The notes beneath the pieces were generated by a model. The model did not search any database, was not told where the DNA came from, and was given only the letters and a program-made list of their open reading frames with translations. From Owenia fusiformis (Eukaryota; Annelida; Polychaeta; Sabellida; Oweniidae): a DNA stretch of 64,000 nt. Shown here in pieces: positions 1-64,000 of the stretch. Numbering within the stretch: the stretch's first letter is position 1; each line of letters starts with the position of its first letter. Made by a program: the position numbers and the translations under genes. The DNA is taken from contig CAIIXF020000004.1 of NCBI GenBank assembly GCA_903813345.2, positions 14,329,196 through 14,393,195 on the forward strand, given 5' to 3'.

Positions 1-14
1 AAATTGTTCCTCAC

Positions 15-3000
15 GCCTTTGACAATTCCCATATGTTGATATATCTAAATAGAAATGATTGTCTACTAGGAATAATTCCGATAACTAAAGGTGCTCGATA
101 TATTTTTCATTACCTTTCTCTTTCGTAGGCGGGTCTACCATCAGTGCGTGAACCGTTCATGATTGTAGTGGCCTCACCTGATGCAGCAATGGCATACTGC
201 AACACAAACGGTTTAAATGATAAAATACACTGGTGATCTGCTCGATTACAAAAACGGTATGGGTTAAAAGTGCAGATCTTAACTGTTTTTCGAAATACCG
301 TTTATGTAACTTAAGTGAGAAATTATGACGATTCTGTTGGCTTCTGAACTATTTGTTCGCAAATATGTACATTTTCTTCAACATATGATACTGATACACG
401 TTTGTGATAAAAATGTCGTGGGAATTCTGCCTACAACGCGTGAAATAAGGAAAAAAGATCGTACCTTCCCTGTTCCGATATTTTGTTTCCGAAACGAAAC
501 GTTTCGGCAACCAGTGTAATCGAGTGGATCACCAGTGAAATACGTGTTAAAGTTTCATGGTATTTTACGTATTGCCTATTTCAATTCATGAACAAGGGTG
601 TTCAAACATGAAGAAGTTTTCAACCCGCTATCTGATGTTGAGGAATGACTGCACAAAACGCCATTACAGAAGTTTTATCAGATGTATTACTATTCTAGTA
701 TGAATAAGACATACCTTTGTCGCAGCCATTCCCCAAAACGCATCGTCATACGATGAGCATTCTCCATACGCTGGACATCTAGTGTAGTTCACGCCAGGTG
801 CCGCTGTCTGCCCACACCATGTCAGCTGATCAACGCAATAGCCAATCAAAATATCTCCCAGGGCCCACTTCCGGCGACCTCGTCTTGAATAGTCGTGAGT
901 CACTTGATAGGTCCCTTCCCAAAACAAACTCTATATGAAAATTAATCGGGCAAATAAATATTTGAAAGAAAAGAACTCATTCCCGAAGGAACATAATTCT
1001 ATCGATGGCTTACGGACAACTCATTCCCTAGACAACTCATCCCCTGGACAACTCATCCCCTAGACAACTCATCCCCTGGACAACTCATCCCCTGGGCAAC
1101 TCATCCTTTTCTTCACATGAAGCTAAATTGTTTACCGTTTTTTTCTATTTAATAAATACCTTGGATCATTCAAAATTATCATTTTTCACTTAAAACTCTT
1201 ATCTTTTGTCCTTATATTACATGACTCAAAATTTTATGATAAAAAATAAAGTTTCCTTTCTGCATATCTTGGAAACATTAACTTTAGTAACTTCAAGTGG
1301 GAATGCTGTGAAAAATAATCTTTGGATTAAACAGCTTTGAACAACAAACATATTATGACATCAAAGGAGCTTCTTCAATCAACATTAATACTGTATAATA
1401 TTGAAGCTGTATATTAAAAGTAAAATCAAAAGTAAATATTTACAAAACAAATCACAGATTAATTGGTTGATTATCTCCTTGACAATATCGTAGTTTTTTA
1501 AACTTTCCAGACCCCCTAGCAATTGACCCCATAGCGTTGCCCTTCCTATACGATCGTCAGACGCATGCTGAGGGCCAGGGATACGTGGTAAAATGCTTTT
1601 AAAAAAGTACCCCATCGTAGTGTACTGAGTTGGTAATGTGTAGCGTCCTAAAATCCTTTTAATTCAATTACTAGATTTGCACATATTAATCTTATATTCG
1701 CGAATGCAAGTTGTCGCCCCGCCCCCCCCCCCCGACCTTAGGCTAATATTTTATGAACAATTCATTTAAATATGAATAATAGTACGTATCTGGCACTTCC
1801 ATTCATATTTAAATGAGTTTGTCATAAAAAAGTAGGTTAATCTGGTAGCCGACAGCCGAACGTTGCATTCGCGAACACAAGCTGCGCCTTCATACGTATA
1901 AGGCTGATAAAATTAGCGAATGATGGACGCAATACAACTTAATTTTGAGTCTTAGTTTTACCTTGCCATTCGGTACGTCTTCCATGGCGATATCTCCATA
2001 GCTACGGTAATCGTCTTGTGTCACACTGCACGCATCTTTATTCATAAAGGCCGTGGAAAATCTTTGCCAGAGTTCGCTACAATTCTTATATTGACTAAAA
2101 TAAGAAAGTAACGGGTCAACCTTACATAGTTTTAAAGAAAAATAGCATTATGTAAAATAAAACAATATAATTTGTCAGATATTATTACACATATGAGTAC
2201 GTATTTTTACATTTTGTACTTTTCTAAACAATTCTAATTGAACACATTTATGGAATAACCAATGTCAACGCAATATTACTACATTATTTTTCATCTATGT
2301 TTACATTTGATCCCTTTGTTCGAGTTTAACTCAACATTTCACTTATTCATATTTAGTCCAAATAAAATCAGTTTCAGAACCAGTCAGGCTATGTTTGTTT
2401 TTGCAAGTCTATTGTTATACACACTTCCATCAGTCTGGGTGTTGCACAAGTACACACTTTTTATGTTGCCTGTATTATAGCTAATTGAACTGATCATATC
2501 ATTTTTAGAATATTCTAACGGGTCATAGACTTTACGTTAGCAGAATTTACGTTGGAGCTCCCCTTTATTCACGTGCCACCCAAGGGCCTTCAACCGCCAC
2601 GTAACAGTTTGGCGTCGTGAATTGAGGAGTCGTTAATCTGAACATCACTTCAGGCGAGTCAAAACAGTAGTATTACACTTATAACGATTGTGATATAAAG
2701 ACTATCTTCATGATACTAACCGTATTTATGGAAAATTAAAAGTGTACAACTTTTTGACCAACCGCATCAGTGCAAAGAAACTAAGCTATACTAGTTGGTA
2801 TTCGCGACTAACGTCTATGCAACTAACGTCTGTCGGTTACCGGATTTACCTGCTATTTTATGGACAACTCATTTAAATATGAATAGTACCTGAAATTATT
2901 ATTCATATTTAAATGATTTGGTCATGAAATATTAGGTTAATCCGGTAGCCGACAGGCGTTAGCTGCATTCGCGTATACAAGCTAACTGACATAAAAGGGG

Positions 3001-3888
3001 AGACCAAATACGATTACAAAATTCACAAGTATAACAATAATACAATCATCTAAAAACAAACAAAATCACAGTGGAAGCGAATCAGTAATAACCAAAATGA
3101 TGACAAATTAATGCACAAAGACACCCCGAACTGTCCAAGAATCAATTCCATAATCCAAAACCAAAAGCATAGTTTAGGACTAAAAATTAAAATATCAGTT
3201 ATTCTTGGAGTTGCCATTGACCTCTGACAATGAAATGACATTTTCCTGAAAATGCATTGAAATACACACATGCCTTCATACTTTATTTTTCACAAGAAAA
3301 TAACATGGGATGGGGGGTATTGCAATTCTTTCAAAAATGTTTTCTTGAACAAACGCCTTAATTTCGTTTACGAGTAATTAAGAGACTCGGCATGCAATTA
3401 TTTGCAACCACAATCACGTCTTTCAAATGCTGCATACACATGACAACATGTACATTTGATATGAATACGTATATGATTCACCAGACTTTTGTTTACCGGT
3501 ACCCCAAAACTGAAACTGAAACTGAATTCTATACACCAGACTATTTTTGAATGGTTTTGATTCTTGTCTGGCTTCCTGGTTAGGACCATGGGGATAACGC
3601 CCAACTTCAGTGCCATGTCCGAACGTGGACATTCTAAATAGGTTTTAACTGAACCAATAATCATATTAAAAAGGTATGCCCATATTGAATTTGAATGTCA
3701 TATAAACGTACAAGAACTCAAAATCCCTACCCTGGTGCTACCGGGCGAATTTTTGTCTGGTAGTTCCAGCATCTGCCGATAAAGATATCCTGTAAGTGAT
3801 CCGTAGTACCCTGCGAAGCCACGTGGTTTAGCTGACACAGTCCAAACGTGAGGACAAAACAATTCATCCACAGACTCATTGTATCCAT
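15..3888 (-). CDS. ADP-ribosyl cyclase (CD38 / Aplysia cyclase family), 5' part, runs off left edge
   Basis: This family makes cyclic ADP-ribose and related calcium-mobilising messengers from NAD(P), outside the cell or in vesicle lumens. Exons on the minus strand: 3731-3888, 1962-2094, 715-930, 114-196 and a possible 30-nt exon 15-44. All have GT-AG borders and compatible phases (2, 0, 0, 2). The start at 3888 gives MDTMSLWMNCF and a hydrophobic signal peptide. Family landmarks in order: DIFIGRC (residues 34-40), CSELW (58-62), FWEGTY (100-105), HDY (109-111), LTWCGQ (133-138), FWGMA (162-166) and IMNGSR, closely tracking the Aplysia enzyme and CD38. The conserved TLED motif reads ALGD here, so its Glu is Gly. 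The small last exon would supply WEL, matching the catalytic-Glu segment. The C-terminal exons lie beyond position 1. Family assignment is near certain; the last exon is tentative. Confidence 0.9.
1014..1110. repeat. 17-bp minisatellite in cyclase intron 2
   Basis: About six head-to-tail copies of a unit reading GACAACTCATCCCCTG with small variants. It sits in the intron between the second and third cyclase exons and has no coding meaning that I can see. Confidence 0.85.
1694..1884. mobile_element. Palindromic MITE, family A copy 1
   Basis: The ends are inverted copies built around ATTCGCGAATGCA, and the interior holds inverted ATTCATATTTAAATGA blocks and GGTAGCCGACAG. Related copies are at 2791-2984 and 28398-28616. 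The small size, terminal symmetry and lack of coding capacity fit a non-autonomous DNA transposon. The superfamily is not determined. Confidence 0.65.
2791..2984. mobile_element. Palindromic MITE, family A copy 2
   Basis: Same structure as the copy at 1694-1884: ATTCGCG ends, an ATTCATATTTAAATGA inverted core and GGTAGCCGACAGGCG before the right end. It lies in cyclase intron 1. Confidence 0.65.
3050..3350 (-). mobile_element. Fragment related to the 29.7-32.1 kb inverted-repeat element
   Basis: Read on the minus strand, the segment containing GTATGAAGGCATGTG and the following bases resembles 30131-30260. It is a partial copy of that repeat family, lying in cyclase intron 1. Confidence 0.5.
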
Positions 3889-6078
3889 TTTTATTGTTTT
3901 GAATTTGATTCCTTGATTATAAGTAGCGTAATTGACATCCGTTTGCTATCTGGGTACTTTCGTTTCAATAAATATGCGGGTCGAGGCGATCTTCTATTCT
4001 AAAGTACAATAGCTTGCACTTGAACGGAGTATAACCTACACAATGAAGACAGCTATCAGTGAAATATTAGTATATGTAATTGAACTTCGTAAATATAAGA
4101 TATTCTCGTTTTATCTAAAAGTGACTAAGAGCATTGTTAACTAGGTCATGTGATTATACGCTGATGGAATGATACTATAAGACGCTAAGCCATAGTCACG
4201 ACTCACGTGTGTTCAGCACTAACGCATGGTGCCTTAATATCAACAGTTGTGGAATACGGCAGATCATTTTGTAAGGGGCGCCAGAACACCCTCCCCCGGC
4301 TACGAGCTTTGTTTTACGAGGAGAGGGCCGTAGTGGGCATTTAAGCCCATAAACGCCCACGAACCATGTCAAAATCAACTTCGTTTTTTTCATTTGGATA
4401 CAATCCCTAAATGCTATCAGTTACACTATGGACGTGATATAGATTGTCGTATATCAAAATGCAGAATTTTGTGATTGAATTCACATAGACACAAGAGTAT
4501 GACGATTGTTCAATAATTAATTACACCATAAAGTAAAAAAATAAAAAATAAATAAAATAAAATAAAAAATTACACCATAAAGACTAGATAGACCGGTTAG
4601 ATTCCGAGTGTAGACAGTGACGTGCATGTGAGTATTCGATGCGAGGAATTGAAGACATGGGTAAAAGAGAATTGGCTCCCAGAGTTCCAACTCGACATTC
4701 TGCCATATATGGAGTTGTCGTGTTTTGAAAATTCGAACTCAAACAGTCTCCTTTTTGTTCATTTTAGAATTTGAATCATTACTGGTAGTTTTGGTCCTAT
4801 TTACGAGCAAAAAGTCCAAAACACACATCAAGTGATCGAGATATTGGTAAGAATCTTTAGGATTGTTGATTATATGAATTTATAGTGTCAAAAGATAACG
4901 ACATTCCGAGATTTTTATTGTTGGAAAATATGGAGTTGCATCCCTGGGAGACAACTCTACCTGGACTTTGGTGCAAGTAGTACAATTGTAAAATACACCT
5001 TTTCAGTTACTCCTCCTACCTAGATATTATTGAGAATGTTTTGGATTGATTGATAATGACATCGTCATTACTTTAGCAAATTAGCAATGGGTCAAGCCTA
5101 GTTTTGCTTAGTCAGATTGCATGCTCCCTTAAACCCATGACATCATCAATCTAGCTCATACATCATAACCACCTTGATGAAGAGCTTACTAAATACCTTG
5201 TTAAGTATGAGTATCAAACGAAATGAAACGACATCATCATCCGGGGCTTTGCATGTCTTCATTACAAAGTAGTGGTTAATTTCATTGGTTGATAGAACAG
5301 TATACTGTAAAAGGCCGAACGCAGAATACATTGAAATTGCGAACGAGGCACGTTCCGGGTATTACGTTCACCCTTGGATGTACCAACGCAAAAGATTGCA
5401 GGGATTATTGGAAATCCCGAACATATGTGTCAGAGATCTAAAAGTTGCAATCCATGCGGTTTCATCAAATAGCAATCGATTGAGTGTTAAATGAAATAAC
5501 AAAAAGTTTAAAATATATTTCTAATAAATCTTCACTCCGGCCTTTTGGTTACACAATTTAAATAAGGTTTTATACTTTGGCCAATCAGCTAGCTATTAGA
5601 TCATTCTTTCTGAAAGCAATCTTTATCGATTTTGTGGGAAAATTCAAAATTAGCAACATGGCATTCAATTTTTTCTTTGAAACTGTAACAATGACTCCAG
5701 GAGAACGACAACCAATAGGTTAATCCTATTTCTGGTCTAAAACTATCAGAAAGACATAAGTCTGATTTATTATATACCTCATATGTATTCTAGATGTTCA
5801 TTGGCTTATTCATGGTCACATGATATGAAATGGATGAACTAATTCCCTGGAAAGTCCTAAATCCCTGGTATCAGGGACGATGAAATGTACTAAGCACCAG
5901 TTAGGTCATGTGACCAGTCATTAGTACGTTTTATCCTCCCCGATAGGTGAGATTACAGGAGTTGAAATGCAGAATGCCTTTAATTGCTAATAAGAACCTG
6001 TAAACATAAAATGTTGAAATGAAAAGACTTCGCATTTTGTTTTTGTTTACAGAGTACATATGGGGTATATAATGAAAC

Positions 6079-6226
6079 AAATAGTGACTGCCACATTCTC
6101 AGAAAATAGTGAAAAAATTTCCCCTCGGGAATATCCTGTCCACTGACATGTTCCCTCGGCTTGCAGCCCTGGGAACATGTTTTGAGAAATATTTTGCACT
6201 ATTTCCCTCAATGGCAGTCACTATTT
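6079..6226. mobile_element. Short hairpin MITE
   Basis: The terminal inverted repeat AAATAGTGACTGCCA at the left is matched by its complement at the right. The interior is short and non-coding. Confidence 0.6.
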
Positions 6227-6479
6227 GTATAATACATGTATTGCTACCAGTGCAGTATTTTACACTCACTATTATTTGTTGTCATAATATTCTGAAGAAA
6301 ACATCCACTTTCAAATCAGGTATTATTTACATGCATACAATATACAATATGTTGAAATAATCAATTTATATTAGAACACAAACTTGACAGCAGCCTTGCA
6401 AGAGAACAAAAAGCACTGCATTGTATCCTCAGCTTGAATTTCACCAGTCAATAAAATTTTGTCTGATTAATAAAATGCA

Positions 6480-6966
6480 TCCTTGGCATGGCGGGTAATA
6501 TTGCATTCCTATTCTTTTCTTGCCCCCTTTTACTTGATCTCAGGGAACAACTAGCACTCGACCTTGCAGGGATACCCAATTTCAACATTAACCATTATAA
6601 CAAACTAAATGCAAAAGAGAAACTAGATACATTGTTATATGGTGGCTCAACATATAAAATTGAAACTAACAAGCTTATAGTCACAACAACTGCCAACTTT
6701 ATTTCTTTAATTGTAGACTATGTTTAACTTTATATATTTGGTGTAAAATGTCACATGTAACTTATATGTATTGTCATGCTGAGTGTTCAGCAGCCTAAAA
6801 TTACTTGATTTTTATGTGCCTACTTAACTCTATTTTAGATATTGTATAAATGTGTATTTGTGAAAATCGACATGGGCCACTAATGCCAATGGCCTTGGCC
6901 CATTGTCGGACATTGTGAAATGATAGTATTGATAAATAAAACATATTTACCTATAAAAAAAAAAAA
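6480..6966 (+). mobile_element. 5'-truncated LINE: C-terminal end of the ORF, 3' UTR and poly(A)
   Basis: The open segment ending at 6727 reads FLFFSCPLLLDLREQLALD and then about 50 further residues, like the C-terminal tail after reverse transcriptase in CR1/Jockey-type LINEs. The LINE at 58-61.5 kb has the equivalent HILFQC tail. A 3' UTR with an AATAAA near 6937 is followed by a run of A at about 6953-6966. The left end is abrupt, as expected from incomplete reverse transcription. It is a different subfamily from the 58-kb element. Confidence 0.7.
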
Positions 6967-7332
6967 TGAATCAATGTTTTCGTGTCATATGATGCGTATT
7001 TTGTGTCATATGACCTACCCGTACCTTTAGAACTTTTGCCACCTATCGTAAGTTAATCGAATTTAATTGAAATTTCTCGATCCAAGAAGAAAATTTGCAC
7101 AAAAATTATAAACTCCGCTTGACATAATCTTTGTCACTCTATCGTCGTCTTGATGAGACACATCGGAACTTGGGATTAATAGCCATTCAACCAAGCAACA
7201 AAAAGTATGTATATTAGTTGTTCAACATTTTCAATTGTGCTAGTATTAAAGGGCACTCGACCTTTAAAGGGCTGAATACTAATCATATTGTATTGTGCTA
7301 GTAAATAATCTAAGCTTTAACAAGTTGTTGGC

Positions 7333-8544
7333 TTGAACATTATGAAAGATCAAATAAGATGGACTTATGTGTTCCTTTTTGGAATGATATTTCTGCTTGG
7401 AGATATAGCAATTTATTCCTTATATGGAAAAAATGGCAAAATTAAACCTTTGAGGAATATCAACAGACAAAATAATAATACTATTATGGGACATAACGTC
7501 AAAATCAAATTTCCCAACAAAACTCAAAACAATAAAGATACTATCAATCGAGAAAATATAGATCATGTACGAAAAATGAATCGGAACAATCCAAAACATG
7601 TCAACCACAGTAATGACATAGTGGATTATGATATCCAAGATAATTGGGATAAAAACCAAGATAATGTGGATCACTATAGTCATGAGAATGTAGACCAAAC
7701 TAAGCCTTTTGGACTATATTCAAAGGCCAATAAACAATTGGTCTTTTACAACAGAATGCCAAAATGTGGCTCCTCAACCATGGTTCATTTTCTAATGAGA
7801 CTAAGAAAAAATTTTAAGCATGTACATTCTACAACATATTGGGAACCAAAACTATCACACAAAGATCTTCAAGCTTTTATAAAGTCATTTGCATTTTGTA
7901 ATGTGACTTCAAAACAATATGTTTTCGATCGGCACATATATTTTATTGACTTTGAAATGTTCGGATGCCAGCAACCAATTTACTTTAATATACTTAGGGA
8001 GCCACTTGAACAGTCGTTATCATGGTACTATTACATGTTTAAATTAATGGGAAGCAAATCTAGAAAAGATCAAAGAAAACAATTCTTTTCAGAACACAAA
8101 AAACAGACATTCGAGGAATGTATTCGTGGAAATATGAACAGTTCGTCACTGGATGAAAAATGTTTCTTAAATCAGTTAAACAAACCGACTAGTTACGTTG
8201 AATGGTTTTGTGGTCATGATGATAACTGCTCAGATATGTCATATGGAATTCCTAAAGCTAAGTATAACATTGAAAAATATTACATGCTAATTGGTCTAAC
8301 AGAGGAATATAACCTTACACTGTTAGCTATGGAAAAACTATTGCCATCTTTCTTCAAAGACATTGGACAATTTGACCCAAACACGACCAGGAAAAATGTC
8401 GTGCCTGTTGCCAAAAAAGTTAGACCATCGACAGAAATAGTAACTTTTATGAAAGAACATCTGAAGTATAAATACGAAATATACAATTTTGTACAACAAA
8501 AGTTTCACCTAACAATGAAAAAACTCAAAATTAACAACTTTTAA
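7333..8544 (+). CDS. UST: Uronyl / heparan sulfate 2-O-sulfotransferase-like, single exon
   Basis: A Golgi type II membrane enzyme that would move sulfate from PAPS to the 2-O position of uronic acid in glycosaminoglycans. The 403-aa ORF is uninterrupted. Residues 1-9 are cytosolic, about 10-31 are hydrophobic (signal anchor), and 32-125 form an Asn/Asp/His-rich stem. The catalytic domain follows: the 5'-phosphosulfate loop YNRMPKCGSSTM (139-150), a histidine in RHIYFIDF (200-207, the position of the proposed catalytic base), and the 3'-phosphate segment LREPLEQSLSWYYY (221-234). The C-terminal KYEIYNFVQQKFHL closely tracks vertebrate UST. CGS in the sulfate loop favours UST over HS2ST. Vertebrate UST is spread over several exons, so the intronless form suggests an old retrocopy or wholesale intron loss. 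No disabling change is visible. Confidence 0.9.
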   Translation: MNIMKDQIRWTYVFLFGMIFLLGDIAIYSLYGKNGKIKPLRNINRQNNNTIMGHNVKIKFPNKTQNNKDTINRENIDHVRKMNRNNPKHVNHSNDIVDYDIQDNWDKNQDNVDHYSHENVDQTKPFGLYSKANKQLVFYNRMPKCGSSTMVHFLMRLRKNFKHVHSTTYWEPKLSHKDLQAFIKSFAFCNVTSKQYVFDRHIYFIDFEMFGCQQPIYFNILREPLEQSLSWYYYMFKLMGSKSRKDQRKQFFSEHKKQTFEECIRGNMNSSSLDEKCFLNQLNKPTSYVEWFCGHDDNCSDMSYGIPKAKYNIEKYYMLIGLTEEYNLTLLAMEKLLPSFFKDIGQFDPNTTRKNVVPVAKKVRPSTEIVTFMKEHLKYKYEIYNFVQQKFHLTMKKLKINNF

Positions 8545-8635
8545 AAACTCTAAATATTAAGTATAACATAGTATTAAGTACTAGTTACATTTATTAAAAA
8601 TGAGTATTGTGTACATTATACCAAGCAGTGATCTC

Positions 8636-8858
8636 CCCAGCATTAGAGCAAGTGGGTGCATGCAAGTGGGTGCATGCAAGTGGGTGATGCACCCACCTGA
8701 AATTTTGGAAACAGGCTTGCACCCGCCTGAAAATCAATTTGCACCCACTTGAAAATGAGAAAAATTATGAAAAATGGGCATATTTTGACCAATTTTTTCT
8801 GAATTGTGAAAATGAGACTTTTGCACTCACTTGAGAAAATATCCTGTGGAGATCACTG
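8636..8858. mobile_element. hAT-like MITE with 5-bp target duplication
   Basis: Terminal inverted repeats CAGTGATCTCC and GGAGATCACTG are flanked on both sides by CCAAG (8631-8635 and 8859-8863). The interior repeats AAGTGGGTGCATGC and GCACCCAC(C/T)TGAAA. It has no coding capacity. The CAGTG terminus suggests hAT, but the duplication is 5 bp rather than the usual 8. Confidence 0.7.
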
Positions 8859-8880
8859 CCAAGTGTAATAAAGAAGAAAA

Positions 8881-9092
8881 CAGTAAAACCTGTACACCTG
8901 AACACCTCTCTTATGTGAACATCTCTCAGTTTGAATACCCTTTCTTGGTCCCAGTCTTGTTATCTCTCATTGAATCGCATAAGAAATAAACTTTAAATGT
9001 GAGCACCAACATATTCATGAGTCAAATTGTCATTCAGATCAGACAGGATTTTGACCAGTTCCAATGGGATTTTGATTAGACAGGTTTAACTG
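8881..9092. mobile_element. pogo/Tigger-like MITE
   Basis: The left end CAGTAAAACCTGTACACC is matched in inverted order by the right end AGACAGGTTTAACTG, followed by TA. The ends resemble those of Tigger-class elements and of the elements at 11675 and 35588. There is no ORF. Confidence 0.6.
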
Positions 9093-11674
9093 TACAGTTT
9101 TATAATACACTTATCTCTATCCACGTTTCTCAAGCTAAGAAGAACTCAAAATCAATGATCATACTGTACAGGTATAAGTCGCTGGGCATTATTGCAATAT
9201 TTTCGGTAGGACATATAATGCATGTAATATTATATTATTTTGTCTTATTGATTGCCATCAGACGTCACAAATAGACAGGTTCCAATTTCAGAATATCTCA
9301 AGGGAAAGGGTTTTTGAGGCATTTTTTAGAAAAAGCAACAGACCTATTTTTTCTGGATCAGTTTTTCATGCTGATAAAGATATTAAAAGATGACAGCTCA
9401 ACGGGGTGGTCACGACACTGAATTTTAGCGTTTTTACCCCCCTAGGAAATTATTTTAGGGGGTACTATAATATTAGTTCATAACTCAAAGGATATATAAA
9501 CTATTGTTCTGAGTTCTACAGCATACATCGTTAGTACAGAGATGAATACTACCCTAAAGTTATAGGTTGATATCTTTGTTGGTTCCGAAAAAATACAATT
9601 AATTAGAAAAAAATATGCAATTTTTGTCATTTTTTTCTTGCTTATTTTATATTTGTAGCTTCAAGCAAAATATGATAACTTAAACAGCTCAAAGTAGTAT
9701 TCTAACAACATTCTCAAGCTATGTGTGATATTTTAATACATCTATTATAGCGATGAAGTACTATTTTGTAATTTTAATATGACTTTATAGTGCCCTACCC
9801 CTGGTAAATAGAAGAAAGTTGGTGTGGTTTTCTTCTGGTTTTAACATTTTATTGTCTTCTTAGTTGAAGATACAATCAATTCTGTCAGTTAACCATGATA
9901 AGCTTTACAATGGTTAACTATTCCCATGAATAGAGGGTTGGGACCTCAAAAATACCAGAGAACTGTTAAGTGGCATCCTTGGGCAACCCTCTTCAGAGCA
10001 TTTTCCTTATACTCCAATAAAATCTGCAGGGATACTATAAGAAACCTATATATCTAAGATACTAATGAAGATACTGAATTCAAATTTTCAGGATTTGGTC
10101 CTTGTATGATAGGTAATCTGTATGACAAAAATGACCAAAATAAAAAAAACTCTGTTGCCATAGTAACAAGAATACGACACTATTTGTTTCCTAAGAAATG
10201 TGTTTTAAGAGGTTTTGTCATTCTCTTCATATTTTTAATTCTAAATATGTCTACAATGTGGGATGATTAAAATTATGGTAAAGTAATCTTTTCTATTGTT
10301 CTCTAAAACAGAAGTTGCTATGGCGACACATAGATCATAGAAAAAATCCTGGGATTATCGCTCTATTTGTCAGGAAATTAAAATGGAAACTGAAAAATGA
10401 GTTTCTTCCTACTGAATAGCAATTTGGTAGACCATGACTGACACGCACAAGGAAAACGTCTATCAGTTCTATGTCATTTTTTTTTTTTTTTTATTGTGCT
10501 CTGGGACTTATAACATCTAATGCCGAATCTTATTCAACTGTAAAGGAAGGCAAGATTTTAATAATGAACATTGATATATCTCAACAAATATGGCCTAAGA
10601 TTTGGACAATGATGATGAAACTCTGAGGGAAAATTAGACAAAACATTAATGTGAGTGGTCCAAAAAGAACACTTACATGTTTTGGAAAAGTTATGCTCTC
10701 GGGTGAATCAGTGCTCATTTAAGGATAGTCTGAATCAGGTGAAATTTTAACCTAATTGTACCCCTCCTCCAAAACCCCCAAAATTTGACAATTGTCGAAA
10801 AGTGGCAAACAACAATTAAACAAACATCATTAAAGTTCAATGTGGCTATTTCGCTTCTTTGTCATAAAGATATGGTACGATATCAGGTCAATCACTAAAT
10901 TTCACAAGTGACACTCTATCTTATGAAGAAAATATTATCGTATTTGAAGACATGTCAAAAATTTGGTGGAAATAATTTTGTCACTCCTGATTTGACCTGG
11001 AAAGGTTCAGGTAAGTTATCACAAACAATTTCAGACAGTTATATCTTTGATTATGACTATTTTCTGACCATGAAGACAGGTATACAGGGATAATAAAGTC
11101 AATCGGACTCAGAGATATTTCACTAGCAATCAACCCAAAAATATATTTTTTCATTTTCCAAAAATGCAATCATTTTAACAATGTTTAATGCATTACTATT
11201 CTTTATTTTAATGTATCAAATAGCTCTTGAAAAGAAAACTGAATTCCCCTAAGATTAGTGTTCCCCATGTTATTTCCCCTTTGAAAAAATTCATGCTATC
11301 CATTGGTTTCAGTTCATTTGGTCATCCAAATTCAGTGTCTTTAAAGTCCCTGGAGCAATCCACTTTTCCTCTTAGAAAATAGAACATGTCTCAAAGCATA
11401 TTCTAATTATGCATGCAACAATATAATTAAAGGTTGCATCTTTGGTAAAAATTAGGTCAACATTTTTAGTAAAAGGTATGTTGATTCATGGGCCATTCCC
11501 TTTAATATCACTTAGGTCTGATTAATAATTATATTTACTTTTCTTGAAGATAATGAATAGATCTAAAAGATATACCCATGTTCATGGTCAGAAAATATTC
11601 ATAATTCAAGATAGAATTGTCTGAAGTTGTTTGCAATAACCTACATGCTTCTTTATAACATTATTATGTAAATA

Positions 11675-13320
11675 CAGTAGAACCTGTGTAAGTGGAACAC
11701 TCTCCGTTCTGCCACAAAGCGTTCCACTTAGAAGGTGTTCCACTTACGGAGGTTTTGGGTTCGCAGGGAACATACAAGATCAAATATAGGATTTATATGT
11801 ATCATTGAAAATATGATTCTCCCTTCATTACAGGGCAGGTATATAGCATTAATAATCCATTTATTTTACTCAAAAAGGTATCTGACATTTTTAATCCTCC
11901 TCATTCTGCCAAAAATATTTTCTGACATTCTTAATCCTCCTAATTGTGCCAGTCTCAGGTACAAAGATTATGCAATTAAGTTTTAAAGACTTGTTCCTAC
12001 TGCTAATAATTCAATTGTTTTAAATGACATTTTTAATCTTACTTATTAAGTTTGAAACAAACAGCAAGAGAATAGATATTAATTAGTGGTAGCATCACGT
12101 GTCCAGTTCCATAGGAGGTTAATCCAATTTTCTGAATGATGATCTTATGAAATCCTAATTTGCTGATTATCAAATTAATTATTGGTTGCATCACATGTTG
12201 ACCTCTACAGGAGGTTAATCCATTAAAATCCTAATTTGCCAATTATCACAGTATTACCTGTTTTCATACCCAGATATCATTGAAGGCAGCGCTTGCATTA
12301 GGCTCTGAAAAATGTGAGTCCCAATGAAGGAAAAAATTTTAAAAAGTGAGTCCCGACCGAAAAAAGTGTGTCCTCCAATATATAAGCTAAATTAGCTAAA
12401 ATGGGCTATTTTGGAATGTGCATGACTTGATCTTACATGTCTTATGTGTTTTCAAAATGTTGCCATTCGTGCCCTGTGATTTAAACATGTTCTTTATATT
12501 CAATTCACTTATGTTATGTAACCTCCAGCCTGTCATAGTAAGTACTATTATACTGTGATTATCTTTATACTTGCTGTTTGCACTGAACAACTGCTTGAAA
12601 AAATAAGAACATTTTTTAGTATGAATTTGTCTGACGCTCAGTAATTTAGTGTATCACTACATTTTCTACATGATCAGAATCCTCCGATTTATATCATAAA
12701 TTAGACCATTTTGACGTTATATAATCACAAATAGACTACTTCACCTAGGTAAGTATGCATCATTTGTACAATTGAACTCATTTTGAAGGTTTTATATCAG
12801 CTTTTCAGTGAGAAAAATATGTCACATGCAAACTGATAACCTATTATCGCCCATTTCAATAGTTCGTTTTTCTGCATTCTTTTTCTTTTTTACTCAAAAT
12901 AAAGTTGTAAATCTCACATATTTTGATCTTAATATACACCGATTTTCAAGATTTTCAAAAAATGTTCAAAGTTTTGACTCAATTATTTTCCGTCCCAAAA
13001 ACGGAAATATTTTTTATTTTTCCGTCCTACAATTTTTTTTTGCGTCACTTACATGTAAGGGACGCCGTTAATGCAAGCCCTGATTGAAGGAGATTAATTC
13101 TGTTTACATATATCAATATTGAAATCTATGGAAATTGACTGTTCCACTTAGCAGGTTAATTTTTCAATATGGGGTGTTCACTGTTCAAGTTTGGAGGTGT
13201 TCCACTTACAGAGGTTCAATTAACATTAAGTCAATGGGTTTTTAAAACGGGACTTTGAAAAGGTGTTCCACTTGGGAGGTGTTCCACTTACGGAGGTGTT
13301 TCACTTAGCAGGTTCTACAT
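11675..13320. mobile_element. pogo/Tigger-like non-autonomous element (middle shell)
   Basis: The left tip TA-CAGTAGAACCTGTGTAAG and the right tip (reverse complement TA-ATGTAGAACCTGCTAAG) match, with TA outside both. Subterminal motifs of the type GTTCCACTTA(C/G) recur at both ends (11720-11755 and 13141-13310), as expected for transposase binding sites. It carries a hAT-like insertion (12287-13082). Confidence 0.75.
12287..13082. mobile_element. hAT-like non-autonomous element (inner shell) with 8-bp target duplication
   Basis: The ends CAGCGCTTGCATTAGGC and, inverted, CAGGGCTTGCATTAACGGC pair as terminal inverted repeats. ATTGAAGG flanks it exactly at 12279-12286 and 13083-13090. The 8-bp duplication with CAG tips is diagnostic of hAT. 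No intact ORF is present. Confidence 0.85.
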
Positions 13321-14154
13321 TACTTGTGCACGATGACCACCATAGTCTAGTTGCTCAAATGAGATCAATTGATGATTATAATGTTTAGACTTTATGTCAA
13401 TGTCCAGACTGTATGCCAACCTCTCTAGTATGTGATTACACTAGATTTCATTATGATACATGTACTAAATTGAAAACTTACATATAAAATATCTTAAGTC
13501 CTATATTGTAGTAATAAATGAATTAGAATGTCACCTAACATTTGATGATGGTATGAATTTATTGATTTGGTGTCTATCAATACATGTTTCTAACTTAATG
13601 CTGCAAAATGATAAAATTCACCACATCCACTTTCTTCAATTTTCCAGGGATAGGGCACTATAAAGTCATATCAAAATTACAAAATAGTACTTCATAACTA
13701 AAATAGATGTATTACAATACCACACATAGCTTGGAAAAGTTTTTAGAATACTACTATGAGCTGTTAAAGCTGTCATATTGTGCTTGAAGCTACAAATATA
13801 AAATTGGCAAGACAAAAATTGCTTATCTTTTTCCTGTTTTTTGTATTTTTCCGGGACCAATAAGGGTATCAACCTATAACTTTAGGATAGTATTCATATT
13901 TGTACTAGCAATGTATGGTGTACAACTCAGAACAATAGCTCATATATCCTTTGAGTTATGAACTAGTTTCATAGTACCCCTAGAATATTTTCCTAGGGGA
14001 GTAAACATGCCAAAATTTAGTGTCATGACCACCCCGTTGAGCTGTCATCTTTTAATATCTTTATCAGCATGAAAAACTGATCTAGTAAAAATAGGTCTGT
14101 TGCTTTTTCTAAAAAATGCCTCAAAAACTTGAATTATTTGAATTGGAACCTGTC

Positions 14155-15892
14155 TAAAAGATGAGAAACCCGGGATTATTAGAGTCAAATCTGCCAAGAG
14201 TCAACGCGTCATATTTTAATTTATCGTATGATCTTTAAAATAAAGTCCTCTGATTGGTCAGTTCTCGTGCTGTACCAATCTGTATTGCTACTGAGATGGC
14301 CCCCTCGCCTTGTATTGGTATGGGATTGATCACCTCTGTAACAATACAGAAAATATGGGTACGGAGGGGACAATCTCCCAGAAAGTCAGAATATTTCCAA
14401 AGGATTATCTCCTAAGTAAAATGTATTGGCCTAAGATCACACAGTAAAAACTAGATATTCTGTATTGGCACTCGACTTCGTTTCGTACCAATTCAGAATT
14501 TCTCGAGCGCAATATATCCTGTATTGTACTTCAAATCATCCAATAACTTACATAGTATTGTGTTAATGTTCGTGTAAATGCCGAGCTCTACTAATAGTCG
14601 TATGATTTGCAGTTTTTATCTAATTGACAATCATTCTTATCAATGATCATGCAAATGTCCTTAATATCACAAACCTTCTATGTTATGTTTAAATGGTAAG
14701 GTGCTGGAGCATGTCATTTTATTAGAAAATTGTAAAATTTCAGAAAATTTATTATAATTAATTTTGAAGCTGCTAAAATAAAAACAAATCAACAAGCTTA
14801 TGCAATGAGCAGTTCATTAATACGTTTTCCTAAATATTGTCAGAAGCCAGTTGTTATCCAATACAAAATTATTGAAAAGTCACAAATGTACCGAGCTTAC
14901 GCTTAATACGAAATATCATTTTTAGGAGATTTAAATGAAGGCATTAAAACATATGTGCGATAGTTTAAATATCAACTCAGACATAAATTATTTCATATTC
15001 ATGCTTCTCTTTTTAATTAGTTTTTTGATCCATACTTTCCAATGTGGAAACTTATTAACGCATTGAAATTAAGTAATCATTGCTACCAGACAATTTTGTT
15101 TTTTTTGTTTATATAGAGGTTTTTAATGGGAGGGATCAAATATGAATTCTATTTCGAGGTAAAATATGATATTGACCAAGGAATATATCATATTGACCGA
15201 GGATGACAGCTCGAGTGTAAATATGATATTTTCCGAGGCCAATGTCATATTTTCTCGAGGAAAAATACATATTCCATTACGACCATCAATAACATATACA
15301 TGTATATTACTTAATATTTTTCTGAAACTTGTTTTTTATGCTTCACCCAATGATGGTGGCATTTAATGATAGAATCTAATTTATCGAATGACATTTTCAA
15401 CTTTTATTAACAAATTTTTAAATAGAAATAATTTATTATACTAATAACACAATATTTATTATTGAGTCTCATGAATTTTTCTGATAGTTCTGACACGCGA
15501 TCCGATACGGGATTTTGGCTGATGCGGGATCTGATACGGGATTTTTTGAATATCAATTTATTTCCCGTTATTTTCCCGGAGAAAACATGTTATAATGGAA
15601 TAACTTAGTATATAGTATACTGGGATTTTGGTTTTATGACCTTTACCATATCATATATTTCTAGTTGCTTTGGAGGAAAAGAATCTTAATCTTCCGTAAT
15701 CTTCGCTTGATACTGACCAGTGAGGTGATACCATGTTGCATTTTAATACCTTGTTCTACATTGAGCTTATTATATGTTCTAATTCAGATGAAAAAAAATA
15801 ATAGATTGAATAGATTAAGTACCAATACTGTAGTTGGCATGATTGATTGAATTGGTATATCTTTATAAGAATGTATAATATACAGGGCGTTT
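14155..15892. other. Intergenic, no gene seen
   Basis: AT-rich DNA with short local repeats, such as AATATGATATT(G/T) around 15160-15260 and GAT(C)CGATACGGGATTTT around 15497-15545. I see no exon, RNA gene or complete mobile element. Confidence 0.4.
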
Positions 15893-17992
15893 CATAACGA
15901 CGGCCTCTCCATTCGAGTGATCTGCTCATCTATTTAATTCCATCGGAAAGAGTAGCCACAAGCCATGCAAATTGAGGGGTGAGTGACTTCCAAACTTAAG
16001 TTCAAACTATGTTCCCAAAGAGCAGTCATGCTAATATTAGGCACACAAATCAAGAATTGAATTAGAGCCATGTGATTTAGGATTAACCGTTCAATAGTGT
16101 ATAGATACTGGAATGCGGTATATTAAGGCATGGTTAGCTATTTGCAGACCATGTGGCTTTTCCTAGAAATGGGACTTTCAGATTATATGCTAAATGTAAA
16201 ATGGGTACCTTTTGTAGTGATCTAGCAAGATGTAACAAGGCATTAACATGACAAAATGTCACCACCTAGTTGCTGACAATATTATGAGTTCAAACTTAAG
16301 TCAGATTTGAATTTCTGAGAACTTGTAAAGTCAAATTTGAACTTCTGAAAAGATGTAGATGATTTTGAAAAAAAAATTTGGTCAATTTGAAGCAAGTTGA
16401 AAACAGACCTTTTTGACCTTTTTTGACCTTGAGAAGGTCATCAAAGGTCAAATCTAAAGTCAGATTTGAATTTCTGAGAACATGTAGATGATTTTGAAAA
16501 AAAAAATTAGTCAATTTGAAGCAAGTTGAAAAAAGACCTTTTTGACCTTTTTTGACCTTGAGAAGGTCATTGAAGGTCAAATGTCAAATCTAAAGTCAAA
16601 TCTAAAGTCATATTTGAATTTCTGAGAAATCTTAAGTCAAATCTAAAGTCAGATTTGAATTTCTGAGAACACGTAGATGATTTTGAAAAAATTTTTTAGT
16701 CAATTTGAAGCAAGTTGAAAACAGACCTTTTTTACCTTTTTTGACCTTGAGAAGGTCATTGAAGGTCAAATGTCAAATCTTAAGTCAAATCTTAAGTCAG
16801 ATTTGAATTTCTGAGAACACGTAGATGATTTTGAAAAAAAAATTTAGTCAATTTGAAGCAAGTTGAAAACAGACCTTTTTGACCTTTTTTGACCTTGAGA
16901 AGGTCAAATGTCAAATCTAAAGTCAGATTTGAAGGTCAGATTTGAAGGTCAGATGTCAAATCTAAAGTCAAATCTAAAGTCAGATTTGAATTTCTGAGAA
17001 CATGTAGATGATTTTGAAAAAAAATTTAGTCAATGTGAAGCAAGTTGAAAAAAGACCTTTTTGACCTTGAGAAGGTCATTGAAGGTCAAATGTCAAATCT
17101 AAAGTCGGATTTGAACTTCTGAGAACATGTAGATGATTTAGAAAAAAATTGAAGTCAGTCTAAACAGTATTTGTTAAGTTATAGGAAGTTGTAAGAAATT
17201 GTTACAGATGCCGGACGCCAACCTCCAACCACCAACCGCCGGACGCCAACCTCAAACCACCAACCGCCGTCGCAAAAAACGGAGACCATAACAATATGTC
17301 ATCACTTTTGGTGGTCATTGAAGGTCAAATGTCAAATGTTAAGTCAAATCTTAAGTCAGATTTGAATTTCTGAGAACACGTAGATGATACTGGAAAAAAA
17401 ATTTAGTCAATTTGAAGCAAGTTGAAAACAGACCTTTTTGACCTTTTTTTTACCTTGAGTAGGTCAAATGTCAAATCTAAAGTCAGATTTGAAGGTCAAA
17501 TGTCAAATCTAAAGTCAAATCTAAAGTCAGATTTGAATTTCTGAGAACATGTTGATGATTTTGAAAAAAAATTTAGTCAATGTGAAGCAAGTTGAAAAAA
17601 AGACATTTTTGACCTTGAGAAGGTCATTGAAGGTCAAATGTCAGATCTAAAGTCAGATTTGAACTTCTGAGAACATGTAGATGATTTAGAAAAAAATTGA
17701 AGTCAGTCTAAACAGTATTTGTTAAGTTATAGGAAGTTGTAATAAATTGTTACAGACGCCGGACGCCAACCTCCAACCGCCGGACGCCAACCTCCAACCA
17801 CCAACCGCCGTCGCAAAAAAACGGAGACCATAACAATATGTCACCACTTTTGGTGGTGACATAATAAACACTGTTGAGTTTTAAGTTGGTTCAATAAGTC
17901 CAGAAGCTTTCTTATGATATGGCATGGGGGATATGCTACTGAGGATTAGTGATTGATGGGAGGGAAGGGGGCAGTCATTATGAAACACCCTG
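15893..17992. mobile_element. mariner-like (TA-flanked) element split by a tandem-repeat element
   Basis: The left tip TA-CAGGGCGTTTCATAACGAC and the right tip GTCATTATGAAACACCCTG-TA are inverted copies with TA outside each. Only short flanks remain around the 16232-17866 insertion, and no transposase is present. Confidence 0.7.
16232..17866 (+). mobile_element. Tandem-repeat-cored element with palindromic 3' end, copy 1
   Basis: It starts at AACAAGGCATTAACATGACA and ends at TGTCACCACTTTTGGTGGTG. The core is an array of roughly 130-170-bp units built from AAGTCAGATTTGAATTTCTG, GTAGATGATTTTGA and GACCTTGAGAAGGTCA. The 3' segment has GCCGGACGCCAACC repeats. An internal copy of the 3' tip near 17290 shows a past duplication. 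An inverted relative lies at 49883-51613. Minisatellite cores with a hairpin near the 3' end recall Helitron-like (pSV/pearl-type) elements, but I cannot confirm that class. Confidence 0.65.
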
Positions 17993-19457
17993 TAGATGTG
18001 TCATCACACTACTATACCTAACACCTAGAAATGCATAAGATACTTTGTTTGTCTTATTGAATTGTTTAGTAAATTTTTGAAAGTACCTTATTAACATCTA
18101 ACTTTCAACCGATAAACCATTTATAAGGAACAGACAAATAAAAACGAATACATAATCGTTACTAATAAGCCTAATGGGTTGCTCATGAACACCAAATGCA
18201 AGGTATAGTGGTGATATACAAACAAAGCTAAGCATTTTTTAAATTTTGAAATACGTAGTTGAACTTCTAAAATGAACTTACCTAAAATCAAAACAAAACA
18301 GAACATTTTAATTTTAAAATATATTCACGATTTCATAACACTTTCTATATATAACAAATAACATTTTATAAACAAAACCTCCAAATACTAATAATTAAGT
18401 TTACCAATTATAAAATATATATAACACTGGTGCTACAGTTACATAATGGTTGATTGGTTGATGTTAATACCATATTTGGAAAATTGGTTCATAGTTGGAC
18501 AACAATAAATATTGAGCTAATCACCTATCGAAATATCACTTGACTCTAATTAGAGTAATTAAACCAAACGGAAAGGTATAAAACAACATACCGACAAATA
18601 CGAAAAACGGTAATACAATTACAATTTTATACAATGCTACAATAATCTTACACAAAAACGGTAATCTATACAATACTACAAGAATCTTACACAAAAACTG
18701 TAATACAATTACATTTCTATACATTTACATCAATCTTGCACAAAAACGGTAATACAATTACTTTCTATACAATACTACAACAATCATACACAAAAACGGT
18801 AATAATATTACATTATACAATACTACAACAATCTTACACAAAAAACTGTAATACAATTAAATTTTCAATATACAATTCTACAACACTCTTACACGTAAAA
18901 TTTATAAAACATATGCATAATAACAATTTCAAAAACAAAACATGAACAAATATGACTTCTATATTACAAGTGACAAAACGCAGCGAACTAGATGGTATAT
19001 TTCATTCCTTTTACATGTTAATGATGCCTTCGACTTACATTTTAACACCAGGTTTGTTAAGGACAGTTTTAAAATGACATTATAAAATGAAACATGTATT
19101 TTTATGAGACAGACTTTCTTTTGAACTTTTCGCCGTTTCATTATTTTCTTTTAATAAACATGTTCTGAATTGAATTTTAAGTGTGATCCTAATTTTTACT
19201 ATTTAAAAACTTTTAAATTCCCCAAATCTTGGTTTTCTTTCGATTAATTGTTTATTTGATAGTAATCATTGGATATTAATTCCAGATTAATGGCTAAACA
19301 ATCTCTTCATATAAACAAACTATGGAACGGTACTAAAGAACAATCTCTTCATATAAACAATCTATTGAACGGTACTTAAGAACAATCTATGGAACGGTAC
19401 TAAAGATGCTTCCAATAAAGAATTCATGTTCAACTGCAATTATTTTCCGCCCTCAAA
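17993..19457. other. Intergenic stretch with tandem repeats, no gene seen
   Basis: It holds about six imperfect copies of a ~52-bp unit containing CTTACACAAAAACGGTAATA (18587-18895) and three copies of AACAATCT..ATGGAACGGTACTAA (about 19300-19405). A minus-strand AATAAA at 19251-19256 could serve the EGF gene that ends at 19458. Confidence 0.5.
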
Positions 19458-22400
19458 TCAATTACAAGTTTGAGAGAAGGGAATTCCGTCATTGATATCA
19501 TTGGCAGGCGAGCCTCCATTGTCGTTAATTATTGGGCAATTTCCACCAAAAGCGGTCATCATGAAAAGGACCGAGGTCGTTGTGTTTGAATTATTCAACA
19601 CATCAATCGGATCTCCGGTCGCCAGTGCCGTGTCAAGACTTAGATCACAGATTATACGATATTCTTCATTTGGTATTACTAAGCCCATGTCACATCTTCC
19701 ACCTGGCCAAACAACAGCGTTATCGCTCACGGCATCGGACGAGCAGGTGATAGTCGATGAACCACTGCACGTGGCCATTTGTTGCGTTACAAGTACGTAA
19801 TTGTCAACACACGGGACGCCACATAACTCTGGATAGAAGAAACAGTATAATCCTGCGTTTGATCCCGGTGCCAATGCTGTTGGTACGGTGACCGAGTCCA
19901 ACGTTACAAAGCACTCGTACAGTGTTACCAAATTCGCATTCAAAATAAATATAGGGGCTTGCGCCGCAACTATTGTTGAAATTGTAAATGTTTTTTTCAC
20001 ACCCTGGTCTATACCTGAAATTGAGAACATTCATTGCACTTTTTAATGAAAGTTAAAAAATCGCGTCAGTTCGGACGATATCAACTCATAGCTTATAAAA
20101 ATACTGTTTCTCACCATCCCCTAAATTCCCGAGAGTGCTTAAATTTCACATGACTGTTCCACAACAAGTTACTTGGACGGAAGCCGAGCACAGGGCGTCA
20201 AATAAGGCTGTTCTCTCCTTAACTTTTTAGATTTAGAAATAACATTTTTTTATATATCATTTTAAAGGGAATTTAATTTCCTGATCACACACTAAATTTC
20301 AGAGAGATTGGTAAAATTCCAAAAGCATTTTTAGTGGTGTTCATATTTCACATTTTTAATAGTTCGTATGTTCTCCAAGCAGCTTGGACAGCCTAAATTC
20401 TACAAGGAGACAATTCCAAAATGTTCACTAACAGACGTGTTGCACTTTCAAGAGCTTTCTTGATACATTTGAGCATTATTTCATTGCTATGAAGTTTCTC
20501 CTCTGGTTGATATTTGATTAATTTTTCGACCCTGTCCATAATAATTGCAGTATCAATGTTTAACGGTTCATTCAATTGTACTCTTTTTGACGCAACCAAT
20601 GGTCAACCGCATCCTTTCAAGAAACATTGTAGCAATTTTATAAGGAAGAGTTCATTATTGATTTCTTAAAAGTGATCAGCATTTTCCATAAACTTTAGAA
20701 TGATATATGGGAAAGTATAATACCTAACAAAATAAAAAAAAGTTAAGGGGAGAACAGACTTATTTGTATGTTGCTTTCTCTAGATCTGTTTAAATGAATG
20801 AACACAGGGAGCTCAACAGGGAGCTCAACAAGGAGCTCAGCAAGCAGCTCAACAAGGAGCTCAACAAGGAGCTAAACAAGGAGCTAAACAAGGAGCTCAG
20901 CAAGGAGCTAAACAAGGAGCTCAGCAAGGAGTTCAACAAGGAGCTCAGCAAGCAGCTCAACAAGGAGCTCAACAAGGAGCTCAACAAGGAGCTTAACAAG
21001 GAGCTCAGCAAGGAGCTCAACAAGGTTAAAATTTGGCACAAAGCCAGAAAATATAGTCAAGATTTAAAAAATGCTTTCCATTCGAAATGTGGTTGTTAAA
21101 TGAAGTTGTAATCGATATATTTAGTATTTTACCAATGAATGTCACTTTAACGTGGACAAAGTACGTCAATGTCACAAAAGTAAGCGACTTATTGTATGAC
21201 TTGATATTCAAAAATCCTTTCCAAACTAAAACATTTTCAAACCTACGTAGACAATTATGCCCAACTTTGTGTCCAAAACTGCTAGTGTTTATTCATTCTA
21301 GATCTTTGTCTGAGCTTTCGGTGGAAGAGGTTGGTTTAAATCAAAAAAACAAAAACTTGTATCAAGAAAGTTCATCCGTTCTCTCACAGTTTTGGACAAG
21401 TGATTTTAAAATATTCTTACCTGAGGTTAAAAACAATCCATCAGAATCATCGTCAACGTACAACAACAAAGTAAATGTTCCAATCTCAGGCACAAAGACA
21501 ACTTTTTGAAATGAGGTAGAATCTACAAATATAAACAGTCTTGATTTTTATGAATTTTTCATTGTTATAACGGGATTGAGAATGTTTACAATAAATACTA
21601 TAATTGTATCACTGTCATATTCCCATTGGTCTCATTGGTCTACACATTAAACGTGACATAAAAATGCTAAATAGACTTCTCCGTGGCATTTTTTCTTTAT
21701 TCCTTTTTGTTTTGATTTTTTAATACTATAACATTAAGTATAACTACTCAATATGCAGCTTTTCACCACGTAGAGTTCTAAAGTTTTTATAATGGAGCTC
21801 AATGGGGAAAATGAATTAAAGTTTGAATTACTTTCAAAGTAGCGAGGCGATTTTCTTGAAATTGACAGATATAATGAATGATAGTAAGATAAATTGTTCG
21901 AAAAAATTGAGAAGATTCACCGTCCTGTTTACGCAAAATATAGAAAATATGAAATAATCATAAAAACCTGTAAAAATAGATCGAAGATATTCATTTTTGA
22001 CGTGCCTTTCAATACTACAGGGTACCCATAGTTTTGGTAATGGTTTACAAATTTTCAAAGCATATCTTCCAGCATATGTATCAAGCACAAGTAATACAAT
22101 AAGTGAGTTATCATTAATTGGAATGGTATTATTGTATTCCTTAGCAATAATGACAAAAAGGTAAAATCGAACATAACACATACTTGTTCTTACCATCACA
22201 TCGATCTATTATAATGCACATTAAACAATATAGGGATAGATCTTCAAATTCAAGAATTGAGCTAAATTGTAAGATAACAATTGTCCTTTAAATAAATTGC
22301 TTATCCCTTATAATCCCTTTCTCCAAATCAAACCGAATTATAATATTTCGGTATGCTTATTTTAGCTGCTGTAGTTTAGGTCACTTGATGAGATAATATT

Positions 22401-25400
22401 CATTACCATATACTGTCACTAGAGACAAAACTTGACACTAAATAATCACTCGAAATAAACTATATGAATTCTTCATATTTTATTCTTTGGTAATACATCC
22501 ACTTGTAGCCCTTAGGTGTAGGATCCTTTTTCTAGCAATATTTTCTTAGGCCTGCTGGAATACCTATTTCAATGTGGAAGTTAAGCATTGTTCTCCCAAT
22601 GATCATTTGAATAAAAAAATCAAACAAGGTTTGGTTAGGAAGGGAACAGCTTAAATCTTTAGATATATAAATGTATTTATCGCGTTCTCATTGGTTATAG
22701 TGGATGCCATATACCGCAGGTGAATCTGGCATTCACCGCACGTGAATATGCTATATTCAATGCGGAATATTACATATGTTTGTATCGTGTAACAATTTTG
22801 AATGTTGACTGGAGATGTAACGGACTAAGTAAACACTAATCGGATGAGTATTTATTTGAGAAAACTACATGCATTCGTTTAGAGCAATTTAAACATACAG
22901 GTTGACGTTTCGATTTTATACACAAGCTTAACGTCTCCATCAATTTAATAAATACAGGAACCTCAAAAAGCTTACCTATATCGAAGTTGGATGATGACGA
23001 CCAACCAGTTGCTGAATCATACACTTTAAGAAGCGCCTTCTTTGTTGGGGCTACACCAACGATATTCAAAGAGAATCCGGCAACTGTAATGTAGTTTTTA
23101 ACAAATGTTTTATGTTTAAGCACGAGTTTACTTGAAGGCCATGCGGAAATGTTAAAACCTCTTTGGCACATGTTTTCATGTGAAACGTTTTTAATTCAAA
23201 ATTTCAAAAATATGATTTTGAGTTTGACCCAATGTTTTCATGTGAAACGTTTTTAATTCAAAATTTCAAAAATATGATTTTGAGTTTGACCAAATGTTTT
23301 CATGTGAAACGTTTTTAATTCAAAATTTCAAAAATATGATTTTGAGTTTGACCCAATGTTTTCATGTGAAACGTTTTTAATTCAAAATTTCAAAAATATG
23401 ATTTTGAGTTTGACCCAATGTTTTCATGGGAAACGTTTTTAATTCAAAATTTCAAAAAATATGATTTTGAGAAGTTTTGTTCGAAAAATCATGAACTTAT
23501 TTCACTTTTGTTTGTTGTAGTATCGATCACAAATATATATTATTACCGGTTAGCAATCATTTACGTCAATGGATAGCACGCATCCTTATCTTTTTTAACA
23601 AGGCACGGGGTGAATAATATCGTACCAAAAAAACACAGCAGTCCTTACCATGTATGTAAGAGGGGTAAAACTTTGATGTTATTCGGTAAAGTGGTTTTCC
23701 TGGAATCGTGATAGGATTTATCTAAAAACTTCCAAAATTACCGCTAGAATGCAAGATGGCCACCGAAAAGTTAAACAGCTATAGAACTTCTTACCATGTA
23801 ACAAAAAAATTAAGGTATATCCGTTAAGTGATTTTTCTTAAATCGCAATGACAAGATTTACCCAAAGTTTAATCAGATCTAGAACTTCTTATCATGTAAC
23901 AGGTGTGAAAATTTGAACCCAAGCGTTAAGTGGTTTTCCAGCAATCGCGATGACAAGAAAACTGAGACGCCTCCCGCCGCTCAACAAGCTGACGGGAATA
24001 TCGTACTTTTTTAGGTACGATAAAAATTAAGATTAGTTGAAGAATCAGAAAATAAAGTCACTGGTGCAGAAAAGAGTATGAAGTTGTATTTGTTGATATA
24101 AAGTATTGATGCATACATGGTTGGAAATTCCAATATTTGAAAATTAAAGACCAGTCACTTTTTAAAAAATATTCCAAAACAACTTTATACGCCATGACCT
24201 ATCATATTCAGGTTGTTAAACAATATTTAACTTTATTGCCTTGTGCCGTTATCGACTATACTTTTATGTTTGCCCCCTTACGGAAGTGATATTACAACCT
24301 GCTCATATTACATATTAAGTTATGATCACATTATATCATAACGGTAACATGATTGACCAGGAAGGGAATCTACTAACCACTTTCACAATCATCTCCAGTG
24401 AAGCCCTCCAAGCAAGTGCAGTTATAGACAAGCCCAGGGTAGGGGATGCAAGTGGCATTGTTCTGACATGGACTGGAATCGCAACCGTTGGGGATTGCTG
24501 TAAAAATATTAACAGTCATATACACTGAACGAAACAATGACATACACGTGTCTTGTCTCCTTAAATATTCAAATCTCAAATTAACAATGAAACAATCAAA
24601 CGATCGATGAACTTACCATCACTACAATTCTGGCCCTCAAACCATTCGGGACAAGTACAGTTGTAGCCACTTTCGTCATTTTCATCATTTGCACACGTGG
24701 CACCATTTTCACATGGGGCAAGCTCCCCACAATAATCGACTGGAACAAGAATTTAATGGATTGTGCAGTTAATAAATAATTCAGTGATACTATTCTATTA
24801 TGAAAATATATTGCTTTGACTTGGCAGTTTAATGATTCTGATATATATAATGTATATTCACACGTAGCTAGGCAAGGTGTGTCCGATTTCAGCCAATCAC
24901 AACACGCTATTTCACTTAAGTGTATTCCGTTATACAACCAATAACGAACTCAAGGTCATAGTTGAACAGTTGTCATGGTGATGACTAGACCACTTCCGGT
25001 GGCGACATAATATAGCCGTTTCTAACATGATTTGATCGCTTACAGAATTCACAGTTGTCGCCGTAGTAGCCAGTAGGACATGTGCAGTTGTACTTCATAG
25101 ATTCATAATTATCACAGGTAGCTCCATTCAAACAGGGTGTGTCAGTGCATGGGTTTTCTGTAGGATAAAATTTATATGAAAATAAGAGTCACAAATATAA
25201 GATATAAAAGTATTGAACGTAGTGTATGATGTTTGATGAATATTGAATAATGTAATGGCAGCAGACTATAAAACTCAATGAAAACTGCACTATTGTGTAT
25301 TTTTAAACGCATAATGTAAAACTAGAGATTTTCTTGGCATCGCATATTTTAATGAACTTGTATAGATTTTAATACCCTGGAGAGAAGAAGAAGTGTAGTC

Positions 25401-28400
25401 GAACGAATGCAAAGGGTAAGGTTTTAATGTAAATACAGAGGAAATCCAAAGACGCCATGCCTAGGCAAGACATGCAAGACATACAAGCCATAAAAATTGA
25501 ACTATAATATAGGTACACAAAGAATATAAATATGTTACTTACCATTTTGGATGCAGGCATAACTGTCATAATTGTTCTGGCACATTAAGGGAGGTGTGCA
25601 GGTCACGCCAATACAAGCATCTATAAATTGTTAAATATGTATAATGTCACTCTAATTTATCAGTCTCCCTTTATATAATGCTAGGAGGGACTCTGATTTA
25701 TCGCAAAACAAAACAAATTCCCAGCCAGTGCAATTTCCAAGTGATCCAGTGCATATGGGGGTATACATTACTAAGAATACCTAAAAATGCACCTTCTTAT
25801 TCTCCCCTTTGTAAACTTGATTTAATTAAATTTATCTCATAGAAAACACTTATTTTCTTTGTGTTTCTTAATTTTGTTTTGGCAAATGATAACTTTTTTA
25901 TTGTTTACAATATTCTTTATTCTAATAAAAAGAGAAAAAAACGTTGGGCCCCTAAAACCGAAAAGTGGGCCCAAATTTCGAAATTTTGAGGCCGATTTTC
26001 TTCAAAATTTGGCCTGACATTAAAAAATAAGGCCTTAAAAGGCCTAGTAATGACCAAAAAGGCCCACTTTTTTGGGCCCAATTTTTTTTCTGGGCCTAAC
26101 TTAGGGGGTGGGGGAGGCCCCATGGCCCCCCGGATCCGCCACTGAAACATATTCAACAGCCGTTCTCCCACAGCCCGTGTATTCCAAGAGTTGTTGAGCC
26201 CACAGGTGTAGAACTTAACCCATGTGCATATTGACATTTTTAGGCATTCAGGTCATTCCGTTAACAATGCCGTTTTCCTCTTACTACATTAAAGATATAC
26301 TTCAACAATAAACGTTAAGTTAGTATTGAACAATAGTCTTAACAAGAATTGCTAATGAAATGAAAATTACACATATTTACCACATGAGGCAAACGGTTGA
26401 AACACTATAAAAATTTACTATACACACTCACCGATAACACAATCGATTTCAAAAATTGCCCTACAACCATCGATGACCCAGATCGTGTCATTATTGTACA
26501 ACCCATAGTTGACATTAGGGACGCATATGGTACGTGATATTCTTTTGGCCACCCGAAGGTCAACTACGTAACCATTGGAGTGGTTGGAAGGTGCTGAGCA
26601 GTTTTTAGGCTTGTACTTCCAGCTCCAGCACTCAACTTCTTTTGATGCTGCGATGAAGAAAATGAACAGGATTATTTGGACAAAAACAATTATTGACGTT
26701 GTCCTTAAAGAGAATAAATTTCATTTTTGGATAGTTTTCCGAATTAAGATCCGAGTTGTTTCCTCTGTATTACTTCTTAAACACATCAACTACACTCTTT
26801 AACAATTTTAGTTTTAACTTTTTAGATGTTTAAAGTTTTAATTAAAAATGGCATATCTGAAAGGTTCCTATACTACACACCTTTATGACAGCGGTCGCCT
26901 TCACTTTTACCGGGACATATACACTTGTAGTTTCCATATGCCTGCACACACTGCCCTTCATTGAAGCAAGGGTTTGGGCTACAACCACCTAAATATACCA
27001 TAACACTAAACATAACTCAATTAAGTTTATGATTTCAATTACCGTCACGTCTCTGATAAAGTATATTGTGATAAGTTATATTGTATATCAAAATATAAGT
27101 TATGATCTTCGATAGCAAGTCGATACTACAGTCCCTGCTGTAGTGGCTATAGTCTCTTTGGCCGAATCAAAAGAGGAATGTCCTGGGTTTGATTCCCGCA
27201 CTGGTCATTGCATTGCCTCTAGTATGGCGCGTTAAACTTCAGCTCCCCGACGGACGTGCCCAGGGGTCGTTACACATATATCTCAAGTGTGTCCATGTGT
27301 TCACAAAGACTGACCCGCTTTTGAATCACAAGTGTGTCAATGTGTTCAAAAAGAGTGACCCACTTTTGAATCACAAGTGTGTCGATGTGTTCAAAAAGAG
27401 TGACTCGCTTTTGAATCACAAGTGTGTCCATAAAAAGTGACCCGCTTTTGAATTACAAGTGTGTCCATGTGTTCAAAAAGAGTGACCCGCTTTTTAATCA
27501 CAATTGTGTCCATAAATAGTGACCCGCTTTTGAATCACAATTGTGTCCATGTGTTCAAAAAGAGCGACTCGCTTTTGAATCACAAGTGTGCCCATGTGTT
27601 CAAAAAGAGTGACCTGCTTTTGAATCACAAGTGTGTCCATGTGTTCAAAAAGAGTGACCAGCTTTTTAATCACAATTGTGTCCATAAATAGTGACCCGCT
27701 TTTGAATCACAATTGTGTCCATGTGTTCAAAAAGAGTGACCCGTTTTGAATCACAAGTGTGTCCATGTGTTCAAAAAGAGTGACCCGCTTTTGAATCACA
27801 ATTGTGTCCATGTGTCCATAAAGAATGACCGGCTTTTGAATTACAAGTGTGTCCATGTGTTCAAAAAGAGTGAACCGCTTTTGAACCACAAGTGTGTCCA
27901 TGTGTCCATAAAGAGTGAACCGCTTTTGAACCACAAGTGTGTCCATGTGTTCATAAAGAGTGACCCGCTAAGATTACCGAATTTGTTGAAAATTAATAGC
28001 CTAGGTAGCCTTAAGGGTATCATTGCCAGGTCTTATGAATGAGGAAAAGATTGGTCAAGTATCGGGCTTGGAATGTGGAGGAACCCAATGTGCATTGAAT
28101 AGGGTAATTATTGGTCAGGGTGATTATTGGTCAAGGTAACGGTTGAAGGTCAAGTGAATTAGCTGGGAGAGTTGACAATCAGGATGATTTTGGGTAAGAG
28201 GTATTGATTGTCAATTTTATTTTACTACGTTTGACTTAACACGATGTTTAGAAAAAACATCAGTTTACATGGAGGAAATCTCATTACCTAAAACCTATTA
28301 CGTACGCAATGCACCAGTGCCGCGGTTAATTCAAAAACGCAGCATAAATATGATACAAATGACTTCCTCAGCGGGCGTTCAAAAACGCAGCCTCGATCAG

Positions 28401-29253
28401 CTTGTATTCACGAATGCAAATAGCGGCTATCGGGTTCACTTAAATATGAATAGCACCTGCCGTGCTTCTCGTTAGTTGAGAGTTAGTTCTCGCCCCAGAA
28501 GCAATAGCTGACCTAAATAACGATTTGATCTGGCTATTAAAGCACCCACGGGTTTGTTTATGCAAATTGATAGGCTAATCTGGTAGCCGGTAGTTGCATT
28601 CGCGAATACTAGCTTAGACACTAAACACATTTGTTATCATAAATCACGGTTGATTAAGCATATTGATTAGTACTCACTGCCAGTGTTTGATGGCCATAGA
28701 CAGTCACACGTATCATTCTGTGCTGTTATATAATCATCACACAAGTCTCCAGTGTAATTAGGTGGGCAAAAGCAGTAGGGAGCCTCTTCCCATAGGATAC
28801 ATATTCCATCATTCGAGCATGGGTTTGCTTCACACTCATTCCCATTCCCATAACCACTTGCATCTATACCTGTAATCATTCAAAAAATAAATGTGGGATA
28901 TACTTTCCAATTTTTGGAACTCAACGAGGGAGTCGATGTATCTAATGTGATTACAAATGATGTAGGAGATTATTGGCCTCTGTTAACATCCAACAATATT
29001 TAAGTGTGTGTAGCGAAATCAGTGAATTTCTTGAACAAGTTAAGTCATAAAGTGTGCAAAGGTTGATGAATTCTGTAATGTAATTTTGTTAAAGATAATT
29101 GTAATTCCGTGCTCGTTCGAAAGAGAAATGTTGCACGATCGTTGTACCGTGACAACCAATTAAGAAGGTTACGAGTTCTATGACTGAGGCATGGGAATCC
29201 GAATGCTTACCATTCAAGAGAGTTGCAACAAGTGTGAGCCATAACAGTGACAT
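19458..29253 (-). CDS. Secreted multi-EGF protein with a DUF3011-like module, 11 exons, 586 aa
   Basis: Exons on the minus strand: 29211-29253, 28678-28869, 26881-26988, 26432-26647, 25543-25620, 25044-25157, 24617-24739, 24378-24497, 22976-23083, 21421-21522, 19458-20014. They join into one open frame ending QTCN-stop. Every junction is phase 1. Layout: signal peptide [18 protein letters not shown] (residues ~26-78); EGF (79-114); a module with [19 protein letters not shown] (115-186) that matches the C..IWV..GCRA.F pattern of DUF3011; a short EGF-like piece (187-212); three full EGFs (213-331); then an unrecognised region (332-586) with many cysteines and NNSNTTTS glycosylation-type sites. 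No transmembrane segment is seen, so it should be secreted. Matrix or recognition roles are plausible but unproven. Exon 9's start is the least certain border. Confidence 0.85.
20199..20766. mobile_element. MITE in EGF-gene intron 10
   Basis: The left end CAAATAAGGCTGTTCTCTCC and the right end, whose reverse complement is CAAATAAGTCTGTTCTCCCC, form terminal inverted repeats that continue into TTAACTTTTT. A 68-codon minus-strand open stretch inside matches no family I know. Confidence 0.65.
20805..21025. repeat. 12-bp minisatellite (AACAAGGAGCTC)n
   Basis: About 18 copies with scattered AAC/AGC and AAG/CAG exchanges. The period is a multiple of three, so both strands stay open (ELNK-type and LLSS-type repeats). 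It lies in EGF-gene intron 10 and is probably not translated. Confidence 0.9.
23171..23475. repeat. 62-bp tandem repeat, five copies
   Basis: Units start at 23171, 23233, 23295, 23357 and 23419 with TGTTTTCATGTGAAACG. They are nearly identical, so the amplification is recent. The array lies in EGF-gene intron 8, just upstream of exon 9 on the minus strand. Confidence 0.9.
25930..26144 (-). mobile_element. hAT-like MITE fragment (CAGTGGCGGATCC end)
   Basis: Reading the minus strand from 26144 gives CAGTGGCGGATCCGGGGGGC, a terminus seen in many animal genomes. It is followed by G-rich sequence and GGGCCC/AAAATTT blocks. The far end is indistinct. It lies in EGF-gene intron 4. Confidence 0.45.
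27135..27275 (+). mobile_element. tRNA-derived SINE-like fragment
   Basis: A box A-like TGGCTATAGTCTCTTTGG and a box B-like GGGTTTGATTCCC lie about 40 bases apart, as in an RNA polymerase III tRNA promoter. GGCGCGTTAAACTTCAG follows, the type of tail seen in invertebrate SINEs. No acceptor-stem pairing is seen, so it is not a working tRNA gene. It lies in EGF-gene intron 2. Confidence 0.45.
27283..27969. repeat. ~45-bp minisatellite in EGF-gene intron 2
   Basis: About 16 copies of a unit containing GTGTGTCCATGTGTTCAAAA and GAGTGACCCGCTTTTGAATC. Some units lack the GTGTTCAAAAAG piece. The 45-bp period keeps reading frames open on both strands, so the apparent proteins are artefacts of the period. 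Confidence 0.9.
28398..28616. mobile_element. Palindromic MITE, family A copy 3
   Basis: Ends CAGCTTGTATTCACGAATGC and, inverted, TAAGCTAGTATTCGCGAATG, with GGTAGCCGGTAG and TTAAATATGAATAG inside. Same family as 1694-1884 and 2791-2984. It lies in EGF-gene intron 2, just downstream of exon 2 on the minus strand. Confidence 0.65.
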
Positions 29254-29707
29254 CGTAACGTCTAGGGGCCAGATATATCTGAAACTAACAACAGTTCTTG
29301 ATCTGTACAGTGTGGGTTTGCTTTCGCAAAAAAGCAATCAAATATCATGCACAGTGCAATATTTACATATTTCGGATTGTTTATAGCTTGACAAACATAT
29401 TTTCCTTCTATTGAATTTGTGGTTCATTATGGTTTATCTTTTCGTTTGATTGACTAAAACATTTATTCTGACTGTAATCATTATATAAATGTATAAAAGA
29501 TTGAGAATATAATTTATTTCAATTGGGAAGTGTGTCAACAAAACCCAAACATTAGCAATTAGGTCGTTCTGTACGTTTGGAATTTTTATACAGTTCTCAT
29601 TGGAGTCGCATGTCATTTTTGGGAATTTTTTTTAGTTTCATATACGGTCTAAATAGTTTAATGGTCTAAATATTAGGTAAATCGTTCACATTGCATGAGT
29701 GAGTGTA

Positions 29708-32112
29708 TAGTCATAACAGAAATGTTTGGGAGTACTTTGAATTTAAAAAATAAGCAATCGAATGACCATATTGAAACAGCTTATGTAAAAATAGAAACAT
29801 TTATATTTATCCTAACTTTTGTATATTTTAGATAGTAATATATAATGTGCAGCAAAGCTGTGGCCTTTTGTAATTTAGGGAGTTTCAGCCATGTTAATTT
29901 TTCCGAAAATAACATGGCAGAGAAGTATCAAAATATAAGAGGACACAGATATGATACAGTTAAATTTTAAATGTTAGTAACTACTTTGAATTTAAAAAAT
30001 AAGCAATCAAATGACCATATTGAAGCAGTATTTAAATACACATTGACCATAAGGTTCAGCTGGAAAGTAACATTTTGGTAAAAAAAATTGCCATTCCTGC
30101 ACATGTTATTTTCTGGTACAAAATCTAGTATGAAGGCATGTGTATATTTCTTTGCTTTTTTCTGGAAAGTATCATCACATTGTCTACTTTTAGTACACCT
30201 GGAAACAGGTCAATGGTAGCTCCTGTGTTGTCTGGAAGCTTTGAAAGAAAATTTGGGAAAATATATAGAAAGTGGGAAATATCAGAATTTCTGGAGTTCC
30301 CATTGACCTCTTACCAGATATACTTAAGGTGCTATGGAAGTTAACAGGAAATGACAAAACAGGAAGTGACAATCTTTTTGCATTTTAGACATTTTTTGAA
30401 CAAGATAACAGAGTTCTGTTTTGACCTCCAGTCAATTCAACTAGTTCCAAATACCATTTACAGGTCCAGCATCACAATTTTCATGACCCTAAACATGATG
30501 AAATAACCTTTTCAGCCCTATTAAAATGTGACTGAAAAATAGCTACAAGAAGGAGGTAGGAAAGGTCACTGAACAGAATCTTTTGAATTTTTCAGAAAAT
30601 GTGCCCAATATATTGCACTCTTTGTGCAAAACTGGAAGATATAGACAATGTTGGGAAGGAGTGATTCTTGTTTGAAAAATAACATGTGACTCAATTGAGG
30701 GATGCAGAAAATTTCCCATCATGCACCCTGACCTTAAAAAAGACAATGTAAAGGTACTTTCCTGAAAAAAGCAAGGAAATTAGCATATGCCTTCATACTT
30801 AATAGTGTACCAGAAAATAACATGTGCAGGTATAGCAATAATTTACCAAAATGTTATTTTCCAGCTGTACCATAAGCCCGTTGGTTTTCAAAGTATAAAA
30901 TATAAATATTTAGGGGGATGAGCGTGATAGATAAAGTCAAAACAGAAATGTTTGGGAGTGCTTTGAGTTTAAAAAATAAGCAATCAAATGACCATATTGA
31001 AACAGTTTATGTAAAAAAAAAACATTTATAGTTATCCTAACTTTTGTATATTTCAGTTTGTTTTGTAATTTAGCTATCATATCTGTGTCCTCTTAAGGAC
31101 AGGGTGCATGTTGGGAAATTTTCTGCATTCCTCAATTGAGTCACATGTTATTTTTCAAACAAGAATAACTCCTTCTCGACATTGTCTACATCTTCCAAGT
31201 TTGCACAAAGAGTGCACTTATGTGCCTAGAAAAGCCTTGTGAGAACGTTTGTTTTGTAAAATGTATAAAAAATGAGAAAATTCAGTGAAAAAAATTTCTG
31301 AAATATTTCTGATTTTTTTCACTGAATTTTCTTGTTTTCTATACACTTTATCAAAACATTCTTCTCACAAGTCTTTTCTGGGCACATAAGTGCACTCTTT
31401 GTGCAAAACTGGAAGATATAGACAATGTGGGGAAGGAGTGATTCTTGTTTGAAAAATAACATGTGACTCAATTGAGGAATGCAGAAAATTTCCCATCATG
31501 CACCCTGACCTTAGACTATATCCTATTTAGTCTGAATTATATTCAGACTATAAGGCACCTATGTTAAAGTTTGGTAATTCCAAATATTTGTTTACATAGG
31601 AAGTGCCATTCAAAATGGCCGATTGGGTAAAATTAATTTGCACATTTTTACTTCAACTAGCTTTATTTCCACTAGACAATAAGCTGTGTTACTTTTTATT
31701 GTATTTAATTGTACCTTACTATTTACTTGAAATTTTGTAATGTTTATTTTATTGGAAAAATGTTTCCTCCAATTGATAATTTTGTGCAAAAAATTTCACT
31801 GCAATTTCCACAGGAAAGTAGTACATCATAACAGACTGACTTCTAGTCAGTCTGTTGGATACATACTAACCCTGACCTTAAATTTTGATACTTCTCTGCC
31901 GTGTTATTTTCGGAAAAACTAACATGGCTGAAACTCCCTAAATTACAAAAGGCAACAGCTTTGCTGCACATTATACATTACTATCTGAAATATACAAAAG
32001 TTAGGATAAATATAAATGTTTCTATTTTTACATAAACTGTTTCAATATGGTCATTTGATTGTTTATTATGAATTCAAAGTACTCCCAAACATTTCTGTTT
32101 TGACTTTATCAC
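29708..32112. mobile_element. Composite inverted-repeat element
   Basis: About 230 bp at 29708-29940 (AACAGAAATGTTTGGGAGTA and onward) returns in reverse complement at about 31880-32112. A third, direct copy of the same end begins at about 30940. A separate long hairpin (31095-31512) sits inside, and its arm is repeated again at about 30590-30735. This looks like several insertions and duplications of one non-autonomous family. No coding region is recognised. Confidence 0.65.
31095..31512. repeat. Long hairpin, ~200-bp arms
   Basis: The left arm starts AAGGACAGGGTGCATG and the right arm ends CATGCACCCTGACCTT. The arms pair almost to the centre near 31300, around AATTTCTGAAATATTTC. It would extrude or fold strongly as single-stranded DNA or RNA. 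Confidence 0.75.
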
Positions 32113-34828
32113 CTATAATTCAATAATCATCGATAAAGTATATACTTACATTTGTAGGGTGTATTAGTACCCTCGACTGAGCAGGTAATTTTATCCAAAA
32201 ATGAGATTCGTTCGATATGCACTCCCCTTGTTGACCCTTGCTCGTACAAGTTCAAATACTGCTATCCTGCTCTTGGGTACTTTGAAATCAAGGTCATGGT
32301 TATACAGTTCCACGCATGATTTCATAATTGAATGTATGGCTTGCCAATGCAGCTATATTAGACTATATACATTAGTGTCGAAAAATAGAACAGCAACGTA
32401 TAATAAATGAACAATTGTTACACGATTTGATGATAATTTTAAAATATATTTCAATGCTATTTAAAACGTAAACTATCATATTAATTAAAATGTATAATAT
32501 TTTACAAATCTTATTATTCATAAACTACAAAAAAGCAGAAAATCGAACGCGAGTGGCTGTGTGGAAAAATATCCTTGTCATGCAGTCGATATGCAGGTTG
32601 AAGTCAATAGCATCCCCATGTTAAGTGAATGGCACTCTGTTGAAATCCCCATTTTCTTAAGAACTCAAGTTGATCAAGTCTCAACAAGTAGATTTATGTG
32701 GGATATTGCTAGAATCCATTTTTCAATAGTAGTAATAGAGTTTTTTTCAACGAGGCGTAAAGCCTTTTTATTTTTTCGTGAAGCCACTCAGTAAAATTAC
32801 GATTTCTCTGTAACCTGATGTCCAATCAAGATCATTCAAGTCTCCATGTGTCCCTGACACGTTTGGGCGGCCGGGGCCGGGAATAAAAACGTGCATTCAA
32901 AGTTTGCACGGAAAATTGACGTAATTTATGACTCAAATCGGGAAGACAAAATTTGAGATTCACAAACAAAATTACTTGTAAAAACTATTTACAAAAGTGT
33001 TCCAGAGACTCTAATCTACTTGACTAAGATTTTGTTTGAAGATTCATTGCCTTATTAAGCAGGTAAAGGGGCATACAGAGCACGAAAGTGAGATGTGAGT
33101 GACACATTCTTATCCATGCGTTTAAATCATAGTTCGGAATATTTGTTTCCTTTACCATGACCAATTGCACCCTAAGTATTTTTTGTTTCTTTTTCACTTT
33201 TGGCTCTTTTGCTTTTTACAATGTTATCATTGTGAAAAAAGAGAATATTGTCCCTCATCATTAAGAGGGTGGTTTCCTAAAGCCGATGGACGAGTGCGCA
33301 TAATTCTCGCGCATCTAACTTTCGGTTTCGGTTTCGATGCCGTGATTTTGTTATTTTAATGTATATTACTCAAATAAATAAAACTTATGTTCAAAATGAA
33401 TGAAAATGGCTTTTTAATATTTATTTGTGGTGAGAGAATTAGTTCCACGGGAAAATAAGACATTCTATTGTCGTAATTTTTGAACGTCTCTGAAACTCCT
33501 CACCAATTATCGCCCACCTAGAAACAAGATGCTGCACTGATGACGGGACGATTTCAGTCTCAATCGGGCAAACATTGGAGAATCGTAGCATTAAACATCA
33601 TAACAACTGTTTATGAAGGTAAGAAGTATCGAATTCAATATCATTTTCGCTTCCTGGTTCTCGATCGGGAATTGTCATTTGCGTAATATTGATTTGAAAA
33701 TTCTCATAAATTCCCTTGAAATTTAGTATTTAATGTAATAATTTGGTATGTTAATAGTAGATGGTAAAATTACATATGAATTTATTTTGGGTGATCGATT
33801 CGTCATGACCTTGATCTTACGAGTCGGGACATCTTAATGAAATGTTAACTATATTTGACTGCCTATGATATCACAGTAAAAGTACATTTTGATGTGGGCA
33901 AAAATATAATTTTGTAATGGAAAATTACATGTACATGTTTCGTGTACATGTATTAAAAGTGTCCTGTGCGGGTACATGGCAATCACATGCAGTTATCATC
34001 AATAAATATTTGGGCACGGATAGTCCAACAACATTTAGACCTAGCCTGGGGCTTGGTTTCTTATCTGGCATGTCTTATGGCCCCGGCGTTGAAATAGGGT
34101 ACGGATAAACATGCTACACGTACTGTACATGTGCTGTACTGCAGTATAGTCGAAACTGTACATTTATATGTTTACTGTATCGGTATTAGATATCATAGAA
34201 CATCATATGACGTCTCAAGTTTCATTTTATTCTTGATGTACTTTCAAACTTTTCCATGTATTTCAGATGACAAGTTACCCAAAACAACAAACAACGGTTT
34301 TATGGACCACCACTAACAGTTGCGTCAAAATGATTGGGAGGTTGAGGAAGTTATTATGATTAATGATAAATGATCATGCAATGCAGTTAGATCCTTTAGA
34401 TGACTGTCACGTCATTGTCGACATAGGCCATACATGTACATACTTGTCCAGTCAAATGACCTGAAAGTTTTTGAGTACAGGTAATTGTATAAATGACATG
34501 TAATATATTGTTCAAGTCATATAGATAGATGTTATATCACCTTTGCCTGTGTAGGCAATGACTACAGAATACAATAAATGAACAGACATTAAGGCAATCA
34601 TTATATGATAATCATGACACTTTTTGACAGGTGTAACTCAATTCCCATCCGATTGAGCCCAGATCACAATGAATATTCCTCAAAATATCATGTTTCTGGC
34701 TAAACAGAAAGATGCAATAAGTATCAAAATGGCATGGATACTTTGATGTATATGGTATCAAGTGATCTTTCCAGCTGGTACTAAAATAACTTCAAGTCTA
34801 GTTGTTTTTGTAATAAATAGATTATATA
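32113..34828. other. Intergenic, no supported gene
   Basis: It holds one copy (33157-33264) of a repeat also found at 38167-38383, and a weak candidate exon near 32153-32280 on the minus strand (see findings). Otherwise I see nothing I can name. Confidence 0.4.
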
Positions 34829-35407
34829 CAAGGTGGGCCAAAAAATACATTGTAACTTTTAGTCATGAATTATCTTCAATACTTTAGGAAATTGAAAAAA
34901 TAATTCATATTGTGTAAATATAATTATTGAATATACAAGCTCAAGCTTTAATTACTCACTTCAAGGATTTCCTGAACACATCCTCTCTATCCACCTGAGC
35001 AATCAGTCTGAGACATATTATGCCAGTTTTGAAAAAAAGCTGAGGTCAGTAAGCTATATTATCCAAGGGAGAGATGGTTAACTTCTAGACTGAGATAACA
35101 ACATATGTTTTAATTGATGAAAAGTGTGGTGAGACCATTTGCAGGGCACATATTGTATGTTAAAAAGATGATTTCAGCAGTGATGGCTCAAGCTGAGAAA
35201 ATTTGAAATTCGTCATGACACATGTCTGCATGTAGAATACAGATCATGATCAATTGACAAGCCAAAAATAAATACATACACATTTTTAAATTTAACATGT
35301 TCACCAGTAATCATTTTACAGTTATCTGAATTTTTGTTGATTGAGCTGCAACAATAAAGAAAATTGAAGAAATGGAAAAAATTTCTAATTTGTATTGGCC
35401 CACCCTG
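34829..35407. mobile_element. mariner-like MITE, TA-flanked
   Basis: The left tip TA-CAAGGTGGGCCAAAAAATAC and the right tip TTGTATTGGCCCACCCTG-TA are inverted copies. It is 579 bp without coding capacity. Confidence 0.7.
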
Positions 35408-35587
35408 TAGATATGTAAATTTACAACATATTAATTTATGTTCTGCAGGCCTTGTCTCCAAAGATGTCTTGGGTGCCCAGAAAGTTGGCTTCAGTGGATG
35501 TACGTTACACCTGACTAACAGTCATTTGACATTATACAAAATTAGCTAGAGGTACAGAATGTAAGAGGTAAGAGAACAAGTAATATA

Positions 35588-36023
35588 CAGTAAAATCTGT
35601 CCAATCTGAACATCATTGAGAATGGTCAGAAAGCATTCGGATGGGGAGAAGTATTGATTTCGGTTTCTCTATCCGCAAGATTGTGGATTTTAACACATTC
35701 TCAATGAATATTAATATTTCTATTGACCATTTGGCTTCATGGCATCCAAAATCTGAAGCCATTTCATATTTTTCAGAATTTCATATCAAATCAGTCTTAA
35801 ATTTAAAATATTTGAACAGTTTTGTAAAAATTGTGGAAAGTGTTCAATTAACACATGTTAAATTTTCAAATATGAGTGTCCACTGTTCGAATTAGGATGT
35901 TGTCGGATTTCAAGGTTTTTAACATGGGAGTCAAGTCAATGGGAGGAAAAATGGAGCCAGAAATTGTGTTAGCATTTGAAGGTATTTGGATCAGCCAGGT
36001 GTTCAGATATACAGGTTTTGCTG
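35588..36023. mobile_element. pogo/Tigger-like MITE, TA-flanked
   Basis: TA-CAGTAAAATCTGTCC at the left and, inverted, TA-CAGCAAAACCTGTATATC at the right. Subterminal TCTGAACA is present at both ends. It is 436 bp with no transposase, and is related to the elements at 8881 and 11675. Confidence 0.75.
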
Positions 36024-38492
36024 TATGGGATTAACTCATCATTTTTATTATCAAAATAAGATTATAAGTAAAATGTTTGCATCTAATTAAGTAATGATAA
36101 CTTTCTTGCATAATTCAAAAAGAAAACTACACATAGGCCTTCATAATTTGGTCCTGATTACAATTTTAACACAATGATTGGAATTCCAATACTATGTAAC
36201 TATAAATTTGGATAATGTTATGCTTGAATGAAGTAACTGCATTCATATTTCTTTTATATCATAGTGATACATGCAATTTGTTACTTTTGTGTGATATTCA
36301 ATTTCAGGTATGATCCACATTATTGGTCTTGGGGTATTCTTGTATGACTCAGCCCTCTTAGAGTGTATGTAAGCACATGCTACAGAAGACAGGATATGAC
36401 CAGCGAGGCAATAATGAGTTTGACAAACGAGTCCATGGCAGAAGTGGAACTTACTGAGCACATTGACTTTATTTAATTTTCTCTGTCTATTTTTGGATTT
36501 ATGGTATTTATGGCATTCATAATATAGACAATGGACACAGAACAAAAAGAACAGCATCTGTTTTATTGACAATATCTCTCAACAGCTCAAGAGAATATGT
36601 TCCCTGTAAACACCATACCTAAACACATGTAGCTATGTACAGGGTATCCATAAATCCATATTTACAAATACTTAATTATGAACTACAGAACACTTTATTC
36701 TTTTTCGGGATTTTAAAAAGTGGTATGTAGTTATTCTGATAAAAATAAATCTATATTTTATGCATATTTTGTCATGTACATGATTTTATTATACATGTCA
36801 TGCCTAAAGCCTGCTTTTGCTAAAAAAATCAAAAAATTCCAGGGGGTTCACATTTGACCATTTTGGCCCAAAATGACAAAAATCACTTGAAAAATGCTAA
36901 GAATGGTGAACATTTTTGGCCAGGGGATTCACTCAAACCCAACGAACCACTGGATATGGGCCTGCATGTACACAATGTAAATAGACATAACTATTGGTTG
37001 TCATAGCAACAGATTATTGGGACAATGCCTAAGCTCCACATCAATAACAATATTCATTTGTTTTTAATAATAGTATTACAATGATGAAACTTTCCAAAAG
37101 AATAATATTGATACTAAATGATCATGGAACTATACTAGCAAATTCGGGCAATTTAGACAATAAGGGGCTGGACATATTGGTTGGAAAGGGTATATTGACT
37201 ATATGCATTAATTATGCTGTATTTTTACTTCAAAATAAACTTTATATTTTTCGGTGTCATTTTTGAAGAAATGAATGAAAATTTTAACATAATAAAGTAT
37301 TAGTTGGAAAAAACTCTAAATTGCTGTTCAGTATGGTGATTTTCTCATTGAAATACAAAATATACTCGTCTATTTAAAAATACAAAATAATTCAGTTATG
37401 ACGTCACAATCAATATGCAAATGAGCTAATTTGCATAAATGTAATTTTGAAAATTGAGCTCTATTTTATCTTTAATATGATATAAATTTTATCAAAATCG
37501 AAGAAATATTGGGGGAGTTATGTGTAAAAAACACTTTCTTGTCATTATTTTTGTGGTTACTATGGAAACGAGCATTTGGGCACTTGAGGTCCACATTTCA
37601 TAATTTTTAACAAGTGAATCCCAGAGTTAGCACTATGAGCTTTCCAACGGTACAAAATTTATCCATAGCCCTATGTCATAAGTGTACATTTATAATTGGT
37701 TTCCTAGCACTTGTGGGCCATCATTTAGACTACCTACAATAGAAAGGGCAATTAACGGACATGTTAAGAGTGATTTGAGTGTTTTGGGGGTATGGTTTTG
37801 ATTTGGCTGTAGAAAACAAATTAGCTCGGTGACCCCATATTTTTGTCGGGTCATTATTTTAACAATTGAACGAAGTTTAAATTAATGATTTATAAAAAAA
37901 GTTATTGTTGGGAAATTACTATTATTTAATGTTATTATAGGGGAGAAAATACATTATTTTTCCCATTGAAATACAATGAAAAGGTCAATTTAGGGGATAT
38001 CTAAGAGTGATTTTTAGTGTTTTGGGTATGATTTTGTTTTGGCTGTAAAAAAAATTCGAGCACGGTGACCCTAATTTTTTTTGGTCTCATTTTTCTCAGA
38101 ATTGAACAAAGTTTCACATATAAAAAAAAAATTATTGTTGGCATCATTTACGCAACCACCCTCTTAATGACCAATTGCACTGTAAGTATTTTTTTGTTTC
38201 TTTTTCACTTTTGGCTCTTTTGCTTTTTACAATGTTTTCATTGTGAAAAAAGAGAATATTGTCCATCATCATTAATGACCAATTGCACTGTAAGTATTTT
38301 TTGTTTCTTTTTCACTTTTGGCTCTTTTGCTTTTTACAATGTTTTCATTGTGAAAAAAGAGAATATTGTCCATCATCATTAATGTTCTCGGTCAAGAATA
38401 GATCTATGCATCATCGAACTATTTTGGATTTAATACAAATCATCTAGACTCAGAACAACACAAGCACAAATAATGATTTTTGATTGTATGTA
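36024..38492. other. Intergenic, repeats only
   Basis: Contains two direct copies of a ~190-bp unit (about 37765-37920 and 37995-38145, each with GTGTTTTGGG, TTTTGGCTGTA and CGGTGACCC) and a 108-bp tandem pair. No exon is recognised. Confidence 0.45.
38167..38383. repeat. 108-bp unit in tandem, third copy at 33157-33264
   Basis: Two near-identical copies start at 38167 and 38275 with ATGACCAATTGCACTGTAAG. A third starts at 33157. The 38-kb pair is preceded by AACCACCCTCTTA, and the 33-kb copy is followed by TAAGAGGGTGGTT, its reverse complement. These may be the two ends of one inverted-repeat element. Confidence 0.8.
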
Positions 38493-39496
38493 CGAGGGTA
38501 TATCATAAAGTTCTCATAATATCTCTCTAATTTTTTTATTTTTCAATATATTCTGATGAATTTTTCACAGAATGTGTAGTATAGAATGCTGTATTAATCT
38601 ATCAAAATATATTTGGTACAACAGAAATATTATTTAAGAAATGGTTGCCATAGTAACCCGAAATCAAGGCACCCGGGGCAAATAAAAAATTGTGCAAGAA
38701 TAGCCCCAACTAACCATGTTTAAATGCTATGAAACACATCAAATTGTTAAATACCATGTGTTCTTGACTGTTTTGAACAATTATAATGGTCATGTGAATT
38801 GTGTGATCTCATAATGGATGATTGTAATGCATCATTAGAAGTGTTGTTAGGTACTACAACTGTTTTGTCAAATATTCCAAGGAAAGTCGATTTTCCCCCT
38901 TTAGTTTATCTTAAATATGTTTAGACCACAAATAGGGGGGTAATTTTGTTGATAACTTTGCAACATATTTGTTTTAGATCATCTTTAGTATGATCAAAGG
39001 ACTTTTCAAACTTAACCAAACTTTTTGTTAGTATGAATTTTATTTTTCTGATGATCTCTGCATCTATGCATTATCTTACTCTGTCATTTCTGATCATTAA
39101 GTTTTGATTCCCAGAGTCTGGTATCACATCTAATGAAGCATGTAAGCATCCCCTAAGACATCACATAATTCACATGATCAATTTATCTTATAGTAAAAGC
39201 ATTTAACAACATATTTAACATAACATTTTAATGTGTTTGATAATTTATGAGAGTTTCTTATTTATGTAAACATGGTTAATTAAGCTCATTTTCTCAATTA
39301 TTTTTATTTGCCCCGGGTGCCTTGATTTCCGGTTACTATGGCAACCATTACTTATCTAATTTTTCTGTTATATCAAATATTTTTTGATAGATTAATACAG
39401 TGTTCTATACTGCAGATTTCCTAAAAATTTCATTAGAATATATTGAAAAATAAAAAAATTAGAGAGATATTATGAGAACTTTATGATATACCCTCG
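38493..39496. mobile_element. mariner-like non-autonomous element, ~205-bp inverted ends, TA-flanked
   Basis: TA-CGAGGGTATATCATAAAG at the left and its reverse complement at the right. The pairing runs inward through GTTGCCATAGTAACC and GCACCCGGGGCAAATAAAAA. The CGAGGG tip with an AAGTTCTC stretch is typical of mariners. The interior has no transposase. Confidence 0.8.
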
Positions 39497-39891
39497 TATA
39501 TGAAGAATGACTTGTGATTATTGCCTTTGTCATATTTGCTCAGATTTTCAATCCGGCGCCAAGCCGATCAGTCTATGGTACAAAAATGATATCCTTCATA
39601 GGCTTCAATGAAGATGAATCATCTTTTTTTGTTACACAGAAACTAAAAAATTCATATTTTCGCTTTTGATTTTATTTATATATTCACAAGGTATATTTTG
39701 TTGCTATAAGCTCCCTAGTGTTAAGGACACTCGACACGTATCCCAATTTTGGTTCAGCCTGTAATTTAGCTAAATAACAGTCTTATGCCTGAGTCATATT
39801 TCCTCCTATTCATCGATAAGCCCAAGAAAGTTTTGATCAAAGTACTCAATCGGCCGTGCCCCGGCCGATAAATCCGGGCAAGTGTGACACT

Positions 39892-40060
39892 AGTGTAAAA
39901 GGGTAGGAGGTCCTATTAATTTATGGTCCTACTCTACATTGATTTATATGGTGACCTCTTTGCGTTCTTTCCATTATTAACTTATACACAATCGGGGCCA
40001 GTAAGGGCCTTTAAAAGAGGGGACCGTAATCCCTGGGGGACCATAATTTCTTTCACACCG
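39892..40060. mobile_element. MITE family B copy 1
   Basis: It runs from AGTGTAAAAGGGTAGGAGGT to TTCTTTCACACCG. A second copy in the same orientation is at 62991-63165. The ends are loosely inverted around GTGT(G/A)AAAG. It interrupts the first copy of the 39.6-40.6 kb duplication, whose second copy lacks it, so it inserted after the duplication. Confidence 0.65.
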
Positions 40061-41199
40061 GCATCAGTGCATCACCCAAACATCGTTTTTTATAAGTGTG
40101 TTGTCGTCTTAACAATACATGGTATACTATACACAGTATACATGATGTACATGGTAAACACACACCCTTAATAATCATGTTTCAAGTTCATGTTTCATTT
40201 TCATGGAAAATTTATTGCGTGCGATGTTTGGTACCCGTACCTAACGTGACCATACTCACGGTGATGTCACAGTCACAGGTGATCGGTACATTCGAAAATC
40301 GGCCAATACCTTCTAATCGGCCGGAACCAGTGCAAGTGTGACGTAGCCTTTAATGAAGATGAATCATCTTAGTTTGTTACACAAAAACTAAAAATTCATA
40401 TTTTCGCTTTTGATTTTATTTATATATTCACAAGGTATATTTTGTTGCTTCAAGCTCCCTAGTGTTAAGGACACTCGACACGTATCCCAATTTTGGTTCA
40501 GCCTGTAATTTAGCTAAATAACAGCCTTATGCCCGAGTCATATTTCCTCCTATTCATCGATAAGCCCAAGAAAGTTTTGATCAAAGTACTCAATCGGCCG
40601 TACGCTGGCCGATAAATCCGGGCAAATGTGACTCAGGCAACAGTGCATCACCCAGACATCGTTTTTTATAAGTGTGTTGTCGTCTTAACTATACATGATA
40701 TACTATACAGTATACATGATGTACATGGTTAACCATAATATACACACACCCTTAAAAATCATGTTTCACTTGTTTATTTATTAATCAATTGACACATTCA
40801 CAACGGTAGCATAACACCGGGAGCGTGTCCTTTATTTCGGAGCAGTTTCAGATCAGTATCTACTAAAAGAAACTTGATCTCTTGTGTTCCTTTACTTGTA
40901 TTAAGCAAGATAAAATATGCTGCATCTGGTTTTGAATCCATCAATAGTCATATAGTATTATTTTAAAAATAGCATAATAAAAAATGATTAAATAGCAGTA
41001 AATGAATTTGATTAAGTTCATACGTCCTACAAAAATAGTATCGAGATCTAGCCACTGTTCACCTTTGTTTAACAGATCTTCAATTCATCAAGGATAAATT
41101 AAGGATGACTGTAAAAAAATAAAATATAATGGTCGTCGACACATCCCTTTCATTAAAATAACAAACGAAAGGATCCATTGGATAACATGTTAATTGAAA

Positions 41200-41674
41200 G
41201 GTAAAGTCAGATACCGTTGTCACAAATAGCGGACATAACCGTCGCTTCAACTTATTAATCACTTGGTCCTCATGTCATGGGATTTTATCGTCGCCAATTC
41301 TGCGCATATAATAAGCTCTTGTGATGATGTTTCATATGAAATCCCAATTTCGATCAAAATGGGTCGTGAATCGCCACAATATAGCGTCTTCGATATCGTC
41401 AATGACAACGGAATCTGAATTTGAGTAATGTAGAAAGACAACGGCATATGGGAATTACAGTGTCCGTTGTCCCGTATCTCATTTTGATCGGTTAAATGAA
41501 AGACTTATTTCGATGGTAGAACATTATTAACTGTACAATGAGTATAGACACACTTTGATTGATTGGTGCTCCAAAGGAATTTAGTCTAGGTGCTCTATTA
41601 AACATACAGTTCATGAAAATCTAATTGAAGCGACGGTTATGTCTGCAATTTGTGACAACGGTATCTGCCTTTAC
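41200..41674. mobile_element. MITE with ~55-bp inverted ends
   Basis: Left GATACCGTTGTCACAAATAG continues to GACATAACCGTCGCTTCAA. The right end carries the reverse complement (GACGGTTATGTC to GGTATCTGCCTTTACTG). No ORF. Confidence 0.7.
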
Positions 41675-42206
41675 TGTTTTCAGGCTATTCCGGTGTGAAT
41701 TGGCAATTTTTGTAGTATATTTCTTTGCAGTTATATGTTAATATTTAAATCCAAACATACACATGCTCTAAAACTCGGTCCGGAGTGATTTCTGATGGTA
41801 AAAAATAAGGAGAGAATTGATATGCCGTAAGTACTGTTATATCCTCGTAGCGCTACAATTTGTACTGTGCTCCATCGCCCCGGGCAGTATACATGCTGGG
41901 ACTTGAACAACAACATCGCTTGAATGAATCAAGCGCATGTCGAATCGAAAGGCGTTATGCATGCCTTTTGATTTAGAATGTGTCGTCGTGTCCAACGTTC
42001 TTTGATGTGTGTATGGTTTATATATCCATAAGATGAACGTTCTCTCCAGAAACGTACTTTGACATGGTTGTAACAAGTTAATAAACGCCGAGTATCTGAG
42101 TATCACAATTTTTATTTTGTTCATAAGAACCAGACTCTTCAAAGACTCGTGCAACCTCGTTTTGAAATCCAACTCTTCTGCGCATGCCCCAAAAACTGCA
42201 TATCAT

Positions 42207-43155
42207 TCACTTTTCAAGAAACTGCGTCTGTGCATTCGTTGTTCCTGTAAGTTCGTGCATATCAATCGACTTTTTCTTCTTTTTATTGCCTTTTCTACAG
42301 AACATACACGTGCCAAAAATCTGACAGACAACTAGAAGGATTCCAAGCACAATGTTTAGCGCGCTAAACGATAATGTAGCGCTGTGGTCCGGTTCACAAG
42401 AAGATGTTGAGACGCAATGTGCGATACATCCTGCCCCATAAACTGTTGTTAATAAACTAGTTGTAATGGTTATGTTGCATATTGTAAAATATCCAATGAA
42501 CTGAAATTGAAAAAATACAATATCAAAGTAAGACCATACTATCATATGAAATGTCAAAATAGAATGCAAAATATATTTAGATTATTTTCTTGTGCTAAAT
42601 ATATTCACTTATATCTTCAAAGTTGGAATTTCTAAAATACTTATGTCCCAGTAATGCCTCGGTCTCATTTTGTATATCACATTTTATATATGACAGCCGT
42701 ACGGCGGCCGTTGCTTCCCAAAATCGAGAGAAATATGCAGCATAAAATGTTTGCATAAGCAGCAGAATGTACATTGTCTAATCGATTTTGTGAAGCTACG
42801 GTCGATGTACACTCGCCGTAGAGCAAATGTGACTGAGGCTAAATACATATAGCCAATGCCGTATGCCTCGGTCACATCTGATGTACGGCAACTGTAAGGC
42901 GGCCGTAGCTTCCCAAAATCCAGAGAAATATGCAGCATAAAATTAATAGGGATATCAGTACGATATAGATTTTCTATATCAATTTTGTGAAGCAACGGCT
43001 GCCGTGCACCCGTATCATGAGGTCGGATGAATACCCGTGTCGTATCGTGTCGACCGGATTTATACATGTGTACTTACTGAGCATTTGACGCTAGAACTTT
43101 GTAACGTTTTTTCTCCCTTTGATATATACATTCCTAGAGCGCCTGTTATTAGTAC
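42207..43155 (-). CDS. Four-transmembrane MS4A-like protein, 3' part (two exons)
   Basis: The last exon, 42207-42500, and the one before, 43078-43155, join in phase 0 with CAG acceptors and a GTAAGT donor. The 123 residues read VLITGALGMYISKGEKT (transmembrane 2 and the following KG.EKT turn), then FIGYFTICNITITTSLL (transmembrane 3), a loop with four cysteines, then ALNIVLGILLVVCQIFGT (transmembrane 4) and a basic cytosolic tail with KGNKKKKK. The order and spacing resemble MS4A/TMEM176-type tetraspans, which act as membrane modulators. The exons for the N terminus and transmembrane 1 were not found upstream. The family call is inference; a different four-helix family remains possible. Confidence 0.5.
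42655..43020. repeat. Repeats in the MS4A-like intron
   Basis: Three copies of a block with GCGGCCGT(T/A)GCTTCCCAAAA and GAGAAATATGCAGCATAAAA, in alternate orientations, with GCCTCGGTCACAT-type ends. This is typical of nested MITE pieces. The apparent minus-strand ORF here is not a gene. Confidence 0.5.
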
Positions 43156-43425
43156 CTGAAACATAAATTCAATTTATTTGAAATACGATCTAAATGCGCC
43201 CAGAGCGCCTGTGATTAGTGCCTTGAATACAATCTAATTCATTTAAAATGCAGTGTATTACCATCCAGAGTGCCCGTGATTAAGACCTGGAATATAAATT
43301 CAATCCACATGAAATACATTCAAGCTCTTTACGTCCAGAACGCCTGTGATTAGTGCCTGGATATAAATTCAATTTATTTGAAATATAGGCTATGTAGACA
43401 CGAACAGAGCGCATGTGATTGTTTC
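43156..43425. repeat. ~60-65-bp tandem copies of the intron-exon border of the MS4A-like gene
   Basis: Downstream of the 43078-43155 exon start there are about four diverged repeats. Each carries, on the minus strand, a CAG-like acceptor followed by GCACTAATCACAGGCG, a near copy of the first 16 bases of the exon. Confidence 0.65.
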
Positions 43426-43614
43426 TTTGGTATACAATTACGCAAGCTCTGATCGATAGATAGCCGTCTCCCTATGCCAAAAAGGTTAAATTGTAATATG
43501 TTATATTATGTAATAAAATCTATAAAAACGTACACATGTTCTTTGGATATAAAATGCCGATAATCGCAATAAAACGCTTCAATATTACAACAGATCAAGA
43601 ATCTATTTTTCTAT

Positions 43615-45090
43615 TAAAGGCCCGGTCACACCGCCCGGACGTTGCTGGAAAAAATTCATCAACGCTCGTCAACGCGCACAAAATGGGGAAAAAACAAAAA
43701 CAGGGGCGTTGGCTTAGCGGTGCACCGCTGAAGTCGGCGTTGCTTTAGCGTTGGTTAAGCGGTTGCGAGCGGTAGCTAGCGTTTGTTTAGCGGTAATGCG
43801 AGCGTTGGTATAGCGGCGTTCTGCGCATGAGAGCGTTGCCTCGGCGGGGGTATAAATAGCAGCAGCGTTGGTTTAGCAGCATATCGCGTTTGACTACTGG
43901 GAAATTATTTCAAGTGGGAAGTGTTTAAGAGTAAAGACCTTTATTGGAATTTGTAACTTTAACAAAAGTCCTTCAAGGATTAAAGAAGAAATGTTTTAAA
44001 TCTAAAGTGCTTCTATTAATGTAATATGACATTAAGAATGAATAACATTACAATTTTCTTTAATAATCTCTCATATCATTTCAAACAAACATATCACAAT
44101 TTAATCGTTGCATTTCCATTACTTGGAACCGATTTACGTTCAAATTGCTTTAACAATGTCAAATAACATTTACAGCAAAGTAATAATCATGACGCATGAC
44201 AAATTTTTGCATTGCTGTGCGCGCATCAACTTTTTGTATAATACCATGACGAATGCAACATTTTACAAGCTGCGCAGAAAATTTATTGAATTGCTTGACA
44301 TGAAAACACTAGGTATAATTATACTATATTTGAATAAAGGTCTCAGTAAAAGTCTATTTGTATTAACATTTAATGAAAAACAAAAATCGCATAATTCACC
44401 TTTTAAAAATTCAAAATCACAAACTTTGAGCGCTTAATTTAGGAATTTACAATGCAAAAAATTGAAATGCCAGACATGAATATATCAAAATGTAAAATGC
44501 ACAAGTGTCTCCACAGTGTTCTACACAGTGGTGCATTTCTCCACGTATTTATAGCCAAATTCTGGTCCCGCTCCGACACCTCTATACCAACGCCAAAGCA
44601 AAGTTCATCGCCGCCATGGAACGCTGCGACAACGTCCGACACCGTTCCAACAACCCCATGTGCGCTGATAAAACGCTAACAACCGCTCCACCGACGTTTG
44701 TGCAACGTTTAATCGCCGCCCGGGCAACGCTGGCGAAGCAGCGGTGGTCCAGCGTTTAAGATTTCTGCGTTGGTCTAGCGGATTCAAGCGTCCACGAACT
44801 TGCGTCTAGCGGTGCCAAACTTTGACTGGGCGTTGGTGGAACGGTGATAAACTTTGCCAGGGCGTAAAATTGTCCCTTTTTCAACGCTCGCAATATTTTG
44901 AGCAGCTCAAAACTTTTGGAGCGTTAGGATGGCCACTCGAGAAATATCCGCGTTGGCCGAGCGTTTACAGCGTTGCTTTAACGGATGCCAACTTTTGTTA
45001 AACGGTGGTGAACGTTTACGAGCGTTGATGATTATTTTCAACGTTCAAGGAACGCTCCAGCAACGTTTAGGCGGTGTGACCGGGCCTTTA
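43615..45090. mobile_element. GC-rich DNA element with TAAAGGCCCGGTCACACCGCC inverted ends
   Basis: The first 20 bases, TAAAGGCCCGGTCACACCGC, recur in reverse complement at 45071-45090. Both arms are rich in AACGCT(C/G) and GTTGGT(T/A)TAGCGG words over about 250-500 bp, in opposite orientation. The middle is AT-rich. The left arm holds GGGGTATAAATAGCAGC at about 43848. No transposase is readable. Its base composition stands out from the surroundings. Confidence 0.7.
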
Positions 45091-45842
45091 GTTGAATTAC
45101 ATTTATGTGGAGACACGATGACGGGTTGGATTGACTTAAAAATACATTTTTGTGAGAATCATACGTTTGTTAAAGCTATGTTCACCATGTCAAGCTCAAG
45201 GTAAATCCCGATCTTATATTTCTCATAATAAGATCGCTAATATTCATATAAATATATTACGGTCGATTTTATGATCCTTTGATACATTCTGTTATACTTA
45301 AATATCAATTCGAACATGACTGTATTCACACCTTCTATAAACTGTAAACAAAGTCAACATTTCACCCGGGGTATATTCGCGAACATTGCCCCTGGTGATA
45401 CGTATGATGTGTGGCGTCATAACGGCGGACCGTAGGAATGGCGGACCATAATGAATATTCGAAACATTTTGGTGAGTTTTCATGTTCGAACAAATGCTTT
45501 CGAACCTCTCACTACCTTCGGTCGTACCCCTGCTCTTCGGTCTATATTTCTTACTTCAAGATTAAAAAGTGCTCGTAATAAAAAGTGGAGTGCCTTTCAA
45601 ATAGAAAACAATAAGTGAAGAAAATTTAAGAGAGCTCATCGTCAATGGCACTGTATCCATTATGCGCACAAAGATCTAAATTTGTTCGAAAACTTGAATT
45701 TTCCACCAGAAAAACAGATTTGCCGTCGCCATTACTATTCCTTTGCCATATTTAAAAAGTACTTTCCCGCCTTTTGACCCATACCTTTTAATTTCCTCGG
45801 TTACTAACAAGCGTAAAAGGATGCAAGTTGTCATGTAAAAAA

Positions 45843-45904
45843 TGACGTCATACATCAAGTTGGTAGTGTTACTTGGAATTGGAATAAGCATTATTATGAC
45901 GTTG
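45843..45904. promoter_or_regulatory. CRE-type site pair upstream of the lectin receptor
   Basis: A perfect TGACGTCA at 45843-45850 and a degenerate TGACGTTG at 45897-45904, 124-131 bases before the start codon. The same arrangement is duplicated upstream of the paralogue, which argues for function. TGACGTCA is the CREB/ATF consensus. Confidence 0.45.
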
Positions 45905-45973
45905 AAATATATGTGGTTTTTCCATTCTCAACGTGATTTGTTCCTAGGAACAAGAACAACAAAGATATACAAA

Positions 45974-48900
45974 ATGAAGTACAAACGGCTTCAAATTATA
46001 TTTTCCATCATTCTGTTGACCAAACTCTACTTCAGTGATGGTATTGTATAATTTTGCATTTATCGCTTTATTTTTGATAATTTACGCGTTTTTAAATATG
46101 GTAGACTATTCTGCAGTTCGTATGAACATACATTTTTTTCACTTGGCCTGTCAAGTCACCTGGTCGTTGTGTTCTTGGGGCTTTGAAAGGGTGTTCCAAT
46201 GGAACAGCTCCAAACGCATGTACGCTATCTGATTTTTCAAAAAAAGTACATATATGTACGTGCATATAAAAATAATCTGAACTATAGGCCAGTGGTATAA
46301 GTCAGTGAATTCGTAGATTCTAGATTTTACCCGGATAAAGGATAGGTATTGATATGGTGAACTGAATTCAACAATGTTTTCTCTTAAACCAATTTTTGAA
46401 ATCATTCTGTAAAAACACAGTGATTTATGCAATGTTGACAATTTAATGCGAAAATAATTTAGAAATATTTTATGTAACTGTTTTTGTTAACAGTTTTTGT
46501 TTTTGTAGTGCAATTATTTTTGCTCCTTTCTACCAATTCTTGAGAATGAAATAAAATGTATTTCCGAACCTTGTTGGACCATAATAGCATACAATATTTT
46601 CTTAGACCTCTCAATGTTATAGTTATACAAAGGAATTTTTGGTTGATATCAAAAAAGTATTAAAGAATTAAAACAACCCCCCCCCAAAAAAAAGAAAATA
46701 GATAAAAATCAAGATAAACCAATTATTTCATTCACAAGATATGTTTTAAAATCAACCAAAATTTCCTTTGTACAATTTCAATATTGAGAGACCTAAATAT
46801 GTTGTGGTTTTGTTTTTTTACAGGAGAGAGAAACGGTCAGATAGTGCGGAGATCTAGCAACACATGTACTTCAATGAAACCAGCAATACCAAAGAATGCT
46901 TTGGAAGTGGCTTACAGGAGCGACAATGCAAAAGGGACTGCGTTTCAAGTAGTAATGTGTGACGTTGGCTACGAACTTGATTTGACAAGTCGAGGGATTA
47001 CAGATCGGATGACGGTAACAAACCTATGCAGTGACGGCGTTTGGACCTATCCACAACTACCAAGTTGTAGATCAAGTGAGTTAGTTGAATGAATGGATGA
47101 CGATCTCTGTAAATTGTAGTGTTCTAGATGCTAAAATGCAGTGAAAATGAAGCTTACCAATGCTTAAATGCAGCATAAATCTAAAATACAGTAGTGTTAT
47201 AAGTCCATAATATGTTCAAGGGACGACATGTGGTGGAAAACATTGGTATGAGCTCGAGCCCGATCACTGTTATTTCGGAGGACTTGCAAGAAATTGGACC
47301 CATAGTCGTGATTCATGTCGAGCTGTTGATGCGGAACTTGTACAGTTCGAGACCGAGAAAGAATACAAGCTTGTAAGGGAGTGGCTTAAAAAGACGTACC
47401 GGGCAGGTGGTATTCATTTGAATTTCGCAAGTGGCTGGCTTTATTGGATTGGACTAACGAATAGAAATGTAAGTTATTTATTGAATAAATATATTCATTA
47501 TTTCAATATATGTTATAATTTTATTAAACTTGTCTTAGCTCAGAAAAATTTTGTATCCCTGCAAAATCGAGTGCTAGATGCTCCCTGAGATCAAGTAATA
47601 TGTGGCAAGAAAGGTGTTGGGTTGTCTGACATCGAATGCCACACACATTGAGGGTGAACAGTATTGAACTTATTGTAACGGAAAATGAAATCACATGTGG
47701 TTTTATTAAGCACTATTTAAGCTTGCCTGGGGGTGTCATGGGTGCGATCGCACCCCCCTCATAATCAATTAAAAAAGAACCATGAAGAAGAAATGTTTTT
47801 ATTTGAAGATTCTACCTCAATTCTAAAGGAAGATGCATCATTTTTTGTTAAATTCAAAATAAATTTTATTTTTTGGCTTGTTTATCCACAATCCCAACCC
47901 GAAATGTTATGGTGATCGCACCACGTGACCCCCCCCCCCCTGACTGACAGCTGGAAACACCCCTGACATGTCATTACGTTCAATGGTTGCAATTACTGGT
48001 TTTGAACTCATATTAATGCTCGTCTTTATAGTCTGATCACTTTTACTGGTTGAACAATATGAACAAGCGTTTGAGTAGTTATGGCTGGACGATTCCATGG
48101 CTCATTGGAGGTGACATACATGGTAATGATCGGAACCCAGCTGGACTGCCTCGCGACACAGTGGCGATGCTTGGATCAACTGACTACAACTACGTATTCA
48201 GAAAGCTTAATAATCAATTTAGGTGGTTAAACAACGATCTGTATACTCACTTCATCTGTGAGAAAGGTAAACGTTATAATTACATAAATTAATAGCGATA
48301 TGTCCAATGTGTCCGGGATCCAATGTCAATGTGTTCAATAGAACCGGTTTCGTTGCCAATGTGTTTTATACCGAAATGCATTATGCCCAATGTCAATTTG
48401 TTAAACTTGAAAAACTGATAAATCATATATAGCATAAATAAAAGTGAATAGATTGGCCTCAAAAGATAAGCATTTACTTATATGTGTATATTCGTTATAT
48501 ATTGTTTTATGAATCATAATCTCTCTGTTTACAATCAATTAAAATACTATCTAACATGTTTTTGTACATGTAGTTCCAAATGGTTGGGGTTACAGAGAGG
48601 TTCGTGCAAATAGAAACCACAGGGTACAACTTTTCCGAGAAAATCAACAAATTTCGCTTGGGATTAAGGTGAGATATTTACATGAATTAAATAGTTACTT
48701 GCTTGCTTGATTGTTTTAGTTGTTTATTAGTTTATATGAAACCTTATTATTACCATAGCGTTTTGTATTAGTTGTCAGTTATGCCGTGGTCACATTTGCT
48801 CCGATTTTCAGCAAAGGCGCCCGGCCGATGAGTATTTTTTTGTTCAAAATTGAATACAATTTCGAATCGGCTGGGCGCCGTAGTAAAAATCGAAGCAAAT

Positions 48901-51900
48901 GTGACCACGGCATAACTGGATATTACACTTGATCCATGTTCATGTAGTTACCATTTTCACTATCAGGTGGCTGATTCGGGGCAGGGTTTTAGAAAATTCC
49001 CTGAAACTTGAATATCCATCAGTGGTTTTAATTCAATTGGTTCAATTTTCATATCACCCTTATGTATTTGATACTTTATCTGATACAAATCAAAATATGT
49101 CCAGTAAAAGACTTCTTCTTCTTCATGTCTGTTCAATATAAATACAGAATATCACATCATTTTGAGTGATATCATTTTTATCGCCGAGTTAATATCAAAT
49201 ATCAACACGAGTGAGCGAAGCGAATGAGTGTTGATATTTGATATCTACGAGGCCATAAAATGATATCACGAGAAATTATGTGATATTGGGTTTATCCCAT
49301 GATTACGATCACCTTGTGATATAGTTCGTCATAAATACAATTTTTAATCGTTATTTAGCAGCCTTCTAATCAAATTATATACACAATCGTAATTTAATAC
49401 ACCAATGAAACTTGAAGAGAATAGATTAACGGACCTATTTTCTCAAAAGAGAATAAATTATCTGACCTAATTTCCAACAATATTGTGGCGCGAAATGCAA
49501 ATGTGATATCACACGGATATGCGTGAGATAAACGATATCACACGCATATGAGTTTGATAAACGATTTTCTGGAAAATATCACACGGATTTCAATGATATC
49601 AGAAATATCAATAGCTGTTATTATACAGATAACACATTAATCGTGGGATAAGAAAATATATTCACTTTTTGTGATTCTACAACATAGGGTCTATGGGGAA
49701 TCCCCCTGACCAAGAAGTCACTTTTTCAAAGAAAATTAAATTTTCAAAGTTGATAAACATTTTTGAAAACTACATTTCTAGATGTAATTTTACATGTTGA
49801 TTTCAAATATGATGTCACTGACTGAATCTTTAATTTTTAATGACGTAAATCAAGATTATTTTTACTCGCATCTAGTCTATTATGTCACCACCAAAAGTGG
49901 TGACATATTGTTATGGTCTCCGTTTTTTTTGCGACGGCGGTTGGTGGTTGGCGTCCGGCGTCCGGCGGTTGGTGGTTGGCGTCCGGCGTCTGTAACAATT
50001 TCTTACAACTTCCTATAACTTAACAAATACTGTTTAGACTGACTTCAATTTTTTTCTAAATCATCTACATGTTCTCAGAAGTTCAAATCTGACTTTAGAT
50101 TTGACATTTGACCTTCAATGACCTTCTCAAGGTCAAAAAGGTCTTTTTTCAACTTGCTTCACATTGACTAAATTTTTTTTCAAAATCATCTACATGTTCT
50201 CAGAAATTCAAATCTGACTTTAGATTTGACTTTAGATTTGACATTTGACCTTCAAATCTGACTTTAGATTTGACATTTGACCTTCAATGACCTTCTCAAG
50301 GTCAAAAAAGGTCAAAAAGATCTGTTTTCAACTTGCTTCAAATTGACTAAATTTTTTTTTCAAAATCATCTATGTGTTCTCAGAAATTCAAATCTGACTT
50401 TAGATTTGACTGAAGATTTGACATTTGACCTTCAATGACCTTCTCAAAGTCAAAAAAAGGTCAAAAAGGTCTTTTTTCAACTTGCTTCAAATTGACTAAA
50501 TTTTTTTTTCAAAATCATCTACATGTTCTCAGAAATTCAAATCTGACTTTAGATTTGACATTTGACCTTCAATGACCTTCTCAAGGTCAAAAAAGGTCAA
50601 AAAGGTCTGTTTTGAACTTGCTTCAAATTGACTAAAAAGAATTTTAAAAATCATCTACGTGTTCTCAGAAATTCAAATCTGACTTTAGATTTGGCTTAAG
50701 ATTTGACATTTGACCTTCAATGACCTTCTCAAAGTCAAAAAAGGTCAAAAAGGTCTTTTTTCAACTTGCTTCTAATTGACTAAATTTTTTTTTCAAAATC
50801 ATCTACATGTTCTCAGAAATTCAAATCTGACTTTAGATTTGACATTTGACCTTCTTAATGTCAAAAAAGGTCAAAAAGGTCTTTTTTCATCTTGCTTCAA
50901 ATTGACTAAATTTTTTTTTCAAAATCATCTACATGTTCTCAGAAATTCAAATATGACTTTAGATTTGATTTAAGATTTGACATTTGACCTTCAATGTCCT
51001 TCTCAAGGTCAAAAAAGGTCAAAAAGGTCTTTTTTCAACTTGCTTCAAATTGACGAAATTTTTTTTTCAAAATCGTCTACATCTTTTCAGAAGTTCAAAT
51101 TTGACGTTTACAAGTTCTCAGAAGTTCAAATCTGACTTTAGATTTGACCTTTGACCTTCAATGACCTTCTCAAGGTCAAAAAGGTCTTTTTTCAACTTGC
51201 TTCAAATTGACTAATTTTTTTTTCAAAATCATCTACATGTTCTCAGAAGTTCAAATCTGACTTTACATTTGACATTTGACCTTCAATGACCTTTTCAAGG
51301 TCAAAAAGGTCTTTTTTCAACTTGCTTCAAATTTACTTATTTTTTTTTTCAAAATCATCTACATGTTCTCAGAAGTTCAAATCTGACTTTACATTTGACA
51401 TTTGACCTTCAATGACCTTCTCAATGTCAGAAAAAGTCAAAGAGGTATTTTTTCAACTTGCTTCAAATTGACGAATTCTTTTTTCAAAATCATCTACATG
51501 TTTTAAGAAGTTCAAATCAAACCTTCTTAAGGTCAAAAGGTATTTTCCAACTTGCTTTAAATTGACCAAATTGTTTTAGGTGGTGACATTTTGTCATGTT
51601 AATGCCTTGTTAATCACTGTTCCTCAGTTTCAATCGACCACATTTTAAACCTATTTTGTTTAAATTGAAAAACTACTAAGTAAATGTTAAAGCAGTAACC
51701 ATCTTGTTTGTGGCATATTGTTTTTAAAAAAACTTGTTTGAGACTCCAGGGTGTCCTACCAAGTTCTGATTACCTAAAATATGTCTATGGACCTGCGGCT
51801 TTGCGTCGATCCTTTGCGAGTGAAGTTATATTCAATGGAGAATTACGATTAAGAAATGAAGAGTGGGCAAAAACAATTATACGTCTAAGCGTTCTTAAAC

Positions 51901-54900
51901 TGGATCAAGATAAGCAACAAGCGCGTGGTATATCGTGTGATGGAAATGGACGCGCATTTCATAATAAGAAGACCATTACAAAAGATTTGAAAACAGGGAG
52001 AATAACATATGAAGTTTCCGATCCCAAACTTGACTGCAGCTTCAGTCAAGGTCAAGGGTGAGTTCTAACTACTTGACATTTCTTGTCATTTGCCGGTTTC
52101 TTCAAATAATATAATACGTCATCGTTTATTGCGCAGCTCTATACGTCCATACGTGTGATATTCCCACGTAAGCTTACAGACAGCGATTTAAAAGAATATC
52201 ACACTTATGGACGTATAGAGCTGTGGCATAAATGATAACCTAATCAAACGCTTTATAAGTTATGTGTTCTACGGGAATAATAAACATGTTATAAGTGAGT
52301 TGGAAAATCTCTATATTGTTGCATTGTTTGACTATCAGTACTCATGGTGATGTTCGAAATCATGAAAACTTATTGAAAGTCTTTGAGAACCCCCCATCAA
52401 ATTCAATACCGCACTCATAACCATACATAATCAGTACTAACAATGACTGACCTATTTATACAAAATTCGTCACAAAATATACAAAACCAATAATACATAT
52501 TTTGTACATACTACTATTGTTATTAAAGAATCCTATTTTTCAGTGTGAGAGTTAAGATTACAAATAAAGCTGACTTGACGAATACACCGGGTCTTTACAT
52601 TGTTACAGAAAAAGAACAGGGTATCAGTGATGCTGTATATATATTTGTTATTGGTGAGTATATACATCATGTACATCTACATTATTTCTCAAATTCTTAG
52701 CCGAAGTGCAACTTATAATAAGAACCTACTCTTTTATCGTTCAATGCAACGAAACTCGCTTTGTAATGTGGTGTGTGAGTTAGCCCCATATTACATTATC
52801 ATACATTGTAAAAGAAAAATTCTCTAGTTTTAGCCCCGTATTATATTATGTTATATGTGTTACGTAATATTTTATTGTATTTGACTCTATACATGTTTTT
52901 CTAATCTATGTGTGTACATGCAATTTTATAATTATTTGTTAATAATGTATAGAAAAAAACTTGATCACTACGTTCCATCTGAAAATATTGATATCATCTT
53001 TGACATTCCCCATATAATGTCCCTCCTGGTGAATAACCACTTTTTCTATAATAGGGTGGCGTTGTAATTGTATATGGTATACATGAGCAACATGATATGT
53101 AGAGATTATCCTATGTGAGGTTCATGATATTGGGATTATGCCGACCAAAGACCAATATAATATATCTGGTCAAAGGGCCTAGATCCCGAAGGCAAATACA
53201 TCACATTGGCCGACGGATAATCCCAATATCCTGAAACGAATATAGAATGATCTGTTTAACCGGGCAGATATAATACCAGGTCGTTCAATAAGTTAATGCA
53301 AAAATGCTCTTATTGTTTATTTTTCAATTTTTTCCCTTAAACTCATACAAAAATCTTTACGCATTAAGAGACAAAAAATAAATTTATTTTTACTGATTGA
53401 TGAAATGTTATGGTTGCCATGGCGACTTGTGTTTTGGTCATGCGGTGCAATTTAGGACGTGAAAAAAATTAAATTTTGATAAAACTCTTGTGTTGACAAT
53501 CTAAATTATAAAATTCCAAACTCCTTTATTCCAAGAATCCCATTTTTAAATTTCTTAATTTTCTTATTTAGGAAGTGATGGATGGTCGAATTGGTCGCCT
53601 TGGTTTGAATGCATATGTGATACTACGAGTGGTGCTTTCAAAAAGTTTCAGTACCGAAGATGCGATTCTGTCAATTTTCCAAATGTTTGTTCGGAGGATA
53701 TCGAAACAAGATCTAAAGACTGTACACATACAGGTGGAAAAACGTGTCAGGGTAAGATACGCGTATTGCTTATGAATATATATATTTTTATTCCTATGAA
53801 CTGTTTTATTTCTTATTGAGATTTACACGTACAAATGCAACAAAATCGGAAAAGTATGCTTCGGACAAATATTACATGAGAAAATACCCTCTTCTACTTC
53901 TGCGAAGTGATTGCAATATGTTTTAAATATGACTGATATCCACTGTGTATCAGATTCCATACATTTACCTTTCTAGTGACATATAAAACATCAAGGAAAA
54001 TATATAATTTACAAATAAAATATTCATTCTCTTTTCAGTAAGATGTGTACTCGATGAATGGGGTCCATATCAATGTTCGCCGAGTTGTGGAAATAATATC
54101 CAATGCATCCGATCAAGAAGCCCAGCCCCAGGCAGTGGACCTTGCGACCCCTCAAAGCTTACCTCTACGACAAGACAAAGTTGGCCATGCCCTTCAAGTA
54201 ATTGTCCAGTTCTTAACTAGAAGTATTGAAGTTAGAGCATCATCAGATACAAATCATCAATGGAACTTTGTGTACACGTATCAGTAACGACATCTAATGG
54301 GTCCGATAATCGAGTGAGAAACCCAAACCAAGACGTTGTGAAAATTATGTTAAAATGAGGAAATTTTCCCTCGATTATTGGAGCTACTGGATGTAGTTGC
54401 TCATGACTGACAACTTTTCAATAACCGGAAGTAATTATTGACATACGGGTGAAATATTTGTACAAATCAACTTCATTGTTGGTGAAAATGATGAAAATGA
54501 CAACCTTACATTTACTTAAACGTAACGCCTTTAACCAGGTGGGGACCAGTGATTATGGCCCTCGGGTGATCACCCTCCCCCCCCCAAATTCATAGTGTCT
54601 ACTGGTCTCGTTTAGTTTAAAGATAATATAAAAATAATAGTTGAGAGGGGGATCTTTGTGGGTCATTTTTATATAACAACATCATATTTAACGTGCTTTG
54701 AAACATATAGCTCCCTTATGTTATAGCTCAAACACCGCCAACGACCGAAGCAAGCAGTCCGCCCACTGAAGGTAACCAACCTGTTGTCAGTAACCCTCCA
54801 ACTACAGACAACAAACCTGCTGAAACTAACACACCCCCTGCTGTCAATAACTCTCCTGCTGGAATTAGCCCATCTGTTGGAAATAACCAACCTGGAAGCA

Positions 54901-55920
54901 GTAACCCTCCAACTTCAGACCAACCTGCTGAAAATAACCCATCTACTGAAAATAACGCACCTGCTGGAAATAACCAACCTGCTGGAAATAATCAACCTAC
55001 TGTTGGTAGTAACAATCCAACCACAGATAGAGCACCTGCTGGAATTAAACCAACTGCTGGAAATAACCCTACAACTGGAAAAACCCAACCTGCTGGGACA
55101 AAGCCCCCTCCAGGGAATGTTAACCCCGGAAGCACAGCAGGTATAACTTTGTTATGCAGTCATTACACAAAAGTCGTAAAGATATGGTCAAATCACCCCT
55201 CGCCTCCCTTCTTGTCGTTTGATATACATCAATGAAATTATCAAATCAATTGTGCCATTGGAAAGCTTGTTCAAACACATTACGGGTATATATATTTTCT
55301 GTACCGAATCTATTAACTTTGAATGAAATGTTCATTACTCCGGGGTAGTCCTTACTGGAAATTTTAATTTATGTCGCGTATTAGTGGCTCAAATGGAAAA
55401 TTGTTTGATCTTCCAGCTTCAAATTAAAATCGTTATAGAAGAGCCTTCCAAGTTTGCATAAAGGGTTATTTGTAGTACACATTTTTTTATATACAATTTA
55501 CATTCAAGTTTCTTCAATACTCTTCAATGGAAATACGAGGAACTATACAATTGACTCTTTTTACAATGACCGTATTCCCTATGATTTTGAAATCAATCCA
55601 CTTATGATGTACGAACTACTTTCTTCGCATTCTTAAGTTTGATAATATTTTCAGCAAAGACAGGTCCAATCGTTGGAGGTATACTAATTGCGGTATTAAT
55701 TGTGATCTGTGGTGCGATTTTCATGATAAGAAGGAAATTGGGGGCAGCCAAATCTCAAAAAGAAGCAGATCAACAGGATGGAATTGATGGTCTTAATGGT
55801 TCAGATGCGAGTGATGTCGATTCCGATGCAGAAGACCAGCCGTTTATAGGTGGTTTTCGTGGACGAGGTCGTGGACGAGGATTAGGGAGAGCGAGAGGGA
55901 GAGGGAGACGAGGATTTTAG
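45974..55920 (+). CDS. Type I membrane receptor: CCP, C-type lectin, two TSP1, mucin-like stalk, RG-rich tail; 11 exons, 777 aa
   Basis: Exons: 45974-46040, 46824-47075, 47221-47468, 48032-48266, 48574-48668, 51750-52057, 52544-52653, 53572-53751, 54039-54197, 54727-55140, 55655-55920. All have GT-AG borders, and the phases close to one 2334-nt frame. Layout: signal peptide (1-22); CCP/sushi (37-104, four Cys, CSDGVWTYPQLPSC); C-type lectin fold (110-267, with YWIGLTNRN and FICEK); an unrecognised region (268-438); TSP1 with WSNWSPW (439-498); a shorter second TSP1 (499-551); a Pro/Thr/Asn-rich stalk (552-689); a transmembrane helix GGILIAVLIVICGAIFMI (about 697-714); and an acidic, then Arg-Gly tail ending GRGRRGF. 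The lectin domain lacks EPN/QPD/WND calcium-sugar motifs and the third canonical Cys. A surface recognition or adhesion role is inferred. The exon 9 donor (GTAATT) and exon 6 acceptor are the softer borders. Confidence 0.88.
46601..46800. mobile_element. Inverted-repeat MITE in receptor intron 1
   Basis: AGACCTCTCAATGTTATAGT at the left pairs with ACCTAAATATG-side sequence at the right (reverse complement AGGTCTCTCAATATTGAAAT). Both arms continue through ACAAAGGAA(A/T)TTTTGGTTGAT. The right tip is about 24 bases before exon 2. Confidence 0.6.
48776..48918. mobile_element. Palindromic MITE in receptor intron 5
   Basis: CAGTTATGCCGTGGTCACAT at the left and its reverse complement at the right, with a CCGATTTT/AAAATCG continuation. 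143 bp. Confidence 0.75.
49145..49650. repeat. Palindromic AT-rich repeat in receptor intron 5
   Basis: It contains AATATCAAATATCAACAC and its reverse complement around GAGTGAGCGAAGCGAATGAG, plus several ATATCACA(C/A) repeats. It looks like a degenerate inverted-repeat transposon. Confidence 0.5.
49883..51613 (-). mobile_element. Tandem-repeat-cored element, copy 2, inverted relative to 16232-17866
   Basis: It starts at TGTCACCACCAAAAGTGGTG, then CGGCGGTTGGTGGTTGGCGT, followed by about a dozen units with CTTTAGATTTGACATTTGAC and ATCATCTACATGTTCTCAGA. It ends at TTTTGTCATGTTAATGCCTT. Both boundaries coincide with copy 1. It makes up over half of receptor intron 5 and ends about 137 bases before exon 6. 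Confidence 0.65.
52118..52234. mobile_element. Hairpin MITE in receptor intron 6
   Basis: CAGCTCTATACGTCCATA at the left and TATGGACGTATAGAGCTG at the right are exact inverted copies. The arms extend through GTGTGATATTC. Confidence 0.75.
53118..53245. mobile_element. Short inverted-repeat MITE in receptor intron 7
   Basis: TTCATGATATTGGGATTATG pairs with GGATAATCCCAATATCCTGA. About 125 bp, non-coding. Confidence 0.55.
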
Positions 55921-55993
55921 GACAATTTATTAAATAATATTCACATTTTGATAAAAATTGCTGCTATGGAAACATGCAATACTATATAATATG

Positions 55994-55999
55994 AATAAA
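55994..55999 (+). terminator. Poly(A) signal of the lectin receptor
   Basis: AATAAA 74 bases after the stop codon at 55918-55920, followed by a T/GT-rich stretch. This fits a short 3' UTR. Confidence 0.6.
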
Positions 56000-57454
56000 T
56001 GTGTTTTCTCAGTTTCGTCATTTTTTCTATATTGTGTCGTCATCGAGTAGTTGTCTTCAATACTTAGTAAGGCCGTCAAACAAACTCAAACTCGAAATGA
56101 TGTCAAGGAAGTAAAAGCCTACGTAAGAGTTTTAACTATCCCCACAAACACGCACGAATCTCTCAAAAAGTGTGACGGCCTTAGCTGCTCCCTATTTGGT
56201 TGTTTTTAGACTACTTGTTTAAGCCCCTTTCTGTTTAATTTTTTATTTACATATCCTGAATGAAAATACTCATGTTTAAGGTGAAGATTTAATTTGACTT
56301 TATTCACTATGTCTCCGAATTTTCCAAATTTTTTCTCAATTATGGTAGGTAGGAAATTGATGAAAAATCTAATGAATCTCCGTCATTCTCGTGTTAACTA
56401 ATGCGAAATGGTTGGTTTGGGGCAAATCAGATTTCAGGATATCTATTCAGTAAAGCACTGACCAAAAATCATTAATAAATTGAATTAAAAAAGAAACGAA
56501 TCATTAAGACCTTGCACGTCGATACAAATATTCAACAGTTTATGTATTTATAACCAATAAATGGACGTTAATTATATCTTGGAAAGTAACACGACTCTCT
56601 ATAATTTGATGTAGAATAATCTAACCCCTTTATGAACAGATACATTTTGATAAATAACACTATGGGGGTTAGCGTTTCATAGTTGGCCATGAACGCCATA
56701 TGTACAAACTATTGTTCGGAATTTTTGAATTTCATGTTGGATTACGGTACTCACACCGAACGTTTAAGAAAATGTGTATGGGTATTTGGTAGAGCTCTCC
56801 TTTTTTGTACCATAGAGAATAGATGCATGTTAAATCTGGGAACACTAAACCACGGGAATGGCAACTCATGTCTCCTATTGTTCTATGTCTGTCTCCGATA
56901 ATTGAAAACGTCATACCCGAAGCTGCCTATAAACCACCTGTGATGTCACATCGTTACTTCACTATTGATTTTAGAAAGTTTAAGAAAATGTGGATGTCTC
57001 GAAATATTTTAAACAATTTTGCCCAAAGATTTTGATATGGATGTAGTTTAAGAAGGTACCAGGTTTGGTATCGTCATCCAATTGCTGTGGATATCTAAAA
57101 GTACCTTACTGATCGTTTTGAGCCATACTTTTACTCGAATGATATTGCGAGAATACGACGTTGTCGTATAAAATGACGTCATATAAAGCCTAGAGTTACT
57201 TGAAATTAGAATGGGAATTGTGACGTCAACATATATTCAAATTTTCTTATCACACTACATCACATAAACATAAACAGCAGAGATATAAACAATATTTTCC
57301 TCGGTTACTAGCAAGGATAAAAAGAATACAACGTCATAAAATGACGTCATAAATGTAGAGTTATGTTTGGAAAATATTAATATTGTGACGTCAAAATATA
57401 TGTGATTTTCCTATTAGACTCCGTCAGTTGTTCTTAGAGACAAGAAAAACAAAG
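56000..57454. other. Spacer between the tandem receptor genes
   Basis: No exon is recognised. The last 330 bases share sequence with the region before the first gene (for example CCTCGGTTACTA(A/G)CAAG at 45795 and 57300). In this copy the roughly 150-bp promoter-proximal unit is itself duplicated. Confidence 0.5.
57174..57393. promoter_or_regulatory. Four perfect CRE sites in two duplicated promoter units
   Basis: TGACGTCA occurs at 57174-57181, 57221-57228, 57342-57349 and 57386-57393. These are two pairs spaced about 45 bases, repeated about 168 bases apart, ending 61 bases before the paralogue's ATG. The pairing matches the single pair before the first gene. Confidence 0.55.
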
Positions 57455-57949
57455 ATGTGCAATACCAAGTACAAAAGGATTCAATTTATACTTTCCATCA
57501 TTCTGTGGACCAAGCTCTACTTCAGCGATGGTATTGTATAATGTTGTATTTTTGCTTAATGTTTTTTATATTTCTCAGCTTCCTTGACTCTAAAACATCA
57601 AGGTCGATGGACTTTTATGCAATGCGTATCCTGAAATTGAAATAATTTTTCTCAAAAGTTTCTGGATCTGATGATCTTTAATGAAATTATGTTACAGGCG
57701 AGGGAAACGGGCATATAGAGCGGAGATCTAGCAATAAATGTACGTCAATGAAACCAGCAATACCAAACAATGCTTTTGAAATGGCTTTCAATGTCATAAA
57801 TGCAGAATGGACTGCGTTTCAAGTAGTAATGTGTGACGTTGGCTACGAACTTGACTTGGCAAATCGAGGAACTAACGATCGGATGACAGTGACAAACCTA
57901 TGCAGTAACGGCGTCTGGACCTACCCACAACTCCCTCGTTGTAAATCTA
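57455..57949 (+). CDS. Tandem paralogue of the lectin receptor, first two exons (signal peptide and CCP)
   Basis: Exon 1 (57455-57530) gives MCNTKYKRIQFILSIILWTK and on to YFSDG, parallel to the first gene's MKYKRLQIIFSIILLTK. Exon 2 (57698-57949) is 252 nt, the same length and phase as its counterpart, with the CCP motifs CTSMKPAIP, VVMCDVGYELDL and CSNGVWTYPQLPRC. Both exons are open, and the CCP residues are largely conserved, consistent with selection. Intron 2 begins at 57950 and holds a LINE. Sequence homologous to the first gene's short intron 2 reappears only at about 63425-63540, and the lectin exon expected after it is not seen by 64000. The gene either continues past the window or has lost its remaining exons. 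Confidence 0.75.
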
Positions 57950-58190
57950 GTACGTCTTTTTTATTTTACTTTATATGTATAATTTCACTGTCAAACTTGA
58001 AATTGTTTTTATTATTATTTATTTATTTCATTGATATAGTTTAAATACAATTACAATAACATCCCTAAATCGCCAGAGGGCATTATATAGGAATGGTGAG
58101 AGGCTGGGGGTGGCAGGCAGACAGGGTCCCGGACCGGAGCAGGTGTGACAGGACAACAGGATATCAGAAAGAGAGACATGAGGGAGGGAA

Positions 58191-60419
58191 TTAGCTATTG
58201 TCTATAATGAAGTCAAGTATCAGTGAAATGGCTTTAGAGTTTACATCTATGCTTAAGTTTGGGCTTCCTGTTTTCAAAATGGATATAAAATCGTACTGGG
58301 GAAGATTATTATTGAGAGAAGGTTCTAATTCAGCAAGTTTATCCCAGAGATCCTGTCTTACTAAGGTTAAGCGATTGCACTGGAAAAGAATATGCTTTAA
58401 GGTTTGAGAGCTGCCACAAGCACAATTAGGGCTGTCAACAGAGTTAAAATTATGGGCATAAAATTGAGCTTTAAAAAATAAGTCAGCTCTTACTTTATTC
58501 ACCACTATCTCATGCTGTCTAGAAAGATTGAGTTGACTTGTGGTCAAAATTTTAGAGGGGTTTTGGAGGAAAAGCCGTTGGTGTTTTTTGAAATTATGAA
58601 GAGTTTTCTTGGTTTTAATAGAAGGGGGGAGCTCTAGCCATTTTGAGATTGCAGAAGGTATTGCTGAGGATGAGAATCTAGCAGAGCATCTTATGGGCAT
58701 TTTGAATGGATCAATGTATCTCAAGTTTCTATTCCTAACATTACTATACTTATCAAAAATGTCTGTGATATATGAGGGTCTTGTACCATTGGCAACTTTG
58801 AACATAAAATTATTTGATTGTATTCTACGTCTAGATTCAAGTGTTGGCCAGTTTAGGAGACTTAGGACCTTTTCTGTACTGCTCCCTTGGATGCAGCCAG
58901 AACAATAGAGTGCCGCTGTGTAATATAGACTATCGAGTCTTCGCAAAAGAAATTTAGAAGCTGTGCCATATAAAATGGCACCATAATCAAAGTGAGGAAG
59001 AATGAATGATTTGAAGATTGTTTCTAGGTGCTTGCTCCCAAGCTTGAATTTGAGTTTCTTTAATGGGTTTAACATTTTTCTTATTTTGACTAGTAAATCA
59101 CCAATATGCTTATCATAAGATAAACATGGGTCAAAAATGAGTCCTAAATGTTTGTGCTCGGTATCTCTTTTGATTTCTATATTGTTTAGTTTTGAAGTTG
59201 ACACATTATCAGTTTTTGTTCTAGGTGAGTGAAAAATCATCTCGGAACTCTTCTCCGGTTTAAAATCAAGTTTCCAAGTGTTAGACCATTCTTCTACTTT
59301 AATTAGATTGGATTTTACCACTGCTTCTATTTGTTGTGGTTGTTTTGGGTCAAAAGGATGGTGTAATGAGGTATCATCTGCATAAATGTAGCAATGGCCA
59401 TCCAGATTGTCTGGAAGGTCATTAATATATATTAGAAAAAGTATTGGCCCTAGTATTGAGCCCTGTGGGACACCGCAGTTTATAAAATTAGTTTCTGAGT
59501 AATTGGAGGTCTCACCAGAAATTTGAACAGCAATTTTCCTGTTGGTAAGATAAGATGTGATCATTTTAAGGATTTGACCTTGAAAACCATACGCCTTGAG
59601 TTTATGGAGGAGTAACGAGTGCGGAACCCGGTCAAAAGCGGCGGCTACGTCCAAAAATATTGTTTTGGAGGCTTGTCCTTGTTCAAAAGTAGTTTGAAGA
59701 AAATGCTCGATAGATAAAAGTTGATGAATGGTGCTATGACCAGGTAAAAATCCGGACTGATACTTAAAAAGAAGATCATTATCAAGTAAGTGTTTTCTGA
59801 TTCTGTCAGCAAGAACCTTTTCAAAAACTTTGGATATGGAGCTTAGCAAGGTGATAGGTCTGTAGTTATTAACATTTGATTTATCATTTTTTTTAAAGAT
59901 TGGACAAACATTGCCTATTTTCCAAATATCTGGATAAGTGCATTTAGTTAGAAGTTTATTAAATAATATGGTAAGAGGTTTTGAAATGGTATGAGCTGTA
60001 AGGTTCAACATTTTGTTAGTGATATTATCTGGCCCGCATGCTTTGGAGGTATCTAAGGAGAGAATTATTTTCATAATTTCAAATTGGTCAGTCTTAGCGG
60101 AAATGAGTAAAGAATTTGTCCTCATAGGGAATAGAGGCAAATGGTCAAAACAGGCATCTGTATGGTTTTTAGAAGCAAAATAGTTCATGAATTTGTTTGC
60201 AATATCAAGGTTATTTGAAAGTGCGTGTCCAGTAATTTCATCATAAATGCTAGATATGCTGTTTTTCGTCAAATTTGTGCCTAAAAATGATTTGATGATT
60301 CTCCAATAATTTTTATCGGACTTATTTAGCTGGTCAATTGATGATAAGGTTTTTTTTTCGTGATCTATTTTGGCTTGTTCAACAAGTTGGGCAACTTTAG
60401 TTGCCTGTTGGTCATATAT
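58191..60419 (-). CDS. LINE ORF2, reverse transcriptase part
   Basis: It reads from just after the internal stop through IYDQQATKVAQLV to the terminal stop. Reverse transcriptase motifs in order: KIGNVCPIFKKND, NNYRPITLLSSISKVFEKVL, FLDVAAAFDRVPH, GVPQGSILGPILFLIYINDL, and the catalytic YIYADDTS. These are followed by a thumb region and a C-terminal CACGSS..LKHILFQC zinc-knuckle-like segment typical of this LINE group. Catalytic aspartates are intact. It is in the same frame as the endonuclease part upstream. Confidence 0.9.
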   Translation of the reverse strand: MYDQQATKVAQLVEQAKIDHEKKTLSSIDQLNKSDKNYWRIIKSFLGTNLTKNSISSIYDEITGHALSNNLDIANKFMNYFASKNHTDACFDHLPLFPMRTNSLLISAKTDQFEIMKIILSLDTSKACGPDNITNKMLNLTAHTISKPLTILFNKLLTKCTYPDIWKIGNVCPIFKKNDKSNVNNYRPITLLSSISKVFEKVLADRIRKHLLDNDLLFKYQSGFLPGHSTIHQLLSIEHFLQTTFEQGQASKTIFLDVAAAFDRVPHSLLLHKLKAYGFQGQILKMITSYLTNRKIAVQISGETSNYSETNFINCGVPQGSILGPILFLIYINDLPDNLDGHCYIYADDTSLHHPFDPKQPQQIEAVVKSNLIKVEEWSNTWKLDFKPEKSSEMIFHSPRTKTDNVSTSKLNNIEIKRDTEHKHLGLIFDPCLSYDKHIGDLLVKIRKMLNPLKKLKFKLGSKHLETIFKSFILPHFDYGAILYGTASKFLLRRLDSLYYTAALYCSGCIQGSSTEKVLSLLNWPTLESRRRIQSNNFMFKVANGTRPSYITDIFDKYSNVRNRNLRYIDPFKMPIRCSARFSSSAIPSAISKWLELPPSIKTKKTLHNFKKHQRLFLQNPSKILTTSQLNLSRQHEIVVNKVRADLFFKAQFYAHNFNSVDSPNCACGSSQTLKHILFQCNRLTLVRQDLWDKLAELEPSLNNNLPQYDFISILKTGSPNLSIDVNSKAISLILDFIIDNS

Positions 60420-61484
60420 TTATTTATTAAGTTGAGAGGGAGATTTGGAAAATTTCTTGTAAAGTGTTTTCTTCTTCGATAGTTCTTTTTTAAGTGTACT
60501 GGTGATCCATGGCTGATCATTTGACCGAACAGTTATAATTTTATTTGGAATTCTGGATTTGTATATATCCATGAGTTTATTCATAAAGTTAGAGGTAGCC
60601 AAATCTAAGTCTATATTCTCATTTAAAATATGTAACCAGTTTGTGTTCCTGATTGCGTTGTTCAGATTTTCTAAGTTGACTTCGTTGTATTTCCAAATAG
60701 TTTTTTTTATAGGTTTGGATTTGGTTACTCCAATCTTTATTTGTGCAGTGATAGTGCTGTGGTCGGTCATGCCTATAGGGTCACATATTTCAAAATGGTC
60801 AAATATATCAGGTGAGTTGGTCAAAATATGATCTATGCATGATTTGGAATGGTCAGTAATTCTAGTTGGTTCATTAATAATTTGAACATAGTCATTAAGA
60901 TCTAAGGTTTCCAAGAGTTTTGTCCCTGCAAGATTGGTATCTTGGTTGTCAAACCATATGGAATGTTTAGCGTTGAGGTCACCCATCAAAATAACATGAT
61001 CAAAGGATGGTCGGTACCTTTCTATTTGTTCAAGTAAGTTGTTTAATGAAGAAAAATAATTACGCGTTTCAGTGGCATTCTGGCTCGGTGATCTATAGCA
61101 TGAGCCAATAAGGATTCTTTTATGGTTCACAATGATAGTCAAAAGAAGGGCATCAATCCCATTTAAATTAAGATCACCGGGTTTAAATGCCTTGGTCACT
61201 ATACTGTTATGGATATAAAGGACCAGACCCCTGCCAAGTTCACTAGAAAATGTATTGTAATCATTTAAGTCAAAGTCACCAGAATCCATCCTTATTTTTG
61301 AGATACCGGCCTCACAGAGGCCGACAACACTTGGGTTAATTTCATTTACCCTGAGTTTTAGGGATTCAAATCTTAGGCCGTTATTGGCTGTCAAGCTATT
61401 AATGTTTGAGAACAGAAATGTCAAATTATTTTGTCCTGGATTAGGATGAACATCCCCTGCTATGAGGAGTAACAGCATATTCAT
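60420..61484 (-). CDS. LINE ORF2, apurinic-type endonuclease part
   Basis: Starts at MNMLLLLIAGDVHPNPG, the hallmark N terminus of many animal CR1/Jockey LINEs. Endonuclease motifs: LFSNINSL, VVGLCEAG, ILIGSCYRSPS, LMGDLNAKHSIW, CIDHILTN and MTDHSTI. The Asp/Asn/His residues expected for nicking are all present. It ends at the TAA 60420-60422 after PSQLNK. Confidence 0.88.
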   Translation of the reverse strand: MNMLLLLIAGDVHPNPGQNNLTFLFSNINSLTANNGLRFESLKLRVNEINPSVVGLCEAGISKIRMDSGDFDLNDYNTFSSELGRGLVLYIHNSIVTKAFKPGDLNLNGIDALLLTIIVNHKRILIGSCYRSPSQNATETRNYFSSLNNLLEQIERYRPSFDHVILMGDLNAKHSIWFDNQDTNLAGTKLLETLDLNDYVQIINEPTRITDHSKSCIDHILTNSPDIFDHFEICDPIGMTDHSTITAQIKIGVTKSKPIKKTIWKYNEVNLENLNNAIRNTNWLHILNENIDLDLATSNFMNKLMDIYKSRIPNKIITVRSNDQPWITSTLKKELSKKKTLYKKFSKSPSQLNK

Positions 61485-62699
61485 ATTTGGAATAAAAAAA
61501 ATTGTTTGATTGGTCAAACCGGGTCACACGTCATGAAAAATTATGCGACAGTCCAGAGGGGGAGAAACACCAGGGTTCAAAGATGACATACGCTTATAAT
61601 GTAAATCTGTATTGAGATGACATTGTCGCTGATTGGTCAAAAGTCGACAAACAAATGACGTCATCAATGGCGGTTTCAAAATTTTCGAAATACGCTTCGA
61701 GTAATATTATGTTCATTTCTGGCGTGTTAACCAATATCATAGCTTCTCATTTCACAACAAGATAAAGCAAGGTGTACGGAATATGCCTATGTCAATTAAA
61801 ACATCCCATCGAAGTGTAGTATTTGATAACTAGCCGATGAAAATTCGAACGAACGAAGGTAAGCAAGAGAGGTAATTATGTATGTCATCTTTAAACTCTG
61901 GGACTTTCCCTCCTCTTGCGACAGTCACTGACCAAACTTATCAGGCACGCCGTGAATAAAAATTCATATACGTCACTTTGAATTTATAAAATATGTACAC
62001 CCAACATGTGAAATCCTAGTAATAACAAGTTGAACGTTGTTAAACAATGAATTGAACAATGTCACGTTATGTGTATTGAAGAATGGTTGCTTGGCGGTAA
62101 TAATTGAAACAAATTTTCCATTCTATTTTTGGTGAACATGCTCGACACTTTCAAAATATGATATTCCACTAGCCCTTCTTATGGATTACCTCGAGGTTTC
62201 ACATTTGCGGAATACATATACTATAAGCTAGTCATCCGATAGACATGTTTCTCATATGACTATCAAAGATACAACCGTCTTTACCCAAATGCAAGATATT
62301 GCCATCTTTCATCCTAAAACGTGACATGTACAAGATGACATTACACAAGATGACATTATGCATCGACAACATGGTAAGTTGGCAACAGATACACAGTTGA
62401 TCATGAGTATCCAATTCCCATTCTACAAAACTAAGTTTTGATGTTATAACAATGGAGCTTTGTTGTAATGCGTATTCATGTATTTTCTACTATGTATTTC
62501 TACTTGTTGTTATGATGTCACAACAATTGTGAAATGAAGCTCCAAAAAATTTGTAGCATATTGTACTCGTACCTGTGCAAAATCGTCCATTCTTGACTCG
62601 CTTTGTTTATGTTTATAAATGTATCTTTTATTCCACCATAAATGATGAGTACGATATAACATAAAGTTATTTAAGATATAATATATAAGAATAGAAATA

Positions 62700-62960
62700 T
62701 AGAAACTGTCTACAGCAAGCTAACACCTTTTGTTATACAAGTTACAGTGATATCCCCTTGTTTTAGGATATTTACAATTGTTGCGTTAAAATCGTGACCA
62801 TGATAATTCGTTATTCTAACATAATCCAAAAGGGAACCCTCTTTTTCTAAGATTTCACAAGAGAATAGAAAGTGTACTATATATTTTCCTCTTCGGCATT
62901 ACATAAAGCACATATTTTGTTACATGGCCATAAGCATTAAGGGGATATGTCCCAGTCAAA
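62700..62960 (-). mobile_element. Degenerate LINE C-terminal fragment
   Basis: On the minus strand one frame reads KICALCNAEEEN. After a single frame shift, a second frame reads VHFLFSCEILEKEGSLLDY and further, the usual zinc-knuckle CxxC..H..C end of a LINE polymerase. It is unlike both other LINE tails in the window. Confidence 0.6.
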
Positions 62961-62990
62961 GTCTTTATCATAAAAGTACAGGGTTTAGTC

Positions 62991-63165
62991 AGGTGTAAAA
63001 GGGGTAGGAGGTCCTGTCAAATTACGGTCCTACTCTCCATTGATTTATATGGTGACCTAAATACAACTCTTTCCCTCATTATCGTAAACACAATTAGGGC
63101 CAGTAAGGGCCGTTAAGAAAGGGGACCATAATCACTGGGGGGGACCATCATTTCTTTCACACTGG
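62991..63165. mobile_element. MITE family B copy 2
   Basis: Same order and orientation as 39892-40060: AGGTGTAAAAGGGGTAGGAG, then TTTATATGGTGACCTAAAT, and the end TTTCTTTCACACTGG. The two differ at scattered positions. Confidence 0.65.
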
Positions 63166-64000
63166 TAAGTCCTAGCCTGTATTCACGATATTGATGGTTT
63201 CACTGCATTAATTACTTGTCTAAACTAGGGATCTCAAAACCATACAGTTAAATCTGCACTGGTGAAGTTCATGTTTGCGAACTACTAGAGATAGTATTGA
63301 TTTTACTAGCCTCATCCAGTAACCCTAAGAACATATCTCACTATTTGAAATCATTAACACCTTAATACCGGAGGTTAAGCGAATAGATATTTAAGTTTGT
63401 ATTGAATTCTCATGGTTGAGTTTAATGATTGGATGACGATCTCTGTGAACCGTAGTATTCTAGATGCTTAAATAGAGCGTAATGATTTTAAAATGCAGCG
63501 TACCGATGCTTTAATGCAGCTTACACTCAAATGCAGCGTCATACGTCTATCATAAGGAGTTTTAGGTTGCATATAAATCGAAACGCCAACCTATGCGTAT
63601 GACCAATCGCCCATACAAATGCATCGCTTAAATATTTTCCGTTCACGTTTAGATTGTGAAAAATATTCCAAGCTTAAAGTGGCTGTGCGATGCTCATGGG
63701 GTCAAAATTCAGTTTATACATGTTTTAAATGAAGTAAACACCACTTACAAGTCAAACCATATACCGTTCTTGTAAATATTTCTATAAATGTGAAATTTGA
63801 TGTTCAAAATCGGGAACCCAATGTCAAGTGCGAATCGTGACATCACGATCAGAACAGGTTTTGAACAGGTTGCTGGAGTTTAGGATCTCCGAGTGACGGG
63901 CTTATAAAGTGTCAGTGTAATTGATTGCTACTGCATTCAATGCAGAGCGGAAACGATTCAACTTTGACTACTTTGGAGCCAAGATTTTTCATCCGATGAG

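What the first reader, a model, noticed from the sequence alone, without database searches (positions are those of the whole stretch)
45974..55920. Apparently undescribed receptor architecture: CCP + C-type lectin + TSP1 x2 + mucin stalk + transmembrane + RG tail
Seen: eleven exons join into one 777-aa frame with recognisable modules in this order. Known: CCP, CTLD and TSP1 occur together in some invertebrate surface proteins. I do not recall this exact order with a central 170-residue orphan region and an arginine-glycine tail. It is the most complete candidate for a new recognition or adhesion receptor in the window.
Basis: partly seen in the sequence, partly recalled or inferred. Interest (0 to 1): 0.7.

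Follow-up and report, generated by a model that had tools for sequence, protein, structure and literature searches.

The report
Tandem family of lectin-like surface proteins
The gene is real: it encodes a probable cell-surface protein built from a lectin-like domain, an unclassified domain and thrombospondin-type repeats, and its tandem copies and a distant relative suggest that the combination was assembled by reshuffling exons, an ordinary kind of invention in invertebrate animals although this exact arrangement was not found described.

Summary
Eleven exons at exactly the stated coordinates join into one 777-aa frame. The strongest support is new: two tandem copies lie just downstream in the same genome with the same eleven exons, order and intron phases; copy 3 is intact (755 aa), copy 2 carries an in-frame stop. 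Exons 1-9 are 62-92% identical in DNA, intron edges 13-63%; dN/dS between the intact copies is 0.41. So this is a protein under purifying selection, not chance.

The labels need correcting. The lectin-like domain is real (Pfam) but lacks the calcium/sugar motifs, so it probably binds protein. TSP1 repeat 2 is supported by profiles, repeat 1 weakly. CCP rests on four Cys and a Trp; Pfam failed, fold prediction was uninformative. The stalk is Asn/Pro-rich rather than mucin. The 172-residue centre stays an orphan.

A relative on C1 has the ectodomain, with no stalk or membrane exon found; C8 holds two small genes of leader, stalk and membrane segment. The receptor may be a phase-1 exon-shuffling fusion of these two kinds. 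Best reading: lineage-specific adhesion/recognition surface protein, a new variant of a known kind.

The parts
45974..46040 (+). exon 1: start codon and signal-peptide-like leader (aa 1-22), phase 1 donor
   Evidence: hydrophobic core 2.99 over 9 residues, more than anywhere else in the ectodomain, though only 1.07 over 19; same exon in both tandem copies and in two C8 genes; no signal-peptide program was run
46824..47075 (+). exon 2: CCP-like module, Cys 37, 68, 91, 104 and Trp 96
   Evidence: Cys and Trp invariant in 4 of 4 copies; Pfam Sushi not listed at E<=10 for 3 of 3 copies given; hhalign to ten real CCPs of this genome P 0.012, probability 3.5%; AlphaFold pLDDT 40.5, uninformative
47221..47468 (+). 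exon 3: first half of C-type lectin-like domain
   Evidence: Pfam Lectin_C E 1.6e-5, over cut-off; PDB CLEC matches
48032..48266 (+). exon 4: second half of C-type lectin-like domain, no EPN/QPD/WND
48574..48668 (+). exon 5: start of the central orphan region (aa 268-299)
51750..52057 (+). exon 6: core of the orphan region
   Evidence: no Pfam match over cut-off; AlphaFold of the exon alone pLDDT 58.5, pTM 0.49, helices then four strands; no significant PDB fold match
52544..52653 (+). exon 7: end of the orphan region (to about aa 439)
53572..53751 (+). exon 8: TSP1-like repeat 1, WSNWSPW motif, six Cys
   Evidence: hhalign P 5.3e-4, probability 31%
54039..54197 (+). exon 9: TSP1 repeat 2, CSPSCG motif, six Cys
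   Evidence: hhalign P 2.5e-7, probability 93%, C1 row included; the C1 counterpart passes Pfam TSP_1 with 30.8 bits
54727..55140 (+). exon 10: Asn/Pro-rich low-complexity stalk with an 18-nt repeat
55655..55920 (+). exon 11: transmembrane helix, acidic Ser/Asp stretch and Arg-Gly tail, stop
55994..55999 (+). AATAAA after the stop; copies 2 and 3 also have one 46 and 68 nt after their stops
57455..57530 (+). tandem copy 2, exon 1
57698..57949 (+). tandem copy 2, exon 2 (CCP-like); its exons 3-11 lie beyond the window to extended coordinate 72616; copy 3 at extended 75422-91345

Best explanation
It is one gene, the first of a tandem trio, encoding a type I single-pass surface protein. Shown by sequence: leader, CCP-like module, C-type lectin-like domain without the usual sugar/calcium motifs, an orphan region conserved in two tandem copies and, at low identity, on C1, two TSP1-like repeats, an Asn/Pro-rich stalk, one transmembrane helix and a short tail of acidic residues followed by Arg-Gly repeats. 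Inferred: the lectin-like domain and CCP-like module form the tip and bind a protein (or glycosaminoglycan-bearing) partner on another cell or in the matrix, the TSP1 pair lends rigidity and matrix binding, the unstructured stalk holds the head off the membrane, and the tail anchors or clusters the protein through electrostatic contacts rather than tyrosine signalling (no tyrosine in the tail in two of three copies). The likeliest use is adhesion or recognition in a lineage-specific family.
For: Gene unity: 11 of 11 exons, 10 of 10 intron phases shared by three copies; dN/dS 0.39-0.47; exons conserved, introns less. Lectin-like domain. No sugar motifs: (EPN, QPD, WND absent and four Cys in 4 of 4 copies). 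TSP1. Leader, membrane helix, stalk and tail. Ectodomain order shared with C1 at 34% identity.
Against: No expression, localisation or ligand data. CCP not confirmed. Orphan fold unresolved. No signal-peptide or topology program was available; the leader does not stand out in a 19-residue hydropathy window (0.83-1.12, no window over 1.6), only in a 9-residue one. Pfam TSP_1 does not report the C4 repeats. The Arg-Gly tail is unusual for a receptor and is absent from the C8 relatives. C-type lectin-like domains without the motifs can still bind sugars (recalled).
Confidence: 0.6

Rival explanations
1. The gene makes a secreted protein mainly: exon 9 is read through its donor to the stop at 54218-54220, giving a TSP1 repeat with the canonical last Cys, and exons 10-11 are an optional membrane form or belong elsewhere.
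For: An in-frame stop follows the exon 9 donor in three of three copies; only in copy 1 does the read-through add the Cys. Copies 2 and 3 have an AATAAA overlapping that stop. The C1 relative appears to end after TSP1 repeat 2 with AATAAA 58 nt later.
Against: Copies 2 and 3 lack the extra Cys in the read-through; the start of intron 9 (0.31-0.51) is within the range of other intron edges; exons 10 and 11 stay in phase and in order in all three copies; the spliced form has an even twelve Cys in the TSP1 pair.
Confidence: 0.15
2. A pathogen-recognition receptor of innate immunity, diversifying by tandem duplication.
For: Three tandem copies; lectin-like and sushi domains are reported among invertebrate immune candidates (PMC10140915 and PMC11797021, passages).
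Against: dN/dS is below 1 in 30 of 30 rows (27 region rows and 3 whole-gene rows; selection at single sites was not tested); no tyrosine in the tail of two of three copies.
Confidence: 0.2
3. A calcium-dependent sugar-binding lectin.
For: Pfam Lectin_C over cut-off and WIGL motif.
Against: EPN, QPD and WND absent and only four Cys in 4 of 4 copies.
Confidence: 0.08
4. Prediction artefact: exons of neighbouring genes joined by eye.
For: No transcript evidence; low-complexity exon 10 and tail could be spurious; edges were chosen by eye.
Against: All eleven exons repeat in order in two copies.
Confidence: 0.02

Closest known systems
C-type lectin-like domain superfamily (Pfam PF00059); best PDB matches CLEC2 and CLEC6A members
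   Same: Domain over Pfam cut-off; WIGL core; four Cys at positions that fit the N-terminal pair and the outer disulfide (pairing recalled, not tested)
   Different: No EPN/QPD/WND; the inner Cys pair is missing; embedded in a new order
CTLD group 14 (thrombomodulin, CD93, CLEC14A, CD248; PMC6852297, passages)
   Same: Type I layout: lectin-like head, CCP-like module, small Cys-rich repeats, low-complexity stalk, one TM, short tail
   Different: CCP-like module comes before the lectin-like domain; TSP1 in place of EGF; orphan region; 4 instead of 8 Cys in the lectin-like domain
Selectins (CTLD-EGF-CCP order recalled; CTLD, sushi and EGF layout mentioned in PMC6852297)
   Same: Adhesion receptors mixing lectin-like and CCP modules
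   Different: Order differs, no EGF, no calcium motifs here
TSP1 superfamily (Pfam PF00090)
   Same: WxxW and CxxSCG motifs (meaning recalled), six Cys per repeat; C1 counterpart passes Pfam
   Different: Copies on C4 not reported by Pfam TSP_1; CTLD beside TSP1 also occurs elsewhere in this genome (C2:10320793 and C2:10321932-10323233)
Species-specific CTLD-containing proteins of bivalves and ctenophores (PMC10140915, PMC11797021, passages)
   Same: Lineage-specific rearrangement of CTLD with sushi and other domains
   Different: No CCP-CTLD-orphan-TSP1-TSP1-TM order in the passages seen; figures are not held

Membership tests
C-type lectin-like domain | Profile match | tested here: met
   E 1.6e-5, 26 bits against a cut-off of 22.6; 27.8 bits
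C-type lectin-like domain | Outer disulfide cysteines (Cys139 and Cys265) | tested here: met
   positions kept in 4 of 4 copies; pairing itself not tested
Calcium-dependent C-type lectin | EPN or QPD and WND motifs (recalled as defining) | tested here: not met
   absent in 4 of 4 copies
CCP/sushi | Four Cys and an invariant Trp (as stated in PMC6852297) | tested here: met
   invariant in 4 of 4 copies
CCP/sushi | Pfam Sushi profile | tested here: not met
   no match listed at E<=10 for 3 of 3 copies given (the filters drop most matches above about 0.1); positive control one search found 150 in this genome
CCP/sushi | Profile-profile match and fold | tested here: inconclusive
   P 0.012, probability 3.5%, against controls 0.27, 0.40, 0.29; pLDDT 40.5
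TSP1 repeat (second) | Profile match | tested here: met
   P 2.5e-7, probability 93% (the profile includes the C1 row, which passes Pfam by itself); Pfam on the C4 pairs of copies 1 and 3 not met
TSP1 repeat (first) | Profile match | tested here: inconclusive
   P 5.3e-4, probability 31%; Pfam only TSP1_CFP_C at E 1.5 and 3.8, below cut-off, and none for the C1 row
Mucin-like stalk | Pro/Ser/Thr-rich (as in PMC6852297) | tested here: not met
   Ser+Thr 23, 17, 10%; Asn 16, 20, 26%; copy 1 alone is borderline
CTLD group 14 | CTLD with eight Cys followed by sushi, EGF, mucin, TM | tested here: not met
   definition
Type I membrane protein | Signal peptide and single TM helix | tested here: inconclusive
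   one strong hydrophobic segment (Kyte-Doolittle 2.99 at 696-714); leader 2.68-3.12 over 9 residues but 0.83-1.12 over 19; no prediction program

The most novel reading that the evidence does not exclude
The receptor family is a traceable exon-shuffling fusion: a symmetric phase 1-1 block (exons 2-9, 1587 nt, CCP-like to TSP1), of the kind that the C1 relative carries without a stalk or membrane exon that I could find, was placed in the first intron of a three-exon gene for leader, stalk and membrane segment of the kind still present twice on C8. Both parent types persist in the genome. The orphan region would be a new domain spread with this block.
Probability: 0.3. Interest if true: 0.5.

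Novelty: new variant of a known kind. Interest (0 to 1): 0.36.

Why it matters
It gives a worked case of how a new surface protein is assembled in an invertebrate: three tandem copies, a relative with the ectodomain only and two small stalk-membrane genes allow the fusion order to be tested. The conserved orphan region is a candidate new extracellular domain, and an Arg-Gly tail on a surface protein is unusual (judged from memory). The general phenomenon, lineage-specific shuffling of lectin-like domains, is already known.

Tried and rejected
Rejected: chance reading frames (three co-conserved copies); two-gene split (same); calcium-dependent sugar-binding lectin; region-wide positive selection (no row with dN/dS above 1). 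Led nowhere: profile searches of the PDB for the CCP-like exon (1 match, E 0.83, a Tudor-domain protein) and the orphan exon (4 matches at E<=10, best 0.38); AlphaFold of exon 2 alone and exon 6 alone, with Foldseek on the latter (476 matches at E<=10, none at E<=0.001; best 0.11, SacM, with SnoaL-like and NTF2-like proteins among the next); weak Pfam listings below cut-off (DUF7888 E 0.13 for the orphan of copy 3, Pinin_SDK_N E 0.067 for the tail); a C1-based orphan search (only itself); alignment A3, which placed exon fragments badly and was not used. Of the weak lectin-like hits I followed two, on C11 and at C4:13.1 Mb; within the 15 and 10 kb fetched no other module of this gene was found at better than E 0.07. 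Papers: nine searches (eight on the architecture or its parts, on the possible species). Listings were partial (24 of 25; 20 of 166; 10 of 235; 15 of 32); nothing listed or read showed this order.

This is a guess.
Full report
What was checked. The window is C4:14329196-14393195 of an unnamed 498-Mb eukaryote assembly, G000. The edges were chosen to be GT-AG, so that alone proves little.

Why it is one gene. Searching the own genome with the central region, the N-terminal half and the tail brought up two more sets of exons on C4 just downstream. After fetching the flank, tblastn found a counterpart of each of the eleven exons, in order, for two further copies. Copy 2 runs from window 57455 to extended coordinate 72616 and copy 3 from 75422 to 91345. 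All ten junctions of each copy have the same phase as in copy 1; exons 2, 3, 4, 5, 7, 8 and 9 have identical lengths in all three. Copy 3 reads 755 aa without an internal stop; copy 2 has an in-frame stop in exon 6, so it may be a recent pseudogene or an assembly error. DNA identity is 0.62-0.92 for exons 1 to 9, 0.36-0.56 for the stalk exon and 0.58-0.77 for the last exon; 200-base intron edges are 0.13-0.63. Whole-gene dN/dS is 0.47, 0.41 and 0.39 for the three pairs; none of the 30 rows (27 region rows, 3 whole-gene rows) exceeds 1 (highest 0.85, TSP1 repeat 1, copies 1 and 2, 35 synonymous sites). All three have AATAAA 46-73 nt after the stop.

The modules. Lectin-like domain: Pfam Lectin_C 26 bits, over its cut-off; PDB sequence matches to CLEC2 and CLEC6 members. 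It has four Cys and no EPN, QPD or WND in 4 of 4 copies, so calcium-dependent sugar binding is unlikely. CCP-like module: four Cys and a Trp invariant in four copies, the pattern by which sushi domains are described in PMC6852297 (passages), yet no Pfam Sushi match was listed at E<=10 for copies 1, 3 and C1, although the same profile finds at least 150 CCPs in this genome. Against a profile of ten of those (ten plus-strand, well-spread places that I picked from the 150) hhalign gave P 0.012 with a probability of only 3.5%, and three other exon profiles of the same gene gave 0.27, 0.40 and 0.29. AlphaFold of the exon alone was uninformative. TSP1: repeat 2 matches a profile of eight TSP1 repeats from this genome at P 2.5e-7, repeat 1 at 5.3e-4, the CCP-like exon at 0.69; the relative on C1 passes Pfam TSP_1 in the repeat 2 position with 30.8 bits, while the C4 pairs of copies 1 and 3 and the C1 repeat 1 do not. 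The ectodomain profile matches thrombospondin-1 repeats in the PDB at E 2.1e-4 (the profile includes the C1 row); copy 1 alone reaches only E 0.028. The orphan region (aa 268-439) has no Pfam match over cut-off and no significant PDB sequence match (best E 0.38; a T-cell receptor chain overlaps it at E 0.079); exon 6 alone folds at pLDDT 58.5 and pTM 0.49 into helices followed by four strands without a significant PDB fold match. The stalk is Asn/Pro-rich with an 18-nt repeat; Ser+Thr is 23% in copy 1 but 10% in copy 3, so mucin is not the conserved property. The leader has a hydrophobic core of 2.68-3.12 over nine residues, above anything else in the ectodomain (1.87-2.17), but does not stand out over 19 residues. 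One strong transmembrane helix is followed by an acidic stretch and 7-11 RG dipeptides; the tail has no tyrosine in two of three copies.

Relatives elsewhere in the genome. C1:57119884-57125620 carries the CCP-like module, lectin-like domain, a longer orphan exon and two TSP1 repeats at 34% identity, with intron phases that match at seven of seven junctions (edges chosen with copy 1 as guide, one corrected by hand, exon 5 the least sure). No stalk or membrane exon was found there by tblastn or by eye; a stop and an AATAAA 58 nt later follow TSP1 repeat 2, though a splice donor just before that stop could lead to further exons. Its leader exon was not identified. C8:37119903-37121446 and C8:37124003-37126908 each splice, all in phase 1, to a small frame of leader, stalk and membrane segment; no CCP-like, lectin-like or TSP1 exon was recognised in the 24 kb fetched, and the Arg-Gly tail is absent. 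Exon 1 is 75-82% identical in protein to copy 1 over the aligned part, and the first 120 bases of intron 1 are 0.36-0.58 identical between C8 and C4 genes, as against 0.30-0.46 among the C4 genes. Two histories fit: fusion of a C1-like block into a C8-like gene, or loss of exons 2-9 from a C4-like gene to give C8. The exon 2-9 block is 1587 nt, symmetric in phase 1. I cannot tell them apart with one genome.

How it probably works. Shown: sequence anatomy and constraint. From general knowledge: CCP, lectin-like and TSP1 modules commonly mediate protein and matrix contacts. Inferred: an adhesion or recognition protein with a head that does not bind sugar in the classical way, on a flexible stalk, with an electrostatic rather than tyrosine-signalling tail. 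Rivals are listed; the secreted form is the most serious structural one.

Known or new. The paper searches on the architecture and its parts did not bring up this order in what was listed. Passages read: PMC11797021 reports ctenophore CTLD proteins combined with Ig, EGF and sushi; PMC10140915 says most metazoan CTLD-containing proteins arise by species-specific arrangements; PMC12549020 deals with sea anemone matrix; PMC6852297 defines CTLD group 14; PMC9539403 was read for the chromosome number only. Other papers were seen only in search listings. CTLD beside TSP1 exists elsewhere in this genome (C2), where at least 148 CTLD, 150 TSP1 and 150 CCP matches are found (lower bounds), so new combinations are expected. 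Verdict: a real gene, a new variant of a known kind.

Noticed in passing
window 58191-61523, minus strand: Non-LTR retrotransposon frames: reverse transcriptase and endonuclease (Pfam), lying in intron 2 of tandem copy 2.
   Followed up: partly
window 50251-51518: Minisatellite with a period of about 148 (or 274) bases in intron 5, about 1.3 kb of that intron's 3.1 kb.
   Followed up: no
window 7321-8544, plus strand: Open frame of 407 codons that resembles by eye a heparan sulphate 2-O-sulphotransferase type (recalled); no Pfam match at E<=0.01.
   Followed up: partly
window 19458-20030, minus strand: 190-codon Cys-containing open frame without a Pfam match at E<=0.01.
   Followed up: partly
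window 29931-29987: Weak match to exon 1 with two stops (E 0.027), perhaps a decayed copy of the leader exon or chance.
   Followed up: no
G000:C8:37119903-37126908 (loci L043, L044): Two three-exon genes of leader, stalk and membrane segment, related to exons 1, 10 and 11 of this gene.
   Followed up: partly
G000:C2:10320793-10323233: CTLD match just upstream of an array of TSP1 repeats on the same strand: apparently another CTLD-TSP1 combination.
   Followed up: no
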